Assembly (NCBI RefSeq): GCF_029625215.1
Contig: NZ_CP121197.1
Location: 3,038,001 to 3,102,000, forward strand
Source of the DNA: Aurantibacillus circumpalustris
GTDB lineage: Bacteria > Bacteroidota > Bacteroidia > B-17B0 > Aurantibacillaceae
DNA: 64,000 nt
Direction: 5' to 3'
Part shown: positions 1 through 64,000 of the stretch, in pieces
Layout of the letters: each line of letters begins with the position of its first letter
Numbering within the stretch: the first letter of the stretch is position 1
Made by a program: the position numbers and the translations under genes
The notes under the pieces: generated by a model
Told to the model about the DNA's origin: nothing
The model's database searches: none
What the model saw: the letters and a program-made list of their open reading frames with translations, nothing else

Positions 1-941
1 AACAACTTGCTTTTTATTTTGAAGCATACAACACCGATAAAGTACTTGGTGTGAATAAGTCTTTTATTTTTTCTTATTATCTCGAGATAAATGCAGATCG
101 TACCATACTAAATAATTATGGTGCTTTCAAAAAACAAACGACCGCAGCCGTTAATCCGCTGCTTGCTAAATTAGACATAAGTAAGTTAGCTAGTGGCAAT
201 TACAATCTTGTTATTCAAGTAAAAGATGAAGATAACAAATTGCATTTAGAGAAAAAATACTTTTTTCAAAGATTAAATACAACAGCCGATAAAATTGAAA
301 GGCAACGTTATAACAATGAACAAAGCATTGCCGAGTATGTGGGACAATGTAATAATCTTGATACGCTTAAAATGTTTGTGGAGTGTTTGTGGCCAATTGC
401 AAACAGTTATGATAAGGAACGTATAATCAATCAGTCTCTTGGAAAAGATGGTCAAATAATGAAGAACTTTGTTGTTGATTTTTGGGAACGAAGGGCTGCT
501 GATACAGCCAATCCTATAAAGCTGTGGGCTGCCTATTATAAAGAGGTTCAACAGACCCTGATTCTTTTTAAGTGTGGTAAGCAGAAAGGATACTACTCTG
601 ACCGCGGACGTGTTTATCTTCAGTATGGCGCTCCAAGTCAACGCAGTCAGCAAAACATCGAAAACAATACCTTTCCATACGAGATTTGGCAGTATTACAG
701 AACGTCAGATGCTGTAAATGGGCAGTTTTTTAGTAACAAAAAATTTGTATTCGTAAATAATATGTTGGGTGACGATTGTTTTAAGTTAATTCACAGCGAC
801 ATGCGAGGTGAAATAAATAATCCAAGATGGCAATTTGAAGTCACCCGAAGGAATAACAATGGTTTGGGAGATCTTGATAACACAACTCCTGCGGGAACGG
901 AGTATAACCAATTTAATGAAATTTATAGTAACCCGAGATAG
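1..941 (+). CDS. GWxTD domain-containing protein, 3' part (5' end outside window)
   Basis: The reading frame is already open at base 3 and runs to the TAG at 939-941, so the gene begins before the window. The C-terminal half carries the hallmark of the GWxTD family seen in Bacteroidota and other phyla: a GYYSDRGRVYLQYGAPS segment (here GYYSD for GWxTD) followed by a PYEIWQYY motif. The family is usually secreted or envelope-associated and its biochemical role is not known. The gene for a glycosyltransferase starts 5 bases downstream on the same strand, so the two are probably co-transcribed. Family assignment is firm; function is not. Confidence 0.8.
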   Translation, partial: QLAFYFEAYNTDKVLGVNKSFIFSYYLEINADRTILNNYGAFKKQTTAAVNPLLAKLDISKLASGNYNLVIQVKDEDNKLHLEKKYFFQRLNTTADKIERQRYNNEQSIAEYVGQCNNLDTLKMFVECLWPIANSYDKERIINQSLGKDGQIMKNFVVDFWERRAADTANPIKLWAAYYKEVQQTLILFKCGKQKGYYSDRGRVYLQYGAPSQRSQQNIENNTFPYEIWQYYRTSDAVNGQFFSNKKFVFVNNMLGDDCFKLIHSDMRGEINNPRWQFEVTRRNNNGLGDLDNTTPAGTEYNQFNEIYSNPR

Positions 942-946
942 AAAAC

Positions 947-2002
947 ATGAGTGAGTCGAATGTTGCGGTGGTTATTTTAAATTTTAATGGTAAATCTTTT
1001 CTAGAAAAATTCCTTCCTGGAATTATTAAAAACTCATCACCACATAAAATAGTTGTAGCCGATAATGGTAGTACCGACGACTCCCTTAACTATTTAGAAT
1101 CTCATTTTCCTCAAGTTTCTATTATCAAAAATGGAGGAAACTATGGGTATGCGAAAGGTTATAATTTAGCACTCCAAAAAGTAGAAGCCGATTATTTTGT
1201 ACTCTTAAATAGCGATGTGGAAGTAACTCCAAATTGGATTGAACCCATTATTTTGTTAATGGATGTGGATAAACAAATTGCGGCCTGCCAACCCAAACTA
1301 ATCGACTATGCTAAGAGAAACCTCTTTGAATATGCAGGCGCTTCTGGTGGTTTTATTGATAAATACGGTTATCCATTTTGTAGAGGCCGCATTTTTAATA
1401 CACTCGAAGAAGATAATGGTCAGCATAATGTTGCACGTGAAGTTTTTTGGGCTAGCGGAGCTTGTTTATTTATTCGGGCAGATGCTTTTAGAAGAGTGGG
1501 GGGATTTGATGATGATTATTTTGCGCACATGGAAGAAATAGATTTGTGTTGGCGGTTAAAAAATCTTGGTTATAAAATATATGTAGAACCGGCTTCCGTT
1601 ATCTACCATATTGGAGGCGGAACTTTGAACAAGCTTTCGAAACGTAAAACCTTTCTTAATTTTAGAAATAATTTGGTTACGTATACTAAAAATAGTCATT
1701 CGAGTTTTTTATTTTGGAGGATCTTACTTCGATTTATTTTAGACGGTGTTGCTGCCTTTAAATTTTTATTCGATGGACAACCAAAACATTTTTTTGCTGT
1801 ATTAAAAGCGCACGGCAATTATTATCTCTGGCTTCCGCGAACGCTTGCAAAACGCAGGTTAATGAAAAGAATGACAGGGTTTAATTACACAGAAACGGAA
1901 ATTTATCAGTCTAGTATTGTCTCTGAACACTTCCTAAAACATAAAAATAAATTCAGTGATCTGCAGGAATCTTTTTTTAAAACTAAGTCTATCAGCAGAT
2001 AA
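947..2002 (+). CDS. Family 2 glycosyltransferase
   Basis: This 351-residue protein is a GT-A fold glycosyltransferase, expected to move a sugar from a nucleotide-sugar donor onto a surface glycan or lipid-linked acceptor at the cytoplasmic face of the membrane. Visible marks are the N-terminal AVVILNFNG strand, the ADNGSTDDS nucleotide-binding segment near residue 40, the LLNSDVE (DxD-like) metal site near residue 90, and the ASGACLFIRADAF ... GGFDDDYFAHMEEIDLCWRL acceptor/catalytic region near residues 175-205, typical of rhamnosyltransferase-like GT2 enzymes. The C-terminal 110 residues are basic and hydrophobic, consistent with membrane association. It follows the GWxTD gene by 5 bases. 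The specific sugar cannot be told. Confidence 0.9.
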   Translation: MSESNVAVVILNFNGKSFLEKFLPGIIKNSSPHKIVVADNGSTDDSLNYLESHFPQVSIIKNGGNYGYAKGYNLALQKVEADYFVLLNSDVEVTPNWIEPIILLMDVDKQIAACQPKLIDYAKRNLFEYAGASGGFIDKYGYPFCRGRIFNTLEEDNGQHNVAREVFWASGACLFIRADAFRRVGGFDDDYFAHMEEIDLCWRLKNLGYKIYVEPASVIYHIGGGTLNKLSKRKTFLNFRNNLVTYTKNSHSSFLFWRILLRFILDGVAAFKFLFDGQPKHFFAVLKAHGNYYLWLPRTLAKRRLMKRMTGFNYTETEIYQSSIVSEHFLKHKNKFSDLQESFFKTKSISR

Positions 2003-2186
2003 AGTTCCGTTTTGCTTGTAAAGCTGAAAGTCAGGAAGGTAAAGTAGTTGCACGAAAAAAAGTTATGGCGAATTAATTTAGTTTTTGAGAAAACTCCTTT
2101 AGTTAAAAATTTAATGTTTAATACCGCGTTATTTGCTGTGGTTCGCTGTTCATTTTCAAACATCATCAGATCAGTTAAAATCTGTT

Positions 2187-3728
2187 TTAAGCAATTTTTT
2201 GTTCCGCAATCAAAGCTGCTGCTGGACCTTTTTGTTTCTCTGAAATAAAATATAAACCTAAAAAGGTAAAAAGCCCATTAATAAGTATTAACTCATTTCC
2301 TATTTTATAACCCGAAAACAAAGATTCTGATAATTGGTTCAAACCTAAACTCATGTGAAGTTTCTTTTCATACCAGTTTGGACTGCAAGTGACATCTAGG
2401 GCTAATACAATCAATGGCGCAATAATGCAAACATACCAAATCAGTTTGTCGTTCAGTTTTCGATTTGTAAGTATTCCGAAAGAGAATAAGCCCAAGAGCG
2501 GTCCGTATGTGATGCTGGCAAATTTTAAAATAAAATCAATAATTAATTTATCATTAATTGCTTTAAAAATTAATACCATTAGAAAAAATGAAGCGGCAAT
2601 TGAAAAATGAACCTTTAAACGCGTGTTTCTTTTTTGTTTTTCAGTTCCTTCTTTTCGCTTCATGTCAAGGATATCAATACAATAACAAGAAGTGATCGAT
2701 GTGATGGCACCATCCACACTTGGAAATAGAGCCGATATCAAGGCAAGTATAAATATAATTCCGATTATCCCACTAAAAGTGTCACTGAGAGCGATGGTTG
2801 GAAAAAGGTCATCTGGAGCCACATTAATACCTTTGGAACTAGCATATAGGTAAAGAATCCCACCTAAAAAAAGAAACAGCAAATTAACTATTACAAGTAC
2901 CACAGAAAAGGAAATAATGTTCTTTTGAGAGTCACGAATGGTTTTAACACTGATGTTTTTTTGCATCATTTCCTGATCAAGTCCTGTCATAGCAATAGCT
3001 ATAAATGCGCCACCAATTATTTGTTTGAGGAAGTAAGAACCCGACATGACATCGAAGTTAAACACTTTGGTATATCCCTTTTCATTCATTTGTGCTAGTG
3101 CTCCTGAAAAATCAAGTCCCATCGCTTTAACGATCACAATTATACAAACAACCAAACCTAACAACATTCCTGTAGTCTGCAGGGTATCGGTGTAAATAAT
3201 TGTTTTTACTCCTCCTTCAAACGTGTATAAAATTATAAGTGCCAATATTACCAGCGTGGTGAGCTCAAATGGAATCCCTAACTTATCGAAAATAAATATC
3301 TGTAGAACACTGATTACTAAATAAAGTCTGGCAGTTGCACCAACCAAACGCGATAAAATAAAAAAGAAAGCACCTGCTTTATGTGCGTTTATTCCAAACC
3401 GTTTTTCTAAGTAGGTGTAAATAGACGTGAGATTTAATTTGTAATACAATGGAATTAAAACAAAGGCAATAACCATGTACCCAATTAAATACCCTAAAAC
3501 TATCTGGAAGTAAAAAAAATTATTCGTAGCAACACCTCCAGGTACGCTCACAAAGGTCACACCACTTAAACTGGTGCCTATCATTCCGAAAGCAACGAGC
3601 ATCCAATTGCTATTTTTATTTCCGATAAAAAAAGAATCGTTGGTTGAATTTCGTCCTGTAATCCATGCCACCAAAAGCAGTAAAGCGAAATAGGAAATAA
3701 CAATGGTAAATAATAAAATAGGAGACAT
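2187..3728 (-). CDS. Sodium:solute symporter family transporter
   Basis: A 513-residue integral membrane protein of the SSS (SLC5-like) family. It has about 13 hydrophobic segments, the conserved N-terminal ITGRNSTNDSFFIGNKNSNW region ahead of the first core helices, a GxIGTSLSGVTFVSVPG segment in TM2, and a YTFEGGVKTIIYTDTLQ loop that is characteristic of the family. It should couple inward Na+ flux to uptake of an organic solute; the solute (sugar, amino acid, vitamin or sialic acid) cannot be decided. It is monocistronic and convergent with the glycosyltransferase gene. Length matches the family. Confidence 0.9.
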   Translation of the reverse strand: MSPILLFTIVISYFALLLLVAWITGRNSTNDSFFIGNKNSNWMLVAFGMIGTSLSGVTFVSVPGGVATNNFFYFQIVLGYLIGYMVIAFVLIPLYYKLNLTSIYTYLEKRFGINAHKAGAFFFILSRLVGATARLYLVISVLQIFIFDKLGIPFELTTLVILALIILYTFEGGVKTIIYTDTLQTTGMLLGLVVCIIVIVKAMGLDFSGALAQMNEKGYTKVFNFDVMSGSYFLKQIIGGAFIAIAMTGLDQEMMQKNISVKTIRDSQKNIISFSVVLVIVNLLFLFLGGILYLYASSKGINVAPDDLFPTIALSDTFSGIIGIIFILALISALFPSVDGAITSITSCYCIDILDMKRKEGTEKQKRNTRLKVHFSIAASFFLMVLIFKAINDKLIIDFILKFASITYGPLLGLFSFGILTNRKLNDKLIWYVCIIAPLIVLALDVTCSPNWYEKKLHMSLGLNQLSESLFSGYKIGNELILINGLFTFLGLYFISEKQKGPAAALIAEQKIA

Positions 3729-3914
3729 CGGCTAAAATTCTTGTTCGCACAAAGATTTATGAATTAGTGTTTAAAAAAAAGAAATTTGAGAATAGTTCTA
3801 AACAAAATCGGGGTGGATAAATACTCAATCTGATGAATATCATAAGTAATCTAATCATTACTATCGTTTTGTTCCATTGTAATATTTATTTATCTTGTTT
3901 ATGATTTTAAGCTT

Positions 3915-4574
3915 ATGAAATTGATCTGCGGAATTTTAGTATTATTGGTTTTACAAAACTGTGCCCCCTCGCGGTATGTAAAACCTTTGACTAAAGGCCA
4001 AAAAGCGATTAGTTTTACATTTGGGGGGCCATTAATAAAATTTGGCGGAGCGCCCATCCCTATTCCCTTTACCACTTTAGGATATGGGTTTGGTATAACG
4101 GATGATATAACTGTTTACGGAAATCTGCATACCACAAGTTTGTTATTTGGTAATGCTCAGACTGATTTAGGAGCAACCTTTAACCTTTATAAAAAGGAAA
4201 ACACATTTGGAATTACTGCCGCTCCTTCGTTGCAATTAGCTTATAACATTAGAAACAAAACAGGTTTTCGGGTTTGGCCTTCAGCAGACGTGAATGCTTA
4301 TTTTCATTTGACTAAAAAACCATCTTATCTATATGCAGGACTAAACTCTTGGTTCGAACTCTCCACCACAAAAGAGCACAACGAAACTCAACAAAAGCAT
4401 ATTATCCCAAATATTCATTTAGGTTACACAGTTGTGAAAACAAAATGGCAGCATCAATTTGAATTCAAATATCTTGGACTCGGAATGAATAATCAACCTG
4501 GAGTAGTTGATTATATTGGAGTTTCTGGTAAAGGAACTCTTGGCCTTTATTATTCATTAATCAGGAAATTTTAG
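3915..4574 (+). CDS. Outer-membrane-type lipoprotein, unknown function
   Basis: The 219-residue product begins with a lipoprotein signal peptide: a hydrophobic stretch, then VLQNC at residues 12-16, with Cys16 as the likely lipidation site. The rest has alternating short beta segments rich in Gly, Phe, Tyr and Thr and ends in Phe, which suggests a small beta-barrel or beta-sandwich exported protein. It is joined directly to the next gene (its stop codon abuts the ATG at 4575), so the two lipoproteins form an operon. I do not recognise a specific family. Confidence 0.75.
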   Translation: MKLICGILVLLVLQNCAPSRYVKPLTKGQKAISFTFGGPLIKFGGAPIPIPFTTLGYGFGITDDITVYGNLHTTSLLFGNAQTDLGATFNLYKKENTFGITAAPSLQLAYNIRNKTGFRVWPSADVNAYFHLTKKPSYLYAGLNSWFELSTTKEHNETQQKHIIPNIHLGYTVVKTKWQHQFEFKYLGLGMNNQPGVVDYIGVSGKGTLGLYYSLIRKF

Positions 4575-5465
4575 ATGAAGAGTGTTTGTTTCATAGCCGT
4601 TCTATTTTTAGTTTCATCTTGTTTAAAACTAGACACGAACCTTTACAATACCACTGATAAAATAAGCGAATACAAATTAGACAATTATTCTGGCGAACAG
4701 GATTTTATTTTAGACGATACCTATACAATTCCCTCAGATAAAATTACCTTGTTCTCCTTGGCTTCACAATCAGAAAACGAAAGTTCTGCAACCGCTATCA
4801 AAGCCTTATATATTGGCGATCTAAATAGAATTAATATGGACACCGTTATTTTATACTGCCACGGTAACAAATGGCACATGGATTTTTACTGGCAGCGTGC
4901 AAAAATACTCGCACACATAAATGGTAAAAATAATTACGGAGTAATGATGATGGACTATCGTGGTTTTGGTTTAAGTTCTGGGAAACCAACAGAAGAAGGT
5001 ATGTATGCCGATGTCGATGCGTGTATGAAATGGTTAAAAGAAAAAGGCTTGACAAGTGAACGTTTAATTATTTATGGATTTAGTCTTGGTAGTGCTTCAG
5101 CAACAGAACTTTCCGCAAATCCAAAAACATTAACACCCTCTAAATTAATTTTGGAAGCGCCTTTTGCCAGCGCTGCAGTCATGGTTCAAGATGCTTCGCA
5201 ATTAAATATGCCGGCAGACTATTTTACAGACCTTAAAATTGATAATGCCGAAGAAATTAAGAAAGTAAGTCAGCCTTTTTTGTGGATGCACGGAACTATG
5301 GATAATTTTTTAAACTATAAAACCCATGGGGAAGTGGTTTATAAAAACTATGCAGGTAGTTATAAAGAAAAATTTCTTGTTGATGTTGCCGACCACGGTG
5401 AAATACCTGTTAAGATGGGGTTTGAGCTTTATTTAAAAACGATTGGAGAATTTATTAGGAAGTAG
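4575..5465 (+). CDS. Alpha/beta hydrolase lipoprotein
   Basis: A 296-residue alpha/beta hydrolase with a lipoprotein signal (VSSCLK, Cys16). The nucleophile elbow is GFSLGS (Ser in the GxSxG position, near residue 170). The likely acid is the Asp in MHGTMDNFLNY and the His is in VADHGEIP near the C-terminus. The YCHGNKWHMDFY and DYRGFGLSSGKP segments are the oxyanion-hole and cap-proximal strands of the family. It should be an envelope-anchored esterase or peptidase-like hydrolase. It is translationally adjacent to the preceding lipoprotein gene. Substrate is unknown. Confidence 0.85.
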   Translation: MKSVCFIAVLFLVSSCLKLDTNLYNTTDKISEYKLDNYSGEQDFILDDTYTIPSDKITLFSLASQSENESSATAIKALYIGDLNRINMDTVILYCHGNKWHMDFYWQRAKILAHINGKNNYGVMMMDYRGFGLSSGKPTEEGMYADVDACMKWLKEKGLTSERLIIYGFSLGSASATELSANPKTLTPSKLILEAPFASAAVMVQDASQLNMPADYFTDLKIDNAEEIKKVSQPFLWMHGTMDNFLNYKTHGEVVYKNYAGSYKEKFLVDVADHGEIPVKMGFELYLKTIGEFIRK

Positions 5466-5477
5466 TCTTATAAACAC

Positions 5478-5636
5478 TAATTGCACGAATTACACTAAGC
5501 CCCAATAAACCATTCGTGTATTTCCGATACAGAAAATTTGCACCAACCATTCGTGTAATTTGTGAAATTCATGTTTTTCTAACTAGGGGAATTTAAACCA
5601 ACAATTCGTGTTAATTTGTGAAATTAGTGGCTTTCC
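5478..5636. repeat. Degenerate ATTCGTGT / TTTGTGAAATT intergenic repeats
   Basis: The gap before recR contains three variants of ATTCGTGTA/ATTCGTGTTA (about 5512, 5549 and 5605), two of them followed by ATTTGTGAAATT and then CATG or AGTGG. These look like decayed copies of one short intergenic repeat. No ORF is supported here. Similar phrases occur in intergenic DNA of other Bacteroidota, from memory; I cannot check copy number outside the window. Confidence 0.5.
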
Positions 5637-5650
5637 TTACCGGAGATTTC

Positions 5651-5658
5651 TATCTTTG
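5651..5658 (+). promoter_or_regulatory. -7 promoter box of recR
   Basis: TATCTTTG matches the Bacteroidota primary sigma factor -7 consensus TAnnTTTG exactly. It ends 6 bases before the TTG start codon of recR, so transcription would start at or within a couple of bases of that codon. No convincing -33 TTTG lies at the usual distance. Confidence 0.6.
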
Positions 5659-5664
5659 TAAACC

Positions 5665-6282
5665 TTGGAATTTAGCTCTAAAATTATAGAACAGGCTGTT
5701 GAAGCCTTTGCACAATTGCCCGGTGTTGGTAAAAAAACAGCCTTACGTTTTGTGTTGCATGTTATTAAACAAGACAAACAACAATCAGAGAATTTAAGCC
5801 ACCTCATTACACAGCTTAAAAACGATTTACGGTATTGTCAAAAATGCCATAATATTTCCGAAAATGATATTTGCGAAATCTGTGCAAATCCTTCACGTGA
5901 TGAGACTGTTGTTTGTGTAGTGCAAGACTACCGAGATATCATGGCCATCGAAAACACAGGTCTTTACAAAGGTCACTACCATGTTCTTGGTGGATTAATT
6001 TCTCCTCTTGAAGGAATAACTCCCTCGGGATTAAATATTGAAACACTTGTAAATAAAATAAGTAGGAATTCCGTCACTGAAATCATACTTGCTTTAAATG
6101 CTACCATGGAAGGAGAAACAACTTCTTTTTATATTTTTAGAAAAATTGCTCAATACAATATTAAACTGAGCGCTATAGCCAGAGGCATTGCCGTTGGTGA
6201 CGAATTAGAATACGCCGATGAAGTTACACTTGGGCGTTCTATCATTAATCGCATCCCATTTGATTCTCTATTAAAAAAATAA
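5665..6282 (+). CDS. recR: Recombination mediator protein RecR
   Basis: RecR (205 residues) acts with RecO/RecF to load RecA on gapped DNA in the cytoplasm. In order: a helix-hairpin-helix LPGVGKKTALRF (about residues 18-29), a Cys4 zinc finger CQKC...CEIC (about 53-71), and a Toprim domain VVCVVQDYRDIMAIE...HVLGG (about 78-110). Length matches the family. The start is a TTG: it gives the family's usual short N-terminus, and no in-frame ATG precedes the helix-hairpin-helix. The stop overlaps the next ATG by one base (TAATG), implying coupling with the acetyltransferase gene. Its -7 box lies only 6 bases upstream. Confidence 0.97.
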   Translation: MEFSSKIIEQAVEAFAQLPGVGKKTALRFVLHVIKQDKQQSENLSHLITQLKNDLRYCQKCHNISENDICEICANPSRDETVVCVVQDYRDIMAIENTGLYKGHYHVLGGLISPLEGITPSGLNIETLVNKISRNSVTEIILALNATMEGETTSFYIFRKIAQYNIKLSAIARGIAVGDELEYADEVTLGRSIINRIPFDSLLKK

Positions 6283-6707
6283 TGAATAAGGCCGATCTTA
6301 AAACAGAAGTTTGTTCTACTAAAAATTTTGAATTGGTTAAAAAGTACATTGCTGAATTTGAGTTAGACGATCGTCAATTAAAACAGAACGAATTTCTTAC
6401 AGTAAGTGATGATAAGGGTTTGCTTGGTTTTGGAAGGTTGAGAGAATATAGTGATTTTACGGAATTTTGTTCTTTAGGAATAATTACTCATGAAAGATCA
6501 AAAGGACTCGGCAAACATTTATGCGAGGTATTGATTAAGAAGGCTCCTAATAGTATTTATATTGTTTGTGTTATTCCCTCGTATTTTGTTCCTATGGGTT
6601 TTGAAATCTGTACCGAATATCCTGAAGAAATTCTCGACAAATTAAAGTACTGCAACAATAGTTTGTGTGTCGAAGAAGGCTATGTGGTAATGCGAAAACT
6701 GAAATAG
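6282..6707 (+). CDS. GNAT family N-acetyltransferase
   Basis: A 141-residue single-domain GNAT protein. It has the beta4 strand EFCSLGIITHERSKGLGKHLCEVLIKKA, which contains the acetyl-CoA pyrophosphate-binding RSKGLGKHL signature (Q/RxxGxG/A type). A following ...VIPSYFVPMGFEICTEYPEE segment matches the C-terminal beta5-alpha4 part, including the common 'F...GF' turn. It should acetylate an amine on a small molecule or protein with acetyl-CoA. It overlaps recR by one base and is translated from the same message. Substrate unknown. Confidence 0.85.
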   Translation: MNKADLKTEVCSTKNFELVKKYIAEFELDDRQLKQNEFLTVSDDKGLLGFGRLREYSDFTEFCSLGIITHERSKGLGKHLCEVLIKKAPNSIYIVCVIPSYFVPMGFEICTEYPEEILDKLKYCNNSLCVEEGYVVMRKLK

Positions 6708-6832
6708 ATTTTAGTTTTTTTATAATAACACCGATATCTAGTATTCAACAAAGATTCCGATTTATACTGGTCCTATCGCATTTCCTCAGTGACTGCGTGC
6801 CTCTGTATCTCTACGTTGTAAAATAGCAGCCT

Positions 6833-9259
6833 CTATTCGTTCTTTTGCATAATAATCATTTCTACGCGACGGTTTTTTCTTTTTCCTTCATTAGTCGCAT
6901 TATCAGCAATAGGAATATTTTGACCAAACCATTCGGTCAGCACATTTTCAGAAGGAACTCCTTTTTTAACTAAAAAATTCTGAACGGCATTTGCTCTTTT
7001 TTCAGATAAAATTAAATTACTTTCCTCAGTACCAATATTATCAGTGTGCCCACTTAATTTAATTTTCCAATCAGTGCCATGATTTATTAAAAGCCTTGCA
7101 AGAGAACCTAAGGCTGGAAGAGAGGCTTTTTTAATAATATCTTTTCCACTTTCAAACTCTAAAGTAGCAAATGCTTTTTCTAAAATGCGCTTTTCGGCAG
7201 GTGCTAATACTATCGGTTCAGGACAACCGTGATAAGCTTCCACACCAGGAACAGTGATACAAGAATCTAACTTATCTATAATGCCATCTTTGTCTGTGTC
7301 GGGCCAAGGGCAACCAAGGTTTTCTAGCGGCCCTGCTTCATCAGGACAAGGATCAATTCCATCATGAAAAAAATCACCGTCTCTGTTATTACAACCTTTG
7401 TATTTTGCAATTCCTTTTATGGTTGGGCAATCATCTTCTTTGTCAATAATTCCATCGCCATCTGTATCTGGACAACCTTTGTATTTTTTTGTTCCGGCCG
7501 CATCAGGGCAATCATCGTCTTTGTCAGGAATCGAATCATTGTCTCGATCAGGGCAACCTCTCATCGCAAGACTTCCTATTTCATAAGGACATTGATCGTC
7601 TCCATCTTTTATACCATCACCATCGGTATCAGGACAGCCTTTAAATTCAGCCAAACCAAATTGACCAGGACAAGCATCTGACTTATCAGGAATGCCATCC
7701 CCATCTTTATCGGGACAACCTTTTAATGCGACAAGTCCAGGTGTATCAGGACATTCATCTTTATCATCTTTTACACCATCGCCATCGCGATCTCTAAGAT
7801 GTTTGTATGGAATAGAAACTTTAAGAATGGCATAAAAATTAAACGCAGAAATATCGCCTTTAAAAATCGGTTTAATGTCGTTTGTTCCGAAACAAATTGG
7901 ACCTAAACGCATGTTTATGCCGGTCAGGAGATTATCTGAACGTCTAGCAGACAATGTATTATAGGTAAACGGAAAAGACAAGTCAAACCAATAATGTTCT
8001 ATACGTGGTGCAAAACAAACAGAGGAATAATTATAAACTCTGTAAGAATTCGATTTACTGAAATTTGAGAAATGGGTACTTAGGTTTAAATAGAAAAAGC
8101 GATTCAGTGCATAGTCAATTTGCGTATTAAATGCTGTTGGGAGTTTAATACTGTATTTATCATTATTAGAATTTTCATTAGAGAATTCAGCACGCATAAG
8201 TGAATCAAACATCGCGTAATCAGCTACTGTGGTAAACTGGAGAAAATTATCTCTTCGCACCGCAATGTCCAAATCGTAATAACTACCTTGTTTTGTGAAA
8301 TTAATTTTCCCTAAATCAACTAGTGAAGCTCCAATTTTGAGTTTGTATTTATTTAAGTCGTTTCGCCATTTAAAGTGCTTACCATCAGGTTTATATTTAA
8401 AGTCCTGAAATTTTGGCCGCCACTCATAAATAATTCCAAGATCAAGCCCAAAATTTAATTTGGTAACGGGATGGTAAAAGTCGCGCACAGGACGCTCGCT
8501 ATCTAATGGAGATTTAAAATTATCGGAATGCCCGTAAGCTAATTTAGCATCAAAATAACTTAAAGTATCCAGTGTGCTTAGTTTAAAATCTAGATCTTTA
8601 ATAATAAAATAAGCGCTCTCTAAACCTTGAACGAGTTTTGGTGTCGCACCAACTTTTACAAAATGTTTGTTTTTATCTTTTAAAACGCGCGAGTAGGTGA
8701 GTCCGTATTCTGCCCAACTCATTTGCACGGCGCTTAAATTTTTTGCTTGTATGCGATTGTTTTGGGTAATATTCAAATCAAGTTCTTTTTCAAATAAATT
8801 CGCCATTTCTTGCGGCATTCCATCAAAGTTGCTGATTTGTCTCACACTCCAAGTAAAAGCAATAGCATTTTTGGAGTTGATTTGATACATCACTGAAGGC
8901 AAAAGAACTCTGTTTTCAAGAATAACAGCGCGGTCTTTTGAATTAGAAAATATATTAAAATTCTTATAAACATTATCAGGAACATTAGGAGTATTGTTTT
9001 TCCACGTGTCTGGAAATTTACCATCAGTACGTTTTAAGGATTCTCTTTTGATTTGAAACCAAGAGTTATTAAAATTGAAATCTAAACCTGTTAAAAGAAT
9101 ATCTAATTTTAATCGGTTATCTGCCGCTGCCGCAGGATTAGAAATAACCTGATTTAAGCCACTAAAATTTCCACCCCCATAGGAAAAATAATCCTGAGCA
9201 AACACTTTAGAATTTAGGAAAATAAGAAAGCCAATTAAAATAAGGGCTCGAAGGCTCAT
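6833..9259 (-). CDS. DUF5723-TSP3-OmpA outer-membrane protein
   Basis: An 808-residue envelope protein. A signal peptide (about 1-21) is followed by a beta-barrel-like N-terminal region of the DUF5723 type (NPAAAADNRLKLDILLTGL near residue 40; about 22-480). Next come seven Ca2+-binding thrombospondin type 3 repeats of the DxDGDGIxD...CP form (about 490-690), and finally an OmpA C-terminal peptidoglycan-binding domain (SGHTDNIGTEESN and NEGKRKNRRVEM, about 700-805). It should anchor the outer membrane to peptidoglycan. It lies just downstream of the T9SS exoprotein gene, 60 bases apart, and may be co-expressed. Domain order is normal for Bacteroidota. Confidence 0.9.
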   Translation of the reverse strand: MSLRALILIGFLIFLNSKVFAQDYFSYGGGNFSGLNQVISNPAAAADNRLKLDILLTGLDFNFNNSWFQIKRESLKRTDGKFPDTWKNNTPNVPDNVYKNFNIFSNSKDRAVILENRVLLPSVMYQINSKNAIAFTWSVRQISNFDGMPQEMANLFEKELDLNITQNNRIQAKNLSAVQMSWAEYGLTYSRVLKDKNKHFVKVGATPKLVQGLESAYFIIKDLDFKLSTLDTLSYFDAKLAYGHSDNFKSPLDSERPVRDFYHPVTKLNFGLDLGIIYEWRPKFQDFKYKPDGKHFKWRNDLNKYKLKIGASLVDLGKINFTKQGSYYDLDIAVRRDNFLQFTTVADYAMFDSLMRAEFSNENSNNDKYSIKLPTAFNTQIDYALNRFFYLNLSTHFSNFSKSNSYRVYNYSSVCFAPRIEHYWFDLSFPFTYNTLSARRSDNLLTGINMRLGPICFGTNDIKPIFKGDISAFNFYAILKVSIPYKHLRDRDGDGVKDDKDECPDTPGLVALKGCPDKDGDGIPDKSDACPGQFGLAEFKGCPDTDGDGIKDGDDQCPYEIGSLAMRGCPDRDNDSIPDKDDDCPDAAGTKKYKGCPDTDGDGIIDKEDDCPTIKGIAKYKGCNNRDGDFFHDGIDPCPDEAGPLENLGCPWPDTDKDGIIDKLDSCITVPGVEAYHGCPEPIVLAPAEKRILEKAFATLEFESGKDIIKKASLPALGSLARLLINHGTDWKIKLSGHTDNIGTEESNLILSEKRANAVQNFLVKKGVPSENVLTEWFGQNIPIADNATNEGKRKNRRVEMIIMQKNE

Positions 9260-9319
9260 GTTACTAACAAATATAGTAAAAAAAGGGAATAAATTAGCCT
9301 TAAGAAAATAAGTTGGGCT

Positions 9320-12300
9320 CTATTCTTTAATGATTTTTTCAATCATTAATTTTCCATCCGATTCAATTTTAATAAGGTATATTCCTTTTGCAAGATCACT
9401 AAAATCAATACTTTCGATTTGACCAGCTACAATGTTTTTTGAAGTTATTTCCTGACCAAGCACAGTCATTAAACTAATTGTGCCTGAACTTAAACGAGTT
9501 TCTATGATTAATTTTTGAGAAACTGGATTTGGATATATCTTTACTTGCGTGTTTAACTCTGATTTATTTAATCCAACCGTTGTTATGTTTACGCAAGCAC
9601 TGGTATCTGAACAGTTATTAAGTGTAACAATAACCGCATAACTGCCATCGGTCGCATTCGAAAGACTCTGACCAGTCTCTCCTGGCAGAATGGATTTATC
9701 GTCGCACTTAATCCATTGATAACTTGCTCCAATAGCATTGGCTAGAATAGTTATTCCTGAAATAGACGTGCTCACATCAATAGATGGCTCAACATGAATT
9801 GAACTAATCACCAAACTATCGCAACCCGTATTTCTTAAAAATTGATTCGTGTATGTACCTGTTGCGCTATATGTGTTTGAGCCAATGATAATGTTTTGAC
9901 CATAACATAAATTTACGGACTGTGTTACTGCAACTGTAGGGTTTACTACCACACTTAAAGTCTTTGTTTGAGAAGTGCCGCAGGCATTGCTCGCGGAAAC
10001 AGAAAGTGTTCCTGAACTTGTGATGTTGGAAACTGTGATTGAACTCGTTGATGATGAACCTGACCATGATGAAGGAATAGTCCAGTTGTAATTATTTGTT
10101 CCAGTTGCGTTTGTTATACTAAATGCAGTGGAACTTCCTTCGCATAAAACGGTTGGTCCACTTACAACACTTGGTGTTAAGGGTGATGTAATAACGCTTA
10201 TGGTAATGGAAGAGCATAGGCCGTTATTTGCACAACCGGCTTCTCCTCTAACAAAATAGGTTGTTGTTATGGATGGAGTGGCAAGATAACTGAAACCACT
10301 TGCTTGATAGTTCGAACCACAAGCACCAGTATACCACTTCCAGCTTGCCGCGTCGTTTAATGTACCGTTAGCTGCAAGAAAAGCAGAGCTGTTTAAACAT
10401 AACGTATTTGTAGTAGCTATAATGGTTGGAGTTAAAGAAGGTGTGCAAGAATCTTGGCCAACTGTAAATTGTGTATTGAAAAAAGATATGGCCGATCCCG
10501 AATAAGAAAGAACAGCGTTGGTTCCGCTACTTGCCGAATAAGCGCTGTCTATCTTAGTCCAGGTTGAAGCTAAATAATCTCCTGTGGCTCTGCGGTATAG
10601 TTTAAATATGCGTGGGGACGGTGATTGCAAAGTAGAAATGGTTCCGTAACCCGCAAGTGATACATTAGAAACAGAATTAAACGTGGCATTGGTTCCGTAA
10701 TTATTAACGATCCAATATTTTTGTGCCGTAGTGCTAAATGTTTTATTTGCAGGAAATGAATCAGGTTGAATATTTAAGCGTGTTACACAAATTTCTCCAT
10801 TTGGTAAACTGCCAGTTGGAAAATTCAAACTCATTCCTTCGTTTGGAAAATTCTTAATTCCGGAAGCAGTAATAGTCATGCGTTCGCTATTACCACTGCC
10901 AACGGGTGCTGTTGATAATTGGTGTTGCGATGATCCATTCAATGAACCGTTAGAATTTCCAGCTCTGTCATAAATATTTTGGCCTAGCTCATTAAATTGA
11001 TAATACGATTTTAAAGCAGGGTCAATTCCAGTATGATTCCGGGTAAGATGCATTAATTCTCTGATCTCATTTTGACTGAGTGTACGGTTGTAAAAACACA
11101 CTTCGTCTATTTGTCCAGACATAGTTCGGGTGGTATTGTTTCTATCATTTCCAATATTGAAACCACTTGAAAAATTAACTGGTGAATTGCCAATATTATT
11201 AATGTAGGGCACACCGTTCACATAAATGGTAGAAGAGTTTACCGAGGTTGCTAACGCCACGTGTACCCATACATTCATCGGAATAGTAGGGCCTCCGGCA
11301 TAGTTATAGGTGTTGGATAAACCGTCATAATGATAGCCTATCTGGTTTCCATTTCTGAAATTAAGCCCGGTTCCATTGCCGTTTCCTGAAAAAATAATTC
11401 CTGCAAAGGAAGGTTGTACCGCATCAATCTTTATCCATGCAGATAAAGTGATAGAGTTTGTAATTCCCAAAGCAATGGGCGGAGTAGTGGCGTAGTTGCT
11501 TGAGCCATCAATATAAATAGCTTTGCCGGGAATCGTATCTGTATTACAATTAATTACCTGAATAAATTTGCTCAGTGTTTTTGTTGAAATAGCGTTTAAC
11601 GCATCTTTTATGGTTAAAGAAATAATATACGTACCCGAAACTGTATAAGTAACACTCGCTGTTGAAGTGTTCACCGTGGTGGGTGTGCCTCCTGGAAAAT
11701 TCCAGGTATATGTTAAAGGGCCATTATTAATACCAACTGAACCATCTTCTAGTTTTAAAGAAGGGGAAGAACAGGTAAGCGTAGTATCGCTATTAAAAAT
11801 GATTGCAGCATTATAAGCACGTAAATTATCAAAACCACTTTCCCATATGGCTCGTCCAAAAGAAGCATAACGAATACGAGCTTGATTAGTTCCATTGTCA
11901 AACATTGAAAATCCGGTTGGACTTCTTCGCGATGGTAGATTTGTACTGTAGTTTGTCCATGTGGTTTGCGAAGCTTTTTTATAATACACGGCATTATTTG
12001 TTGCTACAAAAACAAGCTCTTGACTTCCATCAAAATCCTCAGCAAGTATTCTGCGATGTGTTACGTTTGGTAAATTATAAGTAATGTTTGTCCAGGTTGA
12101 ACCTGAATTAGCTGACCGATATACTATATTATTAGCACACACATAAACGACATTTGGATTTCCAACAACGCTTACAATACTGCCTCTGTTACTGGCACTG
12201 GCGCCAGAAGGTAGTACATAGAGCAGAAAAGTTGGCGACATTGAAAGTGCATTCGTGGAAACGTACATGGTGCCATTATTCAGCAACACATATAAACGGT

Positions 12301-13846
12301 TAGGATCAGAAATGCAACTGTGTATAGCGCGAATAGTTTGATTAAAATTAGAAATTGCTGTCCACGTTGGTGATGAAGAATTTAAATTGGTTGTTCTATA
12401 TACATCTGTATAGCCGACGAAACCCAAATTTGGATTTGTGCGATTAAATCCAAAAGCATTCCAATTTGTGGTTGGAAGATTATATGGTCCAGAAGCCCCT
12501 GTGTGATTGATTTGCCGATTTACTCCGTCAAAATAAATATTTCCATTGTAATCAAATTGTCTTTGTGCATAATCATCACCACCTCCGTTTGTAAACCAAC
12601 CATTGGTGTTTGCATATAAGCGTCCGTTATCTTGCGTACCAATACTCACGAAGTCCTTATCAACAAAACTACTTACTCCTGTTTCACTTCCGATTTCCAT
12701 GGCGTATAAACCATCACTTTTTGTTACCCAGTTATTTCCACCGTCGGTACTTAACCAAACGCCACCATCGTTGCAGCTATATAATTTAGAGTTGTCAAAA
12801 GGGGCTTTTTGAATTTGATGCATATCGGTATGAACTATGTTAGCCCAAAAGGTTTGCATGGTCCAGGTAGCACCGCTATCAGAAGAAAACCAAGTATTGT
12901 GCGACTGTAACCAAATTTTTGCGGGATCGACAAGGTCTACCGTTATAGCGTTATTATAGTTACCCTGACTGCTTGATGTAACCGTGTTGGAATAGTAGGT
13001 TAGAAAAGGACTACCCCCTGGTTTTTTTAAAATAAAATTAAGTCCAGCATCGTTTGATTTATGCACAATACCGCCATCTCCAATCACTTCAAAATAAACC
13101 ACGTTTGGATCTGCTGGAGTAACAGCTATTCTCGCACCACCTGTAATCACTGTGTTTGAAACAACAATGCCGCTCGTAATTTGCGTCCATGTACTCCCAT
13201 AATCTATCGAACGTAATAATTTTGGAACATTTTCACGTGTGGCGGAATAGAGAATTTGAGAACTAGGTGTTGCATTGGCCTTAAGGTCACAAAATTGCAA
13301 AGTTGTTGCAGTGGTGGCTATCCAGGTAGCGCCGGAATTTGTTGATTTATAAATTCCTTTATTAGTAGCAGCAACAAACTCAGAAGCGTTAGTCGGATTT
13401 TGAAGAATCTCAATCACCAAACAATTTGTCAAGCCAGTTGCACTGAAACTTGCACCACCATTAGTAGACTTAAGAATACCAATACCATTTGAATAATAAT
13501 TAGCGTCCCCGGTTCCTAAATAAAAGATCTGATCATTGGTATAATCGACACAAATAGCGGCGCAGGACGACGTTAATGTTTCTGTGCCCGGAGCAACGGT
13601 CCAACTGGATGCTTGATTATTAGTAAGGAATAGACCACCTTCACCTGTAACACAATAAAATTTGGATGTGTTTGTAGGATGAAATTTCATTTGCGAAATA
13701 CGTGCAATGCCATTTATTTGTCCAGATACGTTAGTTGGAAAATTAGTGCCACCAGGTACTGGAGTCCAATTAGCTAATTGCGAGAAAAGAGTAGAGGAGA
13801 AAAAAAACACTCCAATAAAAAACGAAAATAGTTTAGAATTTTTCAT
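9320..13846 (-). CDS. Giant T9SS-secreted exoprotein (sortilin-like, PKD, LamG, Ig-like, sorting domain)
   Basis: A 1508-residue exported protein. After a signal peptide (1-22) comes a long BNR/VPS10-sortilin-like beta-propeller region (about 25-650) with repeated STNGGASF/STDGGNNW/SNDAGLNF Asp-box motifs. A PKD domain follows (TYTWNFPGG..., about 700-770), then a LamG/concanavalin-like domain (ITLSAWIKID ... GQIDEVCFYNRTLS, about 790-945), Ig/PKD-like repeats (about 1150-1400), and a type A T9SS sorting domain (KIYPNPVSQKLIIE ... GIYLIKIESDG...MIEKIIKE, about 1428-1508). It is predicted to be secreted and attached to the surface by the type IX system. A small secreted protein gene lies immediately upstream. 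Ligand unknown. Confidence 0.93.
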   Translation of the reverse strand: MKNSKLFSFFIGVFFFSSTLFSQLANWTPVPGGTNFPTNVSGQINGIARISQMKFHPTNTSKFYCVTGEGGLFLTNNQASSWTVAPGTETLTSSCAAICVDYTNDQIFYLGTGDANYYSNGIGILKSTNGGASFSATGLTNCLVIEILQNPTNASEFVAATNKGIYKSTNSGATWIATTATTLQFCDLKANATPSSQILYSATRENVPKLLRSIDYGSTWTQITSGIVVSNTVITGGARIAVTPADPNVVYFEVIGDGGIVHKSNDAGLNFILKKPGGSPFLTYYSNTVTSSSQGNYNNAITVDLVDPAKIWLQSHNTWFSSDSGATWTMQTFWANIVHTDMHQIQKAPFDNSKLYSCNDGGVWLSTDGGNNWVTKSDGLYAMEIGSETGVSSFVDKDFVSIGTQDNGRLYANTNGWFTNGGGDDYAQRQFDYNGNIYFDGVNRQINHTGASGPYNLPTTNWNAFGFNRTNPNLGFVGYTDVYRTTNLNSSSPTWTAISNFNQTIRAIHSCISDPNRLYVLLNNGTMYVSTNALSMSPTFLLYVLPSGASASNRGSIVSVVGNPNVVYVCANNIVYRSANSGSTWTNITYNLPNVTHRRILAEDFDGSQELVFVATNNAVYYKKASQTTWTNYSTNLPSRRSPTGFSMFDNGTNQARIRYASFGRAIWESGFDNLRAYNAAIIFNSDTTLTCSSPSLKLEDGSVGINNGPLTYTWNFPGGTPTTVNTSTASVTYTVSGTYIISLTIKDALNAISTKTLSKFIQVINCNTDTIPGKAIYIDGSSNYATTPPIALGITNSITLSAWIKIDAVQPSFAGIIFSGNGNGTGLNFRNGNQIGYHYDGLSNTYNYAGGPTIPMNVWVHVALATSVNSSTIYVNGVPYINNIGNSPVNFSSGFNIGNDRNNTTRTMSGQIDEVCFYNRTLSQNEIRELMHLTRNHTGIDPALKSYYQFNELGQNIYDRAGNSNGSLNGSSQHQLSTAPVGSGNSERMTITASGIKNFPNEGMSLNFPTGSLPNGEICVTRLNIQPDSFPANKTFSTTAQKYWIVNNYGTNATFNSVSNVSLAGYGTISTLQSPSPRIFKLYRRATGDYLASTWTKIDSAYSASSGTNAVLSYSGSAISFFNTQFTVGQDSCTPSLTPTIIATTNTLCLNSSAFLAANGTLNDAASWKWYTGACGSNYQASGFSYLATPSITTTYFVRGEAGCANNGLCSSITISVITSPLTPSVVSGPTVLCEGSSTAFSITNATGTNNYNWTIPSSWSGSSSTSSITVSNITSSGTLSVSASNACGTSQTKTLSVVVNPTVAVTQSVNLCYGQNIIIGSNTYSATGTYTNQFLRNTGCDSLVISSIHVEPSIDVSTSISGITILANAIGASYQWIKCDDKSILPGETGQSLSNATDGSYAVIVTLNNCSDTSACVNITTVGLNKSELNTQVKIYPNPVSQKLIIETRLSSGTISLMTVLGQEITSKNIVAGQIESIDFSDLAKGIYLIKIESDGKLMIEKIIKE

Positions 13847-13854
13847 GGAGCCTT

Positions 13855-14349
13855 TTATTTTTTACCGTTTTTAATTTCTAACTCTTTTAATTCAGCTTGC
13901 TGTTTATCAACAATGGCTTGTCTTTCCTGCTCAGTCATAATGTAGCCGTTTTGCTTAATCCATGGTTTAACAGATTGCATCCATCCTTTAAATGCACGTA
14001 CTTCAGCCGAATAATCAATACCTTTTTTGTTTTGTTTAGCACGGCGACGTTCTTCACGTTCCCTTTCTCTTTCAGATTCTTTGTCATCAATTAAACCAAC
14101 TTCGCGTTCAAAACTATCCATTTCTTCATTTTCGAAAGGTTCTTTCGGTAACACTTTATCTTTCCAGTACAAACGAAAAGCTCTAACAGTTTCATAATAG
14201 TTTGCTCGAGGATCGTCCATCATCTCAATCCAATGCGGTTCTTTTTTTAATTTTCTTGTGGAGTATTTTTTACTTGTGTTTTGAGCTCCAATTGTAAAAG
14301 ACAATAACAAAAATAAAATAAGACTGAAGCTAATTTTTCTAATAACCAT
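13855..14349 (-). CDS. Small secreted protein, partner of the giant exoprotein
   Basis: A 164-residue protein with a clear signal peptide (residues 1-22, ending SFTIGAQ) and a very charged mature part. A helical segment of Arg and Glu (EREREREERRRAKQNKK, about residues 95-111) and a Lys/Glu-rich C-terminus are the main features. It ends 8 bases before the start of the giant T9SS protein, in the same operon. This pairing of a small charged exported protein with a sortilin-like giant protein is common in the phylum as far as I recall, but I know no function for it. Confidence 0.75.
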   Translation of the reverse strand: MVIRKISFSLILFLLLSFTIGAQNTSKKYSTRKLKKEPHWIEMMDDPRANYYETVRAFRLYWKDKVLPKEPFENEEMDSFEREVGLIDDKESEREREREERRRAKQNKKGIDYSAEVRAFKGWMQSVKPWIKQNGYIMTEQERQAIVDKQQAELKELEIKNGKK

Positions 14350-14702
14350 TCTAAATCGTTTTAATTGGATGAAATATAATAATTTCTCTAGTCATAAAGA
14401 TAAGATAAAACTGAAATTGTGTAAAATTAATCCTTTTAAGAAGCAGGAAATTCAAACATCGTTCCAGGAAACAAAATGAAAATGAGTATGAAGAAAAATC
14501 AGAGGAGAACCTCAGCGTTCGCTCTGTTTCTCACTCTGATTCTGTACCCAGGAGGAAGGTTGATTTTGCTCCTTTTTACATTCCGTTACAGTCCATTCAT
14601 GTTCGTTTAGCTCCTAGAAGTCTTGTTGTCATTGCATTTTTAAAAATTAACAGTTTGAAATAGTTTGCTTGAGTTTTGTGTAATCCGCATTCTGTTACAT
14701 AA
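14350..14702. other. Intergenic left junction of the island, no gene seen
   Basis: About 350 bases between the last ordinary chromosomal gene and the integrase promoter. I find no ORF with protein-like composition, no tRNA and no clear attachment-site repeat. A short AGGAG...CTCCTTTTT hairpin with a T run (about 14550-14577) might be a weak terminator. The chromosome/island junction must lie here or just upstream if the integrase marks the left end. Confidence 0.4.
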
Positions 14703-14733
14703 TTGTTACACAATCTTCTCGGTTGTATTTTTG
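14703..14733 (+). promoter_or_regulatory. Promoter of the integrase gene
   Basis: A TTG at 14703-14705, a 20-base spacer, and TATTTTTG at 14726-14733 match the Bacteroidota promoter pattern (TTG near -33, TAnnTTTG at -7). The predicted start is about 20 bases upstream of the integrase ATG. Confidence 0.6.
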
Positions 14734-14759
14734 GCTAAATACTATAAAAAACACCAGTT

Positions 14760-16022
14760 ATGAAAGCAAGTTTAAGCAAAAAAACAGTCATTACCATTAA
14801 CCCAGAATTACAAACTTATATAGATTCAAACGGAGAATCTTGTATACGAATTCGGATAACTCAAAACAAAAAGCATACTAGAGAAAATACAGGTTTTAAA
14901 ATTAGCCCAGATTTCTGGACAGGGTCCAAAGGTAACTGGATAAGTAATAATCATCCAAGGGCAAGATACTTAAATAATGAACTTTCAAAAAAACTATCCT
15001 TATATGAAGACCAATATCTGGATTTAATGAAAGAAAATAAAATTGTAAAAAAAGAGGATGTTTATTACGCCATTAATAAACAGTACTTAAAGAAAAATTT
15101 TTTAGCATTTTGGGATAATAATGTTGAGGGTATGAAAAATTACAACCACTACAAAGGTTATCATACTACAAGGAAAAAGGTAGTTAGTTATGCAGGGACA
15201 GATTTAATAGATTTCAAAGATATAAACATGCAATGGCTAAAGGGTTTTGAAACTTATCTAAGCGACAATGCGTTGTGTGGTTCAACAATCCATTCGGAGA
15301 TAAGAAAGGTTAGAAGAACCTGGAATCTCGCAATTGAAGCTAAAATAATAGATCGTAGTTTTTACCCATTTGGAAAAGATGGCTATAAAATTAAAGCAAA
15401 GGAAAAAAATTTAAAAAGAATTGACCGTTTAGATAGACCTGAATTAAAAAGATTTCTTCTGCAATGGTACAAGCCAAACACTACAATACACTATACAAGA
15501 CTTGGCTTTGAACTTGCTTTCAATCTATCTGGCATAAGAGTAGAAGATTTACTTTGTCTCCAATGGTTAAATGCTTCGAATGGAAGGATTGGTTATAATA
15601 TGGCTAAAGGTATTACTGGTCATAAGTTTATGGACTTTGAAATAACACCTAAAATTGACAAGATTTTAAAACAGCTTAAAACAACCGAATCAAAACCAAC
15701 AGATTATATAATTCCACTGATGAAACTACCCTCTTTATTAGTGGGAACTGAAGAATATAAAAAAGAAGTTTCAAGAAAAACATCGTTATACAATAAAAAC
15801 CTAAAACAAATAGCAAAAGATGCAGAGATCTCCAAGAACATAACAAGCCATCTAGCAAAGCATTCCTGGGCAGCTATTGCCTACGAGGAAACAAAAGATA
15901 TTCTTTTTATAAAAGAAAAGCTTGGGCATGAAAAGATTGAAACAACAGTTCATTATATCGGACGGCTTTGCACTAAAGAAAGTGACAAGAAAACAAATGA
16001 TATTATGAAGAATTTATACTAG
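14760..16022 (+). CDS. Tyrosine recombinase / phage-type integrase
   Basis: A 420-residue integrase of the Bacteroidota mobile-element class, which should catalyse site-specific integration and excision. It has an N-terminal arm-binding region (about 1-90), a SAM-like core-binding domain (about 105-215, with ...FETYLSDNALCGSTIHSEIRKV), and a catalytic domain (about 225-415). Catalytic residues seen are Arg260 in LSGIRVEDL, His364 in SHLAKHSW, GHEK near 389, and the Tyr399 nucleophile in TTVHYIGR. The usual HxxR box reads HLAK, so Lys367 stands in for the second catalytic Arg. It opens the island and has its own promoter and terminator. It may be active or impaired. Confidence 0.93.
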   Translation: MKASLSKKTVITINPELQTYIDSNGESCIRIRITQNKKHTRENTGFKISPDFWTGSKGNWISNNHPRARYLNNELSKKLSLYEDQYLDLMKENKIVKKEDVYYAINKQYLKKNFLAFWDNNVEGMKNYNHYKGYHTTRKKVVSYAGTDLIDFKDINMQWLKGFETYLSDNALCGSTIHSEIRKVRRTWNLAIEAKIIDRSFYPFGKDGYKIKAKEKNLKRIDRLDRPELKRFLLQWYKPNTTIHYTRLGFELAFNLSGIRVEDLLCLQWLNASNGRIGYNMAKGITGHKFMDFEITPKIDKILKQLKTTESKPTDYIIPLMKLPSLLVGTEEYKKEVSRKTSLYNKNLKQIAKDAEISKNITSHLAKHSWAAIAYEETKDILFIKEKLGHEKIETTVHYIGRLCTKESDKKTNDIMKNLY

Positions 16023-16096
16023 AACTAAGGATAAATCACAAAGTAAAAACATCTATATTTGGTTTCTCAAAAACTTTAAGACCCTTACTTATTAAT

Positions 16097-16120
16097 CCAG
16101 CCTAACAAGCTGGTTTTTTT
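16097..16120 (+). terminator. Intrinsic terminator after the integrase
   Basis: CCAGC-CTAACAA-GCTGG forms a perfect 5-bp stem with a 7-base loop, followed directly by seven T residues. It lies 75 bases after the integrase stop. Confidence 0.75.
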
Positions 16121-16386
16121 GAAAAAATAACAAATGCTTTGCCACGTCGAAATTTTATTTATATTTTTGTAAAAAAGTTCTTTACATGCTGGGCAAAAAG
16201 GTGAGTTTTAATTAACACCGAAAGGAATTCAAACTACGTTAATTCGGTTAATTCAATAAATAATGGTTAAAATTAGTATAATTGCAACCTTCGACTGGGT
16301 AACCTTAAGGAAAATCCTAGTTGATTTAATTGCTCTAGGCTTAATTGCTTATCAATATTTTTTATAATACCTGTTCTTCAATAATC

Positions 16387-16563
16387 AAACATACGCACAA
16401 ATCAACGAATCACTATACACAATCTCATTAATAAATCATACTCATAACTCTTCGAATCAATTTACGCAATCTCATAACTCAATCATACGAATAACTCAAC
16501 GAATCAATCTACGCAATCTCATTAATCAATTATACGAATAACTCTTCGAATCAATTTTAGCAC
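16387..16563. repeat. 47-bp tandem repeat, about 3.7 copies
   Basis: Four units start at 16387, 16434, 16481 and 16528 with an exact 47-base period; the last is cut short. Each unit reads roughly AATCATACGAATAACTC, then a TTCGAATCAAT- or ACGAATCAAT-type core, then TACGCAATCTCATTAATC. No ORF crosses it usefully. Position just behind the integrase suggests arm-type recombinase sites, iterons or a structured transcript, but none of these is proven. Confidence 0.85.
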
Positions 16564-16626
16564 AACTAATTAAAACAATCAGAACACAATTATTAATTCC
16601 TTTTTGCTTAAATACAGTAATTGAAC

Positions 16627-16661
16627 GGAGGCTACCTCAAAAGGGTGGCCTCTTTTTTTTT
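16627..16661 (+). terminator. Strong orphan terminator after the tandem repeat
   Basis: GAGGCTACC-TCAAAAG-GGTGGCCTC is a 9-bp stem (one T.G wobble) followed by about nine T residues. It faces plus-strand transcription, but no plus-strand gene lies between it and the integrase terminator at 16120. It could therefore end a non-coding transcript spanning the 47-bp repeats. Confidence 0.7.
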
Positions 16662-16663
16662 GT

Positions 16664-16906
16664 TTATGACTTAACGGCCTTTAGAAGTTGTTGTTCAATT
16701 TCTTTTTCAAATCCTTTAATTTCAATTTCAATGCGTTCCATTGATTCATCAATTTTAAAAATAAGTTCTCCTGGTTCATCATTGATGTATGCATATAAAT
16801 CTGCGGGTATTTTTTTTAAGACTTTTTGAGTAAGGATATGCAATTCCTGATTCTCAATCTCTGTTGTGGGCTCGTCTTTTAGGTGAACAATTGTTATTGC
16901 TGCCAT
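16664..16906 (-). CDS. Small acidic protein downstream of SRAP gene
   Basis: An 80-residue acidic protein (start MAAITIVHLKDEP) that I do not recognise. It begins 3 bases after the SRAP gene ends, on the same strand, so it is almost certainly co-translated with it. It lacks membrane segments and cysteines and looks like a small alpha/beta protein. Its stop lies right beside the T run of the orphan terminator on the other strand. Confidence 0.6.
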   Translation of the reverse strand: MAAITIVHLKDEPTTEIENQELHILTQKVLKKIPADLYAYINDEPGELIFKIDESMERIEIEIKGFEKEIEQQLLKAVKS

Positions 16907-16909
16907 TAC

Positions 16910-17713
16910 TTAAAAAATTAGCTCTTCGTATTTGTATTCAAGTCTAGCTTCTGGAGCATTACCGAGGCCCTTTTTTCCTATAAGTGGAGCAACTGTCCAA
17001 GCTTGCATTTTATCTCCATCATATGGGGCAGCAATACTTTTAATAAATTCAACATCTGCTTGTGTGTCCGCTTCTGTATATCCATCTTTTTTTGTTCTAA
17101 TTTTTATTAGCCACTTATCTTGGTCTTCTTTACTTATGATTACAGGCATACGAGGTGTATCACTAGCTGCTGGTTCATTGTGTACTTTCTCCATTAATGC
17201 GTTCGCATCTGTTGTGCAAACAGCCACCGTATTGTGTATTTCTCCAGTTGCTTTATCTACCCAACTATTCCAGATTCCACCCATTACCATTGGAATATCT
17301 TCTCGCATTGAAACACGTATAGGATATTTTTTTTTGTTGAAAGTATGATATTCATAAAACGCATCGAAATAAACTAAACAACGCCTATTAAAAGCACTGT
17401 CTTTAAACGAGGGTTTTTCAAACATTGTTTCAACTCGTGCGTTTAAAGTATTTCTGCGTTGCTTCTTGGCACCCTCCCAATCTTTGACCCACGAAGGAAT
17501 TAATCCCCAAGTAAAATATTGTGGTTTCATTGGTTCTTCATTCGTAAACACTAATAATTCTGGATGTGCGAAGCCAGAAACAAAAAACTTCGGTGTTTTG
17601 TCTTTTGAAATTTCGATTAAGTATTGCTCAAGCGCTTTTGCATATTCTGTATCGCCACGATGAAGAGCGTATTTAATTAATTTACGAGTTGCTGCTTCTG
17701 CTGAATAACACAT
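16910..17713 (-). CDS. SRAP domain protein (HMCES/YedK-like abasic-site protease)
   Basis: A 267-residue SOS-response-associated peptidase. The family forms a thiazolidine crosslink to abasic sites in single-stranded DNA through the amino group and thiol of Cys2, protecting the lesion. I chose the ATG at 17711-17713 because it gives Met-Cys-Tyr-Ser (MCYSAEA) and places the catalytic Cys at position 2; an upstream ATG at 17749 would bury it. Other active-site segments are NARVET (Asn), FDAFYEYH (Glu) and the His in VHNEP ahead of RMPVII. An 80-residue gene follows by 3 bases. SRAP genes are common on mobile elements. Confidence 0.93.
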   Translation of the reverse strand: MCYSAEAATRKLIKYALHRGDTEYAKALEQYLIEISKDKTPKFFVSGFAHPELLVFTNEEPMKPQYFTWGLIPSWVKDWEGAKKQRRNTLNARVETMFEKPSFKDSAFNRRCLVYFDAFYEYHTFNKKKYPIRVSMREDIPMVMGGIWNSWVDKATGEIHNTVAVCTTDANALMEKVHNEPAASDTPRMPVIISKEDQDKWLIKIRTKKDGYTEADTQADVEFIKSIAAPYDGDKMQAWTVAPLIGKKGLGNAPEARLEYKYEELIF

Positions 17714-17766
17714 AACAATAAAATTAATAAAAAGTATATTCTGAAACAAAGAATTTACACTTCAAA

Positions 17767-18189
17767 TTATTGTGCCAAATAAAGTCGTTCAATCGTTAAT
17801 TCGAACCTTTTATATTTATCTAAAGTTGAAACAACGAAGTACTGCTCAAAGTCATAAAGGAGATGCGTGAAAATAAATTTGTTTCTACTCCTGGTTAAAT
17901 AAAGGAAATTTTCAAGTTTTACTTTATCGTATTTCAGATCTTTATAAAATCTTTTTCCTGACAGTTTTTCTGAGCCAAGTTCAAAACTTAGACCTTTGCT
18001 ACTAGTATACTGGTTAAACTTAATAAAAAAGGGAAGTGTTGAATGTTCATTTATTAAATCTTGGTTCCATTCACACGCCTCTTTCACTCGTGTAAACACG
18101 ACTGCAATAACAGGCGGCTTCTCCTTTTCTTTTGGTATTTTCAGTAACAATTCCGTTGAAAACCCTTCCATATCCCATCCGTCTTTCAT
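17767..18189 (-). CDS. Unknown 140-residue protein
   Basis: I do not recognise this protein. It has a mixed alpha/beta composition, with a PPVIAVVFTRVKEA strand-helix near residue 25 and a basic aromatic C-terminal half. No membrane segment or signal peptide is visible. It lies 53 bases upstream of the SRAP gene on the same strand and may be in the same transcript. Confidence 0.55.
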   Translation of the reverse strand: MKDGWDMEGFSTELLLKIPKEKEKPPVIAVVFTRVKEACEWNQDLINEHSTLPFFIKFNQYTSSKGLSFELGSEKLSGKRFYKDLKYDKVKLENFLYLTRSRNKFIFTHLLYDFEQYFVVSTLDKYKRFELTIERLYLAQ

Positions 18190-18288
18190 AGTATAAATTT
18201 AGGTGGTTAGAAAGTTATATTTTGCTACGAATTGTAGTAAGTTAAAAACTATAATAATGGTATCTTTAAATTAACTAAAACCTAAAAC

Positions 18289-18540
18289 ATGCAAATCATT
18301 GGCTTAAGTTTGGACATCCTAGGGGTTGTATTATTATTTATTAGCACCGAAATTTTAAATAATTCAATAATTAAAATGTTGGATATAATAAACTATACTG
18401 GTAGCTCTGGAGGTACTCTTGGTCAAATAGTAATGGAAAAACAACTATTATCTCATAAACGAAAAGCCAGCTGGCTTTCCAGAATTGGTTTATTTCTAAT
18501 TATTATTGGGTTTACATTACAATTAGTTTCCTACTTATGA
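18289..18540 (+). CDS. Small two-helix membrane protein
   Basis: An 83-residue protein with two hydrophobic helices (about 5-20 and 65-82) and a short polar loop. Upstream, TATCTTTA at about 18260 resembles a -7 box, and an AACCTAAAAC leader precedes the ATG. Its stop overlaps the ATG of the next gene (ATGA, 4 bases), so the two are translationally coupled. I do not know its function; coupling suggests it works with the larger membrane protein that follows. Confidence 0.65.
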   Translation: MQIIGLSLDILGVVLLFISTEILNNSIIKMLDIINYTGSSGGTLGQIVMEKQLLSHKRKASWLSRIGLFLIIIGFTLQLVSYL

Positions 18541-19364
18541 AAAGAAGTAAGATTTTTAGAATAATAAAAACTTATTGGTTAGATTTTATAAAATTTTGCT
18601 TTGGATCATTTCCTATGAAAGAAGAAATTGAAAAAAATGACAAAAGAAGTTATTTTGATAGGCACGCATTCGAAATAATAATTGTTGGGGCTATTGTTTT
18701 ATTTGTAATTGTCGTTCTTTTAATGTTTTCAGGTGTAATTGTTGGCACAACAGGTGATGCATTTAATGGTGTCGCTGGACCATTTATCTCTTTACTAGGC
18801 GCAATTTTGGTTTATCGTTCTTTTATGGCGCAGGTTAAATCCAATGAACAACAACAATTATCTAATTTAGAACAGCAAAAAGCAAATAGAATGATTGATT
18901 CTCAATGGTCATTCGATACATACCTAAGATTATTAAGAGAGGCGACAGATAGGTTTGAAGAAATTAAGATTTCACATGTTGTTAGTTATGGAGATAAAGT
19001 AGCTGATAATCAATATTACGGTAGAGAGGCATTTGAGAAAATAATCCAAAAGAACTGGTCAGAAATTTTAGGTGCAAAAAAAGCTTATACTGATCTTGCA
19101 ATTGTGTTGGAGGAATTAGTTTACCTAATTAGCATTATTAGTAAAACACCTTTTACGCAGAAGCATTATATAGCCTACAAGATTCTACGATTTCATAAAA
19201 ACAATTTAGAAAATTTAAATGATGAATTACTAGCGAGATTTAAAGAAACTAGCACGCCTAAGAACTATCAATTCACCAATGATTATTTTAATATACTGTA
19301 TGATAGATTGACTGAATTGCATAAAGAAGTGTTTCCCGAAAAAGAAAACATATCAGACATATAA
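18537..19364 (+). CDS. Membrane protein with cytoplasmic domain, abortive-infection-like
   Basis: A 275-residue protein with two transmembrane helices (about 45-65 and 78-98), then a coiled-coil rich in Gln and Asn, and a helical C-terminal domain of about 160 residues. The arrangement (helix pair, LLGAILVYRSFMAQ, then NEQQQL and SFDTYLRLL) recalls a family labelled putative phage abortive infection proteins in Bacteroidota, but I see no catalytic signature. It overlaps the preceding 83-residue membrane gene by 4 bases. The assignment is tentative. Confidence 0.5.
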   Translation: MKRSKIFRIIKTYWLDFIKFCFGSFPMKEEIEKNDKRSYFDRHAFEIIIVGAIVLFVIVVLLMFSGVIVGTTGDAFNGVAGPFISLLGAILVYRSFMAQVKSNEQQQLSNLEQQKANRMIDSQWSFDTYLRLLREATDRFEEIKISHVVSYGDKVADNQYYGREAFEKIIQKNWSEILGAKKAYTDLAIVLEELVYLISIISKTPFTQKHYIAYKILRFHKNNLENLNDELLARFKETSTPKNYQFTNDYFNILYDRLTELHKEVFPEKENISDI

Positions 19365-19379
19365 AGCTAGAGCGTGTTA

Positions 19380-19389
19380 CCCCCCCCCC
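19380..19389. repeat. Homopolymer run of ten C
   Basis: Ten consecutive C residues sit in otherwise AT-rich DNA just after the stop of the preceding gene, flanked by CTAGAG on both sides (19371 and 19390). It may be a slippage-prone tract or a sequencing-length uncertainty. It is not inside a recognised gene. Confidence 0.8.
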
Positions 19390-19472
19390 TAGAGACGTTT
19401 ATTTCTAGTAGATTTATGTTAATTTTCTCTATTTCAGAGGGTTAAATTGATTAAAATAGGTGCCTAATAATT

Positions 19473-19480
19473 TATCTTTG
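19473..19480 (+). promoter_or_regulatory. -7 promoter box
   Basis: TATCTTTG matches TAnnTTTG exactly and lies 25 bases before the ATG at 19506. A TTG at 19447-19449 could be the -33 element, with a rather long 23-base spacer. Confidence 0.5.
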
Positions 19481-19505
19481 TTTAAACCAATTAAAAGAAA
19501 ATTAA

Positions 19506-19934
19506 ATGATACCTAAAGAAAACAAATTCAAATATGCTGTAAAGTATATAATCAAAGCTGGCATTGAAAACAAACGAGATGAAATAAATGAAACAATTCT
19601 AAGTTCAAATATACTTTGTGAAACTAAGTATGATATTAGCAGGATTATAGATGTTCGAGCTGAATTAATACTTGACTTTCAGTCTGTAACTACATTCAAA
19701 GAGTATCTAAATTACCGAGCTAAAATTAATGTTGAAAAAACTGTGGCTCATAACACCGCTAAAGATGCAATGGCAGAAAACAATGGATTTATTGATAAAA
19801 GATTAATTGACGAAGAACACAGAACTGCATTAGAGTTAACAGATGCAATTAATGAATATCATAAGTTCGTCGCTTATGCGAGCAAAGGCGGTTTTCATCC
19901 AGACGACACTTTTTATGATTACGAAGAAAACTAA
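19506..19934 (+). CDS. Unknown 142-residue helical protein
   Basis: Not recognised. The product is mostly alpha-helical and charged, without membrane segment, signal peptide or Cys pairs. It has a good -7 box 25 bases upstream and is followed 64 bases later by a membrane coiled-coil gene on the same strand. It may be part of the small plus-strand group 18.3-22.7 kb. Confidence 0.55.
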   Translation: MIPKENKFKYAVKYIIKAGIENKRDEINETILSSNILCETKYDISRIIDVRAELILDFQSVTTFKEYLNYRAKINVEKTVAHNTAKDAMAENNGFIDKRLIDEEHRTALELTDAINEYHKFVAYASKGGFHPDDTFYDYEEN

Positions 19935-19998
19935 AGTCTAGAATATTTCCCCTAGTCTTTTTTCTTTATCTTTAATTAAACTCAAAATCACATCTATA

Positions 19999-20685
19999 AT
20001 GTTGTCACACTTAATTTATTCGTTAATAATAAACACATTGTGTATTTATCTTTTGTATAAAACTGAATACTTAAAGAAACTTGCGCAGAATAGAGCGGAT
20101 AAAGAAACGGCTAGGGAAACCGCATTTGAAACAAAGCTCGGTGAAAATCTAGCGACGAAACAGGATATTGCAGAAATTACATCTAAAATTGAAGAAGTCA
20201 AACAGAAATTTGATCTTAATAAAATCACCTATCAAATACAATATGCGAAACTTCACGAACGAAGAATGTCAATTATAGAACAGATGTATGAAATGGTGAT
20301 CATACTAAATAATCACTTAATGGATTATGTTTCTCCATTTCAGTCTTCAAAATCTGGAAAGCAAGAAGATTTTGAAAAGGAGCAATTAGATAAACAGACA
20401 AATACGTTTAATGCATATAATACACTCCTTCAATTCTATCATACTAAAAAGCTATTTTTTGACGACAATGTACGGCAAAAGGCAGAAGAGCTACTTAACT
20501 TGATAAGAAGTAAACTTTTGGATTTTACAAGTGTTGAGAGAATGAAATCATATGGTGTTATTCAAGCTGAACTCAAGGAACACTACGAAAAACGTCACCA
20601 AGCAGGTAATTTTATTTCTGAGGAATTTCCAAAATTATTGAATTCATTAGAAAAGGAATTCCAAAAAACTATTGGTGTTGAATAA
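19999..20685 (+). CDS. Membrane-anchored coiled-coil protein
   Basis: A 228-residue protein with one N-terminal transmembrane helix (about 4-20, ...IYSLIINTLCIYLLY), then a long charged coiled coil (about 25-75, with the ENLATKQDIAEITSKIEEVKQ heptad region that is common in membrane-anchored coiled-coil proteins), then a helical C-terminal domain. Likely anchored in the inner membrane with the bulk in the cytoplasm. Unknown function. Confidence 0.6.
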   Translation: MLSHLIYSLIINTLCIYLLYKTEYLKKLAQNRADKETARETAFETKLGENLATKQDIAEITSKIEEVKQKFDLNKITYQIQYAKLHERRMSIIEQMYEMVIILNNHLMDYVSPFQSSKSGKQEDFEKEQLDKQTNTFNAYNTLLQFYHTKKLFFDDNVRQKAEELLNLIRSKLLDFTSVERMKSYGVIQAELKEHYEKRHQAGNFISEEFPKLLNSLEKEFQKTIGVE

Positions 20686-20754
20686 GTCATGTATTTGTTA
20701 TTTAAGGTAGGAATAAGAAAAATATGAGCTAAAACTTTTTTTATATTTATATTT

Positions 20755-21420
20755 ATGAGTAACCCAATGGATATTAAGGTAGAAGTTCTTAAAACTTCGC
20801 TTTATTTAGAAAATATTACTTCAGCTTTCTTAGCAAAATTAATTGGAATAGATAACGTAAATGAAACCTATTCATTTAGTAATAAAGGTTCAGCATTATC
20901 ATTTAGTCAAAAAATCCATTTATTAATAGATGTTGGGGCATTAAGTAAAGAGGATAAAAATAAATTTTTTACATTTTTAGAAATAAGAAATCAGTTTATG
21001 CATAATATTAATGCAGAGAGCTATGAACAATGCGTGTCTTTTCTTTCAGGTAAAAAGAAATTTCTTTTGGAATATTACACACCCGAAGGCCCTTTGGACA
21101 CAGAAACACATTTAAAACTTTCTATTGATAAACTTTCCAAAGATATAGTGAAACTCACCAAAGAAATTTTTGATAAAATTCAAGTTAAAGTTCATTACGA
21201 AATAGATAATAAAGTTAAAGCGAGAACATATGAATTATTAGAAGGTCATTTACATCCTCTGAAAGAAGAGCTATTAAAAAAGATAGATAATGATGAATCA
21301 ATTGAACTGGCTACTAAATTACTCGATCTGGTTAATGTCTATATTAGAAGTGCTATTAAACGTTCTATACAAACTGTGCAGCAGGAAATTAATAGTGGAG
21401 AATTAAAATTTAAAAGTTAA
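20755..21420 (+). CDS. HEPN-like protein with Rx4H motif
   Basis: A 221-residue all-helical protein. Residues 78-83 read R-N-Q-F-M-H, the Rx4H motif of HEPN-type RNases; the surrounding LIDVGALSKEDKNKFFTFLEIRNQFMHN resembles the MltR/DUF4145-like group, which also has IRN-FAH in a four-helix bundle. HEPN proteins are frequent toxins or abortive-infection effectors, but MltR-type relatives are not nucleases, so activity is open. The C-terminal half is a long Lys/Glu-rich helical region. A 46-codon ORF starts 6 bases after its stop. Confidence 0.55.
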   Translation: MSNPMDIKVEVLKTSLYLENITSAFLAKLIGIDNVNETYSFSNKGSALSFSQKIHLLIDVGALSKEDKNKFFTFLEIRNQFMHNINAESYEQCVSFLSGKKKFLLEYYTPEGPLDTETHLKLSIDKLSKDIVKLTKEIFDKIQVKVHYEIDNKVKARTYELLEGHLHPLKEELLKKIDNDESIELATKLLDLVNVYIRSAIKRSIQTVQQEINSGELKFKS

Positions 21421-21425
21421 ATCAG

Positions 21426-21566
21426 ATGCGATTTATAGAAGATGCAAAATATTTTGGATTAGATTTTAATCCTAAGAATCCAGAAGAAGCTATGGAAGGA
21501 CTCATGAAAATCGGTAACATGACAATAGTATACAAACAAGATATTGCCAGCGCAACTTTAAAATAA
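21426..21566 (+). CDS. 46-residue small ORF between HEPN-like and DUF4238 genes
   Basis: ATG at 21426 opens a 46-codon frame (MRFIEDAKYFGLDF ... DIASATLK) ending TAA at 21564-21566. It starts 6 bases after the HEPN-like gene and ends 12 bases before the DUF4238 gene, filling the gap exactly and in the same direction. The composition is protein-like (acidic, with a helix-capping NPKNPEEA). It could be a small antitoxin-type partner, but that is a guess from position only. Confidence 0.45.
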   Translation: MRFIEDAKYFGLDFNPKNPEEAMEGLMKIGNMTIVYKQDIASATLK

Positions 21567-21577
21567 AAACAAACTTT

Positions 21578-22738
21578 ATGGCTGGTAAAAGCGAACATTT
21601 TGTTCCAAGGTTTCAGATAAGATTTTTTTCTGTCGACGCAGAAGAAAAGCATACAGGTATTTACAATCCTAATACTGGATTTTTTAAATCTTCTATCCCT
21701 CTGGAATCTCAGTGTCAAAAAGATAATTTTTACGGCGATAAGAGTAATAAGGTTGATGATCTCTTGGGTGAGGTTGAAACTGAAGCTGCACCTATTATTA
21801 AAAATATTGTTGAAACTGAAACTGCACCTAAAAGAACCTCTTCTGAATACCCCTGGTTGTTAATGTATACAATGGATATGGCATACAGAACAAAAGCAGT
21901 GTCAGACCAATTGGAACAAACAATGGAGAATTCAATCAAACAAATCATGAAGTATGATCCAGATTTTAAAGATTTTGACATTGAGGGTTCAAGGATTAAA
22001 ATGAAAAACGCTGCCTCGACTGGAATGTCTATAATTTGGAAACATGTCTTTTATGCAATTGATTTATCAGTAAAACTGATTGCGAATAAATCAGACACCA
22101 AATTTATTATGTCGGATAATCCAGTCATAAGATACAATCAGTTCCTTGAACAAAAGAAACACCCTTCTGGCCATTTGGCTCCGCTTCTTAAAGGCCTACA
22201 AATATTGTTCCCAATCTCACCAGACCTAATGCTTGTTTATTTTGACAAATGGGCTTATAATATTGGTAGCGAACATGAAATTGTATACTTGACTAATAAG
22301 TATGATGTCAACAAACTCAATGCACTACAGGTAATTAATTGTTCAGAATCAGTTTACTTTACGCACGAGATTACGAATAATTATTTAGTTGAGCTAAGGA
22401 ACAAATATCAGAAAGTCAGAGACACAAATTCTTCTGAAATGAAAATTGATACGATGGTGGCTGGGAACGGGAAAGGATACCTTCAGATGTATGAAGTGAA
22501 TGGAAATAAAGAAATTAATTTGAATCTATCTTTCATAAGGCAAACTAAACAAGCATTAAAGTATTCAGTTAAAGGGCCTGTTCCACCATTTCGTCATGAA
22601 GAACTTCGAAGCTTATTAAAACATAAAATGTCCGCCAAAGGAATTCCTACAGACATAATTCTTAAAAACTTAAATCCTGAATCCTTTAATGGGATAGATT
22701 TGGAAAGTGGTCAATTAAAAAAGGAATTTGTGAAGTAG
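21578..22738 (+). CDS. DUF4238 domain-containing protein
   Basis: A 386-residue protein that fits DUF4238: an N-terminal HFVPRFQIRFFS motif (residues 7-18), a QCQKDNFYGD segment near residue 46, and a KFIMSDNPVIRYN segment near residue 180. The family is widespread on mobile elements and in defence neighbourhoods; its biochemistry is unknown to me. The conserved His, Arg, Phe, Asp and Asn residues suggest an enzyme or nucleic-acid-binding role. It closes the plus-strand group with the HEPN-like gene and the 46-codon ORF. Confidence 0.85.
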   Translation: MAGKSEHFVPRFQIRFFSVDAEEKHTGIYNPNTGFFKSSIPLESQCQKDNFYGDKSNKVDDLLGEVETEAAPIIKNIVETETAPKRTSSEYPWLLMYTMDMAYRTKAVSDQLEQTMENSIKQIMKYDPDFKDFDIEGSRIKMKNAASTGMSIIWKHVFYAIDLSVKLIANKSDTKFIMSDNPVIRYNQFLEQKKHPSGHLAPLLKGLQILFPISPDLMLVYFDKWAYNIGSEHEIVYLTNKYDVNKLNALQVINCSESVYFTHEITNNYLVELRNKYQKVRDTNSSEMKIDTMVAGNGKGYLQMYEVNGNKEINLNLSFIRQTKQALKYSVKGPVPPFRHEELRSLLKHKMSAKGIPTDIILKNLNPESFNGIDLESGQLKKEFVK

Positions 22739-22844
22739 TGGCTTTCAATAGATTATATTATGAATAAACAAGCCCAAAAACGTTTAAGCATTTTTAAATT
22801 ATTTTTCCAAAACTTAAAATGGCTAAAGGAAGAAATTAGCTTTG

Positions 22845-23069
22845 TCATTTCTCAAGAGTAAAGTAATCTTCTACACTAATTAAGCATGTTTCCAAAGAAC
22901 CTGAAATTGCATCCAGAATTTTCTTGATGAATATTTCCTGTGACTCATTCACACTGTAATTAATTTTTGATATAAAATTGTATCCTTTGTTTTTGCAACC
23001 GTCCACACCATTCTCGTTATACTCAGCAACAGCATCTTCTCCATGTAAAAAGTAAAATGTTTGTTTCAT
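22845..23069 (-). CDS. Small protein of the 29-bp-element regulon
   Basis: A 74-residue unrecognised protein (start MKQTFYFLHGEDAVAEYN). What makes it credible is its promoter region: a full copy of the 29-bp element ends exactly 5 bases before its ATG, the same geometry as four genes of the 37-39 kb array, 14 kb away. No membrane segment or Cys pair. It is isolated, with plus-strand genes on both sides. Confidence 0.6.
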   Translation of the reverse strand: MKQTFYFLHGEDAVAEYNENGVDGCKNKGYNFISKINYSVNESQEIFIKKILDAISGSLETCLISVEDYFTLEK

Positions 23070-23074
23070 AACCT

Positions 23075-23103
23075 TATAGGGAATAAAGTAAAAAAAGAAT
23101 ATT
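23075..23103 (-). promoter_or_regulatory. 29-bp element, copy at 23.1 kb
   Basis: Reading toward the gene: AATATTCTTTTTT, variable middle, TTCCCTATA, then 5 bases, then ATG (23069). It is identical to the other copies at every fixed position. Confidence 0.85.
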
Positions 23104-23435
23104 ACTTGTTTTATGTACTTTACTTGTTTTACTTAAAATAAATATTGTTAAGTCATTTCAAACTTGCAAAAAGTTACATTTTGCCCCATTTTAACAAAAA
23201 ACCTATCCAGATATCTTACCCCAATCTTATCCCGCTATTTCTGGCAAAATACTTCTCAAATAGTTTTTAAGATTTTGTCCATTAATGGAACCAGGGGAAC
23301 CTTTTCAATTAATGTATTAGCTTCCTTCGCAGTATTATATGTTTTCCACGTATTGCCAATTAGATGCAGCTTGAAGATACTTTGGGTAGATTAATCAAAA
23401 AGTCAAGTTTTATTTCAATAAGTGTCTTGGATTTC
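23104..23435. other. Intergenic, no supported gene
   Basis: About 330 bases between divergent genes. Two copies of a TACTTTACTTGTTTTACTT-like phrase begin the stretch (about 23105-23140). A 76-codon plus-strand frame at 23164 and a 44-codon minus-strand frame at 23260-23390 exist, but neither has a start context or recognisable protein; the minus frame could be a decayed gene end. Confidence 0.4.
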
Positions 23436-23443
23436 TATCTTTG
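23436..23443 (+). promoter_or_regulatory. -7 promoter box
   Basis: TATCTTTG fits the TAnnTTTG consensus and lies 22 bases before the ATG at 23466. Confidence 0.5.
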
Positions 23444-23465
23444 AGAAACCAATTTTTATTAAGTC

Positions 23466-24356
23466 ATGAATTTTCCGTCTCCACCAACAGACAACCTCTA
23501 TAAATTTTTAGCTATTGCAGGAGTTACCTTGATTCTGGCTTGTATTTATTTACCTCCAATATTGATTGCTAATGTTGAAAATCAAAAAGAACTTATTGTC
23601 GAAGATTGGACGAGAGAGCAGCGACAGTTAAAGAAAGCTCAAATGTATATAGATTCAATTACCCTCCAAGAAAAAACTTTATTCAAAAGGTTCGACACAT
23701 TGCAAGCCTGGATTAAGAAGAAGAAGGTTGGTGTAATACCTTCTAATTTCGAACTTTTTTTAAGCAACATGGATATTTATCATTCAGCATCTTCAGATGT
23801 TAAAAACCAAATAGACCAAATCATCCAGCTTAAAGATAGACACATAAAAAAGCAAGAAGATGCAATGCTTTATTCACAAGATACTGCTCAAGCAATAGTT
23901 GATCTGGAGAATGTTAATCAGATATTAATATTTTCAATGTGGTTCGGACCGCTATGTGGTATTTGTCTTTCAGTATTTGGTTTTTATTTTTGGAGAACGA
24001 GGACACAAATCCCTCAAGACATAATTACTAAAGCCCAAGCAGAAGAATCTCACATATTTGAATGTTGTCAAAGCTGTTCAAGTGTATTTGCGGATATGCA
24101 GTTTTATCATATGTTAGAATACTCTGAAAAGAAAAAACTTGTCTATTGCGGAATTTGTTTTCACAATGGTGTATTCCTTGAACCTGACTTGAATTTGGCT
24201 CAAATGACAGAAAGAGTGGAGCAATATTGTAGAAAAAATAATGTTGAATACTTACGAAGAATACAGCAGAAAGAGAAGCTCAAGAACTTATTAAGATGGA
24301 AGAAGAAATTTATTCTTCCTCCTTCAAGTGTTTCTCTACCACCTTCATCCACTTAG
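23466..24356 (+). CDS. Two-helix membrane protein with C-terminal zinc-ribbon-like module
   Basis: A 296-residue protein. It has a transmembrane helix near residues 13-33, a charged helical periplasmic or cytoplasmic stretch (about 35-150), and a second helix (about 155-176). A Cys-rich segment follows with CCQSC (about 200-204) and, about 30 residues later, CGIC, arranged like a zinc ribbon; the C-terminal tail is basic. Topology places the zinc module on the same side as the N-terminus. I do not recognise the family. Confidence 0.6.
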   Translation: MNFPSPPTDNLYKFLAIAGVTLILACIYLPPILIANVENQKELIVEDWTREQRQLKKAQMYIDSITLQEKTLFKRFDTLQAWIKKKKVGVIPSNFELFLSNMDIYHSASSDVKNQIDQIIQLKDRHIKKQEDAMLYSQDTAQAIVDLENVNQILIFSMWFGPLCGICLSVFGFYFWRTRTQIPQDIITKAQAEESHIFECCQSCSSVFADMQFYHMLEYSEKKKLVYCGICFHNGVFLEPDLNLAQMTERVEQYCRKNNVEYLRRIQQKEKLKNLLRWKKKFILPPSSVSLPPSST

Positions 24357-24492
24357 CTCTTCTGAGTTATGAAATGTTTGCCGTCCCACTCTTCATTATT
24401 ATTTAGAATTCAAATACTGCACAATATTATTCTCACCTTCAACAAATCCTATTTTGTATAACAAGTCCAATTATGCCGAAGACACTCTCTTT

Positions 24493-24831
24493 ATGAACAA
24501 ATATGGTTCAAAGGACAATCTTAGCTTTCAGAAAAGGTTGAAAGAAGTATTAAACAAAGAGGGGTTCAAATTGATTGAATTACCTTACAATCCCTATGAA
24601 AACACAGATGGAGAAGAAGCACATGGGTTTTATATAAACTTTCCGCAAATGAAAGATTTTATTCTACTTCCTACATTTGGTAAAAGAGAGGATGAGTTAA
24701 GTATTAAGTTAATTAAGGACCTTTATTCTGGTTACACCTTTGAAAATATTGACTCAAGAGAGATTGCAAAAGAAGGCGGGGTTCTGAACTGTATAACCTG
24801 GAATATTAAGAATCAAAAAATCTTCGCTTAA
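24493..24831 (+). CDS. Agmatine-deiminase-like C-terminal fragment
   Basis: The frame corresponds only to the last quarter of the agmatine deiminase / Porphyromonas-type peptidylarginine deiminase family. It has a ...LPYNPYEN linker, FYINF with the following ILLPTFGKREDE strand (family: SYLNF...VIVPTFGD..D), YSGYTFENIDSREI, and the GGVLNCIT loop carrying the catalytic Cys. The Asp, Glu and His active-site residues from earlier in the fold are absent, and the 100 upstream bases hold no remnant. It is either a remnant of a lost gene or a standalone domain. I start it at the first in-frame ATG; a TTG 39 bases upstream is possible. Confidence 0.55.
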   Translation: MNKYGSKDNLSFQKRLKEVLNKEGFKLIELPYNPYENTDGEEAHGFYINFPQMKDFILLPTFGKREDELSIKLIKDLYSGYTFENIDSREIAKEGGVLNCITWNIKNQKIFA

Positions 24832-24854
24832 GCACTAAAATTTAATTCAGATTA

Positions 24855-27287
24855 CTAATCCTTGAGGGTTCCCTTTTCATATTTTTCGGTTTTGGTTACC
24901 TTTCCATTTTCATCATAATATTTTGATTTTCCGTTTCTTTCACTTTTTTCTATTTTGAAGGAAAGCATAACTTGACCATTAGGATATTTTTGAAGAAAGT
25001 TTCCAGAAAATGGTAACCCTGAACTAATAAAAAAATAATTTTCAACACCACCTATATTGTTTGTGAAACCTTGTGTTGTAAAAACGTTTTCATCTCTATA
25101 GTAGTGTTTCCAGATACCAATTTTTTCTTGATTATAAAGTGTTCCTTCAACGATAACGTTTCCACCTGCATCGTACTCTTTATGTTCACCGTCTGGGTAT
25201 CCATCCTTTCCATTAGATGTTTTCCCAGCCTTTAGATAAAAATCAAATTCGAAAAAATTGTGATTAATAGGTGAATTATTTCCTTTTTTAATTGTATAAA
25301 CTTGAGTGTTTCTACCCTCCTTTAAATAGTTAATGTAAAGACATTTATATTTTGTATTAGATTCTTCAAGTATATCAAATCTTCGAATAATATTTATTCC
25401 CAATGAGTCATAAACTATTAAGCTACTAAAACGACCATCTTCGAAATTCTTTTCTTCCTTAGGTTTGTTATTTAAATTATACTGTATCCATTTACCATTA
25501 AGCTTTCCGTTTTTATAACTTCGTCTTGAAATAATATTCTTTTCATTTATAAATTCTTCCCATACACCTAATTCCAAACCATTTGAATATAGTCCTCTAT
25601 AAAAAATATAAAGAGATTTTCCTTCATCATCATATAGTACATTGCTTTCCAGCCAGAGACCATCCTTTTCTCCGTTCACAAAATTACCTTTAGCCAAAAT
25701 TATCCCCAAAGAATCTTTCTCCTCAAAAGGACCATGCAAATCGTCATTTTTAAAATAATAAGTGTTTAATACTTTTTCATATTTCAAACTATTGCAGCTA
25801 TCTAATGGGTTTACGTTTCTATTTTCGGATGTATCACACATAATCTTAATACTGTTCAGGTAGCCATAACGTGTTTCTTTCCCATTCTTCTTTCCACTTT
25901 GGTAATTTTCTATTAAATATAAAAGTCCTGAATACGACATTGTAGCTCCTTTTTCTGAAACATACTTATCAAAATAATACCTCCACTCTCCAACTTTTAA
26001 ATCCTCATAAAATCGACCTTCTTTAATTATAGATCGTGAGATAGCGTAATACTGCCAGTAACCAGTCTTAAATCCATTTGAATAAAAACCTTTTACAATA
26101 AGTGGAGAGTTTGTTGTGTCGCCGTCAATCCGTCCAAAAAACAGGGTGTTCAAACTTGTAAAAACTAAATACTCTCCGTTTAACTGGTCCGCTTTGTAAT
26201 TACCAAATATTATACTGTCATTTTTTACTCGTTTAAAAGCACCTTCTTTCTCATTGTTTATGTAATTCGTAAACATTAGTAGCTCGGTCTTTTTGTCCGT
26301 AATTTTGAATGTCTGCCATAATCCTGATTTAGCATCATTTAAATATGTGCCAATTGTTTTAAGTGCTAATTTATTATCAATGTAGTCATACGCAATATAT
26401 TGTCCATCTAACAAGTCATTCTTAAAGTAGTATTCTTGATCAATAAATCCATTGTCATCATAAGTCTTAAATGCTCCACTTTTGATACCGTTTTTCAAAA
26501 AGCCTTCTAAAACAATTTTATTATTTTCAAAAATCTTGTAAAGACCGTTCTTCTCCCCATTTATATAATTAAATTCACTAATAATGTCACCATTTTCGTC
26601 ATACTCAATGGAATGCCCATGTTTATTTCCATTCAAAAAATTAGTATTTGATTTCACCTGTCCACTAGAATAATAGACTTTTGCATTGCCATGAATAACA
26701 TTATTTCTAAGCGTGTATTCATATGTTATATTTCCATTTTCATCAAAAGACTGTTTAAGTCCATTTTCATTATCATATACACCTTCTTTTTTAATTAATT
26801 CTACTGAATAAGCCGTTAGCGAATTTTCATCCTCACTGTAATTTTCTTTTTCCCGTTTCTCACTTATTAATGATATATAGAATTTTGCGTTCGAATACTT
26901 TGCAACAATTTGATTGTCCTCGATTGAGCTCTTAACTAAAACCATGCCAGCCGACGAAATGCTGCTTTTCAAAACATTGTAGTACTTTTTATTCGTAAAT
27001 GTGTAAAATATTTTATTCGGTAAATCTTCGAAAGTGTATAGATGAAACCATCCAGGCGCTCTATCATTATATGAGTTTTTATCAAAAGACCATGTTATCG
27101 TACTATAATGGTTATCATCACCTTTGCGAGAATCATGAAACTCCCAACCTTTTAACAATAGAACTTCATTAACTTCATCCCAGTTTTTTCTATTACACAA
27201 CGAAAACAATTCATTAAGAGATAAGCTTTGAGAATTTAAATTTAATGACACTAAAAATGTACTTAGTAATAAAATTATTTTTCTCAT
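24855..27287 (-). CDS. Large secreted MORN-repeat (YwqK-type) protein
   Basis: An 810-residue exported protein with a signal peptide (1-20). From about residue 170 to the end it consists of MORN_2/YwqK-type repeats of the form nG.k.G.w..Y..nG.i..e..y (for example NGNKHGHSIEYDENGDI, NGEKNGLYKIFENNKI, NGKLNGKWIQYN). The first 150 residues form a separate domain with a WHFDxxxxDR-like aromatic region. YwqK proteins are sometimes labelled antitoxins of cell-surface toxins, but in Bacteroidota they are mostly large envelope proteins of unknown role. It is monocistronic and convergent with the deiminase fragment. Confidence 0.85.
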   Translation of the reverse strand: MRKIILLLSTFLVSLNLNSQSLSLNELFSLCNRKNWDEVNEVLLLKGWEFHDSRKGDDNHYSTITWSFDKNSYNDRAPGWFHLYTFEDLPNKIFYTFTNKKYYNVLKSSISSAGMVLVKSSIEDNQIVAKYSNAKFYISLISEKREKENYSEDENSLTAYSVELIKKEGVYDNENGLKQSFDENGNITYEYTLRNNVIHGNAKVYYSSGQVKSNTNFLNGNKHGHSIEYDENGDIISEFNYINGEKNGLYKIFENNKIVLEGFLKNGIKSGAFKTYDDNGFIDQEYYFKNDLLDGQYIAYDYIDNKLALKTIGTYLNDAKSGLWQTFKITDKKTELLMFTNYINNEKEGAFKRVKNDSIIFGNYKADQLNGEYLVFTSLNTLFFGRIDGDTTNSPLIVKGFYSNGFKTGYWQYYAISRSIIKEGRFYEDLKVGEWRYYFDKYVSEKGATMSYSGLLYLIENYQSGKKNGKETRYGYLNSIKIMCDTSENRNVNPLDSCNSLKYEKVLNTYYFKNDDLHGPFEEKDSLGIILAKGNFVNGEKDGLWLESNVLYDDEGKSLYIFYRGLYSNGLELGVWEEFINEKNIISRRSYKNGKLNGKWIQYNLNNKPKEEKNFEDGRFSSLIVYDSLGINIIRRFDILEESNTKYKCLYINYLKEGRNTQVYTIKKGNNSPINHNFFEFDFYLKAGKTSNGKDGYPDGEHKEYDAGGNVIVEGTLYNQEKIGIWKHYYRDENVFTTQGFTNNIGGVENYFFISSGLPFSGNFLQKYPNGQVMLSFKIEKSERNGKSKYYDENGKVTKTEKYEKGTLKD

Positions 27288-27658
27288 AGCGATGTAATTA
27301 AAGTAAACTCTGGGAATAGACTAAACTGGGTGTTAATTAACTGTCGCTAATTTAAGAATATTTCTTTTGAGTTTAACTGGAATAAGTGTTTTGGATATTT
27401 TGCTTAACAAAAAGATTATTGTCATTTAATCAAGTTTAATAGTAATTCATACATCGTTTAACTTTATGATTTCAACTTGCAAAACAAATAATAAAAACAA
27501 TGATTTCCTAAAATTGTAATACAAAAATTAAAAACATAATTTCATACAAACTTGAACAAAGTTCATTTATGATTTCATGTTCAAAGTTAAAAACACATAA
27601 CTTGAAACATTTACAGCTATGTAATTTAATGCTTAATTTAACACTGAATTATTTAAAT
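27288..27658. other. Intergenic, possible regulatory palindrome
   Basis: About 370 bases between divergent genes. TGAAC-AAA-GTTCA at 27553-27565 is a perfect inverted repeat about 95 bases before the GldM-like gene and could be an operator. I see no gene. The stretch is otherwise A/T-rich and must hold the start sites of both flanking genes. Confidence 0.4.
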
Positions 27659-28303
27659 ATGAAAAAGCTATTGGTGTTTTATTTGATTTCTCTTTTTTGT
27701 ATAGAGACTTCTGGGCAAATTAATAATAAATCATACAGTCTAAACAATAAAATAATGTATTGTGGGCTTGTAAATTCGGTTTCAATTAAACCAAATGGTA
27801 CAGCCCAGAAAGACATCGCTGTAGGCGCTTCTGGAGCTGGTGTTAGTTTTAGATCGGATGAAGATGGTGTATACTCTTTCGTGTTCTCAGAAACTGGAGA
27901 CTCCTATGTAACGATATCTAAAAGAGGAAAAAATGGTTTTAAGCCCCTAGGTCCTCCAGATACAATTCATGTTCAAAAACTCCCACGCCCCTCATTAGTG
28001 CTTTCTGGTAAAATAGAACCTTCAGGGTTAACGAAGGCTGAGTTTTCTCAATTAGATTCCTTGTCTATAGAGTTGACTATAAATACAATGAAAATAAATT
28101 TTAAAATTCTGTCTGTCATTATTTCTGGAACTGATAATCAAGGTAGTGTTTTTAATTATCCTCAGTCAACAATACATTTTGAAGAACCAGTTAAAAAATT
28201 TTTCAGAGTAGCAAAAGTTAGTTCTGAAATCCGATTTGAGGTAATATTTATTACACCTGATGGTAAAAAGAAAAATTCAAAATATATCCTTAAAGTGATT
28301 TAA
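27659..28303 (+). CDS. Secreted lone GldM-type C-terminal domain protein
   Basis: A 214-residue protein from the ATG at 27659 (MKKLLVFYLISLF), which gives a good signal peptide ending ...ETSGQ; the frame could open at 27569 but that would bury the signal. The mature part resembles the beta-domain repeats in the periplasmic region of GldM, the T9SS/gliding motor protein: a YCGLVNSVSIKPNG start, a DTIHVQKLPRPSLVLSGK linker, then SLSIELTINTMKINFKILSVII and ...IRFEVIFITPDGKKKN. It has no N-terminal motor helix. It precedes an APC permease by 15 bases. It may be a free GldM-like interaction domain. Confidence 0.55.
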   Translation: MKKLLVFYLISLFCIETSGQINNKSYSLNNKIMYCGLVNSVSIKPNGTAQKDIAVGASGAGVSFRSDEDGVYSFVFSETGDSYVTISKRGKNGFKPLGPPDTIHVQKLPRPSLVLSGKIEPSGLTKAEFSQLDSLSIELTINTMKINFKILSVIISGTDNQGSVFNYPQSTIHFEEPVKKFFRVAKVSSEIRFEVIFITPDGKKKNSKYILKVI

Positions 28304-28318
28304 TTTATCCATTGACAA

Positions 28319-29647
28319 GTGAAAAAGAAGTTAAGAATAATTCAACTATCTGCTTTAATCTTCCTCACTATTTCAGGCGGTCCTTATGGACTAGAATCTC
28401 TTCTTAGCTACGTTGGCAACAACGGTGCTCTTTTACTTCTTTTTATAACGCCAATAATTTGGGATCTACCAGCAATTCTTACCGTACTGGAATTAAATAG
28501 CTTAATGCCAGTCACTGGAGGGTATTATCAATGGGTGAAGCGTGCTATGGGATTGAGATTTGCCTGGTATGAGGGTTGGTGGACTTGGCTATACACTTTT
28601 GTGGATCTCGCTATATACCCCGTTTTATTTATGGAATACCTTACCTATTTCTTTCCTGAGGCTGAATCATTTAAAATACCTATCTGCTTAATTATTATAT
28701 GGGCAAGCGCATATCTAAATATTAGAGGAATCATACTTGTTGGGAAAACTGCTGTCATCCTTGGAATAGCGGTCTTAGTACCTTTTTTCTTGTTATTTTA
28801 TTACTTTATCACACATCATTCAGTCGAAATTTCTTCACTCTCGCCTTCTTTACAAGGAATAAAATTCTCGGCTGTTGGTTTAGGATTGTATACAATAATG
28901 TGGAATTTTTTAGGTTGGGATAATGTTACTACATACGCAGAGGAAGTTGCAAAACCTATTCGTGCATACTTAATTTCTGTCGTGACGGCATTCGTTACAA
29001 TTTTTATAGTTTATTTTATGGTAATTATAATATCAATACAATCAGGAATTGACCATAATGAATTGAGCAGCGGAGGATTTCCAGTTTTAGGCGAACTTGT
29101 TGGCGGCAAGTGGTTAGGAGCTCTAATTGCAATTGGGGGGATGGCAAGTGGACTTGGACTTTATGCTTCAGTTTTACTTTCTGTCTCAAGGGTACCTCAA
29201 GCTATGAGTGAAGATAAATTGTTACCAAAAAAACTACATATACTTCATCGAAAATATCAAACCCCGCATTTATCAATTATTTGGTGTACTATTATTGTTA
29301 GTTTTATGATCGTGTTGCCATTTTCAGATTTGATAATTATGGATGTAATCATATATGGTGCAGCATTGTTTCTTGAATTTGCTTCATTAATTATTCTACG
29401 AATTAAAAAACCAAACAGTTACAGACCTTTCAAAATACCATTTAATGTTACTGGTTTAATCTTGATGATTTGTTTACCAATTGCAGTTTATGTTATTGCA
29501 TTAGTTGGTGCTATTATGAATGAAGGAAATACGATACGGCCAATAGTAATTTCACTCAGCATATTATTTAGCGCTGAAATCATATGGCAAATTATTATTT
29601 GGAGAAGACCTAATCTCTTAAAACAATTAATTCACAAAGAAATATAG
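28319..29647 (+). CDS. APC family amino acid permease
   Basis: A 442-residue integral membrane transporter with about 12 hydrophobic helices. It has the family's N-terminal helix 1 (FLTISGGPYGLESLLS), helix 2-3 region with LPVTGGYYQW-like MPVTGGYYQWVKRAMG near residue 65, and a WNFLGWDN unwound helix 6. It should exchange or import an amino acid or amine. The start is a GTG at 28319, 15 bases after the preceding stop. The next gene starts 33 bases later, so the permease, the SpoIIE phosphatase and perhaps the GldM-like gene form an operon. Substrate unknown. Confidence 0.85.
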   Translation: MKKKLRIIQLSALIFLTISGGPYGLESLLSYVGNNGALLLLFITPIIWDLPAILTVLELNSLMPVTGGYYQWVKRAMGLRFAWYEGWWTWLYTFVDLAIYPVLFMEYLTYFFPEAESFKIPICLIIIWASAYLNIRGIILVGKTAVILGIAVLVPFFLLFYYFITHHSVEISSLSPSLQGIKFSAVGLGLYTIMWNFLGWDNVTTYAEEVAKPIRAYLISVVTAFVTIFIVYFMVIIISIQSGIDHNELSSGGFPVLGELVGGKWLGALIAIGGMASGLGLYASVLLSVSRVPQAMSEDKLLPKKLHILHRKYQTPHLSIIWCTIIVSFMIVLPFSDLIIMDVIIYGAALFLEFASLIILRIKKPNSYRPFKIPFNVTGLILMICLPIAVYVIALVGAIMNEGNTIRPIVISLSILFSAEIIWQIIIWRRPNLLKQLIHKEI

Positions 29648-29680
29648 TCACTAAAAATTACAATACTAAAATAAAGCCCA

Positions 29681-31171
29681 ATGATTAAAATACAAATCTT
29701 AGATTGGAAAAAATCGAGTACCAAAATTGTTATTATGGTCTTTCTAGCATTGCTAGTGTTATCTACATTTTTTATAATTAGTTCTTATAGGAGTTTTCTA
29801 AATAATTCGAAGGCAAGTGTAATGCAAAGACTCCAGTCAATATCAAATACTCTTGCACTTCAAATCGAATCCAAGAATATAGAATATTTAGATTCACTAC
29901 TCAGAATTGGCAAACCCAAAAGCGAGGTACAAAATGATGCCAGAATAATCTCAATTAATTCTAAATTGGATAAAGTAGCATTAGTAAATAACATTGAAGA
30001 GCCTATCTCAATTATATACTATAACAATAAAAACGGTAAATTCTTTTTCATTGCTAACTCTGCTGCTGATTCAATTTTTTTTTCGGACCCTTACTATCAA
30101 GTTTCTCATGACTTTCAAACTATGTATGAAGAAGGTGGAGCATTGGGTCCATACGAAGACGAATTCGGTACCTGGCTAACCTCTTTAACGCCAATTAAGA
30201 ATGATTCGAATAAAACTGTTGGGGCAGTCGAAGTAGATCTAAAATTCGATTCGTTTATTAGTGAAGCAAACTCCACACTTTATACGAACCTATTAGCTTC
30301 GATAGCAATTTTCATTTTTACAAGTGTAGTTCTTTTACGTTATGTGAGAGTCGTTTTAGTGTTTGAAGAAAAGATTCAAACAAAACTCAAATTGAGTCAT
30401 GACATTATTGAAGAGAAAAACACCGAAATTATTCAAAGTATTAACTACGCCTTAAGAATTCAACGGGCTATACTACCATCAAATGAAATGGTTAAAAAAC
30501 ATTTACCAAACTCCTTTATTTTTTATCAACCAAAGGATATTGTGGCTGGTGATTTTTATTGGATGGAAACTGCAAATGATGTTGTCTTAATTGCAGCTTG
30601 CGATTGCACAGGTCACGGCGTTCCAGGGGCTATGGTTTCTGTGGTATGCCATAATGCATTGAATAGAGCCGTTAGAGAATTTGGGAAAACCATTCCTGGG
30701 GAGATACTTAATCAAACGGAGGAAATTGTTGTAGATTATTTTTCGCAGAGCGAAGATGATATTAAAGATGGAATGGATATTTCTCTTTGTTCGTTCAACC
30801 CAAAGTCTAGAACTCTACAATGGGCTGGGGCTAACAATCCGTTATGGTTAGTTCAAAATGGTAAGTTAATCGAGATAAAAGCTGACAAACAACCAATAGG
30901 TAAGATTGAGGATAGCAAACCTTTTACTACTCACACGTTTGAGTTATTCGAAGGTGATATGATTTATCTTTTTACAGATGGTTATGCAGATCAATTTGGA
31001 GGGCCTACAGGGCAAAAAAAACTTACTCGAAAACGATTTAAAGAACTAGTACTTAGTTTTCAGCATCAAACTTTAAATGATCAACACATGGTCATTGGTA
31101 AATTTATTAATGATTATCGCAAAGAAATCGAACAAATTGATGATATCTTGGTAATGGGAATCAAAGTTTAG
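29681..31171 (+). CDS. Membrane sensor SpoIIE/PP2C-type serine phosphatase
   Basis: A 496-residue two-pass membrane phosphatase. It has a TM helix (about 18-38), an extracytoplasmic sensor region (about 39-203), a second TM helix (about 204-224), a short coiled coil, and a cytoplasmic SpoIIE/PPM domain (about 250-496). The metal-binding aspartates are in VAGDFYW, CDCTGHGVPGAM, KDGMDISLC, LFTDGYADQFGG and IDDILVMG. It should dephosphorylate a serine or threonine on a partner such as an anti-sigma-factor antagonist, but no such partner is visible nearby. It follows the permease gene by 33 bases. Confidence 0.9.
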   Translation: MIKIQILDWKKSSTKIVIMVFLALLVLSTFFIISSYRSFLNNSKASVMQRLQSISNTLALQIESKNIEYLDSLLRIGKPKSEVQNDARIISINSKLDKVALVNNIEEPISIIYYNNKNGKFFFIANSAADSIFFSDPYYQVSHDFQTMYEEGGALGPYEDEFGTWLTSLTPIKNDSNKTVGAVEVDLKFDSFISEANSTLYTNLLASIAIFIFTSVVLLRYVRVVLVFEEKIQTKLKLSHDIIEEKNTEIIQSINYALRIQRAILPSNEMVKKHLPNSFIFYQPKDIVAGDFYWMETANDVVLIAACDCTGHGVPGAMVSVVCHNALNRAVREFGKTIPGEILNQTEEIVVDYFSQSEDDIKDGMDISLCSFNPKSRTLQWAGANNPLWLVQNGKLIEIKADKQPIGKIEDSKPFTTHTFELFEGDMIYLFTDGYADQFGGPTGQKKLTRKRFKELVLSFQHQTLNDQHMVIGKFINDYRKEIEQIDDILVMGIKV

Positions 31172-31253
31172 CTAATTTAAAACATCAAACGAATAATGTA
31201 TTGCACAACGCACTTACATTGAAAGAAGAAGAATACACTAAAACATTTTCATT

Positions 31254-31859
31254 ATGCGTCTTATTCTTATTATTACAACTGCAATCTTATTTAAGTACAG
31301 CTACTTTGGACAGTCTGACGAAGACTATTTTAAAAAAGGCAAAGAAAAAGCAGAACAAAAAGATTACACAACTGCGATTTTAAATTATGATCAAGCAATT
31401 TTGATCAATTCAAAGGACTCTAGTTACTACTTTTTTAGAGCCAAGTCCAAACACGCTTTAAAAGACTTCAAGGGAGCTATTTTAGACTATGATATCGCCA
31501 TTACTACTAGTCCAAAATACGGACAAGCTTATAATAATCGAGGAACAGAAAAATATGCACTTAAAAATTATCAAGGAGCCGTTTTAGATTACAACAAAGC
31601 CCTAGAGCTCAACCCGAATGATTCTCTTGTATATGTCAACAGAGGAGCTGCGAAGAATAGCCTTGCAGACTATAGAGGTGCCATTCAAGACTATAATAAA
31701 GCCATCGAACTAAATTCAAATAATCGAAGTGCATATTTTAATAGAGCAATCACTAGGAAAACGTTGGGTGAAAATGATGGTGCCTGTGATGATATGAGAA
31801 AAGCTTTAGAGTTGGGCTCAGCAGAAGCAATTGAAGGAGTAAAAATGTTTTGCAATTAA
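31254..31859 (+). CDS. Secreted TPR-repeat protein
   Basis: A 201-residue protein with a signal peptide (about 1-18) and five tetratricopeptide repeats of the DYDxAIxxNxxxxxxYxxRG/N form (for example YTTAILNYDQAIL and YQGAVLDYNKALELNPND). It should be an envelope scaffolding or adaptor protein. It lies 82 bases after the phosphatase gene in the same direction. No enzymatic motif is seen. Confidence 0.85.
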   Translation: MRLILIITTAILFKYSYFGQSDEDYFKKGKEKAEQKDYTTAILNYDQAILINSKDSSYYFFRAKSKHALKDFKGAILDYDIAITTSPKYGQAYNNRGTEKYALKNYQGAVLDYNKALELNPNDSLVYVNRGAAKNSLADYRGAIQDYNKAIELNSNNRSAYFNRAITRKTLGENDGACDDMRKALELGSAEAIEGVKMFCN

Positions 31860-31931
31860 TCTTTATTCTTTGTTTATCTTATGACTTCGTTCTACTTTAG
31901 ATTCCGAAAGTTATATTTAATATAACTCTTG

Positions 31932-32156
31932 TCAAGTGTTTTGTATCAATAAGACTCCTCGCCAAATCAAAAGACTAAAGATGAAACCAAATCCAATTAA
32001 GTTAAAAATCAAAAGACTTTTGATATCCAACATTGAGGGGTTGTTAATTAGTAAATAAACAGATGCAAGCATCAAACAAAGCGGAATGAAAGAAAGCCAA
32101 GATGCCCATATTCTGAATAAACGTAAAGGTTCATTTTTATTTTCTGGGTTTTTCAT
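31932..32156 (-). CDS. Small two-helix membrane protein
   Basis: A 74-residue protein with two hydrophobic helices (about 15-32 and 46-66) after a charged NxNEPLRLF start. No family recognised. It stands alone between convergent and divergent neighbours. Confidence 0.5.
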   Translation of the reverse strand: MKNPENKNEPLRLFRIWASWLSFIPLCLMLASVYLLINNPSMLDIKSLLIFNLIGFGFIFSLLIWRGVLLIQNT

Positions 32157-32317
32157 ACTAAAAATGTATTATAAATATACAGCTTTTTCAAACAATTAAA
32201 ACAAAATTAGTCGTATTGAGCTGCCTCTAATGCTATATTTTATAGCAAGACCTCGCTTCTTTTTTAAGTAACTTAGAGTGAGTAATCCAGAATATCAACT
32301 GCTATAATACACCCAAA

Positions 32318-33724
32318 ATGACCATCCAGAAAAATTATATAGAAGTTAAAGCATTTATTGATTCTACTGAAAAGGATTTTGAAAATCTCTGGGCAACCTT
32401 AATGGATTTAAAGAAAAGAAAAAAAACAATGAATCTAGAATTAGGAAAAAACATCATTTCCTTTCAAGTTTTGTTAGCTACAGTTTTATTCAAGATTACT
32501 AGAGAATACTATGTTGTAACCAAGATTGATAAAGACATTAAGAGGAATCAAAAACAATACATTGCTTCCAAGTTTATTAATTTAAAAAAGGAAGGCGAAA
32601 AATACAAAAACTGTTTAACCTCATTAATTTATATCGGCAAAAGCCTTGGGGATGCCTTTGTGTATTTGTTTTATCAAAATGAAAACGAACAGTTATCGAA
32701 CCATTTGCAACAGCAAGAAAACGTTCTTCTACCAAATCCTAAATCAAATGGGGGATTTGGTGAATTAGAATTTATTAAAAAGACCCCGTTTTTCAATGGT
32801 AATATCGTTCTTTACCACAACATAACAAACATCTTAAGATTAGGTGACGTTAGTCTATTTAATCTGGAGACAGGTAAATTAACTGGGATTGGAGAATTGA
32901 AAACGCATAGAATTGGTAACACTCTTAATATTCAGTTAACTATTATTGGTCACAAATCACAACCATTACATTTCAAGAAAAATGACCGCCAAACAAAGGA
33001 TTCAAATACTAAACCATTTCAAGTACCGAATGAAGAAAGATTTAAAAAACAAATAAAAACGATTCAAGGTTCTTTTGAATACCTTAATACAAAAAACCCT
33101 ACCGTAAAAACATTTATACAATATAATAATTACTACAAACTACTAGAACAAATCGTTAATAGTAACAAAGGAGGGTTCACAATTGAAGCTGTTGATAGAG
33201 CGATTGCAATAGGATGCTTTAGAATACCAAAATCATCATTTTCTGAAAGAATAATGTGGGACTACACCCCAGATAGTATTCAAGATGATCTCGGAAGCGT
33301 TAGTGGTATTTTTAATGCTCCAAAACATAATTATATGCTATTTGGGAGTCTTCAATATAATAAAGGTGTTAATGCAAGCATATTGCCTGGTGTACAACCT
33401 TTGATTTGGAGCAGAATTAATAACGCTGTGCTTAAACAGATTATTTTTGGTGAAATATTTATTATTACTTTATTTAACCCTGGGCATTTAATTTGCGATT
33501 TTGAAAAACTAGGATTTGTATTGAGCGATGACAAAAGATTGCTATACAAAATGGATGGCAATAAGCGGATTGGGTTTGAAGGTTTGGAATATTGTTTTAA
33601 ACTTATAACAGATTTTTTACAACATGAGAAAGTGATAATTGATACCATAAATAAAAGTTTAGAAAAAATGAATGAAATGGATATCAAAGTAAATACAAAG
33701 GCAATAATAAATTATCAATTCTAA
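32318..33724 (+). CDS. Unknown protein with PD-(D/E)XK-like nuclease signature
   Basis: A 468-residue protein with a helical N-terminus (about 1-100) and a central region of RLGDVSLF...TGIGELKTHRIG (about 180-205). That region has the D-x(n)-E-x-K arrangement typical of PD-(D/E)XK nucleases: Asp then a short hairpin then ELK. Just upstream are GGFGELEFI and GNIVLYHNITNIL. The rest is unfamiliar. No membrane or signal segment. A possible Rx4H or HNH motif is not present. This gives a candidate nuclease effector, but a chance match in a beta-hairpin is possible. Confidence 0.55.
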   Translation: MTIQKNYIEVKAFIDSTEKDFENLWATLMDLKKRKKTMNLELGKNIISFQVLLATVLFKITREYYVVTKIDKDIKRNQKQYIASKFINLKKEGEKYKNCLTSLIYIGKSLGDAFVYLFYQNENEQLSNHLQQQENVLLPNPKSNGGFGELEFIKKTPFFNGNIVLYHNITNILRLGDVSLFNLETGKLTGIGELKTHRIGNTLNIQLTIIGHKSQPLHFKKNDRQTKDSNTKPFQVPNEERFKKQIKTIQGSFEYLNTKNPTVKTFIQYNNYYKLLEQIVNSNKGGFTIEAVDRAIAIGCFRIPKSSFSERIMWDYTPDSIQDDLGSVSGIFNAPKHNYMLFGSLQYNKGVNASILPGVQPLIWSRINNAVLKQIIFGEIFIITLFNPGHLICDFEKLGFVLSDDKRLLYKMDGNKRIGFEGLEYCFKLITDFLQHEKVIIDTINKSLEKMNEMDIKVNTKAIINYQF

Positions 33725-33739
33725 TCTCACATATTTTTA

Positions 33740-34231
33740 TCAGTGCAATTCGAGACGAAAATTTGGCCTTAAAAAAGTTCCGATAAATTTTCCAATATGT
33801 CTTCTTTGAAAAATTACTTCAATTTGCATTGCATCTAAACTATTTTCATCCTTTTCTTCAATCTTCGATTTTATTTTGAACTTATATCTATCCATCATCT
33901 TTCCAATTTCAGCTTGATCAAATTTGAGTTTTATAACTCTTAATACAAAGACCATTTCAACATTCAATTCATAAGAGAACACTGTCCTCCAGATTTTTAC
34001 AGCCTCTTCATGTGAATCAAAACGTTTATAACTTTCAACTACCAATTTAAATATTCCATCTGCAACTCTTTTGCAATGAGCTTTCCGTTGACCAATGCTT
34101 TCAGTTCTAGATGATAATTCAATCAGATATTTGTCTTCACCCACACAGATTTTACTAAGAAATATTTCGTCGCTACCAAAAAAGAATGTTTGTTCTTCTC
34201 GAATTATAAATATTTTGTTATCAATAATCAT
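33740..34231 (-). CDS. Unknown protein coupled to serine recombinase gene
   Basis: A 163-residue protein that I do not recognise. It begins just 1 base after the recombinase stop and shares its transcript. Its N-terminal half (FFFGSDEIFLSKICVGEDKYLIELSS...) weakly resembles the protein encoded at 34980-35504 (TYFLTLIRTRDKYLLEVTDSKK...), so the two may be paralogues. Acidic and basic stretches alternate, and no cysteine cluster or membrane segment is seen. Confidence 0.5.
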   Translation of the reverse strand: MIIDNKIFIIREEQTFFFGSDEIFLSKICVGEDKYLIELSSRTESIGQRKAHCKRVADGIFKLVVESYKRFDSHEEAVKIWRTVFSYELNVEMVFVLRVIKLKFDQAEIGKMMDRYKFKIKSKIEEKDENSLDAMQIEVIFQRRHIGKFIGTFLRPNFRLELH

Positions 34232-34232
34232 C

Positions 34233-34901
34233 TCAAATAATTTCAGCTCGTTTCGCTAGAAGCCATACTGAGTATGGTGTATGAGGTTTTCCTTGACTGC
34301 TAAAAAAACCATCAGCATTTAATTTATCTGCAATTTGTTTGTAGGTTATTTTTGCCTGAGCAATTAATAATTTAATAACAGCAGTCGCTCGCATATTATT
34401 CGGATTGCTACTTGCAGCTTCTTTTCTCACAGATGCCCCTTTCTGTCTAGCTTCCAGCGTGAGGTTTTTTGGATTACCTAATTTAGTTCCTCGTTGTTTT
34501 GCTACTTGCAAACTTTTCGAGGTACGTTCCGAAATTAATTTTGCTTCGTTTTCAGCAACTGCACTTAATATGTGAATGGTTAAAGGCGTTGCGAATGGGG
34601 CATCACAGGCGACGAAAGGTATTTTACTTTCCAGCAGTGTTGCAGTAAAGACTACATTTCTGGCCAATCGGTCTAACTTTGCGATCAACAACGTCGCACC
34701 AGTTTGTTTACACATCTCAATCGCTTTGTAAATTTCAACACGCTTCTTTTTCGAAGTGCCTGTTTCAACCTCGACGAACTCAGCAATTATTTCTCCATCT
34801 CTAGCATAACTTTGCACAGATTGTCTTTGTGCTTCAAGTCCAAGTCCGCTTTGTCCTTGTCTTGCCGTGGAACATCTTGTATATGCAACGTATTTTATCA
34901 T
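34233..34901 (-). CDS. Serine recombinase / resolvase
   Basis: A 222-residue serine recombinase of the resolvase/invertase class, which cuts and rejoins DNA through a phosphoserine link. It has the catalytic YTRCSTARQG segment with Ser11, the LLIAKLDRLARNV motif (about residues 70-82), and IHILSAVAENEAKLISERT (about 106-124) with the E-helix. A short C-terminal HTH-like region with IADKLNADGF follows (about 185-210). Length fits a small resolvase. It could invert or resolve DNA in this array. It is joined to the next gene by a 1-base gap. Confidence 0.9.
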   Translation of the reverse strand: MIKYVAYTRCSTARQGQSGLGLEAQRQSVQSYARDGEIIAEFVEVETGTSKKKRVEIYKAIEMCKQTGATLLIAKLDRLARNVVFTATLLESKIPFVACDAPFATPLTIHILSAVAENEAKLISERTSKSLQVAKQRGTKLGNPKNLTLEARQKGASVRKEAASSNPNNMRATAVIKLLIAQAKITYKQIADKLNADGFFSSQGKPHTPYSVWLLAKRAEII

Positions 34902-34979
34902 TTTTGTTTGTTTATATAGAACCTTAAACCTTCGTTTGTGTTATTATATGAGTTGTAAAAAGACTGCCAAAATTGCCGC

Positions 34980-35504
34980 TTAGTAACTTTTTGGATAAAA
35001 ATAGAAGCGATAGCCAATTCCAGAATCAAAAACTCCTTTGAAATAACCAAACTTATTTTTTTTATTCGGGATGCCAATCTCTATCGTTAATTTTTTGCCT
35101 TTAATGTCGAAAACCAATTCATCTTCATGAATGTATTTCACTTCTAAAGAAAATTTCTTAATGATCTTTTCGATTGTAGAAAAATGAAATGTCTGATCAT
35201 ACAATCTCATAGCCAAAACTGTTTCACGAACAGTCTTGTAAGAAAAACAGTTCTTAAGACATAGGTCCACAATTGCATAGTTTGTCTGTCGTTGTAATTG
35301 TTTTTTGAAAACTTCGTAGACATAGATTGCAATACTTTTGTCGAGCTTTAACCTACGACCATATATTTTTTTTGAATCAGTAACTTCTAATAAATATTTA
35401 TCTCTAGTTCGGATAAGAGTCAAGAAGTAAGTTCTTCCATGATCATAGGTGAAAGCCACATCTTCCACTATTTTAAACTCAAATTCTTTGTTTTTAATTT
35501 CCAT
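34980..35504 (-). CDS. Unknown protein, member of the minus-strand array
   Basis: A 174-residue unrecognised protein (start MEIKNKEFEFKIVEDVAF). The ATG immediately follows the stop of the 35505-35810 gene, so translation is coupled and it lacks its own 29-bp element. It has an aromatic N-terminal beta-rich half that weakly resembles the 33740-34231 product and a charged C-terminal part ending YFYPKSY. No motif seen. Confidence 0.5.
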   Translation of the reverse strand: MEIKNKEFEFKIVEDVAFTYDHGRTYFLTLIRTRDKYLLEVTDSKKIYGRRLKLDKSIAIYVYEVFKKQLQRQTNYAIVDLCLKNCFSYKTVRETVLAMRLYDQTFHFSTIEKIIKKFSLEVKYIHEDELVFDIKGKKLTIEIGIPNKKNKFGYFKGVFDSGIGYRFYFYPKSY

Positions 35505-35810
35505 TTAGTCAAAATCAAGTTCTACCCATTGCATTTCATTTTGATAAGGATGCTCTGTAACCAAATATCCTAACCTATTTACTAAATGATACCCAGCTGA
35601 ATAACACATTGAGTTCCCATCACCTTCTAGGATAGTCCACACAAGCTTTGCCGTGTCGGGATTATTCGCTAAGGATAGAATATATTCCAGTTCGGGTCCA
35701 TAGGTTTCATACATCCAACCGTTAAAGGCTGCATTCTCACCACCAACAATATGATTTTGCTGCGGCTTGTAAACTTCCTCGAACTCTTCTTCTGTAATTC
35801 TGTTTTTCAT
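35505..35810 (-). CDS. Unknown acidic 101-residue protein, phage/plasmid-array type
   Basis: Acidic protein beginning MKNRITEEEFEEVYKP. The later segment (DTAKLVWTILEGDGNSMCYSAGYHLVNRLGYLVTEHP) resembles small conserved proteins in Bacteroidota mobile elements, from memory. A full 29-bp element ends 12 bases before its ATG. It is coupled to the next gene. Confidence 0.6.
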   Translation of the reverse strand: MKNRITEEEFEEVYKPQQNHIVGGENAAFNGWMYETYGPELEYILSLANNPDTAKLVWTILEGDGNSMCYSAGYHLVNRLGYLVTEHPYQNEMQWVELDFD

Positions 35811-35822
35811 ATTGCTTTATTC

Positions 35823-35851
35823 TATAGGGATGATTTTAAAAAAAGAATATT
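35823..35851 (-). promoter_or_regulatory. 29-bp element, copy 1
   Basis: Orientation toward the 35505-35810 gene. It has the fixed blocks ATATTCTTTTT and TCCCTATA; 12 bases separate it from the ATG. The middle is TTAAAATCA. Confidence 0.85.
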
Positions 35852-35966
35852 GAAAACGCTGTAGCTCTAGATAGTTCAATTTGCTCTTTTAATAAACAAA
35901 GCATTGATTACTTTACCTATTCATTTGTGATATAATTAGTTGGTAGATGAATATGCTTTTTTAGTA

Positions 35967-36914
35967 TTAAATGTTTATTAGCATATTCAAGGCTTGTGCA
36001 ACAACCTTGGCGGAAGAGCCATCTACAATGCTTTCGAATTTGGAAGATTGATCTTTATAAGATTTAACGTGATCGAAATAATGGGTGATCCCATTGTAAA
36101 ATCCAAAACATGTGCCTAAGATATGTTCTTGACCAATTCCAGTGAAGTAGCTTGTCATTACTGAGTCACGGATATTTTTGATACGTGTACTATCCTCTTT
36201 TTCAGAAACGAATAATTGGTCGATTAATTTTTTTACTTGAGTATCAGTAATTGTTTTTTTAGCCATGAGATTGAAACACTCATTCATCTCCTTTACATAT
36301 TGATTTGATATGCCTAAAAATTTGTGTGCTTGCTCAAGATTTGCTTGCACATTAGAGGTATGGCGGATAGAAACTTTGTTACTAGTTCCCTTAAGACAAG
36401 CATTTAATGTATTAGAACAAACAACTCGAATTGGCGACAAACAAGCTACAATGGAACCACTACCATCATGAGAAGATGTTAGTACGACATACATTTCTGT
36501 TAAATCATCGGTGCCAGCAATTCTGATATATTCAGGCATCTTCGCTGATATAAAAATTCTTTCGCCCTTCCCAAGCGAACCTGAAGTTTCAAAAATTGCT
36601 TGGCCAGAACCAACAATCGAATCAAAAAAACCAAAGGCATCTTGGTTCTGAACTACAGTATATCCTTTGCCTACAATTCCAAAAATATCGTTTGTGTCTT
36701 TACGCATAGTTGCAAACTTGTCAGCTACTGGTAACATCAGTCCTTCGACATTTGCATTTACAGGCACTTTTGAAACCTCATAATCAAGATTGGCCAATTT
36801 TATTGCTTGTTCACTGGTCATTGCATTTTCAACAATGGTTCCCAATCCATGCCACGCCTTTTGTGTCGAAGCAAAGCTTGTTTTTCCATTTCTTGTTTCT
36901 AAATTATGTGCCAT
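35967..36914 (-). CDS. DUF932 phage/plasmid-like protein
   Basis: A 315-residue DUF932 protein from the ATG at 36914 (MAHNLETRNGKTSFASTQKAWHGLG), the family's usual N-terminus. The open frame extends upstream to 36989, but that extension runs back through the 29-bp element and is not coding. Members are common on plasmids, phages and conjugative elements; their function is unsettled. The KGTSNKVSIRHTSN, VVQNQDAFGFFDSIVGSG and ERIFISAKMPEYI segments are typical. A 29-bp element lies 26 bases upstream of the ATG. Confidence 0.92.
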   Translation of the reverse strand: MAHNLETRNGKTSFASTQKAWHGLGTIVENAMTSEQAIKLANLDYEVSKVPVNANVEGLMLPVADKFATMRKDTNDIFGIVGKGYTVVQNQDAFGFFDSIVGSGQAIFETSGSLGKGERIFISAKMPEYIRIAGTDDLTEMYVVLTSSHDGSGSIVACLSPIRVVCSNTLNACLKGTSNKVSIRHTSNVQANLEQAHKFLGISNQYVKEMNECFNLMAKKTITDTQVKKLIDQLFVSEKEDSTRIKNIRDSVMTSYFTGIGQEHILGTCFGFYNGITHYFDHVKSYKDQSSKFESIVDGSSAKVVAQALNMLINI

Positions 36915-36940
36915 ATTTTTCGTTTGTTTAGTTTTGATCT

Positions 36941-36969
36941 TATAGGGATGGATTTGAAAAAAGAATATT
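36941..36969 (-). promoter_or_regulatory. 29-bp element, copy 2
   Basis: Identical in sequence to copy 3 over all 29 bases. It lies between the stop of the 36971-37261 gene and the DUF932 ATG, 26 bases upstream of that ATG. Confidence 0.88.
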
Positions 36970-36970
36970 T

Positions 36971-37261
36971 CTAAATCAGCAATTTGCACACTGGCATTCC
37001 GTCGTTGTCATTTGCATAACGAATAGGAAAACTTATGATAGAAGCATTTATTAGTACTCGCAAAACACCTTCGTTTTCAGAATAGTTTTTTATAATGACT
37101 TCATCTGCCCCAAGCGCCTCATCTGGAATATTAACCGTTGCAGTAAGAACAGGTTCTCCATTCTTCGCATTCACCAGCTCTATAGCTATTCTGTCATTTC
37201 TATACTTAAGTTTTTTTAAAATGCACTTGTATTGCTTAAATGTGATTTCATGTTTGTTCAT
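36971..37261 (-). CDS. Unknown 96-residue protein of mobile-element type
   Basis: A beta-rich 96-residue protein (start MNKHEITFKQYKCILKKLKY). The NIPDEALGADEVIIKNYSENEGVL stretch recalls small DUF4313-like proteins of Bacteroidota mobile elements, though I am unsure of the family. Its ATG is 5 bases after copy 3 of the 29-bp element, which favours leaderless translation. No SD-like sequence is present. Confidence 0.6.
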   Translation of the reverse strand: MNKHEITFKQYKCILKKLKYRNDRIAIELVNAKNGEPVLTATVNIPDEALGADEVIIKNYSENEGVLRVLINASIISFPIRYANDNDGMPVCKLLI

Positions 37262-37266
37262 GATGT

Positions 37267-37295
37267 TATAGGGATGGATTTGAAAAAAGAATATT
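37267..37295 (-). promoter_or_regulatory. 29-bp element, copy 3
   Basis: Identical to copy 2. Exactly 5 bases separate its last A from the ATG at 37261. It begins at the stop codon of the upstream gene. Confidence 0.88.
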
Positions 37296-37501
37296 TAACG
37301 CACCACTTCCAAATCACTAGGAATAACTGAGCCACGAAGAATAGGATTTGTATCCCATGCCTCCTGGGCTGATTCAAAGCCTAGTCTTTTATGAATGCCG
37401 TAAATTTGAGAGTAATACTCAAACTCTTCGAGTGAATCATAATTCTTTCTGAGGCGTGACTGCCATCCCTTAGCTCCACTCTTACATACAATCTTTTTCA
37501 T
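37295..37501 (-). CDS. Small basic 68-residue protein
   Basis: Start MKKIVCKSGAKGWQSRLRKNYDSLEEF; basic N-terminus and a helical aromatic C-terminus. It resembles small conserved proteins seen beside DUF932-type genes, but I cannot name the family. The 29-bp element (copy 4) ends 5 bases before the ATG. Confidence 0.6.
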   Translation of the reverse strand: MKKIVCKSGAKGWQSRLRKNYDSLEEFEYYSQIYGIHKRLGFESAQEAWDTNPILRGSVIPSDLEVVR

Positions 37502-37506
37502 AGTTG

Positions 37507-37535
37507 TATAGGGAAGATTTCAAAAAAAGAATATC
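37507..37535 (-). promoter_or_regulatory. 29-bp element, copy 4
   Basis: Same blocks as the other copies (first base G instead of A), 5 bases before the ATG at 37501. It starts right at the stop of the upstream lipoprotein-like gene. Confidence 0.87.
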
Positions 37536-38002
37536 TAGTAAAAAGGGTTTGGGTTGAGATTTGGCAAAATCAATTTACAGCTGTCGTTCTCAATAACAAC
37601 CTTTATTCTGATTAACCTCCTGGTTGCATCAATGTGCGCTCGTGTGTAAATTAATACAAACGTGTCTGCATTACTTGTAATGTTAGATAGCTTACCTAAT
37701 TCAAAGTCAAACTTCATTTTACTTTTGTAGTAGTTTAAAAGCTGAGTATGACCGAACTTGTGAACGGAACCTGAGGAACTAAATTTTATAAGATCCTCGC
37801 ACCTACCAAATCTATATAGACTCTGAAGGTAATGACCAAACGAACTACCATTAATTAGCGCAGGATTCAAATATGGTTTTGATTGAAAGTTTTCTTGTTT
37901 TGCTATGGGTACCGTATTATTTACAACTGGACTACCACATCGAAAAAGAATTCCGCAATGAAAAAGAAGTAGAAGCCGTTTCACCGTTTTTTTACTTTCC
38001 AT
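37535..38002 (-). CDS. Probable small lipoprotein
   Basis: A 155-residue protein from the ATG at 38002 (MESKKTVKRLLLLFHCGILFRCGSPV), a lipoprotein-like start with LFRC as candidate lipobox and Cys22 for lipidation. The open frame extends 9 codons further, but that longer start overlaps the previous gene without benefit. The mature part is unfamiliar, with IKVVIENDSCKLILPN near the C-terminus. It overlaps the end of the 37992-38240 gene by 11 bases, so it is coupled and has no 29-bp element of its own. Confidence 0.5.
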   Translation of the reverse strand: MESKKTVKRLLLLFHCGILFRCGSPVVNNTVPIAKQENFQSKPYLNPALINGSSFGHYLQSLYRFGRCEDLIKFSSSGSVHKFGHTQLLNYYKSKMKFDFELGKLSNITSNADTFVLIYTRAHIDATRRLIRIKVVIENDSCKLILPNLNPNPFY

Positions 38003-38240
38003 CCAAATATATTTCCGTGATACAGTCAATAAACTCCCAGTTTACACCAACATTTGCATCATGACTTCTTGCCATCATTAGCATTATTTCTTTGGCTTGT
38101 TTTTTGCTAATTTTTGGACGTTCTTGTTCTTCTGCTCTAGTGATAATATCTTCCAGAGCCCACAGCGAGTCAACGAAATACCCTGCTGCTCTTAATATTT
38201 GTTTAGATTCTTCGATTTTATTTAGATTGTTTTTAGCCAT
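37992..38240 (-). CDS. Small charged 82-residue protein
   Basis: Start MAKNNLNKIEESKQIL; helical and charged, with AKEIMLMMARSHDANVG near residue 50. It starts 13 bases after the preceding gene stops and overlaps the next start by 11 bases. No 29-bp element of its own, so it is probably read through from the gene at 38254-38595. Unknown function. Confidence 0.55.
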   Translation of the reverse strand: MAKNNLNKIEESKQILRAAGYFVDSLWALEDIITRAEEQERPKISKKQAKEIMLMMARSHDANVGVNWEFIDCITEIYLDGK

Positions 38241-38253
38241 ATTGTTTTCTGTT

Positions 38254-38595
38254 TTATTCTTCGATTAATATTTGATGAATGTATTTTTTTGCCTCTGGTG
38301 AAAGTTGCTCGATAGAAACTTCTTTGCCAAGCCATTCAGAATTTCCTTTTGCTTCCTTCAAATAATGGATTAGTTCCTGCTTTAGGATTTTCTTTTCATT
38401 GAAATGATTTCTCCAGCCGTATCCATAAGTTACATTCATTCGGTCTGTAACGTTCCCGCAGAATTGACCAAAACCACAGGGATGAAAGGGGTTCTCATTG
38501 AAGCCAACAATATCACCTGATGCAGAAATCACTCCAGTGTATCTATCGACAGTGTTTCCACCATTATCGAAAATTGTAATTTTTTTGTTTGCCAT
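38254..38595 (-). CDS. Unknown 113-residue phage/plasmid-array protein
   Basis: Start MANKKITIFDNGGNTVDRYTGVI; a Gly/Asn-rich beta-type N-terminus (GFNENPFHPCGFGQFCGNV) and a helical C-terminus. Similar small conserved proteins occur in phages and mobile elements, from memory; no function known. The 29-bp element (copy 5) ends 5 bases before the ATG. Confidence 0.65.
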   Translation of the reverse strand: MANKKITIFDNGGNTVDRYTGVISASGDIVGFNENPFHPCGFGQFCGNVTDRMNVTYGYGWRNHFNEKKILKQELIHYLKEAKGNSEWLGKEVSIEQLSPEAKKYIHQILIEE

Positions 38596-38600
38596 GTTTA

Positions 38601-38629
38601 TATAGGAATGGAATTGAAAAAAGAATATT
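38601..38629 (-). promoter_or_regulatory. 29-bp element, copy 5
   Basis: Fixed blocks AATATTCTTTTTT and TTCCTATA, 5 bases before the ATG at 38595. Confidence 0.87.
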
Positions 38630-38648
38630 CACTTAATTTGCATAGTCA

Positions 38649-38936
38649 CTATTTCTTATACAATAGCAATTCTAGTGCGCTCGGTGCGGTCTTTGAAAAT
38701 CCTAGTTTTGCCAATTCTTTGTTTGGATCTACTCCAACTACTTCCAGAAAATTAGAATAAGTGTACAAAAGTCCTCTAATATTCTCAACGAATCCATCTA
38801 ATTTGACTCCCATATAGGTGCTACTTATTTCATTGTAAACAAGGTGAAGCCTCACTGTTGAGTGTTTGCTGTAGTGAACCAAATACAGATAATCTTTCCC
38901 TCTTTTTATTTCAGAGTAATGTGGTTTAAATGACAT
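38649..38936 (-). CDS. Unknown 95-residue protein, first gene of the array
   Basis: Start MSFKPHYSEIKRGKDYLYLVHYSKHS at 38936. The frame is open further upstream, but that stretch is the 29-bp element itself and is not coding. The protein is beta-rich with a helical C-terminus. The 29-bp element (copy 6) ends 5 bases before the ATG, and this gene is the most upstream of the array, so that copy could be the main promoter. Confidence 0.6.
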   Translation of the reverse strand: MSFKPHYSEIKRGKDYLYLVHYSKHSTVRLHLVYNEISSTYMGVKLDGFVENIRGLLYTYSNFLEVVGVDPNKELAKLGFSKTAPSALELLLYKK

Positions 38937-38941
38937 GTCTT

Positions 38942-38970
38942 TATAGGGAGGAAAATGAAAAAAGAATATT
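38942..38970 (-). promoter_or_regulatory. 29-bp element, copy 6
   Basis: Most upstream copy of the array, 5 bases before the ATG at 38936. Blocks AATATTCTTTTTT and CTCCCTATA. Confidence 0.87.
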
Positions 38971-39063
38971 GTTATCTTTAGACAACAGCACAATTTTAAT
39001 GTGCAAAATTTGAACCCCACTTTTATGGAAAATTAGTCAAGTTGTAAATCAAAACTTTAGAAA

Positions 39064-39837
39064 ATGCCTTTTATCAAAAACACTAAAAACCGATTGTACT
39101 ATTATTGCGAGTTTAAAACCGCTAGAGATCTTATATTACCATCTTTTAGGCTTCTAGTAAATGAGATTATTAGAACCAATGACCCTAGAGAAAACATGAA
39201 TTTCGTTTTCGAAACAGTTTCAAAAAAAAGTCGACACCTTGAGAATCAGAAACGAATTATCAAGGTGAATAGAATGCTCAAAAGAAATTGTAAAGCGCTG
39301 TGTTTTTCGCAAGATTACCGAGGTAAATGGGGTTGTGCTTCTTCTGCTATGTGGGCACACTACGGTGGAAATCATACTGGTGTTTGTTTGGAATTGGATA
39401 AAGAAGAATTCGAGAGGGAAAATCCAAATATTGATTGGAAGTATTTTAGAAAAATAAAATATGTAGAATATAAGATACCTCATAGGCAGGTTGGTGAACA
39501 AAGAAACCCTTTTGATCACAAGAAGATTGACTTTATTAGGGCTAACAAAATTGGCTTAAAAAACTATGTTCTCAATGAATTCAAGCTTGAGAATTTAAAC
39601 TATTTCTACTTTACTAAGAATAAAGAATGGCAGTATGAACGAGAAACCAGATTAGTCATTTTCGGTGACCAGAAAAAGAAGGTCTATTGTTGTATAAAGA
39701 ATAGTTTAAAAAACATACACTTAGGTGTTAAGTTCAACGACAAACACTTGCCCAGTCTTAAAGCGCTGGTAAACGGGGTAAATATTAACAAAATGAAATA
39801 CGGAGACATTTCGCTTTACAGCGAGGAACTCGCATAA
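39064..39837 (+). CDS. DUF2971 domain-containing protein
   Basis: A 257-residue DUF2971 protein. The diagnostic block is ALCFSQDYRGKWGCASSAMWAHYGGNHTGVCLELDKEEF (about residues 78-118), with C-F-S, MWAHYG and GVCLEL. A second block, EWQYERETRLVI (about 201-213), lies nearer the C-terminus. DUF2971 proteins are common in defence islands and beside nuclease genes; their activity is unknown to me. It lies 57 bases before a nuclease gene in the same direction, suggesting a two-gene system. No membrane segments. Confidence 0.88.
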   Translation: MPFIKNTKNRLYYYCEFKTARDLILPSFRLLVNEIIRTNDPRENMNFVFETVSKKSRHLENQKRIIKVNRMLKRNCKALCFSQDYRGKWGCASSAMWAHYGGNHTGVCLELDKEEFERENPNIDWKYFRKIKYVEYKIPHRQVGEQRNPFDHKKIDFIRANKIGLKNYVLNEFKLENLNYFYFTKNKEWQYERETRLVIFGDQKKKVYCCIKNSLKNIHLGVKFNDKHLPSLKALVNGVNINKMKYGDISLYSEELA

Positions 39838-39893
39838 AGTATCTCAATCATAACTAGATTATTATTTATTAACTAAAAGAAAAGATTTTCGAT

Positions 39894-41531
39894 ATGCCAC
39901 TCAGAAAGCTTGCAAATATTCATATTATCGAACCAAACTCAATTTACAAAGATAAATACTGGCCTAAACTAACCGAAATAGTTTGGCAAAAGTATGGTGA
40001 ACAGCAGGTCGATGATCCATTAGAAGTTCAACCAACTTTAAAAGCATGTTTCGAATTTCTTTGTTCTGCTTTTAGAAATAAGTTAGCAGATATCCCTAAC
40101 GCATCTTTTTTCGTCTTTGTCCAGGATTTACATGAAGACTCAATAGATTTAATGAAGATGTTGTTGCATGAAAATTATTTTCAGATTAATACCGAAGATT
40201 TTGCCGCCAGTAGAAGAATAATGAAGTATATACTTGAACAAGGTTGTACATTGGATCTTGTTGGCCACTCATCATTTTCAGAGGAAATTAGTGAAAATCT
40301 TGATTTGTACATTTCGCATCTTGAAGAACTCATTTATATTGGTACATGGGCATTTGCATTGTGTGAATATATCGCTCGAAGCCAAATTTGTAAACTTTCA
40401 ATCAGTTTAAAGGTCGAGGAAAATGAATTGACTATATACGTTAATGTTCCGTTTAACACTCTTTTTAAATTTGTTGTGGAAGATAATAAACGCCACAACT
40501 CTTCAGTGGTATTATCTGATTCGATTCTTGGTCTAAAAAAGGTACTTAATGAGAAAGTTAATTTAAATTACGATCATCTTTATGGTCTAATCTATGAACA
40601 AATAAAAGATGACAAGTTTAGATTTTCAGTTTTCAATCTCGATGAGTTAATCGAGAAATTAGAAAGAGACTATACATACAGTAGAGAAGTATTAGATGTA
40701 TTTTATTCTGGGTTGACAATAAATAGAAATAATGTTATCAGTGTCGAAGAAGGCATTTTAAAAACGCAAGACGCTAGGCGACATATGTATCGCCCTATTT
40801 TGGAATATACAATTGACGGCAAAAAGTATTGGATAATTGGTGGAAAAAAATGGGCGGAAAGTTTAGCTCAACTAACAACTAATTGCATACCATTCGGACA
40901 ATTTCCAGAAGAATGGAAACGGATACCAGATTTATATAGATTTATGAAACATTGTATGGATACACATGATTCACTTTTAGAGAATCCAGCAATTGAAATT
41001 ATTGAGCAAGTAAATCTAAAGTATGATAGGAATATTAAAAGCTTTAAGAAGAAAAACAATCAGGGTGTAAGCATATTGAAAAAGGATCTGGGAGAAATTG
41101 ATATTCTCTTTATAGATGAAAATTACGGAAGAATATTTGTTGCTGAATGCAAGCACAATCGAGCCAGATTTGAATTTTACAACTGGAGAAGGGATATTTC
41201 GAATTTTGAAGAAAAGTATGAGAGGCAATTATCGAATAAATATAACTGGGTGAAATCAAATAGAGCTCTTGTCCTTGAGCATTTTGAGGTAAAGTATAAT
41301 TGCTCAATTGATAAGAAGGATAAATTTGTAGTTACTCCACTTTTTATAATAAACGCTCCAACTTTGTATATGTATGACAGTGAGTATTTAGTTTTTACGT
41401 TAGCGGATTTCAGATTATACTTGAATCAAAATCACAAAGAGGTTGAATTTGATGGGGAAGTTAAAGGTGTAAAACACACTTTTAGGAAACCTTATTTCAA
41501 AAATATTCAAGCACTAATGTCGGCAAAATGA
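39894..41531 (+). CDS. Large protein with C-terminal PD-(D/E)XK nuclease domain
   Basis: A 545-residue protein. Residues 1-380 are mostly helical and unrecognised, with an acidic charged character. The C-terminal 150 residues have a restriction-endonuclease-like fold signature: LGEIDILFIDENYGRIFVAECKHNRARF (near residues 396-425), where Asp, Glu and Lys of E-I-D...E-C-K align with the PD-(D/E)XK active site. A nuclease effector is plausible. It lies 57 bases after the DUF2971 gene, so the pair may be one defence unit. Confidence 0.7.
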   Translation: MPLRKLANIHIIEPNSIYKDKYWPKLTEIVWQKYGEQQVDDPLEVQPTLKACFEFLCSAFRNKLADIPNASFFVFVQDLHEDSIDLMKMLLHENYFQINTEDFAASRRIMKYILEQGCTLDLVGHSSFSEEISENLDLYISHLEELIYIGTWAFALCEYIARSQICKLSISLKVEENELTIYVNVPFNTLFKFVVEDNKRHNSSVVLSDSILGLKKVLNEKVNLNYDHLYGLIYEQIKDDKFRFSVFNLDELIEKLERDYTYSREVLDVFYSGLTINRNNVISVEEGILKTQDARRHMYRPILEYTIDGKKYWIIGGKKWAESLAQLTTNCIPFGQFPEEWKRIPDLYRFMKHCMDTHDSLLENPAIEIIEQVNLKYDRNIKSFKKKNNQGVSILKKDLGEIDILFIDENYGRIFVAECKHNRARFEFYNWRRDISNFEEKYERQLSNKYNWVKSNRALVLEHFEVKYNCSIDKKDKFVVTPLFIINAPTLYMYDSEYLVFTLADFRLYLNQNHKEVEFDGEVKGVKHTFRKPYFKNIQALMSAK

Positions 41532-41588
41532 AAATATACAGATAAGTGCACCTTCTTACTCCATGCATTTATTGATATCAAGTAATTA

Positions 41589-41861
41589 CTACAACTTATT
41601 TTCATAGAAGTGTTTGTGGATCTGTAAGGCAAACTTTACTTCATAGTAATGTCTATTTTTATAAACTATGTAAGGCACTTCAATCACTTCACAAAGTTTT
41701 TTTAATTTACGTGCAATTGTACTGCGTTTCTGCCCCCCGCAAGCGAATTCCAGGAGCGTTGAGAAGTCCACATAATCCTGGCCTTCAATGTGCATTGTTA
41801 ATAGAGACAAACGTTTTGTTTCTTCGTTAATTTTTATGTTATCTAAATCGTCTTTTCCCAT
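41589..41861 (-). CDS. Small 90-residue protein, HTH-like
   Basis: Start MGKDDLDNIKINEETKRL; the middle (YVDFSTLLEFACGGQKRSTIARKLKKLCEVIE) could form a helix-turn-helix, so a small regulator is possible. A sequence 19 bases upstream (TATAAATAGATTCAGAAAAAAC on the plus strand) resembles the 29-bp element in outline only and I do not count it as a copy. Confidence 0.5.
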   Translation of the reverse strand: MGKDDLDNIKINEETKRLSLLTMHIEGQDYVDFSTLLEFACGGQKRSTIARKLKKLCEVIEVPYIVYKNRHYYEVKFALQIHKHFYENKL

Positions 41862-42064
41862 ATTGAAATTTGTTTCTTATAAATAGATTCAGAAAAAACT
41901 GCTTCAATCATCCATTTTAGCCAAATATCGTTGGTTGTATTTAATAAGGGGCTTGATACACGGTACTCGTAGATCAGTATAATTAAATCGAGGTGAGACA
42001 TCTCATCTTACTAGTTGTGATCAATTTAGCGACCTAGCGTCGTGAGGACATCAGTACACCATAG
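41862..42064. other. Intergenic, structured but non-coding
   Basis: The beginning of a 385-base gene-free gap; the rest is described in the next two entries. It contains short palindromes such as GAGA-CA-TCTC (about 41996-42006). No ORF with a plausible start. Confidence 0.4.
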
Positions 42065-42144
42065 TTAATGCCCCTAACTTAGCCGCTTACTTTTGGGGCG
42101 CTAATGAAGGGGTCTGATTAGGGGCATTAAATAGACCCCCTAAT
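42065..42144. repeat. Nested and overlapping perfect inverted repeats
   Basis: TTAATGCCCCTAA (42065-42077) pairs perfectly with TTAGGGGCATTAA (42118-42130). GGGGTCT (42109-42115) pairs with AGACCCC (42133-42139), and ATTAGGGG (42117-42124) pairs with CCCCTAAT (42137-42144). The stems overlap and exclude one another, as in an attenuator or a dimeric binding site. It lies just upstream of the 29-bp element of the TM0106 gene. Confidence 0.8.
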
Positions 42145-42152
42145 AACCTTTA

Positions 42153-42181
42153 AATATTCTTTTTCTAAACCACTCCCTATA
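42153..42181 (+). promoter_or_regulatory. 29-bp element, copy at 42.2 kb (plus strand)
   Basis: The only plus-strand full copy, directed at the TM0106-like gene. Fixed blocks AATATTCTTTTT and CTCCCTATA. Here 65 bases separate it from the ATG, and a TATCTTTA -7-like box at about 42228 lies between. Confidence 0.85.
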
Positions 42182-42246
42182 CATTCAATCGTATAGGAAA
42201 TTATGCGACTAATTACCGTACTATTTATTTATCTTTAATTATTTCA

Positions 42247-43791
42247 ATGAGAATAACGCCTAGCTTACTCTTTAATTATCTTCAATGTCCACATAAGCCT
42301 TGGAGGGATATCTATGGTCCTATCCCCGAAAAAGGAACCGATGACAACCCATTTCTTCAAATGTTATGGGACAGAGGTGTATTTCATGAAAAAGAAATTA
42401 TTGAAAACTTTGCAGAGGAGATTGAAGACATTAGTCAAGGGACAATTCAAGAGCGTTTAATTCGCACAAAAGTAGCTCTCATTGCCAAAAAGAAATACAT
42501 CTATCAAGGTGTAATAGAGCATGGTGAATTGTTTGGTATTCCTGACCTTTTGGAATTACAGGATGATGACCAGTATTTTCCTATTGACATAAAATCTGGG
42601 AGTGGCCTTGAAGGTGAAGATGACAATGCAGGGACTGAAGGCAAACAAAAAAAACATTATGCTGTTCAACTGTGTGTTTACAGCGATATTTTGATTCGTC
42701 TGGGATTCTCTCGTGAACGAAAAGGATTTATTATTGGTGGTGATAAGACAAAAGTGGAATACGATCTTGATGCTTCTATTGGTGTAAAATCACCTCAGAG
42801 CTTTTGGTCATTTTATGAAGAGATTAAAAAAACAGTTTTAGAATTGATTCAGGATAATACTCGTAACTCTCCCGCCATGAGCTCTGTATGCAAGATGTGT
42901 GCATGGCATGACAGCTGCAAAAAGTATTGCGTAGCGAATGACGACATGACACAACTTTTTTATGTTGGACGAAAAGTGCGTGACATCTTAAATGATGAAT
43001 TAGATGTTGCAACTGTGACTGGTCTAGTGAATTTGGATTTGCCAGTAATACTTGAAAGGAAGAAAAATGAAAAGCAGTTCTTAAAAGGTGTTGGTGAGAA
43101 GACATTAACTACAGCTGTGCGAAGAGCTAAGATTTTTAAAGACAAAGCTCTCCCTGTCTTGTATGAAAAACTCTATTTACCAGAGGTGAAATTCGAAATA
43201 CACTTCGATATCGAAGACGATCCGTTGCAGGAAGGATTTACTTACTTACACGGTCTTTATATTCGTACACCAGAAGGTGAAGAGTTCAAATCTTTTGTAG
43301 CCAAAGAATTTTCAGCTGAAGCTGAGCGAACTGCATGGAAAGGCTTTTGGGATTACATCCAAACTCTCCCTGAGAATGATTTCGCCATTTACTATTATTC
43401 GCAACATGAAAAAACGATGTACAAAAAGCTTCAGCAGAAATATCCAGAGGTGATTTCAGTTGAAAATCTGGAGGCATTTTTTAATAACCCAAATGTTATT
43501 GATTTGTATCACATAGTATCGAAATATACTGACTGGCCTCTGGGCTCATATAGCATTAAGGCTCTTGCAAAGTATTTAGGATTTAAATGGGAAGATGCAG
43601 ATGGAAACGGTGCAACCAGCATTCAATGGTATAATGAGTATTTAACTAGTGGCGACGAATCAATACTTCAAAAGATTCTCACTTACAATAAAAACGATTG
43701 CCAAGCGACAATGGTACTTAGAAATAAACTAACTGAATTGAATTTGAGATTTGGGTGCCCACTATTGGTGAGTCTCACTTTTTCTTCTTAG
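42247..43791 (+). CDS. TM0106-type RecB-like nuclease
   Basis: A 514-residue protein of the TIGR03491/TM0106 group. The N-terminal ITPSLLFNYLQCPHKPW and a PD-(D/E)XK core (YFPIDIKSGSG, about residues 115-125, followed by KKHYAVQLCVYSDIL) form a RecB-like nuclease. A Cys cluster (SSVCKMCAWHDSCKKYC) lies near residue 218, suited to an Fe-S or zinc site. A C-terminal DEDD-type RNase H-like exonuclease follows, with FEIHFDIEDDP (about 317) and YNKNDCQATMVL (about 475). The 3' end overlaps the convergent DUF4917 gene by 17 bases. Confidence 0.88.
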   Translation: MRITPSLLFNYLQCPHKPWRDIYGPIPEKGTDDNPFLQMLWDRGVFHEKEIIENFAEEIEDISQGTIQERLIRTKVALIAKKKYIYQGVIEHGELFGIPDLLELQDDDQYFPIDIKSGSGLEGEDDNAGTEGKQKKHYAVQLCVYSDILIRLGFSRERKGFIIGGDKTKVEYDLDASIGVKSPQSFWSFYEEIKKTVLELIQDNTRNSPAMSSVCKMCAWHDSCKKYCVANDDMTQLFYVGRKVRDILNDELDVATVTGLVNLDLPVILERKKNEKQFLKGVGEKTLTTAVRRAKIFKDKALPVLYEKLYLPEVKFEIHFDIEDDPLQEGFTYLHGLYIRTPEGEEFKSFVAKEFSAEAERTAWKGFWDYIQTLPENDFAIYYYSQHEKTMYKKLQQKYPEVISVENLEAFFNNPNVIDLYHIVSKYTDWPLGSYSIKALAKYLGFKWEDADGNGATSIQWYNEYLTSGDESILQKILTYNKNDCQATMVLRNKLTELNLRFGCPLLVSLTFSS

Positions 43792-44920
43792 GCTTTTTTA
43801 CTGCACCTATTACATCATGTATTAAATTAACCCCCCGAAATTCAAAACAAGTTTCAGGTATTTCTTTTAAAAGCTTTAAAGATTTTTTGACAAGCAACTT
43901 GAAATTTTTCTGTGATAATTCATCCGTTTTAAAGTCAACAATAAGCAAGCCGTTTTGATAATCTACAACAGCTGATATCCATCTCTTAATTAAATCGTTT
44001 ATATGCTCATCTCTAAAACTATATCCAACAATATAGAATTTCGTGAACTTGGCATATGTTGAAATATCTTTAAGATTTCGATAATAGAACTCGAATGGAT
44101 ACTCAGTAACCTTAAGTGATTTGCCACCACCAGTAATTATCGCTGGGTACAAGGTCCACTTTTCATCCTCAATTTTTTTATAAATACCATTTGTAAGAAT
44201 GTCGTCATTTTTGAATTTAATGGTTTTGTTTCGTGAATGGTCATAGAATAAAGATAGCGATCCGTGTAAATGATGCAGCTCAACTTTCTCTTTATTGTAA
44301 TCTTCTCCAAACTTTTCATCATTCATTGCTGGGTCAAAATCATATTTAGAAATATCAGATCCCTTAAAATGTCCAGAAGGCGAACAAAAATCAGTTATTC
44401 TCTCTGTGCCAATTTCTTCCAATAATATTGCTTCAGCTAACAAATCGTAATTTAAAGTGAAAATGAATCCCTTTTCACATTCATTTAATTGCGATTTCAA
44501 AAATGTAGTGAAGCCATTAAGTTTCTCAGCTATACCAGCCTTTGTTACATTCCCTTGTATTAGAGAAAGTATTTGAAAAATGTACTTGTCGTAAAGCGAT
44601 TTTATAACCTCTTCATGCTGTTTGAGATTTGGATTAGTTAGGTGAAATTTATTTAAAAAGAATACACCTGTTTCACTTTCAATAAAAGTTCTGTATTTAA
44701 CTAAGCTACTATATGCTGCTTCTAATTGGGCAAAGTTTGATTCGAAATCTTCGAAATTTAAATTCTCTTTTCCACAGAGTTCATGAAAAAAAGCTCTTTC
44801 ATCTCCTTGTAAACCTTTTATGAATTTTTCTGTAATATTCCTTAACGCAAATTCATGAGAAAGGGCTATAGATAAGCCGTTTCCAAAAAGAAAAAGTGGT
44901 CTGGATACAATTTCTGACAT
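43775..44920 (-). CDS. DUF4917 / SIR2-like protein, end of the type I RM operon
   Basis: A 381-residue protein with a Rossmann-type start FLFGNGLSIAL (Gly-Asn-Gly, residues 11-21), FIFTLNYDLLAEAI (about 153), LHHLHGSLSLFYD (about 221), ITGGGKS (about 253) and KFYIVGYSFRDEHINDLI (about 295). This is the DUF4917 pattern, related to the AbiH/SIR2-like NAD+-binding families that act in antiphage defence. It is the last gene of the seven-gene minus operon, 29 bases after the metalloprotease gene. It could deplete NAD+ or hydrolyse nucleotides; no catalysis is proven. Confidence 0.8.
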   Translation of the reverse strand: MSEIVSRPLFLFGNGLSIALSHEFALRNITEKFIKGLQGDERAFFHELCGKENLNFEDFESNFAQLEAAYSSLVKYRTFIESETGVFFLNKFHLTNPNLKQHEEVIKSLYDKYIFQILSLIQGNVTKAGIAEKLNGFTTFLKSQLNECEKGFIFTLNYDLLAEAILLEEIGTERITDFCSPSGHFKGSDISKYDFDPAMNDEKFGEDYNKEKVELHHLHGSLSLFYDHSRNKTIKFKNDDILTNGIYKKIEDEKWTLYPAIITGGGKSLKVTEYPFEFYYRNLKDISTYAKFTKFYIVGYSFRDEHINDLIKRWISAVVDYQNGLLIVDFKTDELSQKNFKLLVKKSLKLLKEIPETCFEFRGVNLIHDVIGAVKKPKKKK

Positions 44921-44949
44921 ATAAAAACTTTAACAAATACAACTCGCCA

Positions 44950-45666
44950 TCAATACCCCCATTCCCCATGCGAAACAGGCATCTTATTTAATTCCTCACG
45001 ATACACTTTCCAATTTGGCAGATAGTTATTCATATGAAAATGGAATCTATCATTATGATTTCTTTCTAAAAGATGTACCATTTCATGAACCACAATATAC
45101 TCCAGGCAGTTCAACGGTTTTTTGGCTAACTCAAGATTTACCCAAATACGTTTCTGTTCAATGTTGCAAGTTCCCCATTTGGTTTTCATTTGCTTTACGC
45201 CCCAATCTGAAACTGTCACACCCATAATCTTTTCCCATTTGTTAATGAGCCCTGGTATTTGACTCTTTAATTGTTTGCGATACCATTCATTCAAAATATT
45301 TTGACTTTGTTCAACACTTGTTTTTGGCCTAACAAAAAGGTCAATGTGTGTTTTGGTTTTAATGATGACTTTTGGCGGAGCATCGTGTTCCTTAACTCTC
45401 AATAAATATCTTTTACCTTCAAACCAGTGACTTTCTCTTTCCGCAAATGCTCGTGGCGATTGTCTTTCTTGTTTCTCAAATTTACGCTGGTTCTTTTTTA
45501 TCCAACTTAATTTTGATATGGCAAATAGTCGTACAGCTTCGTCATCTATGTTTAAAGGCACTGCAATGCGTACCCTTCCTGTTGGAGGATAAACTGAAAG
45601 GTGCATATTTTTTATGCTTTTTCGCACCACATCAATTGAGAAGTCGCTGATTTCGATTTGCTGCAT
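44950..45666 (-). CDS. YgjP-like zinc metalloprotease of the type I RM operon
   Basis: A 238-residue YgjP/DUF45-type metallopeptidase with the zinc motif HEMVHLLERNHNDRFH (HExxH, about residues 191-206, with a distal His) and the family's N-terminal RIAVPLNIDDEAVRLFAISKLSWIKKNQRKF. Family members commonly sit in type I restriction operons, as here between HsdR (1 base upstream) and the DUF4917 gene. Its role might be to process or remove HsdR, but this is inference. Confidence 0.88.
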   Translation of the reverse strand: MQQIEISDFSIDVVRKSIKNMHLSVYPPTGRVRIAVPLNIDDEAVRLFAISKLSWIKKNQRKFEKQERQSPRAFAERESHWFEGKRYLLRVKEHDAPPKVIIKTKTHIDLFVRPKTSVEQSQNILNEWYRKQLKSQIPGLINKWEKIMGVTVSDWGVKQMKTKWGTCNIEQKRIWVNLELAKKPLNCLEYIVVHEMVHLLERNHNDRFHFHMNNYLPNWKVYREELNKMPVSHGEWGY

Positions 45667-45667
45667 C

Positions 45668-48600
45668 TTAATATTCCTTTTGATTTGAAATTAAATCAAA
45701 TATTTTGCTGATAATGGCTTTATCCGTTATGCCGTATTTTTCTAAAACTTCTTTAATTGCCAATTCAACTTTTCTTCGCTTAATGTGTGTACTTCTCCAA
45801 TCATCATCCTTGATATAGCGTACTTGTTCATCCATTGCAATGGACAATTCTTCGTCCTCCCCTAAGTTGTCATACAAGGCTTGTTTGGGTTTGGTGTCAA
45901 TATCTTTTGGATAAGACTTCATTGTATTAGGCTGAATGTCTTTGGCTAATTCCTCATATTTTTTGAGTAGTTCTTCGTAAGTTATTGCACCTTCTTTTCT
46001 CAATCGGATTAACTCCAAAAGCAATACGCTCATTTTTTCATAATAGGCAGGATTAACAGGCATTTCCTGAATAATCGTTTTCCGCATATTATTTTCAATT
46101 GTTTCACTCATTGCCGCTCTGTTTCCTTTGATGCTACCAGGCAATTTATCAGTGGCTTCTTCAATTCCATTTTCAACAATAAGTTGAAGCAATGTTGCTT
46201 CACCCAAATTGGAAAGCACACGGCTAGGGTCGGCAGTAAGATACATATCCAACATCTGACGCATATCGGGTTCATATTTCTTTAAGTCGATATAGTCAGA
46301 ACTGTAATGCTTGATGCTGTTTCTCAATTCAGCATAGTAATTTACTTTCTCTTTTATTTTGTCGGCTTCAGCTTGTGTATAACCTGCGTCAATTATTTCA
46401 GCAGCTATGTTGTTGTAAGCTCTGATTAACGCCACCACCAATTTGTATAAAGTGAATCGCTTTTCTTCGTTGTCTTTCAGGTCGTCTTTGTTTGTTGGGT
46501 CGCCACAGAAATAATGATAAAACTTTTCGATTTGTTTAGGTGCTGGAATGTCTAAACACAATTGATGCAATGCTTCAATGGCATCTTCTAAGCGTTCTTT
46601 TGCTTTTACCAATCTGTCAGTCAGCAATCCTTTTACATCTTCGGCATCAAAAGCATCAAAGGCATCTGAAGTATAATCAGTAATTGATTTATTGAGATTG
46701 TCTAACAGGTTTTTATAGTCAATAATATACCCAAATTCTTTGTAATAAGGGTCATTTTCTTCTTCTTTTCCTAATCTGTTAGTGCGGCAAATGGCTTGAA
46801 ACAATCCGTGGTCTTGCATTTGCTTATCTATGTACAAATAGGTGCAATGGATAGCATCAAAACCAGTCAGTAATTTTTCAACTACAATAAGCAGTTGCAT
46901 ATTTGCAGGCTCCTCTTTGAATTTCTTTTTGGCAAATTTTTCAAAACTCTCTGCATCAGTATAACCATAGTCTTTGAGCATCTTTTGGTAAATTTCAAAC
47001 TGCTCTTTTTTCTCAGTTTCTCCGTTGCCTGTTTCTTCTATTTTTATGGTGTTTTCGTTCGGTTCAAAACTGGTTATGATACCGCATTTCTTTAACCCAA
47101 AGTTTTGAAATATCTCGTAATAGCGACAAGCCTCATAAATACTTCTTGCCACAAGTATTGCATTTCCTCTGCCGTCTTTTAGTCGTGGTTTGGTAATGAA
47201 GTCTTTTTTGATGTCGAACACTATTTTCTCCAATCGGCTTTTAGTGCTCAAAACCTTTTGCATTGTTCCCCATTTCTGTTTAAGTTCTGCTTTAGGTAGG
47301 TCATTCATTCCCTGTGTTACAATTTCAAACCAATCGTCAATTCCTTTTTGGTCCAAAACGTGTTGGTCCACATCACGGGCTTCGTAAAGCAAATCCAATA
47401 CAACTCCGTCTTTTACTGCTTCATCAAATTTGTAGGTGTGAATGTACCTACCGAAAACTTCCAAACTTTTCTTTTTATCCTTTTTAAGTAATGGAGTTCC
47501 TGTGAAACCAATAAAAATTGAACTTTCAGGCAAGATGCTTTTCATAGCCTTGTGCAAATCGCCACTTTGAGTTCGGTGACATTCATCTATAAAAACCACA
47601 AATTCGCCTTTAGGCTGAAAGTCTTTGGATTGTTTTAAGGCGGTTACAAATTCATCAGCTACATTTTCTTCTTTGCCTCCAAACTTGTGTACTAAACTAC
47701 ACACTAATCTGGGTGAAGTGTTATTCAAGACCGAAACCAAATCGGCTCCACTTTTGGTTCGCTTAATTGTTTCACCAACACCTAAAAACACACCTTCAAT
47801 TTGCTCGTCCAATTCGGTTCTGTCTGTTACAATGAGTAAACGGGCTTTAGAATTGTTTTCCAGAATCCATTTGGCTAACCATACCATTGTCAAACTCTTA
47901 CCGCTTCCCTGAGTATGCCAAATGATCCCACCTTCTTTTTTAGCAAGATATTTCTGAGCTTCCTTGATGCCGAAATACTGATTGGGGCGACAGAGTTTTT
48001 TTGTACCAAAATCAAATATTAAAAAATTGTGAATGATTTCTAGTAAGCGTTCTTTGCTGCAAAATTGAATGATGTGTTTATCCAAAACTATTTCATCTGG
48101 TCTGTAAACGTCGTTGTCTTCTTTCCATTTCAGAAAATATTTTTCCTCTGTTTTGGTTGTGCCGTAATACAAGCCATTGCTATCGTTCCCTGCCATTACG
48201 AATTGAATGGTGGTGAAAAATGGCTTGTTGAATAAATGCAATTGGTTACTGATGTTTTGGCGAATACCTTCACTAGCAGAAACGCTGGCTTTTTTTAGTT
48301 CTAAAACACCAATAGCAATGCCGTTGATATAAAGTACAATGTCAGGCCTACGTTCTTTTGCTCCTTTGATGGTTACTTCTTCAGCAATGGCGAAATGGTT
48401 GTTATGTGGATTCTCCCAATCAATAAAATCAACATGTTCGGGGCGTTTAATGGCTTCAACCTTTTTTGAGGTGCCGAAACGAAGCATAGAATACACTTCT
48501 TTATTGGCGGTGTAAAGGTCATCATTGGTATTGATGTTGGCTTCTTTCTTTAGAGCAAAGGTGGCTTTGGTAATAAGCTCATCGCTGTATTTTGTTTGCA

Positions 48601-48745
48601 GAAATTTACGCAACTCAGCTTCTTCAATATTGCTGTTGCCTTCTCGTTCTTCCCAATTACCCAAATAGGTGTACTGCAATTGTTCCTGAAACAACCGCAA
48701 AATGCGGTTTTGGGTGGCTCGTTCTATTTGTCCGACTTTGCTCAT
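45668..48745 (-). CDS. hsdR: Type I restriction endonuclease subunit R
   Basis: HsdR (1025 residues) is the translocating and cutting subunit of the type I enzyme. It has an N-terminal PD-(D/E)XK nuclease with RRPDIVLYINGIAIGVLELKKAS (about residues 129-155), then an SF2 helicase with Walker A GSGKSLTMVWLA (about 291), DECH in VFIDECHRTQSG (about 401), FTGTPL (about 428), and motifs through QAICRTNRLG (about 660). A C-terminal helical domain contacts the methylase. It follows the DUF262 gene by 12 bases. All expected motifs are present. Confidence 0.96.
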   Translation of the reverse strand: MSKVGQIERATQNRILRLFQEQLQYTYLGNWEEREGNSNIEEAELRKFLQTKYSDELITKATFALKKEANINTNDDLYTANKEVYSMLRFGTSKKVEAIKRPEHVDFIDWENPHNNHFAIAEEVTIKGAKERRPDIVLYINGIAIGVLELKKASVSASEGIRQNISNQLHLFNKPFFTTIQFVMAGNDSNGLYYGTTKTEEKYFLKWKEDNDVYRPDEIVLDKHIIQFCSKERLLEIIHNFLIFDFGTKKLCRPNQYFGIKEAQKYLAKKEGGIIWHTQGSGKSLTMVWLAKWILENNSKARLLIVTDRTELDEQIEGVFLGVGETIKRTKSGADLVSVLNNTSPRLVCSLVHKFGGKEENVADEFVTALKQSKDFQPKGEFVVFIDECHRTQSGDLHKAMKSILPESSIFIGFTGTPLLKKDKKKSLEVFGRYIHTYKFDEAVKDGVVLDLLYEARDVDQHVLDQKGIDDWFEIVTQGMNDLPKAELKQKWGTMQKVLSTKSRLEKIVFDIKKDFITKPRLKDGRGNAILVARSIYEACRYYEIFQNFGLKKCGIITSFEPNENTIKIEETGNGETEKKEQFEIYQKMLKDYGYTDAESFEKFAKKKFKEEPANMQLLIVVEKLLTGFDAIHCTYLYIDKQMQDHGLFQAICRTNRLGKEEENDPYYKEFGYIIDYKNLLDNLNKSITDYTSDAFDAFDAEDVKGLLTDRLVKAKERLEDAIEALHQLCLDIPAPKQIEKFYHYFCGDPTNKDDLKDNEEKRFTLYKLVVALIRAYNNIAAEIIDAGYTQAEADKIKEKVNYYAELRNSIKHYSSDYIDLKKYEPDMRQMLDMYLTADPSRVLSNLGEATLLQLIVENGIEEATDKLPGSIKGNRAAMSETIENNMRKTIIQEMPVNPAYYEKMSVLLLELIRLRKEGAITYEELLKKYEELAKDIQPNTMKSYPKDIDTKPKQALYDNLGEDEELSIAMDEQVRYIKDDDWRSTHIKRRKVELAIKEVLEKYGITDKAIISKIFDLISNQKEY

Positions 48746-48757
48746 ATTATCTGTAGT

Positions 48758-50731
48758 TTAAAAACCCCATATTTGTTTCAGCATCTCAAATGTTTCCTTT
48801 TGTCGAGTTTCCAACATTTCCAACGGAAAGACTCCGTCTTGATTCGGTTCAATCTTAGTGAAATTTATATGACTTGGGAGATGCTTTCTATCAATTGAAT
48901 CAATATGACCTACCAAAAGTTCGTTCCAAATTAAATTACTTGTTTTGTAGTCCTCTACTTTTAAAGAATAATAGTCATTATTGCTGCTAATGTTTTGTTT
49001 GTCCTTCAACAACAGCAACATGCCCAGTTTATTTCTAACTGTATTGAATTTCGATTCATCAAAGAAACCATCCTTATCTGTGAAGAGTTTTTTGTTTCGA
49101 TCATTATTCGCATAGATATGCTCTAGATGCATACCATACACTTTTTTATTATTCTTGTTAAACCGTTCTTCAAGATCAGTTAATGCATCTTTACAATACG
49201 ACGGCTTATCTAGTTTCTCTCCCAAGAATTTGTCTATTCTCATTAATGTATACTTGGTAAAATTGAGCCACCTATTGTGTATATTTTGAAATAATTCAGG
49301 TTTATACAAATCTCCGATAGTTGTGTATGCACCTTTTGTAATAATCTCTTCTTCTTCGAGATGTGCAATCAAGACATCATCAAATGCCTTGGCAATCTCA
49401 TTCAAAGATTTATTTCGAACCTTAGGCATTAACTTGTATACAAAATCCTGAAAACTATTACTATCGTAGAGATCTAGCAAACGTACTGTTGAATGCATTT
49501 GATCAAACTTTTTAGCAACTAAATTGATCTTTTCATTTGCCTGTTTGTCATTTAATTCAATTGCAGAAATAATTAATAAATACTGTTGGTTTTGATCAAG
49601 TAATTTATTGAATACTAGATATTCATTCTCATATGTTGTCCGAATCTTTAAATGCAGTTCAGCAAAGTATCTAAAGTCGTTGACGACCCAATTATATAGC
49701 TTTTTGGTGTCTTCAAAACGATTAAAAAAGCTCAGAATTGTTTGATTTTGGTAAATTTCATAGTGGTACTTATCTTCAAATTTCTTATAGTCATTTTCAG
49801 TTTCAGCGAATTTGGCTCTTAAGTATATTTTAAAAAAAGTGTCTAAATCAATTTCATTTTCGGTACTATTTTTAATGATGCTGTTGTAATATTTGTTCTG
49901 GAGTTCTACCCAAATTTCGTTAGCCTTTTCTTTCTCTTCATTGTATAGATTGCCGAGAAACTTTCCTTTTAGAATCTCATAAGGTTTTAATCCTAAACCA
50001 CGGTCATTCACAACTTCAAAGATGGTGGCAACATTCTCCTGCTGTTCAATATGAATTTCTACAATATTGAGTTTTTCTAAGATGTAATAGATATAGTAAG
50101 TAAGTTTTTTTACGTCAATAGTCAAGCCAGATTCCTCAGATTTAAAGAGACTATTAAAGTATGTGGATATGATAACATAGTTTTCCAAAATCTTTTTCTG
50201 CGTTTCGTCTTTGGCTTCATACTCAGTAATATTACCTAAGATATAATCAAACGCTCCTTGACGATTTGGATTATAAATTTTGTAGTATTCAGGCTTTGAA
50301 AAATCATCAGCTTCGAAAATTAGCTTTTCAAGTGTGCTAACGCTCACTGTCTTTACAGTATAGCTAGCGTTTTCATGGACTTCCGAAACTATACGTCGTA
50401 ATGCAATCAGCATTATTAAAAATGTAGTTAACCGTTGTTGACCATCCACAATAGAAATAAATGTTGTGGTTTTGCAGGTTAGGTAAGTATTAAGAAAGTA
50501 CGGCTTATAATTTTCAAGTACATCCTTTTTAATATTCTTGGGATCACTTACATTACGTTGACTCAAGTTGAATCTTAACTCGATATCTCTTAGCAAGGTT
50601 TCTACCTGACTCTTTTGCCACTTATAATCCCTTTGGTAGATGTCAATGTAATAACGCTCCTTTTCAGAAAAAACTCTGTTTATCGTAAGGGCATTTGGTG
50701 TGATCAAACTTTGTACAATTTCTCCAGCCAT
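48758..50731 (-). CDS. DUF262/DUF1524 (GmrSD-type) nuclease-like protein
   Basis: A 657-residue protein of the DUF262 group related to the type IV GmrSD system. The SIVDGQQRLTTFLIML motif (about residues 94-109) is the conserved NTP-binding ParB-like block, and DRGLGLKPYEILKG follows (about 243-256). Near the C-terminus GMHLEHIYANNDRNK and FNTVRNKLGMLLLL fit the DUF1524 His-Asn-His nuclease region. It lies inside a type I operon between HsdS and HsdR, with gaps of 1 and 12 bases. GmrSD homologues cut modified phage DNA; whether this one does is unknown. Confidence 0.87.
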   Translation of the reverse strand: MAGEIVQSLITPNALTINRVFSEKERYYIDIYQRDYKWQKSQVETLLRDIELRFNLSQRNVSDPKNIKKDVLENYKPYFLNTYLTCKTTTFISIVDGQQRLTTFLIMLIALRRIVSEVHENASYTVKTVSVSTLEKLIFEADDFSKPEYYKIYNPNRQGAFDYILGNITEYEAKDETQKKILENYVIISTYFNSLFKSEESGLTIDVKKLTYYIYYILEKLNIVEIHIEQQENVATIFEVVNDRGLGLKPYEILKGKFLGNLYNEEKEKANEIWVELQNKYYNSIIKNSTENEIDLDTFFKIYLRAKFAETENDYKKFEDKYHYEIYQNQTILSFFNRFEDTKKLYNWVVNDFRYFAELHLKIRTTYENEYLVFNKLLDQNQQYLLIISAIELNDKQANEKINLVAKKFDQMHSTVRLLDLYDSNSFQDFVYKLMPKVRNKSLNEIAKAFDDVLIAHLEEEEIITKGAYTTIGDLYKPELFQNIHNRWLNFTKYTLMRIDKFLGEKLDKPSYCKDALTDLEERFNKNNKKVYGMHLEHIYANNDRNKKLFTDKDGFFDESKFNTVRNKLGMLLLLKDKQNISSNNDYYSLKVEDYKTSNLIWNELLVGHIDSIDRKHLPSHINFTKIEPNQDGVFPLEMLETRQKETFEMLKQIWGF

Positions 50732-50732
50732 A

Positions 50733-51911
50733 TTATTTTAATCTTATTTTCCCTGTTAATAAATTCTGCAACATCCCTAATTTTACCTTTCTGTATTTCT
50801 CCAATTTGTTTTCTATGGCATTTATGTCAGCATCCATATCAGTCAAGCAATTGGCAACTTTTAGTTTTTCATGGAGTGAATCGTGAATTTTAATATTGAA
50901 ATTATTCAAACTTGATTTTTGAATATTGGGCAAGCCTGAACCAACTCGTAATTCCATTACCTGCGTTTGACGAAACTTTAAGTATTGATACAGGTATGCT
51001 TTAGGAAATTTAGTATCTATCAAGTCAACAGCATAACAGTGACCTCCCAGCCAAAATCTGTTTGTAGAATAGTTTACAAATCCGCAAGAATTTCCACCTT
51101 CACTTATTGTAATCGTATCTTTTTCCGTGTTCCATTTATCAGTGTAACCTGATGGTTCAATACCACCATTTAGTGCAGGGTAAGTTCCTTTGTCTGACAT
51201 ATCGGATTTGTTCAATTGTTCTCCTTTCCTAATAACAACAATTGTATCTAATCTTATTTCTTGAAGCTTACCTGTAGAAAACAGTTTTTGCATTACCCCT
51301 TGCTTGATGTTGCGTTTTTTGGCAATCAGTTTTTCTAAACTGTTTATCAAGTCATCGGCATCGGATAGGGCGTTGGCTATGGCGGCTTGTTCGTCAATGG
51401 TTGGTGGAAGTGGAACTTTAATGTTGCCAATCAATCCAGTGTTTAAGTTTGGTTGTCCATTTCCAGTTGCTACAACTTCCCTTAAATATTTGATTTGAGT
51501 ATTGATAAAATAGACCAAATACTGTTTGTTAGTTTCTTTGTCAAAGTCTAACAATGCTGCAATTCCGTCATTCGCACAACACTTTATTGCTAATAGCTTT
51601 GGTACACCTAAGGTCGCACCGCTGTTTGCAATTATCAGAGTTCCTTTTTCAAGTATTCTGCTGTGTAAAGAACCTTCCTCTGTTAAACAGCTTTCTGTTT
51701 CTAAAACATACATTTGAGATAACGGGATATTGGTCAAGGCTGCAACTGTTAGCCAAGGAATATAATTTCCATTAAAATATCTTGGGTCACCTGCTGGTCT
51801 GGGTGAGCCTCCTCTAACAGGATTGGAGATTTGCGAAATTGTTTTCACCTGCCAATCGCTCGGAATCAAACCCACTTCGGTTTGTTTATATTTTTCTGCT
51901 ACTAACTCCAT
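50733..51911 (-). CDS. hsdS: Type I restriction specificity subunit S
   Basis: HsdS (392 residues) determines the DNA sequence recognised. Two target-recognition domains (about 18-180 and 215-355) are each followed by a conserved helix (DADDLINSLEKLIAKKRNIKQG, and DADINAIENKLEKYRKVKLG before LLTGKIRL at the end). Its start overlaps the end of hsdM by 10 bases and the DUF262 gene starts 1 base after it. Recognition sequence cannot be read from the sequence. Confidence 0.94.
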   Translation of the reverse strand: MELVAEKYKQTEVGLIPSDWQVKTISQISNPVRGGSPRPAGDPRYFNGNYIPWLTVAALTNIPLSQMYVLETESCLTEEGSLHSRILEKGTLIIANSGATLGVPKLLAIKCCANDGIAALLDFDKETNKQYLVYFINTQIKYLREVVATGNGQPNLNTGLIGNIKVPLPPTIDEQAAIANALSDADDLINSLEKLIAKKRNIKQGVMQKLFSTGKLQEIRLDTIVVIRKGEQLNKSDMSDKGTYPALNGGIEPSGYTDKWNTEKDTITISEGGNSCGFVNYSTNRFWLGGHCYAVDLIDTKFPKAYLYQYLKFRQTQVMELRVGSGLPNIQKSSLNNFNIKIHDSLHEKLKVANCLTDMDADINAIENKLEKYRKVKLGMLQNLLTGKIRLK

Positions 51912-54385
51912 ACAAATCCCATTTTTTGAAGGTGAGCAGATACTTTGTCTTCCAATTCGACAGCATCGGTGGTTTGTTTGGGCAATGGTGTTTCGTAGCG
52001 TTCTGTCAATTCTTTTATACGTTGGGTAAGGCGTTGGCTGATGCGTTCCATTTCGGTCTTTACACTGCGTTCAATACTTGCCATCCATTTATCATCCACA
52101 ACCAACTGCTTTATTTCGGTATCGGTGAGTGTTTTGTAGCGTGCCAATGTAAGTTTATCCAACTCAGCTTCTACTTCTTTTATCTTTTTGTTGAGTTCGG
52201 TTTGCTTTTCGGTTAGGTCAAGGTATTGCTCCAAAACCGCTTGCTCTCCATAAGAAGTTTCTGCTTCGGCAGCCAAAGGCAAGTCCTGTTTTTTAGCTTT
52301 TGGTTTTGTAGCCACAAGTTCTTTCAATCGCTTTTGCACATTGGCTTTGTTTACCTTGTCATAATCAGAGAAATAGCCTTCCTCTCCACTGTGTTCTTCT
52401 TCCAGTTCCTGAGTAGTGGCGGCTAAGGTTTCTCTTTCGGCTTCCAGTTTCTCAATGGCTTTTTTCTCGGCTAGAAAGTAGCGGTTAATCACCAAGCTTT
52501 TAGGAACCAAATCGCAATCCCAACCTTTGTCAGTTTCTTTTCCTGCTTTGTTTTTTGTCAAAATGCGGTAAGGTTCTGCCTTCCAGCCGTCCACAGCAAT
52601 CAAATAACAATCATCTTGCATTACTTCATTCCAATAATTCATTAAATGCTGGTAAACATCGTACTTATCCATCAGGGCTTTGCCTGTGTAGGTTTGTAAG
52701 ATATCTTCCGAAATACTATGACTAGTCTGCTTGGGTTTTACACCGATGGCTAAGGCTTTTAAGAAAGTAGTGTTGCGTTTTTTCCAGTTGGTAAACAAAT
52801 CGTCCATTTCCTTACTGAAGGTTACAAATTCGGGATGCGAAAATATTTCATTTTTTAGCTGCGAATGCTCAATGGTCAATAGTGAGTACCCTTTTCGCCC
52901 ATCTTTAAACAATTGTTTGCGAAGCGAAGGATATACTTTCCAGTAGTCCTGCAAAGCATCAATATCTGCATTTGGAATACCACCTAACAAGTGTGCTTCA
53001 ATGTCTTGTATGTCTTCTATTTCCTGACTGTCGATGTAGCGGGGAATGTTGAGGTTAAAATCATTTTTCTGATCGCTTATTTCTTTGTAAGAAACAAAAC
53101 GACTGAACTTAGGCACTTCAATTTGTTTGTTGAAAATGTCTGTTATTTTATGAATGTCCTGTTCACGTAAACGGTTTTTGTTTCCGTCTTTAATGAAGCC
53201 TTTGCTGGCATCTACCATAAAAATACCTCTTTCATCTTCCGAAAGGTCTTTGGTCGCTTCGGCATTTTCCATATCAATCACAATCACACATGCAGGTATG
53301 CCTGTTCCGTAAAACAAATTTGCTGGTAACCCAATAATACCTTTGATGTAGCCTTTTTCGATGAGGCTTTTACGTATTTCGCTTTCTACATTGCCACGAA
53401 ACAAAACTCCATGTGGCAAAATGCAAGCACCTTTACCTTTGCTTTTTAGTGATTTAATGATATGCAACAAAAAGGCATAATCGCCATTTTTAGCAGGAGG
53501 GATTTTACCAGATTCAAAACGGTTGTATAAATCATTCGTAGGATCAAATCCATCCATCCAGTTCTTTGATGAGAAAGGGGGATTGGCAACCACAAAATCA
53601 AAAGTTTTTAATTTACCAGTTGCTTTATCCGTATGCAGTGGAACCGACATGGTGCTTTGACCTTTTTCAATTACAGCTTCAGGGTTGTTGTGCAAAATCA
53701 TATTCATGCGTGCTAAGGCAGCATTAGAGGTCTCTTTTTCTTGCCCATATAAGTTCACTTTCGATTCAGCTTCTTCAGCTACTTTCAGTAACAAAGAGCC
53801 TGACCCGCATGTTGGATCGTATACAGTTTGTTTATCCTTGGTTACTTTCGTTACCCCAATAACCTTCGCCAAAACTCGGCTTACTTCGGCAGGTGTATAA
53901 AATTCGCCCTTACTCTTGCCGCTTTCCGAAGCAAAGTGCCGCATCAAGTATTCGTAAGCATCACCCAAAATATCATCACCTTCAGCACGATTTTTACTAA
54001 AATCAAGAGAAGGGTTTTCGAAAATGGCAATGAGATCGGTAAGCTTGTCAACCATTTCTTTTCCTTTGCCTAATTTCTCATCGTCCTGAAAACTTATGTT
54101 GTCGATTACTTTTTCTAGATCATTTTCCTTCGCTAAAGCACTTATGGCAATATCCATTTTTTCGCCTATATCCTTCTGCCCCTTTAGGGCTTGGAGGTCA
54201 CTAAAACCACCACCCTTTGGAATTTTAATTAGCCCATTGGGGTCATTGGCGTACTTGTCACTCACATACTTTACAAACAGCAACACCAACACATAATCTT
54301 TGTATTGACTTGGTTCCATTGAGCCCCTTAACTTGTCGCAACTTGCCCAAAGGGAAGAGTATAATTCTGATTTTTTAATTGCCAT
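51902..54385 (-). CDS. hsdM: Type I restriction modification methylase subunit M
   Basis: HsdM (827 residues) is the adenine N6-methyltransferase. It has the N-terminal helical domain (ELYSSLWASCDKLRGSMEPSQYKDYVLVLLFVKYVSD), SAM-binding DPTCGSGSLLLKV (about residues 191-203) and the catalytic NPPF in FVVANPPFSSKNW (about 265-277). The C-terminal 300 residues are a long extension with a Lys/Glu-rich coiled coil, making it longer than the classic HsdM of about 500 residues; this extended form is common in Bacteroidota. It overlaps hsdS by 10 bases and starts 3 bases after the XRE gene. Confidence 0.95.
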   Translation of the reverse strand: MAIKKSELYSSLWASCDKLRGSMEPSQYKDYVLVLLFVKYVSDKYANDPNGLIKIPKGGGFSDLQALKGQKDIGEKMDIAISALAKENDLEKVIDNISFQDDEKLGKGKEMVDKLTDLIAIFENPSLDFSKNRAEGDDILGDAYEYLMRHFASESGKSKGEFYTPAEVSRVLAKVIGVTKVTKDKQTVYDPTCGSGSLLLKVAEEAESKVNLYGQEKETSNAALARMNMILHNNPEAVIEKGQSTMSVPLHTDKATGKLKTFDFVVANPPFSSKNWMDGFDPTNDLYNRFESGKIPPAKNGDYAFLLHIIKSLKSKGKGACILPHGVLFRGNVESEIRKSLIEKGYIKGIIGLPANLFYGTGIPACVIVIDMENAEATKDLSEDERGIFMVDASKGFIKDGNKNRLREQDIHKITDIFNKQIEVPKFSRFVSYKEISDQKNDFNLNIPRYIDSQEIEDIQDIEAHLLGGIPNADIDALQDYWKVYPSLRKQLFKDGRKGYSLLTIEHSQLKNEIFSHPEFVTFSKEMDDLFTNWKKRNTTFLKALAIGVKPKQTSHSISEDILQTYTGKALMDKYDVYQHLMNYWNEVMQDDCYLIAVDGWKAEPYRILTKNKAGKETDKGWDCDLVPKSLVINRYFLAEKKAIEKLEAERETLAATTQELEEEHSGEEGYFSDYDKVNKANVQKRLKELVATKPKAKKQDLPLAAEAETSYGEQAVLEQYLDLTEKQTELNKKIKEVEAELDKLTLARYKTLTDTEIKQLVVDDKWMASIERSVKTEMERISQRLTQRIKELTERYETPLPKQTTDAVELEDKVSAHLQKMGFVWS

Positions 54386-54388
54386 TTT

Positions 54389-54592
54389 TTAGTTCTGTCT
54401 TTTTTTATTTGAAACCAATAATTCTTTCACATCCACATTTAGCAAATCGGCAATGGCATATAAAATTTCCAACGAGGGTTGCCTCCTATTTTGAACGTAG
54501 GCGTTCACCATGTTGTAACTTTTGCCTAGCTCGCTACTCAACCATGTTTGCGTGAGACCTTTTTTTTGCAGTATTAATTTGATATTGTTCAT
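54389..54592 (-). CDS. XRE-family HTH regulator of the type I RM operon
   Basis: A 67-residue controller-like protein from the ATG at 54592 (MNNIKLILQKKGLTQTWLSSELGK); a further upstream start is possible but adds a Cys-rich tail (MLHLCPTCSP) without homologous character. The Cro/C1 helix-turn-helix is clear: GLTQTWLSSELGKSYNMVNAYVQNRRQPSLEILYAIADLLNV (residues 12-54). It is the first gene of the operon, 3 bases before hsdM, and probably controls it in the manner of C proteins. Confidence 0.9.
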   Translation of the reverse strand: MNNIKLILQKKGLTQTWLSSELGKSYNMVNAYVQNRRQPSLEILYAIADLLNVDVKELLVSNKKRQN

Positions 54593-54618
54593 TGGGCTAC
54601 ATGTGGGACATAAATGTA

Positions 54619-54637
54619 ACATTTTATATCAAAATGT
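54619..54637 (-). promoter_or_regulatory. Operator palindrome upstream of the XRE gene
   Basis: ACATTTT-ATATC-AAAATGT is a perfect 7-bp inverted repeat with a 5-base spacer, 26 bases upstream of the XRE gene. A weaker ACAT repeat cluster continues at 54599-54618. This is a likely autoregulatory site. Confidence 0.6.
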
Positions 54638-54746
54638 GAGATATTAAATCAAACCAGGAAGGGAATAAACTAGGAAAATTGAATACTAAGATTTCCGCAC
54701 GTTTTAAAATTATATAAAACGGCTCTAGCAAAAATGAATATATTAT

Positions 54747-55400
54747 CTATTTTCTTTCCGAAAGAACTAGCGCTGCATGGTTTTTAGTATAAGACATGAG
54801 GCAAATAAAATATTTTTCATCAGCACTTGGTAAGATGTCGCTCCCATCGAAATTATGGTCAGGTCTATATGGCTGAAGAATATACCTAAATACACTTTCA
54901 TCGCCTGAAACTTTCCATGAGAAATTCTGAGTCAGATAATTCACTAATTTCTGAGATTTTTCTTTCTGGAAATTAGTATCAAAATGGGCGAGGCACAAAA
55001 AATTGGAGGTCAATGGAATTCCATAATTGTGATAAAATAAGCCTTTAAAATTCTTAATATGAAATTGTTCTATAGCCTTCAGATCAAACTTAACCGCAAA
55101 AGGCATCCTATTCGAAATGCCATAAATAATCCTTGCTAATTTTGCATCAAGTCTAAAAAAAGACCTTGTGGTTTTTTCAACCAATTTAACTGCTTCAGGG
55201 CGTTTATTAATTATTCCTATTAAATTCCTAAACTCTTCGTCAGCATAACTGTATGATTGATTGCAATTATAACATGCTGGAACCAGTATACGTGTTTCTC
55301 TGAAAGCAATTGGAAATCCTTCAAATAAATTCTTTGGAGGTATGTGCTCTCTGTGATTTTGCGCTGGAGATAATGAAGCTCCACAATTATAGCAATTCAT
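54747..55400 (-). CDS. HNH-type endonuclease, partner of the GHKL ATPase
   Basis: A 217-residue protein with a zinc-type N-terminus MNCYNCGASLSPAQNHREHIPPKNLFEG, followed by VPACYNCNQSYSYADEEFRNLIG. This gives CxxC, EH(I)PP, CxxC and an acidic tail, a pattern found in HNH nucleases of the type fused or linked to ATPases. The remainder is helical and basic. It starts 5 bases after the GHKL/PD-(D/E)XK gene, implying a two-gene system. No other partner gene is in the same transcript except the possible regulator upstream. Confidence 0.75.
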   Translation of the reverse strand: MNCYNCGASLSPAQNHREHIPPKNLFEGFPIAFRETRILVPACYNCNQSYSYADEEFRNLIGIINKRPEAVKLVEKTTRSFFRLDAKLARIIYGISNRMPFAVKFDLKAIEQFHIKNFKGLFYHNYGIPLTSNFLCLAHFDTNFQKEKSQKLVNYLTQNFSWKVSGDESVFRYILQPYRPDHNFDGSDILPSADEKYFICLMSYTKNHAALVLSERK

Positions 55401-55405
55401 ATTAG

Positions 55406-57376
55406 CTATGTTAGATTCAATTTCTCAAATAATACTCGATTTCTCTCTTTAGAATCTTTAAGCACCTTATCAAAACTCATTATTTCAACATACATATTAT
55501 AATTGTCGTTGAAAAAGAAAAATCCATCGCCACTTGGCAGCTGTTTGTACCCTGCATCCTTGGCAAAGGCTTTAAGTTTTTTCGTTAGGTCACATACGAT
55601 ATAGGAATAAATTGGAGTATTAGGGCGAAAATCGAACTCTCGTTTATTCTTGTCCTTCGCCTCACCTTCAATAATTTCCCTAGCATATTTGTTAATCTGA
55701 GTAATAGGGTTTTCTACATCCGTATAGTCATTTCTCATTGGACGTTTAAACTCCACTAGTACAATTGATTCATAGGGCTTTTCATCATTTGAAAAAGCAA
55801 AAGGCTTATTGAAAACAAGTATGTCTGGCCTATCCTTAGAATTCGAATCTACTTGAGTGTTTTGTTTGAAAGATTTATCTGATGCTAAGTATTTGTGATA
55901 TGATAGCTTTTCATCAAGCATCCAAAGATTATGGTCTTCAAATCCAATTTCATCAGAAAGTGTTTTTAAAGGGAAAATTAGGCTGTGAACGGCTTTTTCT
56001 GGAGCTTCACGCTTTAATAGCTTGTCAAAAAGATCTATAACAAGTTTTCTATGAATTACATATTCTGATAGTTTAGCGTTTCCAACTTCGATTATTTTTG
56101 CGTACAACTCTCGATGTTTTTCATCAAACTCATTAAGATCTTCTTCGCTTTCAATAAATTTGATGACAGTTTTAGTTTCCTTTTTTACATCTAGTTCTAA
56201 CTCCTGCTGAATTTTAAACACTTCAATCTCCATTTTTTCTTCTGAAAGTGTAGAAGGAATTTTCTTTAATCTATCAGTTTTATACTTAAGTAACTGCCTA
56301 TATCTGGGGTGCTGAGCTACAAATTCTCTTACCTTGACTATTCTTGTTTCTGAAAGCTCGCTGATTTGCCGTTCAAACTCTTGACTAAGTAAATCGGTAA
56401 TTGACTTTCTCAGCTCATCCTGATTTATTTGATCTGGGAATTCAATTTCGCCTTTGTTGAAATTAATAGCAGTTCTCTCATCGTTGACATTGGCATCAAG
56501 AAATTCTCCTTCAACAAAAATCCCGATTGAAAAACTCTTTCCGTTTTCATCTGTCAAAAAGTTATCTAGTTCAGGAATGTCCATGGAAATTTTATCAAAG
56601 AGTACCTCCCTGTTATTAGCACAATAGTGAATCTTGTTGTCTACCTTATTACTATATAATTTCACAATACTCAACTTGAATTTTCTCGTTCGAATATCTA
56701 GTGTTCTTGTAGTAACCTGCCCATTCGTAAAAAGTTGAAATAAGTCATTCACCACAATCGTTTTCCCCAAGTCATTGAGTAAGATACGTGGGCAGTCATT
56801 ACTTAAAAAATAAATAAAAGCGTGTTCAATTATTTTCAATGCAATATCTTCCGATTTGGAATTACACCATTTTCTGTATTCCTCTTTTAGACCGTTTAAT
56901 TTAACCGTGGTATAACGTTCATTGGTGGAATTCACCTCTTCTAAAGAGTGTTTCTCAATACCACGCTTTGTTGGCTCAAAACTGAATTTACGAAGGTTCC
57001 ATTTATCATTTTCTCTGAAACGACTTTCAATTTCAGCCCTTGAAAAAGCTCTTAACCAGCTAAAGCGACCTATACCTTTTCCGCCCTTTTTATAAGTTGA
57101 ATGGGCATAATTGAATGAATCATAATTTGCCTCTGTAAAACCAATACCATTATCTCTTACACTGAAATCTATTATTTCGGGTAGTGTTTCCTGTTCATCA
57201 AATACCAAATCTTTTTGCTGAGATCTTATAATATCAATTTCAATAATCCCTGGTTTCGTTGAGCTGTCTTCTTCAATTGCTTGAATAGAATTAATTATCG
57301 CTTCGAAAAGAGGCAGTAAAGTATTGCTGTATGCAAGTTTTTTTTCATTTATTTTGCCCTTTATATCAATTTGCAT
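55406..57376 (-). CDS. MORC/MutL-like GHKL ATPase with C-terminal nuclease-like domain
   Basis: A 656-residue protein. The N-terminal GHKL ATPase has the N box LFEAIINSIQAIE (about residues 24-36), G1 DNGIGF (about 77-82) and G2 GGKGIGRFSW (about 97-106), followed by a transducer-like region that gives the MORC/paraMORC class. The C-terminal 150 residues contain DRPDILVFNKP and VLVEFKRPMRN (about 518-552), a PD-(D/E)XK-like arrangement of Asp...E-F-K. This matches prokaryotic MORC-like ATPases that were described in restriction-type operons (Iyer, Abhiman and Aravind, 2008). It is followed 5 bases later by the HNH gene. Confidence 0.8.
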   Translation of the reverse strand: MQIDIKGKINEKKLAYSNTLLPLFEAIINSIQAIEEDSSTKPGIIEIDIIRSQQKDLVFDEQETLPEIIDFSVRDNGIGFTEANYDSFNYAHSTYKKGGKGIGRFSWLRAFSRAEIESRFRENDKWNLRKFSFEPTKRGIEKHSLEEVNSTNERYTTVKLNGLKEEYRKWCNSKSEDIALKIIEHAFIYFLSNDCPRILLNDLGKTIVVNDLFQLFTNGQVTTRTLDIRTRKFKLSIVKLYSNKVDNKIHYCANNREVLFDKISMDIPELDNFLTDENGKSFSIGIFVEGEFLDANVNDERTAINFNKGEIEFPDQINQDELRKSITDLLSQEFERQISELSETRIVKVREFVAQHPRYRQLLKYKTDRLKKIPSTLSEEKMEIEVFKIQQELELDVKKETKTVIKFIESEEDLNEFDEKHRELYAKIIEVGNAKLSEYVIHRKLVIDLFDKLLKREAPEKAVHSLIFPLKTLSDEIGFEDHNLWMLDEKLSYHKYLASDKSFKQNTQVDSNSKDRPDILVFNKPFAFSNDEKPYESIVLVEFKRPMRNDYTDVENPITQINKYAREIIEGEAKDKNKREFDFRPNTPIYSYIVCDLTKKLKAFAKDAGYKQLPSGDGFFFFNDNYNMYVEIMSFDKVLKDSKERNRVLFEKLNLT

Positions 57377-57597
57377 AACGATTAGTCTTTTTATTTAGAA
57401 GGTCTCGATTTTTTAAACAAGTATCTAATGTCGAGTTTTTACTTAAGTTTTTTAATAACAAATAAAGGTCTTTCCAACTTGTTTAAATTCTATTGTTTTC
57501 TTAATTCTTCTTGTTGGGTTTATCCTTTAAAGATAAAACAATTTTTATGGCTCCCTAGCTATAAAATGTAGTAATCGGAAAGTACTTTAAAGTGATA

Positions 57598-58245
57598 CTA
57601 TAGCGATCCAGTTCCTGTGTTGAGTAGTTTGTCTCGCAATTCAGAATCAATTTCGGCTCTAATCAGTTCGCCAAAACTTATTTCACGCTTCAAAAAGGCT
57701 TTATCTCTTACAAGATTTAAATATGCGTTCGGATAGTCACTGGAAAGAATCATCGTCACCTTTTGACCACCGTCATCATATTCATGATAGATCCGTTTAA
57801 TCCAAAATGAAGAAGTTCCAATTTTAGGTTTAATAAAGAAAAAATTGAAACTACCTCCAACATGAGGTATGTGGGTAAGTCCAACAGTAAATGCGGCATC
57901 ATTACCCTGATATCTAAATACGATGTGACAAAGAATTTCCTTTTCTTTTTTAAAAAGAAATGGTTGGTCAAAATTCAAGTCGCAGATTTGTTCATATAAC
58001 TGCTCTAATTGATGACGAATAACACCACTTGACATTCCCAGTTCTTCACCTAGTGCTTTTATAGTGGGTAAGTCATAAGATTCATCTGGAACGTATTTTT
58101 CTTTGTCTAAGAACCAATTGACAATGGATTCCTGGAGCCGATCTTTTGGTTTAATAAGTTTCACCGCACTAGGAAAGAAGAAAAGTGCTAATAGATATTC
58201 ATGAGTTTTGGCTTTGTATTTCTCTACGATCATTTTCTTTTTCAT
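57598..58245 (-). CDS. HTH-containing protein, possible regulator
   Basis: A 215-residue protein with a helix-turn-helix near residues 55-78 (DLPTIKALGEELGMSSGVIRHQLEQLYE), preceded by RLQESIVNWF. The rest is beta-rich with a phenylalanine-rich core (HIPHVGGSFNFFFIKP). It is oriented like the ATPase gene 220 bases downstream and may regulate it, but no sensor domain is known to me. A CCTATA box lies 11 bases upstream, reminiscent of the 29-bp element's 3' end, but the T-rich part is missing. Confidence 0.55.
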   Translation of the reverse strand: MKKKMIVEKYKAKTHEYLLALFFFPSAVKLIKPKDRLQESIVNWFLDKEKYVPDESYDLPTIKALGEELGMSSGVIRHQLEQLYEQICDLNFDQPFLFKKEKEILCHIVFRYQGNDAAFTVGLTHIPHVGGSFNFFFIKPKIGTSSFWIKRIYHEYDDGGQKVTMILSSDYPNAYLNLVRDKAFLKREISFGELIRAEIDSELRDKLLNTGTGSL

Positions 58246-58373
58246 ATGAATAATTTTATAGGATTAAAGTTTTGCGGCTCGATGCAATTTAATTAAGATC
58301 ATTGGCTTTTTATTCTTTTTTCTGATAACTCCCAAGTTTACATTTTTTAGAGACTATTTATCTCAAAAGGAAT

Positions 58374-58724
58374 ATGAAAAAAATAGCAATATATGCCACG
58401 GATGGCACTAATAGCCTCATAGATTCAGAAACCAATAAAATAGCAATAATTGGTTTTCAATACATTGATGATAGTGAGCAGTTTTTACCAGAGAGTAAAG
58501 AGCGAAAGGTAAAAATGGTGGAATTGTTTTTTGATTCAAATTACTCAGACTATTGGTATTTCGGCGAGGACGAAAAATTATTGTTTAATTATATCTCAGA
58601 GCGCCGTAAAAGTTTTGAAAAGGAATTGTATAGGGAGGTTACAAAGGTTTCTGAGATAAGGTATCAAGTGTTTCTCAATCACATTACAAGTACATGGTCT
58701 GGAAAAAAATTAGGCTTCTTTTAA
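58374..58724 (+). CDS. Unknown 116-residue protein
   Basis: Start MKKIAIYATDGTNSLIDSETN; a beta-alpha-beta N-terminus and a charged helical C-terminus. No family recognised. It is divergent from the 57598-58245 gene and stands alone before a 950-base gap. Confidence 0.5.
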   Translation: MKKIAIYATDGTNSLIDSETNKIAIIGFQYIDDSEQFLPESKERKVKMVELFFDSNYSDYWYFGEDEKLLFNYISERRKSFEKELYREVTKVSEIRYQVFLNHITSTWSGKKLGFF

Positions 58725-59152
58725 TAAAACTGCTTTCGAACTCTAAGTAGAACATGGAAAACCAGCTGGCTTTAATTCTTTAAAATACACTAGAAAAAAA
58801 TTCATCCAACAAAATTTTGACAAAATGGACGTGTTCACACAGCAATTAAATATTTTCGAAAAAAATATCCAAAAAACTTTCAAAAACATTTGGTTTTTTG
58901 TTTTTATTAAACTATTTTTTATATGAAGTTTAGTAACAATCAGGTTCTCGGAACTCCTGAATTGTGAGGTTTAAAGCTCAAAAAGATGCAAGTAGCGCCT
59001 TATGACTACAAGAATGAAGATAAGCTGTGTACGATTGATAAAAAGAAAAGAAAACAAACAAATAGTTTGTTGTTGTTTAGGGGCCGCAATCCTTAGCAAC
59101 TGAGAAGCCAGAATTAATATGGATCACTCACAGAAGGGGTAAAACCTGATGC
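58725..59152. other. Gene-free stretch with hairpins, possible ncRNA region
   Basis: No supported gene. Notable hairpins include AACAAAC-AAATA-GTTTGTT at 59053-59071 and a GC-rich GGGGCCGCAATCC segment at 59080-59092, unusual for this AT-rich DNA. It runs into the hairpin and T-rich tract described next, so the whole may be one structured transcript. Confidence 0.4.
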
Positions 59153-59216
59153 ACTTCCATCTGACCAAAAGGTTCGTGAAACATGGAAGTACAATTATTT
59201 TTTTCTTTTCTTTTTT
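59153..59216 (+). terminator. Candidate terminator of a structured RNA
   Basis: ACTTCCAT (59153-59160) pairs with ATGGAAGT (59183-59190), enclosing a small GACC-AAAA-GGTTC hairpin, followed by a pyrimidine tract TATTTTTTTCTTTTCTTTTTT (59196-59216). A 86-codon frame starting at 59149 overlaps it and looks spurious. Confidence 0.5.
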
Positions 59217-59456
59217 AATCAAATCGCACATCATAGCCTTGAACGGCTCTAAATGTAAGGTGTTGTTTTGTTCAGGGGGTTCTTTCAGCACCTTTCTCGC
59301 TTATACTGTTATACTTAATGGGAAGATAATATATGTAAGGGGGAAAGGGGGTTCATTTTTTGAACTCACTTTCCTATTACCTACAAGGAAGATAATAACA
59401 CTAGAATAATATACTTGCAGATTTAGAGCAGATTAAAACCCAGTAAAAGTTCCTAC

Positions 59457-59660
59457 ACACAGTATATCGCTTCACTTAGGAGAATAAATCACTAGTATAA
59501 GAGAGTTTTTTTTAGAGTTTTACCAAAAAAAATTAAACACAGTTTATCACTCCTATATAGGAGAATGCTTCACTTTAATGAGGGAGTTTTTGATGAGATA
59601 AAGCAAAAAATTGAACACAGAGTATCGCTTCACTTAAGAGAGTTTTTACGTAGTAAGAAA
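59457..59660. repeat. 78-80-bp tandem repeat, about 2.5 copies
   Basis: Units start with ACACAG at 59457, 59537 and 59615. Each has a TATCGCTTCACTT-type start, a GGAGAAT block and a run of T after AGAGAG, and the middle unit has a perfect CTCCTATATAGGAG palindrome. Repeated hairpin plus T-run suggests tandem terminators or small RNAs. It lies just downstream of the minus-strand HNH gene. Confidence 0.7.
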
Positions 59661-59673
59661 TGATGTTTACCCA

Positions 59674-60555
59674 TCAACCCAATTTCACTTTTAATTCCTG
59701 AATAGTAAGGGTAATATTCTTCTTCCTATGAATCATTCTGTGGCAATTAGAACAAACCACAGTTAGGTCTTTTGCAGGATCTGTTTCCCTTTTCGAATTT
59801 GTACTCAACGGAACTGCATGATGGACTTCAATATAGTCTTTTCCCCATGCCCCATATTTTTTCTGGAAATCAAACCCACAAGCTTTGCACTTCAGCCCAT
59901 GAATCTTCATTGCCGTAGCTCTTAATTTCGTGTTTCTTTCAGCTCTCATAGAGATAACAACCTTTTGCCCTCCTTCCGTCTTACTTTCAATATCAAGCAC
60001 ATCATCTAATTCAACTTCTGATTCATTCTCGGTTGATCTATCTTCAACGCCTCTATATTTTTCTTCCAACGTTAGCTTTGTTCTTACCCTAATTTTTAAC
60101 CACAACAGAATATCCGCCAGGAGAATCTTGTAATTCGGTTTTGAGCAATCCCCAGTAGCAATGATGTCTTTTTTACTAAATCCTTGCGTGTACATTAAGC
60201 TTTTAAATTCAGCTTCTAATCCTTGAATTTTTCTGCCTATTGTCATGCCACGATTTTGTCGTATCTGAAATACATTATTTTCAATTGTAAAATTACTTGA
60301 ATCTAAAGTTAATTGAACTATGCTGTGTTCAGCTTTATTCTCATCGAAAAGGTGAATAAAGCTCTTGAGTTGATTGCTTCTGTGCCTCTTACTGAATTCC
60401 AACCAATATTTTCGTTTGTTTATATAACAACAAAAATAATCTCCATCCTTTTGTATTGTATGAACTATGACACCGTTTAAGATAAGTTTTTTTGTTTTTT
60501 GCTTGTCTAGGAATTTATTGATGCCATTGAAGAGTTCAATACTATTTTTTATCAT
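59674..60555 (-). CDS. HNH endonuclease
   Basis: A 293-residue protein. Residues 1-180 are of unknown fold with basic aromatic character; the C-terminal 75 residues are a classic HNH domain: LKCKACGFDFQKKYG (zinc CxxC), EVHHAVPLSTN (HH in the first catalytic block), DLTVVCSNCHRMIHRKK (second CxxC with NCHRMIH). This should be a metal-dependent DNase, probably a restriction-type enzyme. It is alone, with gaps on both sides. Confidence 0.88.
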   Translation of the reverse strand: MIKNSIELFNGINKFLDKQKTKKLILNGVIVHTIQKDGDYFCCYINKRKYWLEFSKRHRSNQLKSFIHLFDENKAEHSIVQLTLDSSNFTIENNVFQIRQNRGMTIGRKIQGLEAEFKSLMYTQGFSKKDIIATGDCSKPNYKILLADILLWLKIRVRTKLTLEEKYRGVEDRSTENESEVELDDVLDIESKTEGGQKVVISMRAERNTKLRATAMKIHGLKCKACGFDFQKKYGAWGKDYIEVHHAVPLSTNSKRETDPAKDLTVVCSNCHRMIHRKKNITLTIQELKVKLG

Positions 60556-60913
60556 AAGTTGGAAAGATTAAGAGTCATTGAAAATAAACAAAACAAGTTT
60601 AGTTTTCAAAACTTAAATTACCATTAAATAGAGATCTGAAACTATTTGAGTTAAAACACAAATTTCTCGCATTGTGGCTTTAATTTAATTGTTTTTATTG
60701 GTTACACAAAACAATGGGACTATTTGGATTATTTACAAGGAAATAATATCTTTCATATAACAAAAGAGAAATGGCTTCAGATTTTTTATCTGAATTCAAC
60801 GAGTGCGTGAATTGGTTTTTGGTCACTTCGATTGTGAACTAAATAGGTTTACTTGGCTATGAGGTCATAATTGAAACAATTACATTTATGTTTTACAAAT
60901 ACTATCGAAAAAT
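60556..60913. other. Intergenic with TAATTG-AAA-CAATTA palindrome
   Basis: Between divergent HNH and HEPN-like genes. The perfect inverted repeat TAATTG-AAA-CAATTA at 60868-60882 lies 30 bases before the HEPN-like gene and may be its operator. A 10-codon MGLFGLFTRK frame at 60715 and a 23-codon frame at 60770 exist; both are too short to support. Confidence 0.4.
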
Positions 60914-62107
60914 ATGCCTTGTATTGAACTTTTACCGAATGAGATCATAAGAAAAGGAAACTATCCTGCACCAAATAAATCAGGATATGATTCATTGTTT
61001 TTTCATCCAAGAACAAAAGGAAAAGGAACTTTGATCCTCAAAGAATTTGGGAAACAGCTATATCTCTACTGCGAACAAAAGAACATTCCTTATTATTGTT
61101 TTAAGAATGACTATAACCTAAAAATAAATGTTTACGACAGTATACTTATTGATGTTTTCCCTTTCAAAGAAGGAACGGGAGAGGATGAAAATAAAGTCAA
61201 CACATATTTAGGTTCCGATGAAGTAAAGTACAACTTATCACTTCTAAATTACATCAAGATAGAATTCAAGAATTTACACGATAAAATTGATAAGAATCAA
61301 GGAGTAGTTGTAGAAAACCTACAAAGTCTTGAAGACAAAATTGATGAGATCGCAGTTACGTTGAATGAGGTCCTCGACGAATTGAAGACGGGATTTGATG
61401 CAATCAAATCAAGTAATTTAGATCTTGATTCAAAATTAGCTTCACTATGTGACAATTTAGATAAAAATTTAAAAATAAAAGATTCTGTAAAGTTATTAAT
61501 CGAAAAGGAATGTAAAAAAGAAATTCCTAAATGGGATAATTTGAATAAAGACAGCCAGCTCTTTATCATCACAGCTGAATGGCTTTTTGCTGGTATAAGG
61601 GGAAATGACACCATTGATTTTTCACCATTCATTTTGCAATATTGTAGAGCTTTAGAAAATGAATTATCGGTTAATATATTTACCCCATTTCACAAAGAAA
61701 TACAAGAGGACATGAACACTGTTGAAGATGAAGAGAAGAAAAACAAAAACTTGCCAGATAAGATCAGAGTTAAACTGGCTGATCTAAAAAGTTTTTATAA
61801 AAATTTAAAAAAATCACAACCAAAGTTTACAATGGGAGAAATGAAGTTCATCTTAAGCAAACTAAAAAATGATGGTGACACCTATATTAATAGCAGTATA
61901 CTCCAGCGATTAAGAATAAGAATATTTTCGATTTTTAACGAAAAAGTTCTTTCGAATGAGTTTCTTAAGGTAGTAGATGAAATTTCGAATAACTATAGAA
62001 ATGAATCAGCACACCCGAATGTTTTAGATCAAATCAAAGCTAATAATTGTAAATCATTAGTTAAAGACAATTTGAACACTTTACTCATATTTAAGTTGAG
62101 TAATTGA
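60914..62107 (+). CDS. Coiled-coil protein with C-terminal HEPN-like Rx4H domain
   Basis: A 397-residue protein in three parts. An N-terminal beta-rich region (about 1-115) is unrecognised. A coiled coil (about 116-210, with LEDKIDEIAVTLNEVLDEL) follows. The C-terminal helical domain (about 215-397) has SQLFIITAEWLFAG and, at 362-367, R-N-E-S-A-H, the Rx4H pattern of HEPN-type RNases, inside ISNNYRNESAHPNVL. Rx4H HEPN domains at the C-terminus of multidomain proteins are typical abortive-infection effectors. The N-terminal region would be the sensor. It is monocistronic in this window. Confidence 0.6.
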   Translation: MPCIELLPNEIIRKGNYPAPNKSGYDSLFFHPRTKGKGTLILKEFGKQLYLYCEQKNIPYYCFKNDYNLKINVYDSILIDVFPFKEGTGEDENKVNTYLGSDEVKYNLSLLNYIKIEFKNLHDKIDKNQGVVVENLQSLEDKIDEIAVTLNEVLDELKTGFDAIKSSNLDLDSKLASLCDNLDKNLKIKDSVKLLIEKECKKEIPKWDNLNKDSQLFIITAEWLFAGIRGNDTIDFSPFILQYCRALENELSVNIFTPFHKEIQEDMNTVEDEEKKNKNLPDKIRVKLADLKSFYKNLKKSQPKFTMGEMKFILSKLKNDGDTYINSSILQRLRIRIFSIFNEKVLSNEFLKVVDEISNNYRNESAHPNVLDQIKANNCKSLVKDNLNTLLIFKLSN

Positions 62108-62195
62108 AATGTTTGCTTTTTTAAATCATAACTAGTAATTCACTGTTATTTCCCATAGTTGATTTGTTGTTTTATGACTCTAAATCATTTCTCCT

Positions 62196-62387
62196 CTAAC
62201 TCGACATTTTATTCTTTTCCTGATCAATGATATAGAAAATATTTTCAAAACACTTTCGGAGATTAGTCTTTTCTTCGCCCTCATAACCATAAAGGTTCTC
62301 TTCAATTATATCTTGTCTTTGATCGACAGGAATGGACGCTAATTTCAATAATAAATTTCTTTCTTCTTCTATGCTGGGTTCTTTCAT
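62196..62387 (-). CDS. Small acidic 63-residue protein
   Basis: Start MKEPSIEEERNLLLKLASIPVDQRQDIIEENLYG; a helical acidic protein with no known family. It follows a terminator hairpin 54 bases upstream, so it needs its own promoter. Confidence 0.5.
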   Translation of the reverse strand: MKEPSIEEERNLLLKLASIPVDQRQDIIEENLYGYEGEEKTNLRKCFENIFYIIDQEKNKMSS

Positions 62388-62440
62388 GGGATTTTAATTG
62401 AGTATTAAAAGTAATTATATTCTTGGTAAAGGGCAATTAA

Positions 62441-62466
62441 AAAGCCAGGTGGTTAGCCTGGCTTTT
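62441..62466 (-). terminator. Bidirectional hairpin terminator
   Basis: AAAGCCAGG-TGGTTAG-CCTGGCTTT, a perfect 9-bp stem with a 7-base loop; reading minus, CTTTTTAATT follows. It lies downstream of the XRE gene (62559-63296) and upstream of the small gene at 62196-62387. Confidence 0.75.
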
Positions 62467-62558
62467 GGATTTGTGGTGACAAATAGAAAAGGGTTAAACA
62501 ATTTTGTCGCTGATCAAAAATAGGAGAATTAACTTGCAAATACAATTACTTACAGAGA

Positions 62559-63296
62559 CTATTTTTTTTTCTTGTCACTTTTCCATAATGACTTTGGAAT
62601 ACTGTCTATTGTTTTCATGAATAACCTTTGCTGCTTTTTTACGCCTGAGTACTTTTCAACAGAATACTTATCTAGGTCTTCTGTTTTTATTTGTTCTCGT
62701 ATATTTTCATTAGTAATGTAATAACTCATTTTTTGCTTTTCTGGAAGGTCATCTATCAAATCTAATACCTTCTCTTTAATTAATTGTAAAGGTGTCTTTT
62801 CATCTGGCACAAAATAATAAATCAATTTCAACCCCATCAATTTAGCAAACCTATCCAGGATTTCCATACTTAGAATTCGCTTTTTCTCGTTAGTTTCATA
62901 ATTTAATACAGCTTGTTTGGTAACACCCATTTCATTAGCTATATATTCCAGCGGTATATTCAATGCCACTCTAAATTCATTTATTAAACCATTCGCTGGA
63001 GATTCTACTTGATAAGCCTTTAATTGTCTTAACTTTTCATTATATATCCTAACAGGATTTGATTTTCTATTTTCAGCATCCCTTTTTTCCTTGTCGATCT
63101 CATTCAAGTATAGATCTATTTCATGCGTGCTTCTTTTGAAGACTTGATGCTTTTTGTATCTTTTTTTGTTATTCTTTTTTTCATTCTCTCGTTCATGCGC
63201 TTCAAATTCTAAATATCTTTCCATAGCAGCCTGTTCCATCGCATTCGTTGTAAAGTCCGAAAGAGTTTTCTCCCTTTTGATAATCTTCTTTTTCAT
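62559..63296 (-). CDS. XRE-family HTH regulator, mobile-mystery-A-like
   Basis: A 245-residue protein with a very charged N-terminal helix (about 30-80) and a Cro/C1 helix-turn-helix (IPLEYIANEMGVTKQAVLNYETNEKKRILSMEILDRFAKLMGLKLIYYFVPDEKT, about 108-160). The phrase ...KLIYYFVPD recalls the 'mobile mystery protein A' family (usually YalVPD), which pairs with a Fic-like partner; no such partner is visible here. It is likely a DNA-binding regulator for the island's right part. The start precedes a KKKIIKREK basic tail. Confidence 0.75.
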   Translation of the reverse strand: MKKKIIKREKTLSDFTTNAMEQAAMERYLEFEAHERENEKKNNKKRYKKHQVFKRSTHEIDLYLNEIDKEKRDAENRKSNPVRIYNEKLRQLKAYQVESPANGLINEFRVALNIPLEYIANEMGVTKQAVLNYETNEKKRILSMEILDRFAKLMGLKLIYYFVPDEKTPLQLIKEKVLDLIDDLPEKQKMSYYITNENIREQIKTEDLDKYSVEKYSGVKKQQRLFMKTIDSIPKSLWKSDKKKK

Positions 63297-63426
63297 GGTA
63301 TGATTTAGGTTGGTTAAATATAGCAGTCAATTTTAAAATTGACAATAATGTGTTAAAAGAATCTAGGTGAAATTTTGAACAACGCATCCGATTGTATTTC
63401 AATAAGTTAAGATTAGGCCACTTATA

Positions 63427-63455
63427 AATATTCTTTTTTTTAGAAATGTACTCCT
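63427..63455 (+). promoter_or_regulatory. Partial, degenerate 29-bp element
   Basis: The ATATTCTTTTT block is exact (63428-63438), but the 3' block reads CTCCTGATATA instead of TCCCTATA and is shifted by about 6 bases. It lies 47 bases before the DUF5131 ATG, so it may be a diverged copy. I count it as low-confidence. Confidence 0.35.
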
Positions 63456-63501
63456 GATATAGAAGTCGCAACGAAGTGATTTTATAAAAACAAAAATTAT
63501 C

Positions 63502-64000
63502 ATGAGTAAATCTAACATTGAATGGACAGAAGTAACATGGAATCCAACAACAGGTTGCGATAAAATTACAGCAGGTTGCAAATTCTGCTATGCAGAAGTC
63601 TTAACTAAAAGATTGAAAGCAATGGGGCAACCCAAGTATCAAAATGGATTTAATATAACCCTTCATGAAGCAGAGCTAAAAAGACCTTATGGGTGGAGGA
63701 AACCTTGTATGGTATTCGTGAATAGTATGAGTGACCTATTCCACAAAGAGGTGCCTTTGGAGTTTATTCAACGAGTTTTCGAAACGATGAATGAAACCCC
63801 ACTTATTACTTACCAAGTCTTAACAAAGCGTGCTGAGCGACTTGCAGAGTTGAGTCAGTTTCTCAATTGGACTGATAATATTTGGATGGGTGTTTCTGTG
63901 GAAGATGAAAAAGTGATGGATCGTATTGGTTATTTAAAATTGACACAGGCAAAAATAAAATTTCTTTCCCTTGAACCACTAATAGGGCCTCTACCAAACT
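63502..64000 (+). CDS. DUF5131 (phage Gp37/Gp68 family) protein, 5' part
   Basis: The first 166 codons of a gene that runs off the window. The N-terminus SNIEWTEVTWNPTTGCDKITAGCKFCYAE, with the Cys cluster CDKITAGCKFCYAE, is diagnostic of DUF5131/Gp37-Gp68, a radical-SAM-like family of mobile elements often paired with a three-Cys-motif partner (TcmP) gene. The later VFVNSMSDLFHKEVPLEFI and NIWMGVSVEDEKVMDRI segments match the family. The partner would be expected beyond the window. Confidence 0.93.
   Translation, partial: MSKSNIEWTEVTWNPTTGCDKITAGCKFCYAEVLTKRLKAMGQPKYQNGFNITLHEAELKRPYGWRKPCMVFVNSMSDLFHKEVPLEFIQRVFETMNETPLITYQVLTKRAERLAELSQFLNWTDNIWMGVSVEDEKVMDRIGYLKLTQAKIKFLSLEPLIGPLPN

Follow-up and report, generated by a model that had tools for sequence, protein, structure and literature searches.

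A variable 28-bp upstream motif characterises one family of mobile elements in Bacteroidota and is probably a promoter class of its own

A 28-bp motif that precedes eight genes in a 64,000-nucleotide stretch of the Aurantibacillus circumpalustris genome (hereafter, the window) marks a family of mobile elements with a few small proteins in common. Only this genome has the exact string, which is one variant of a motif shared with nine other genomes of the class. The best explanation, which we consider probable, is that the motif is a promoter class private to this single family of Bacteroidota mobile elements. Such a promoter would combine a T-rich box approximately 33 to 23 bases upstream of the predicted start (ATATTCTTTTTT in the window, TTCTTTTTTTT in most relatives) with an (A)CCTATA box at approximately −12 to −6, the transcript starting at the sixth base beyond TATA, a conserved A, and would be served by the host polymerase and a DNA-binding factor encoded by the element, which would act at the T-rich box or on the whole site. 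Many short genes have their own copy, and in about a quarter of copies the predicted start falls on the A of the ATG, which would give leaderless mRNA. If so, the motif gives access to a set of small genes that belong to no known family, some of which probably act against host defence, in a phylum in which the regulation of mobile elements is little known. Such a promoter class would also depart from the TAnnTTTG rule and give a notable proportion of mRNAs with no leader or a very short one.

All eight copies of the original prediction were recovered as exact matches in their places, as were the extra 5′ base (A in seven copies and G in the one at 37507), the identity of the copies at 36941 and 37267 and the orientation, each copy pointing at an ORF (Table 1). 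With up to 3 mismatches, the window contains 8 matches, whereas 100 dinucleotide-preserving shuffles averaged 0.19 and never exceeded 1, and the distances from TATA to ATG are 5, 5, 5, 5, 5, 12, 26, and 65 bases. The whole genome contains 11 exact copies, 8 of them inside the window, and no match to the control (the pattern read backwards, up to 1 mismatch); at 3 mismatches the genome-wide search is noisy, with 31 matches versus 21 for the control. Outside the window, two exact copies, with a degenerate third between them, precede an IS1595-type transposase gene, and the remaining one adjoins a resolvase gene.

Table 1. Motif copies, the genes behind them and core proteins of the element, in window coordinates
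Feature	Positions	Strand	Remarks
Motif copy 1	23075..23102	-	predicted start 23069, A of the ATG of ORF 22845-23069
Motif copy 2	35823..35850	-	predicted start 35817; TATA to ATG of ORF 35505-35810, 12 nt
Motif copy 3	36941..36968	-	predicted start 36935; TATA to ATG of DUF932 gene, 26 nt
Motif copy 4	37267..37294	-	predicted start 37261, A of ATG (leaderless)
Motif copy 5	37507..37534	-	predicted start 37501, A of ATG (leaderless)
Motif copy 6	38601..38628	-	predicted start 38595, A of ATG (leaderless); run of three ORFs behind (38254, 37992, 37535)
Motif copy 7	38942..38969	-	predicted start 38936, A of ATG (leaderless)
Motif copy 8	42154..42181	+	predicted start 42187; ATG of PDDEXK_1 / RNase_H_2 nuclease gene 65 nt on
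74-aa ORF behind copy 1	22845..23069	-	no Pfam family
101-aa ORF behind copy 2	35505..35810	-	no Pfam family; weak matches in 5 plasmid records
DUF932 protein behind copy 3	35967..36914	-	relatives in G216 and G053 also with motif copy
96-aa ORF behind copy 4	36971..37261	-	no Pfam family
68-aa ORF behind copy 5	37295..37501	-	no Pfam family; similar ORF in G061 element (by eye)
FAM8, 113-aa ORF behind copy 6	38254..38595	-	homologues in G061 and G053
FAM4, lipoprotein-like ORF in run behind copy 6	37535..38029	-	
95-aa ORF behind copy 7	38649..38936	-	no Pfam family
RNase_H_2 / PDDEXK_1 nuclease behind copy 8	42247..43791	+	
FAM0, serine recombinase	34233..34901	-	Pfam Resolvase, E 1.9e-21
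FAM1 protein	34980..35504	-	all 11 motif-bearing FAM2 loci have a relative (identified in 6 by clustering, in the rest by eye and alignment)
FAM2, 90 aa, candidate regulator	41589..41861	-	weakly HTH-like profile; beside the cluster; sole copy in genome
FAM3 protein	58374..58724	+	near FAM2 in other elements

The homologues of FAM8 in the elements of G061 and G053 revealed a commoner form of the motif, TTCTTTTTTT-N11-ACCTATA(A), which spans 28 bp to TATA, as in the window. The 29-mer originally described is real but is the variant of one genome rather than the general form. Neither the 39 congeners nor the 86 other family genomes have an exact copy; 8 of these 86 (2 of them among the 39 congeners) contain one match each with one mismatch. 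Scans for the exact motif in 84,980 species genomes and in viral contigs returned 50 and 13 stretches, respectively, with a single match each (records near the window's genome are possibly absent from both sets), and the commoner form gave 11 single-match stretches in viral contigs. We read the species-genome and viral-contig matches as background; such scans yielded nothing more because the motif differs between elements, and it was found in other elements by following gene homologues. When the tail must be exact and the T-rich part may contain at most 2 mismatches, there are 84 copies in 14 of 17 regions (including a lone copy on contig 8 of G061 and three A. circumpalustris copies outside the window), versus means of 0 to 0.10 and at most 1 in 20 shuffles per region. 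In a 395-genome sample, representing part of the class, more than 4 loose matches were found only in A. circumpalustris (10), G106 (8), and G216 (11), the top control reaching 6 (G063). The whole-genome scan of G053 gave 3 matches, lying within 1.6 kb, versus 3 in the control. In G071, the variant tail CCATATA was spotted on reading the sequence and scanned genome-wide afterwards (3 matches at the element, 2 one-mismatch matches elsewhere, 0 in the control); its count among the 84 uses the fitted form. Copies are found on both strands within one element, and divergent pairs as well as multi-gene units exist. Copies in related islands, which the original prediction named as a supporting result, are present, and the site is specific to a mobile-element family and common to several genes per element, in agreement with the suggestion of an element-specific site for co-ordinated genes.

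The best candidate for the recognising factor, be it an activator or a repressor, is FAM2, a small HTH-like protein of 80 to 90 aa across the elements. At E ≤1e-6, 12 FAM2 loci were detected, six of which (one in A. circumpalustris, two in G061 and one each in G053, G106, and G216) were already known to bear the motif and stood outside the blind test. The FAM2 profile, in searches that overlap in the genomes covered, led to motif copies at 5 of the 6 loci not used in defining the motif: G357 (2 copies, one of which had turned up earlier as a loose match in the 395-genome sample), G049 (3), G070 (3, one at a distance of 9 kb), G487 (19), and G071 (3, variant form); at the sixth, G129, FAM2 is encoded without any motif copy (0), as are the two weakest FAM2 matches (G343 and G365). 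Each of the 11 motif-bearing loci contains 2 to 19 copies. Against PDB, the FAM2 profile has 14 weak matches, all to transcription regulators, with borderline E values of 0.018 to 0.14; Pfam and PHROG gave stray matches only, and the single-sequence fold (pLDDT 45.6) is too poor for structure comparison. At 11 of 11 loci checked, there is no motif upstream of FAM2 on its own strand within 400 bp; the pattern in this check misfits the A. circumpalustris and G071 variants, whose motif positions likewise show none before FAM2. FAM2 does not resemble a ribbon-helix-helix repressor with a self-regulated promoter, having no credible Pfam match, weak PDB matches to other regulator types and no motif before its gene. 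Nor are the motif variants explained by the FAM2 stretch STNLFRIIKSL, as it is common to G071 (CCATATA) and G053 (CCTATA).

Co-occurrence alone does not single out FAM2, because FAM1 and FAM3 co-occur too. The FAM1 profile has 4 matches, one of them to a DNA-binding protein (homeobox, E 0.12), and the membership of FAM3 in the window element is uncertain, since it lies 16 kb from FAM2 there. Of the 11 motif-bearing FAM2 loci, 9 were seen to encode a serine recombinase (the exceptions are G053 and G357), in several elements with a motif copy of its own; the recombinase is the only core family named by searches against Pfam, PHROG, and NCBIfam. FAM4 is present in 5 of 9 regions by clustering and, by eye, also in G357 and G487; in G053, a gene similar by eye to the window nuclease has a motif copy 44 nt before its ATG. 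Searches of plasmids, phages, and viral contigs with the FAM2 of G216 gave no match, and FAM8 gave only short partial matches in plasmids and phages and 3 distant loci in viral contigs. In G487, an ArdC gene (ArdcN, E 9.4e-27) and a DUF2958 gene each lie behind a motif copy; ArdC was identified in this element only and not in the window's cluster. No relaxase or conjugation genes were recognised among the ORFs searched.

The promoter-like character of the site, as proposed originally, is borne out by the fixed 28-bp frame, the gene orientation, a conserved A and the spacing to the start codon. Six bases after TATA, 73 of the 84 copies have an A; among the 65 copies whose genes do not start on that base, it is A in 54 and C in none. 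When spacing is taken from the first ATG opening at least 45 aa, so that TTG and GTG starts are missed, this ATG falls on the sixth base in 19 of the 84 copies and never earlier, on bases 7 to 10 in 4, on bases 11 to 19 in 36, and beyond base 19 in 18; the other 7 have none within 120 nt, two of them preceding a TTG-start transposase ORF. With any ATG counted, the numbers are 1 (bases 1 to 5), 19 (base 6), 7 (bases 7 to 10), and 44 (bases 11 to 19). Both the ATG spacing and the conserved A would follow if transcription began on the sixth-base A, and from the sequence we predict that it does, in which case about a quarter of the genes would be leaderless. The predicted distance of 6 bases lies in the range of 6 to 8 bases after TATA for which mapped starts were originally named as a supporting result. 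Proximity to start codons would also suit an RNA-level leader signal for translation or stability, with promoters further upstream; this is highly improbable, given that the TATA-to-ATG spacing varies from 5 to 65, that the eight window copies lack notable single-strand structure (DNA rather than RNA parameters; z −1.44 to 1.15), and that divergent pairs would need both strands of one short gap as leaders. Similarly remote is a recombination site at the boundaries of gene cassettes, each composed of site and ORF, used by the element's serine recombinase. Units are indeed packed head to tail, the recombinase gene lies at the cluster end in the window and several relatives, and the identical copies at 36941 and 37267 precede different genes, but a symmetric core is absent, divergent pairs and multi-gene units exist, and a boundary would not predict an ATG, or a conserved A, on the sixth base.

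Bacteroidota sigma-A promoters have a −33 box, and the boxes of the motif lie at about equal distances from the start. The −7 box, TAnnTTTG (PMC9723704), occurs in just 3 of 84 motif windows versus 261 of 5083 random windows, that is, no more commonly than by chance, which upholds the mismatch originally pointed out; conservation of the motif is also much stronger than that of sigma-A promoters. This bears on the possibility that the 28-mer is solely an operator, bound by a repressor or similar regulator, with another nearby sequence as the real promoter. Two fixed boxes around a variable middle would also suit a protein-binding site, and a small predicted winged-HTH protein of an archaeal virus is thought to repress early genes (PMC11065993). 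However, besides the scarcity of nearby −7 boxes, the conserved A and the ATG spacing suit a start just behind the motif unit, and the intergenic gaps at four window sites are only 33 to 56 bp, so that we hold an operator alone to be decidedly unlikely.

For a promoter, we infer the action of host polymerase with an element factor, since the −33/−7 geometry is that of the Bacteroidota holoenzyme but TAnnTTTG is missing. A sigma factor, a polymerase, or a regulator had been envisaged; the first two are unlikely to be element-encoded, because in the core of G070 (the shortest element read; FAM3 through recombinase gene) the listed ORFs do not exceed 220 aa, none being polymerase-sized, and its protein families include no sigma factor match, whereas the third now has a candidate in the HTH-like FAM2. 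A T7-like single-subunit phage RNA polymerase finds no support, there being no polymerase-length ORF in the G070 core, to which that search was limited. Alternatively, mobile elements may have adopted the promoter of a host alternative sigma factor, for example of the ECF type, with the recognising factor chromosomal. The geometry suits the host holoenzyme, no sigma gene could be recognised in the G070 core, and ECF-like genes were seen by eye near the G070 and G071 elements, where they are perhaps host neighbours of a common insertion place. Yet, element-free sampled genomes show background matches only, and G070 and G071, from one genus, differ in motif variant while the G070 form is met again in other families; the variant thus goes with the element and not with the host. 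We therefore regard a host factor as unlikely.

A broader reading, to which we give slightly less than an even chance, is that this is an undescribed element family with a private establishment regulon, in which a tiny HTH protein and its own, often leaderless, promoter class would fire up to about 19 separate small genes at once at entry. While the element is resident, its promoters would stay silent; arrival in a new cell would fire them, with production of anti-restriction proteins and further small proteins against host defence. If this is true, the motif could be used to find unknown anti-defence proteins. We found no described element of such form in the open-access PMC literature, and none had been known to the original prediction, but partial counterparts exist. 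For the establishment regulons of p576-type conjugative plasmids of the pLS20 family of Bacillus, EGeRS2 promoters are reported along with a ribbon-helix-helix repressor, Reg, which recognises dual TTATCCC motifs adjacent to a strong promoter (PMC8708921). Here as there, a single regulatory sequence stands before a number of distinct genes or operons within an element, the antirestriction gene ArdC is among the targets (in our set, in G487 only), and discovery came from the conserved upstream sequence; by contrast, the elements described here use another motif, their candidate regulator FAM2 is at most HTH-like, and the searches recognised no conjugation genes. In the archaeal virus SIRV2, near-identical early promoters, whose sequence varies between viruses, likewise precede a large number of small and mostly single genes with a presumed anti-defence role, and there is a small predicted winged-HTH regulator, Aca8; unlike the window elements, SIRV2 is a virus with archaeal TATA/BRE promoters, and the gene of Aca8 itself carries the regulatory sequence, whereas that of FAM2 does not (PMC11065993).

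The Frpo/ssi promoters of plasmid leading regions, for which expression of anti-defence genes at entry is proposed (PMC11541004), raise the question of a single-stranded-DNA promoter fired from the incoming strand. The proposed use agrees, but the eight window copies with their flanks fold about like shuffles as single-stranded DNA, with no duplex-mimicking hairpin found (z −1.44 to 1.15), and copies occupy both strands of one element, making this reading barely credible. For the preferred promoter class, the share of leaderless genes predicted at the motif, about a quarter, compares with 5.5% reported in F. psychrophilum (PMC9723704).

All eight exact copies of the 28-base motif that the original prediction had located upstream of genes in the window were recovered at the predicted positions (chance expectation of 0.19 with 3 mismatches allowed). 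The complete genome of Aurantibacillus circumpalustris (4,604,442 bases, 1 contig) contains 11 exact copies, 8 of which are inside the window. Two others, separated by a degenerate third copy, precede an IS1595-type transposase ORF at locus L023, and the last lies between a resolvase ORF and an ORF of 118 aa at locus L024. The element-like stretch at L024 also encodes a FAM11 protein common to genomes G053 and G106 and, by eye, 2 tyrosine-recombinase-like ORFs. With 3 mismatches allowed, the genome yielded 31 matches versus 21 for the control (the pattern read backwards), leaving loose scans of little value. Neither 39 congeners nor the 86 other family genomes contain the exact string; 8 of the 86 have one match each with a single mismatch. 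Scans of 84,980 species genomes and of viral contigs gave 50 and 13 single matches, respectively, which appear to be background.

Homologues of the 113-aa gene behind copy 6 (38601-38628, minus strand) were found in 2 of the 86 other family genomes, G061 and G053, in both cases directly downstream of a common form of the motif, TTCTTTTTTT-N-ACCTATA, with divergent copies adjoining. When the whole genomes were scanned for this form with 1 mismatch, 15 of the 17 matches in G061 fell into 2 clusters on contigs 7 and 16 (control, 2), and all 3 matches in G053 fell within 1.6 kb (control, 3). Counted to TATA, the common form and that of A. circumpalustris, ATATTCTTTTT(T)-N-TYCCTATA, fit the same 28-bp frame, and their T runs align in register. 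G071 has a third variant, TTYCTTTTTTT-N9-RCCATATA. Among 395 sampled genomes of the class, 77 contain a loose match, and only A. circumpalustris (10), G106 (8) and G216 (11) have more than 4 (control maximum, 6). Divergent motif pairs occur in G061 (contig 7), G053, G106, G216, G357, G071 and G487, often with FAM13-type small membrane proteins on the other side; the 2 T runs of the G061 pair are arranged as a near-palindrome around GAAATTC.

The spacing between motif and gene start, analyzed for 84 copies from 14 regions, suggests that the motif is very probably a promoter. The sixth base after TATA is A in 73 of the 84 copies, including 54 of the 65 whose gene starts elsewhere. The first ATG opening at least 45 aa never precedes base 6; it is at base 6 in 19 copies, at bases 7-10 in 4, between bases 11 and 19 in 36 and beyond base 19 in 18, and the remaining 7 have none within 120 nt; counting any ATG, the numbers are 1 (bases 1-5), 19 (base 6), 7 (bases 7-10) and 44 (bases 11-19). 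Transcription beginning on the A at base 6 would account for the whole pattern, the ATG being either at the extreme 5' end of a leaderless transcript or several bases into it, with few cases between these two. Relative to this predicted start, the boxes lie near -33 and -7, like those of Bacteroidota promoters; TAnnTTTG is present in 3 of the 84 motif windows versus 261 of 5,083 random windows. The motif bears no resemblance to the boxes described in the Flavobacterium psychrophilum start map (TAnnTTTG, a TAnnTTGY form, sigma-54 and CGT-type boxes), a map in which 5.5% of mRNAs are leaderless (PMC9723704).

All-against-all comparison of the ORFs of 9 regions revealed 3 protein families that share a set of 6 regions (the window, G053, G061 twice, G106 and G216), namely, FAM1, FAM2 and FAM3, of about 170, 80-90 and 115 aa, respectively; 5 of the 6 regions, as well as L024, encode the serine recombinase FAM0. 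By eye, the 3 families also co-occur in G357, G049, G070, G071 and G487, with a serine recombinase in 4 of these 5. Among elements with the commoner motif, the shortest, that of G070, has the order FAM3, FAM12, FAM2, motif, FAM1, motif, recombinase, and none of its listed ORFs exceeds 220 aa. Given this small gene set, the factor reading the motif, if element-encoded, would be one of these few proteins.

FAM2 profile searches of overlapping sets (395 genomes of the class, 87 of the family, 36 from the family of G216 and 12 from the order of G357) identified 12 loci with E values of at most 1e-6, distributed over 11 genomes, and 2 weak matches. Six of these loci were already known to bear the motif, leaving 6 as a blind test; the motif was present at 5 of them, in G357 (2 copies), G049 (3), G070 (3, one of them 9 kb away), G487 (19) and G071 (3, of the third variant). 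None was found at the G129 locus or at the weak matches in G343 and G365.

FAM2, encoded in the window at 41589-41861 (minus strand), offers the best hint of DNA binding among the core proteins. Its profile gave 14 PDB matches, which, although weak (E 0.018-0.14), are transcription regulators without exception (PrfA, an IclR type and NtrC types), and the matched stretches are presumably their helix-turn-helix parts; the FAM1 profile gave 4 mixed matches, one a homeobox (E 0.12), and that of FAM3 7 mixed matches. The motif does not precede FAM2 on its own strand at any of 11 loci, 2 divergent variants being judged from their motif positions, and the nearest copy is roughly 280-1430 bp away. The single FAM2 gene found in A. 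circumpalustris, where all 3 loci have one variant, would be consistent with action in trans. G070 and G071 belong to one genus yet have different variants, and the G070 variant recurs in other families; thus, judging from these genomes, the variant is linked to the element rather than the host. The FAM2 stretch STNLFRIIKSL is identical in G053 and G071, whose motifs differ, which speaks against FAM2 as the specificity determinant. On balance, we consider FAM2 a candidate regulator with somewhat less than an even chance of being the right one.

Motif clusters, neighboring defense genes and other element-associated features
Feature	Location	Remark
Type I restriction-modification	window: R 45668-48745, S 50733-51911, M 51902-54385	
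Gene matching Orf5/HEC-06 defense models	window 48758-50731	between Type I R and S genes
SIR2-like defense candidate	window 43775-44920	adjoins motif cluster
DUF2971 protein matching PDC-S31 defense candidate	window 39064-39837	adjoins motif cluster
19 motif copies	L212:4998-12576 (G487)	about 7.6 kb, almost every gene having a copy; one before ArdC
Three tandem motif copies (one degenerate)	L023:9919-10073	before IS1595-type transposase ORF
Further element-like stretch in A. circumpalustris	L024:5218-12436	resolvase, one motif copy, DNA methylase
ORF of near-perfect protein repeats	L170:16801-17131 (G216)	open on both strands

Together, the genes behind the copies may be read as an establishment or anti-defense module. 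They include DUF932 genes (the window, G216 and G053), DUF2958 and ArdC antirestriction genes, each behind its own copy (G487), a nuclease gene (the window; a similar gene, by eye, is in G053) and serine recombinase genes (G061, G216, G487, G070 and G071) and, among the proteins searched, many short ones that fell into no family. Whether this gene content amounts to an establishment program we regard as an evenly balanced question, and the G487 locus L212 is a source of candidate anti-defense proteins. Mobile elements in which separate genes share one regulatory sequence are already known. Among published systems, the p576 establishment regulon (PMC8708921) and the SIRV2 early promoters with Aca8 (PMC11065993) come closest; by inference, the element would work like both. 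It is a member of neither. No matching description of the motif was found in the open-access literature, and the promoter class and element family appear to be new. Very large proteins adjoin the clusters in G053 contig 34 (about 2100 aa) and G049 contig 32 (about 1600 aa), perhaps representing a defense system that travels with the element.
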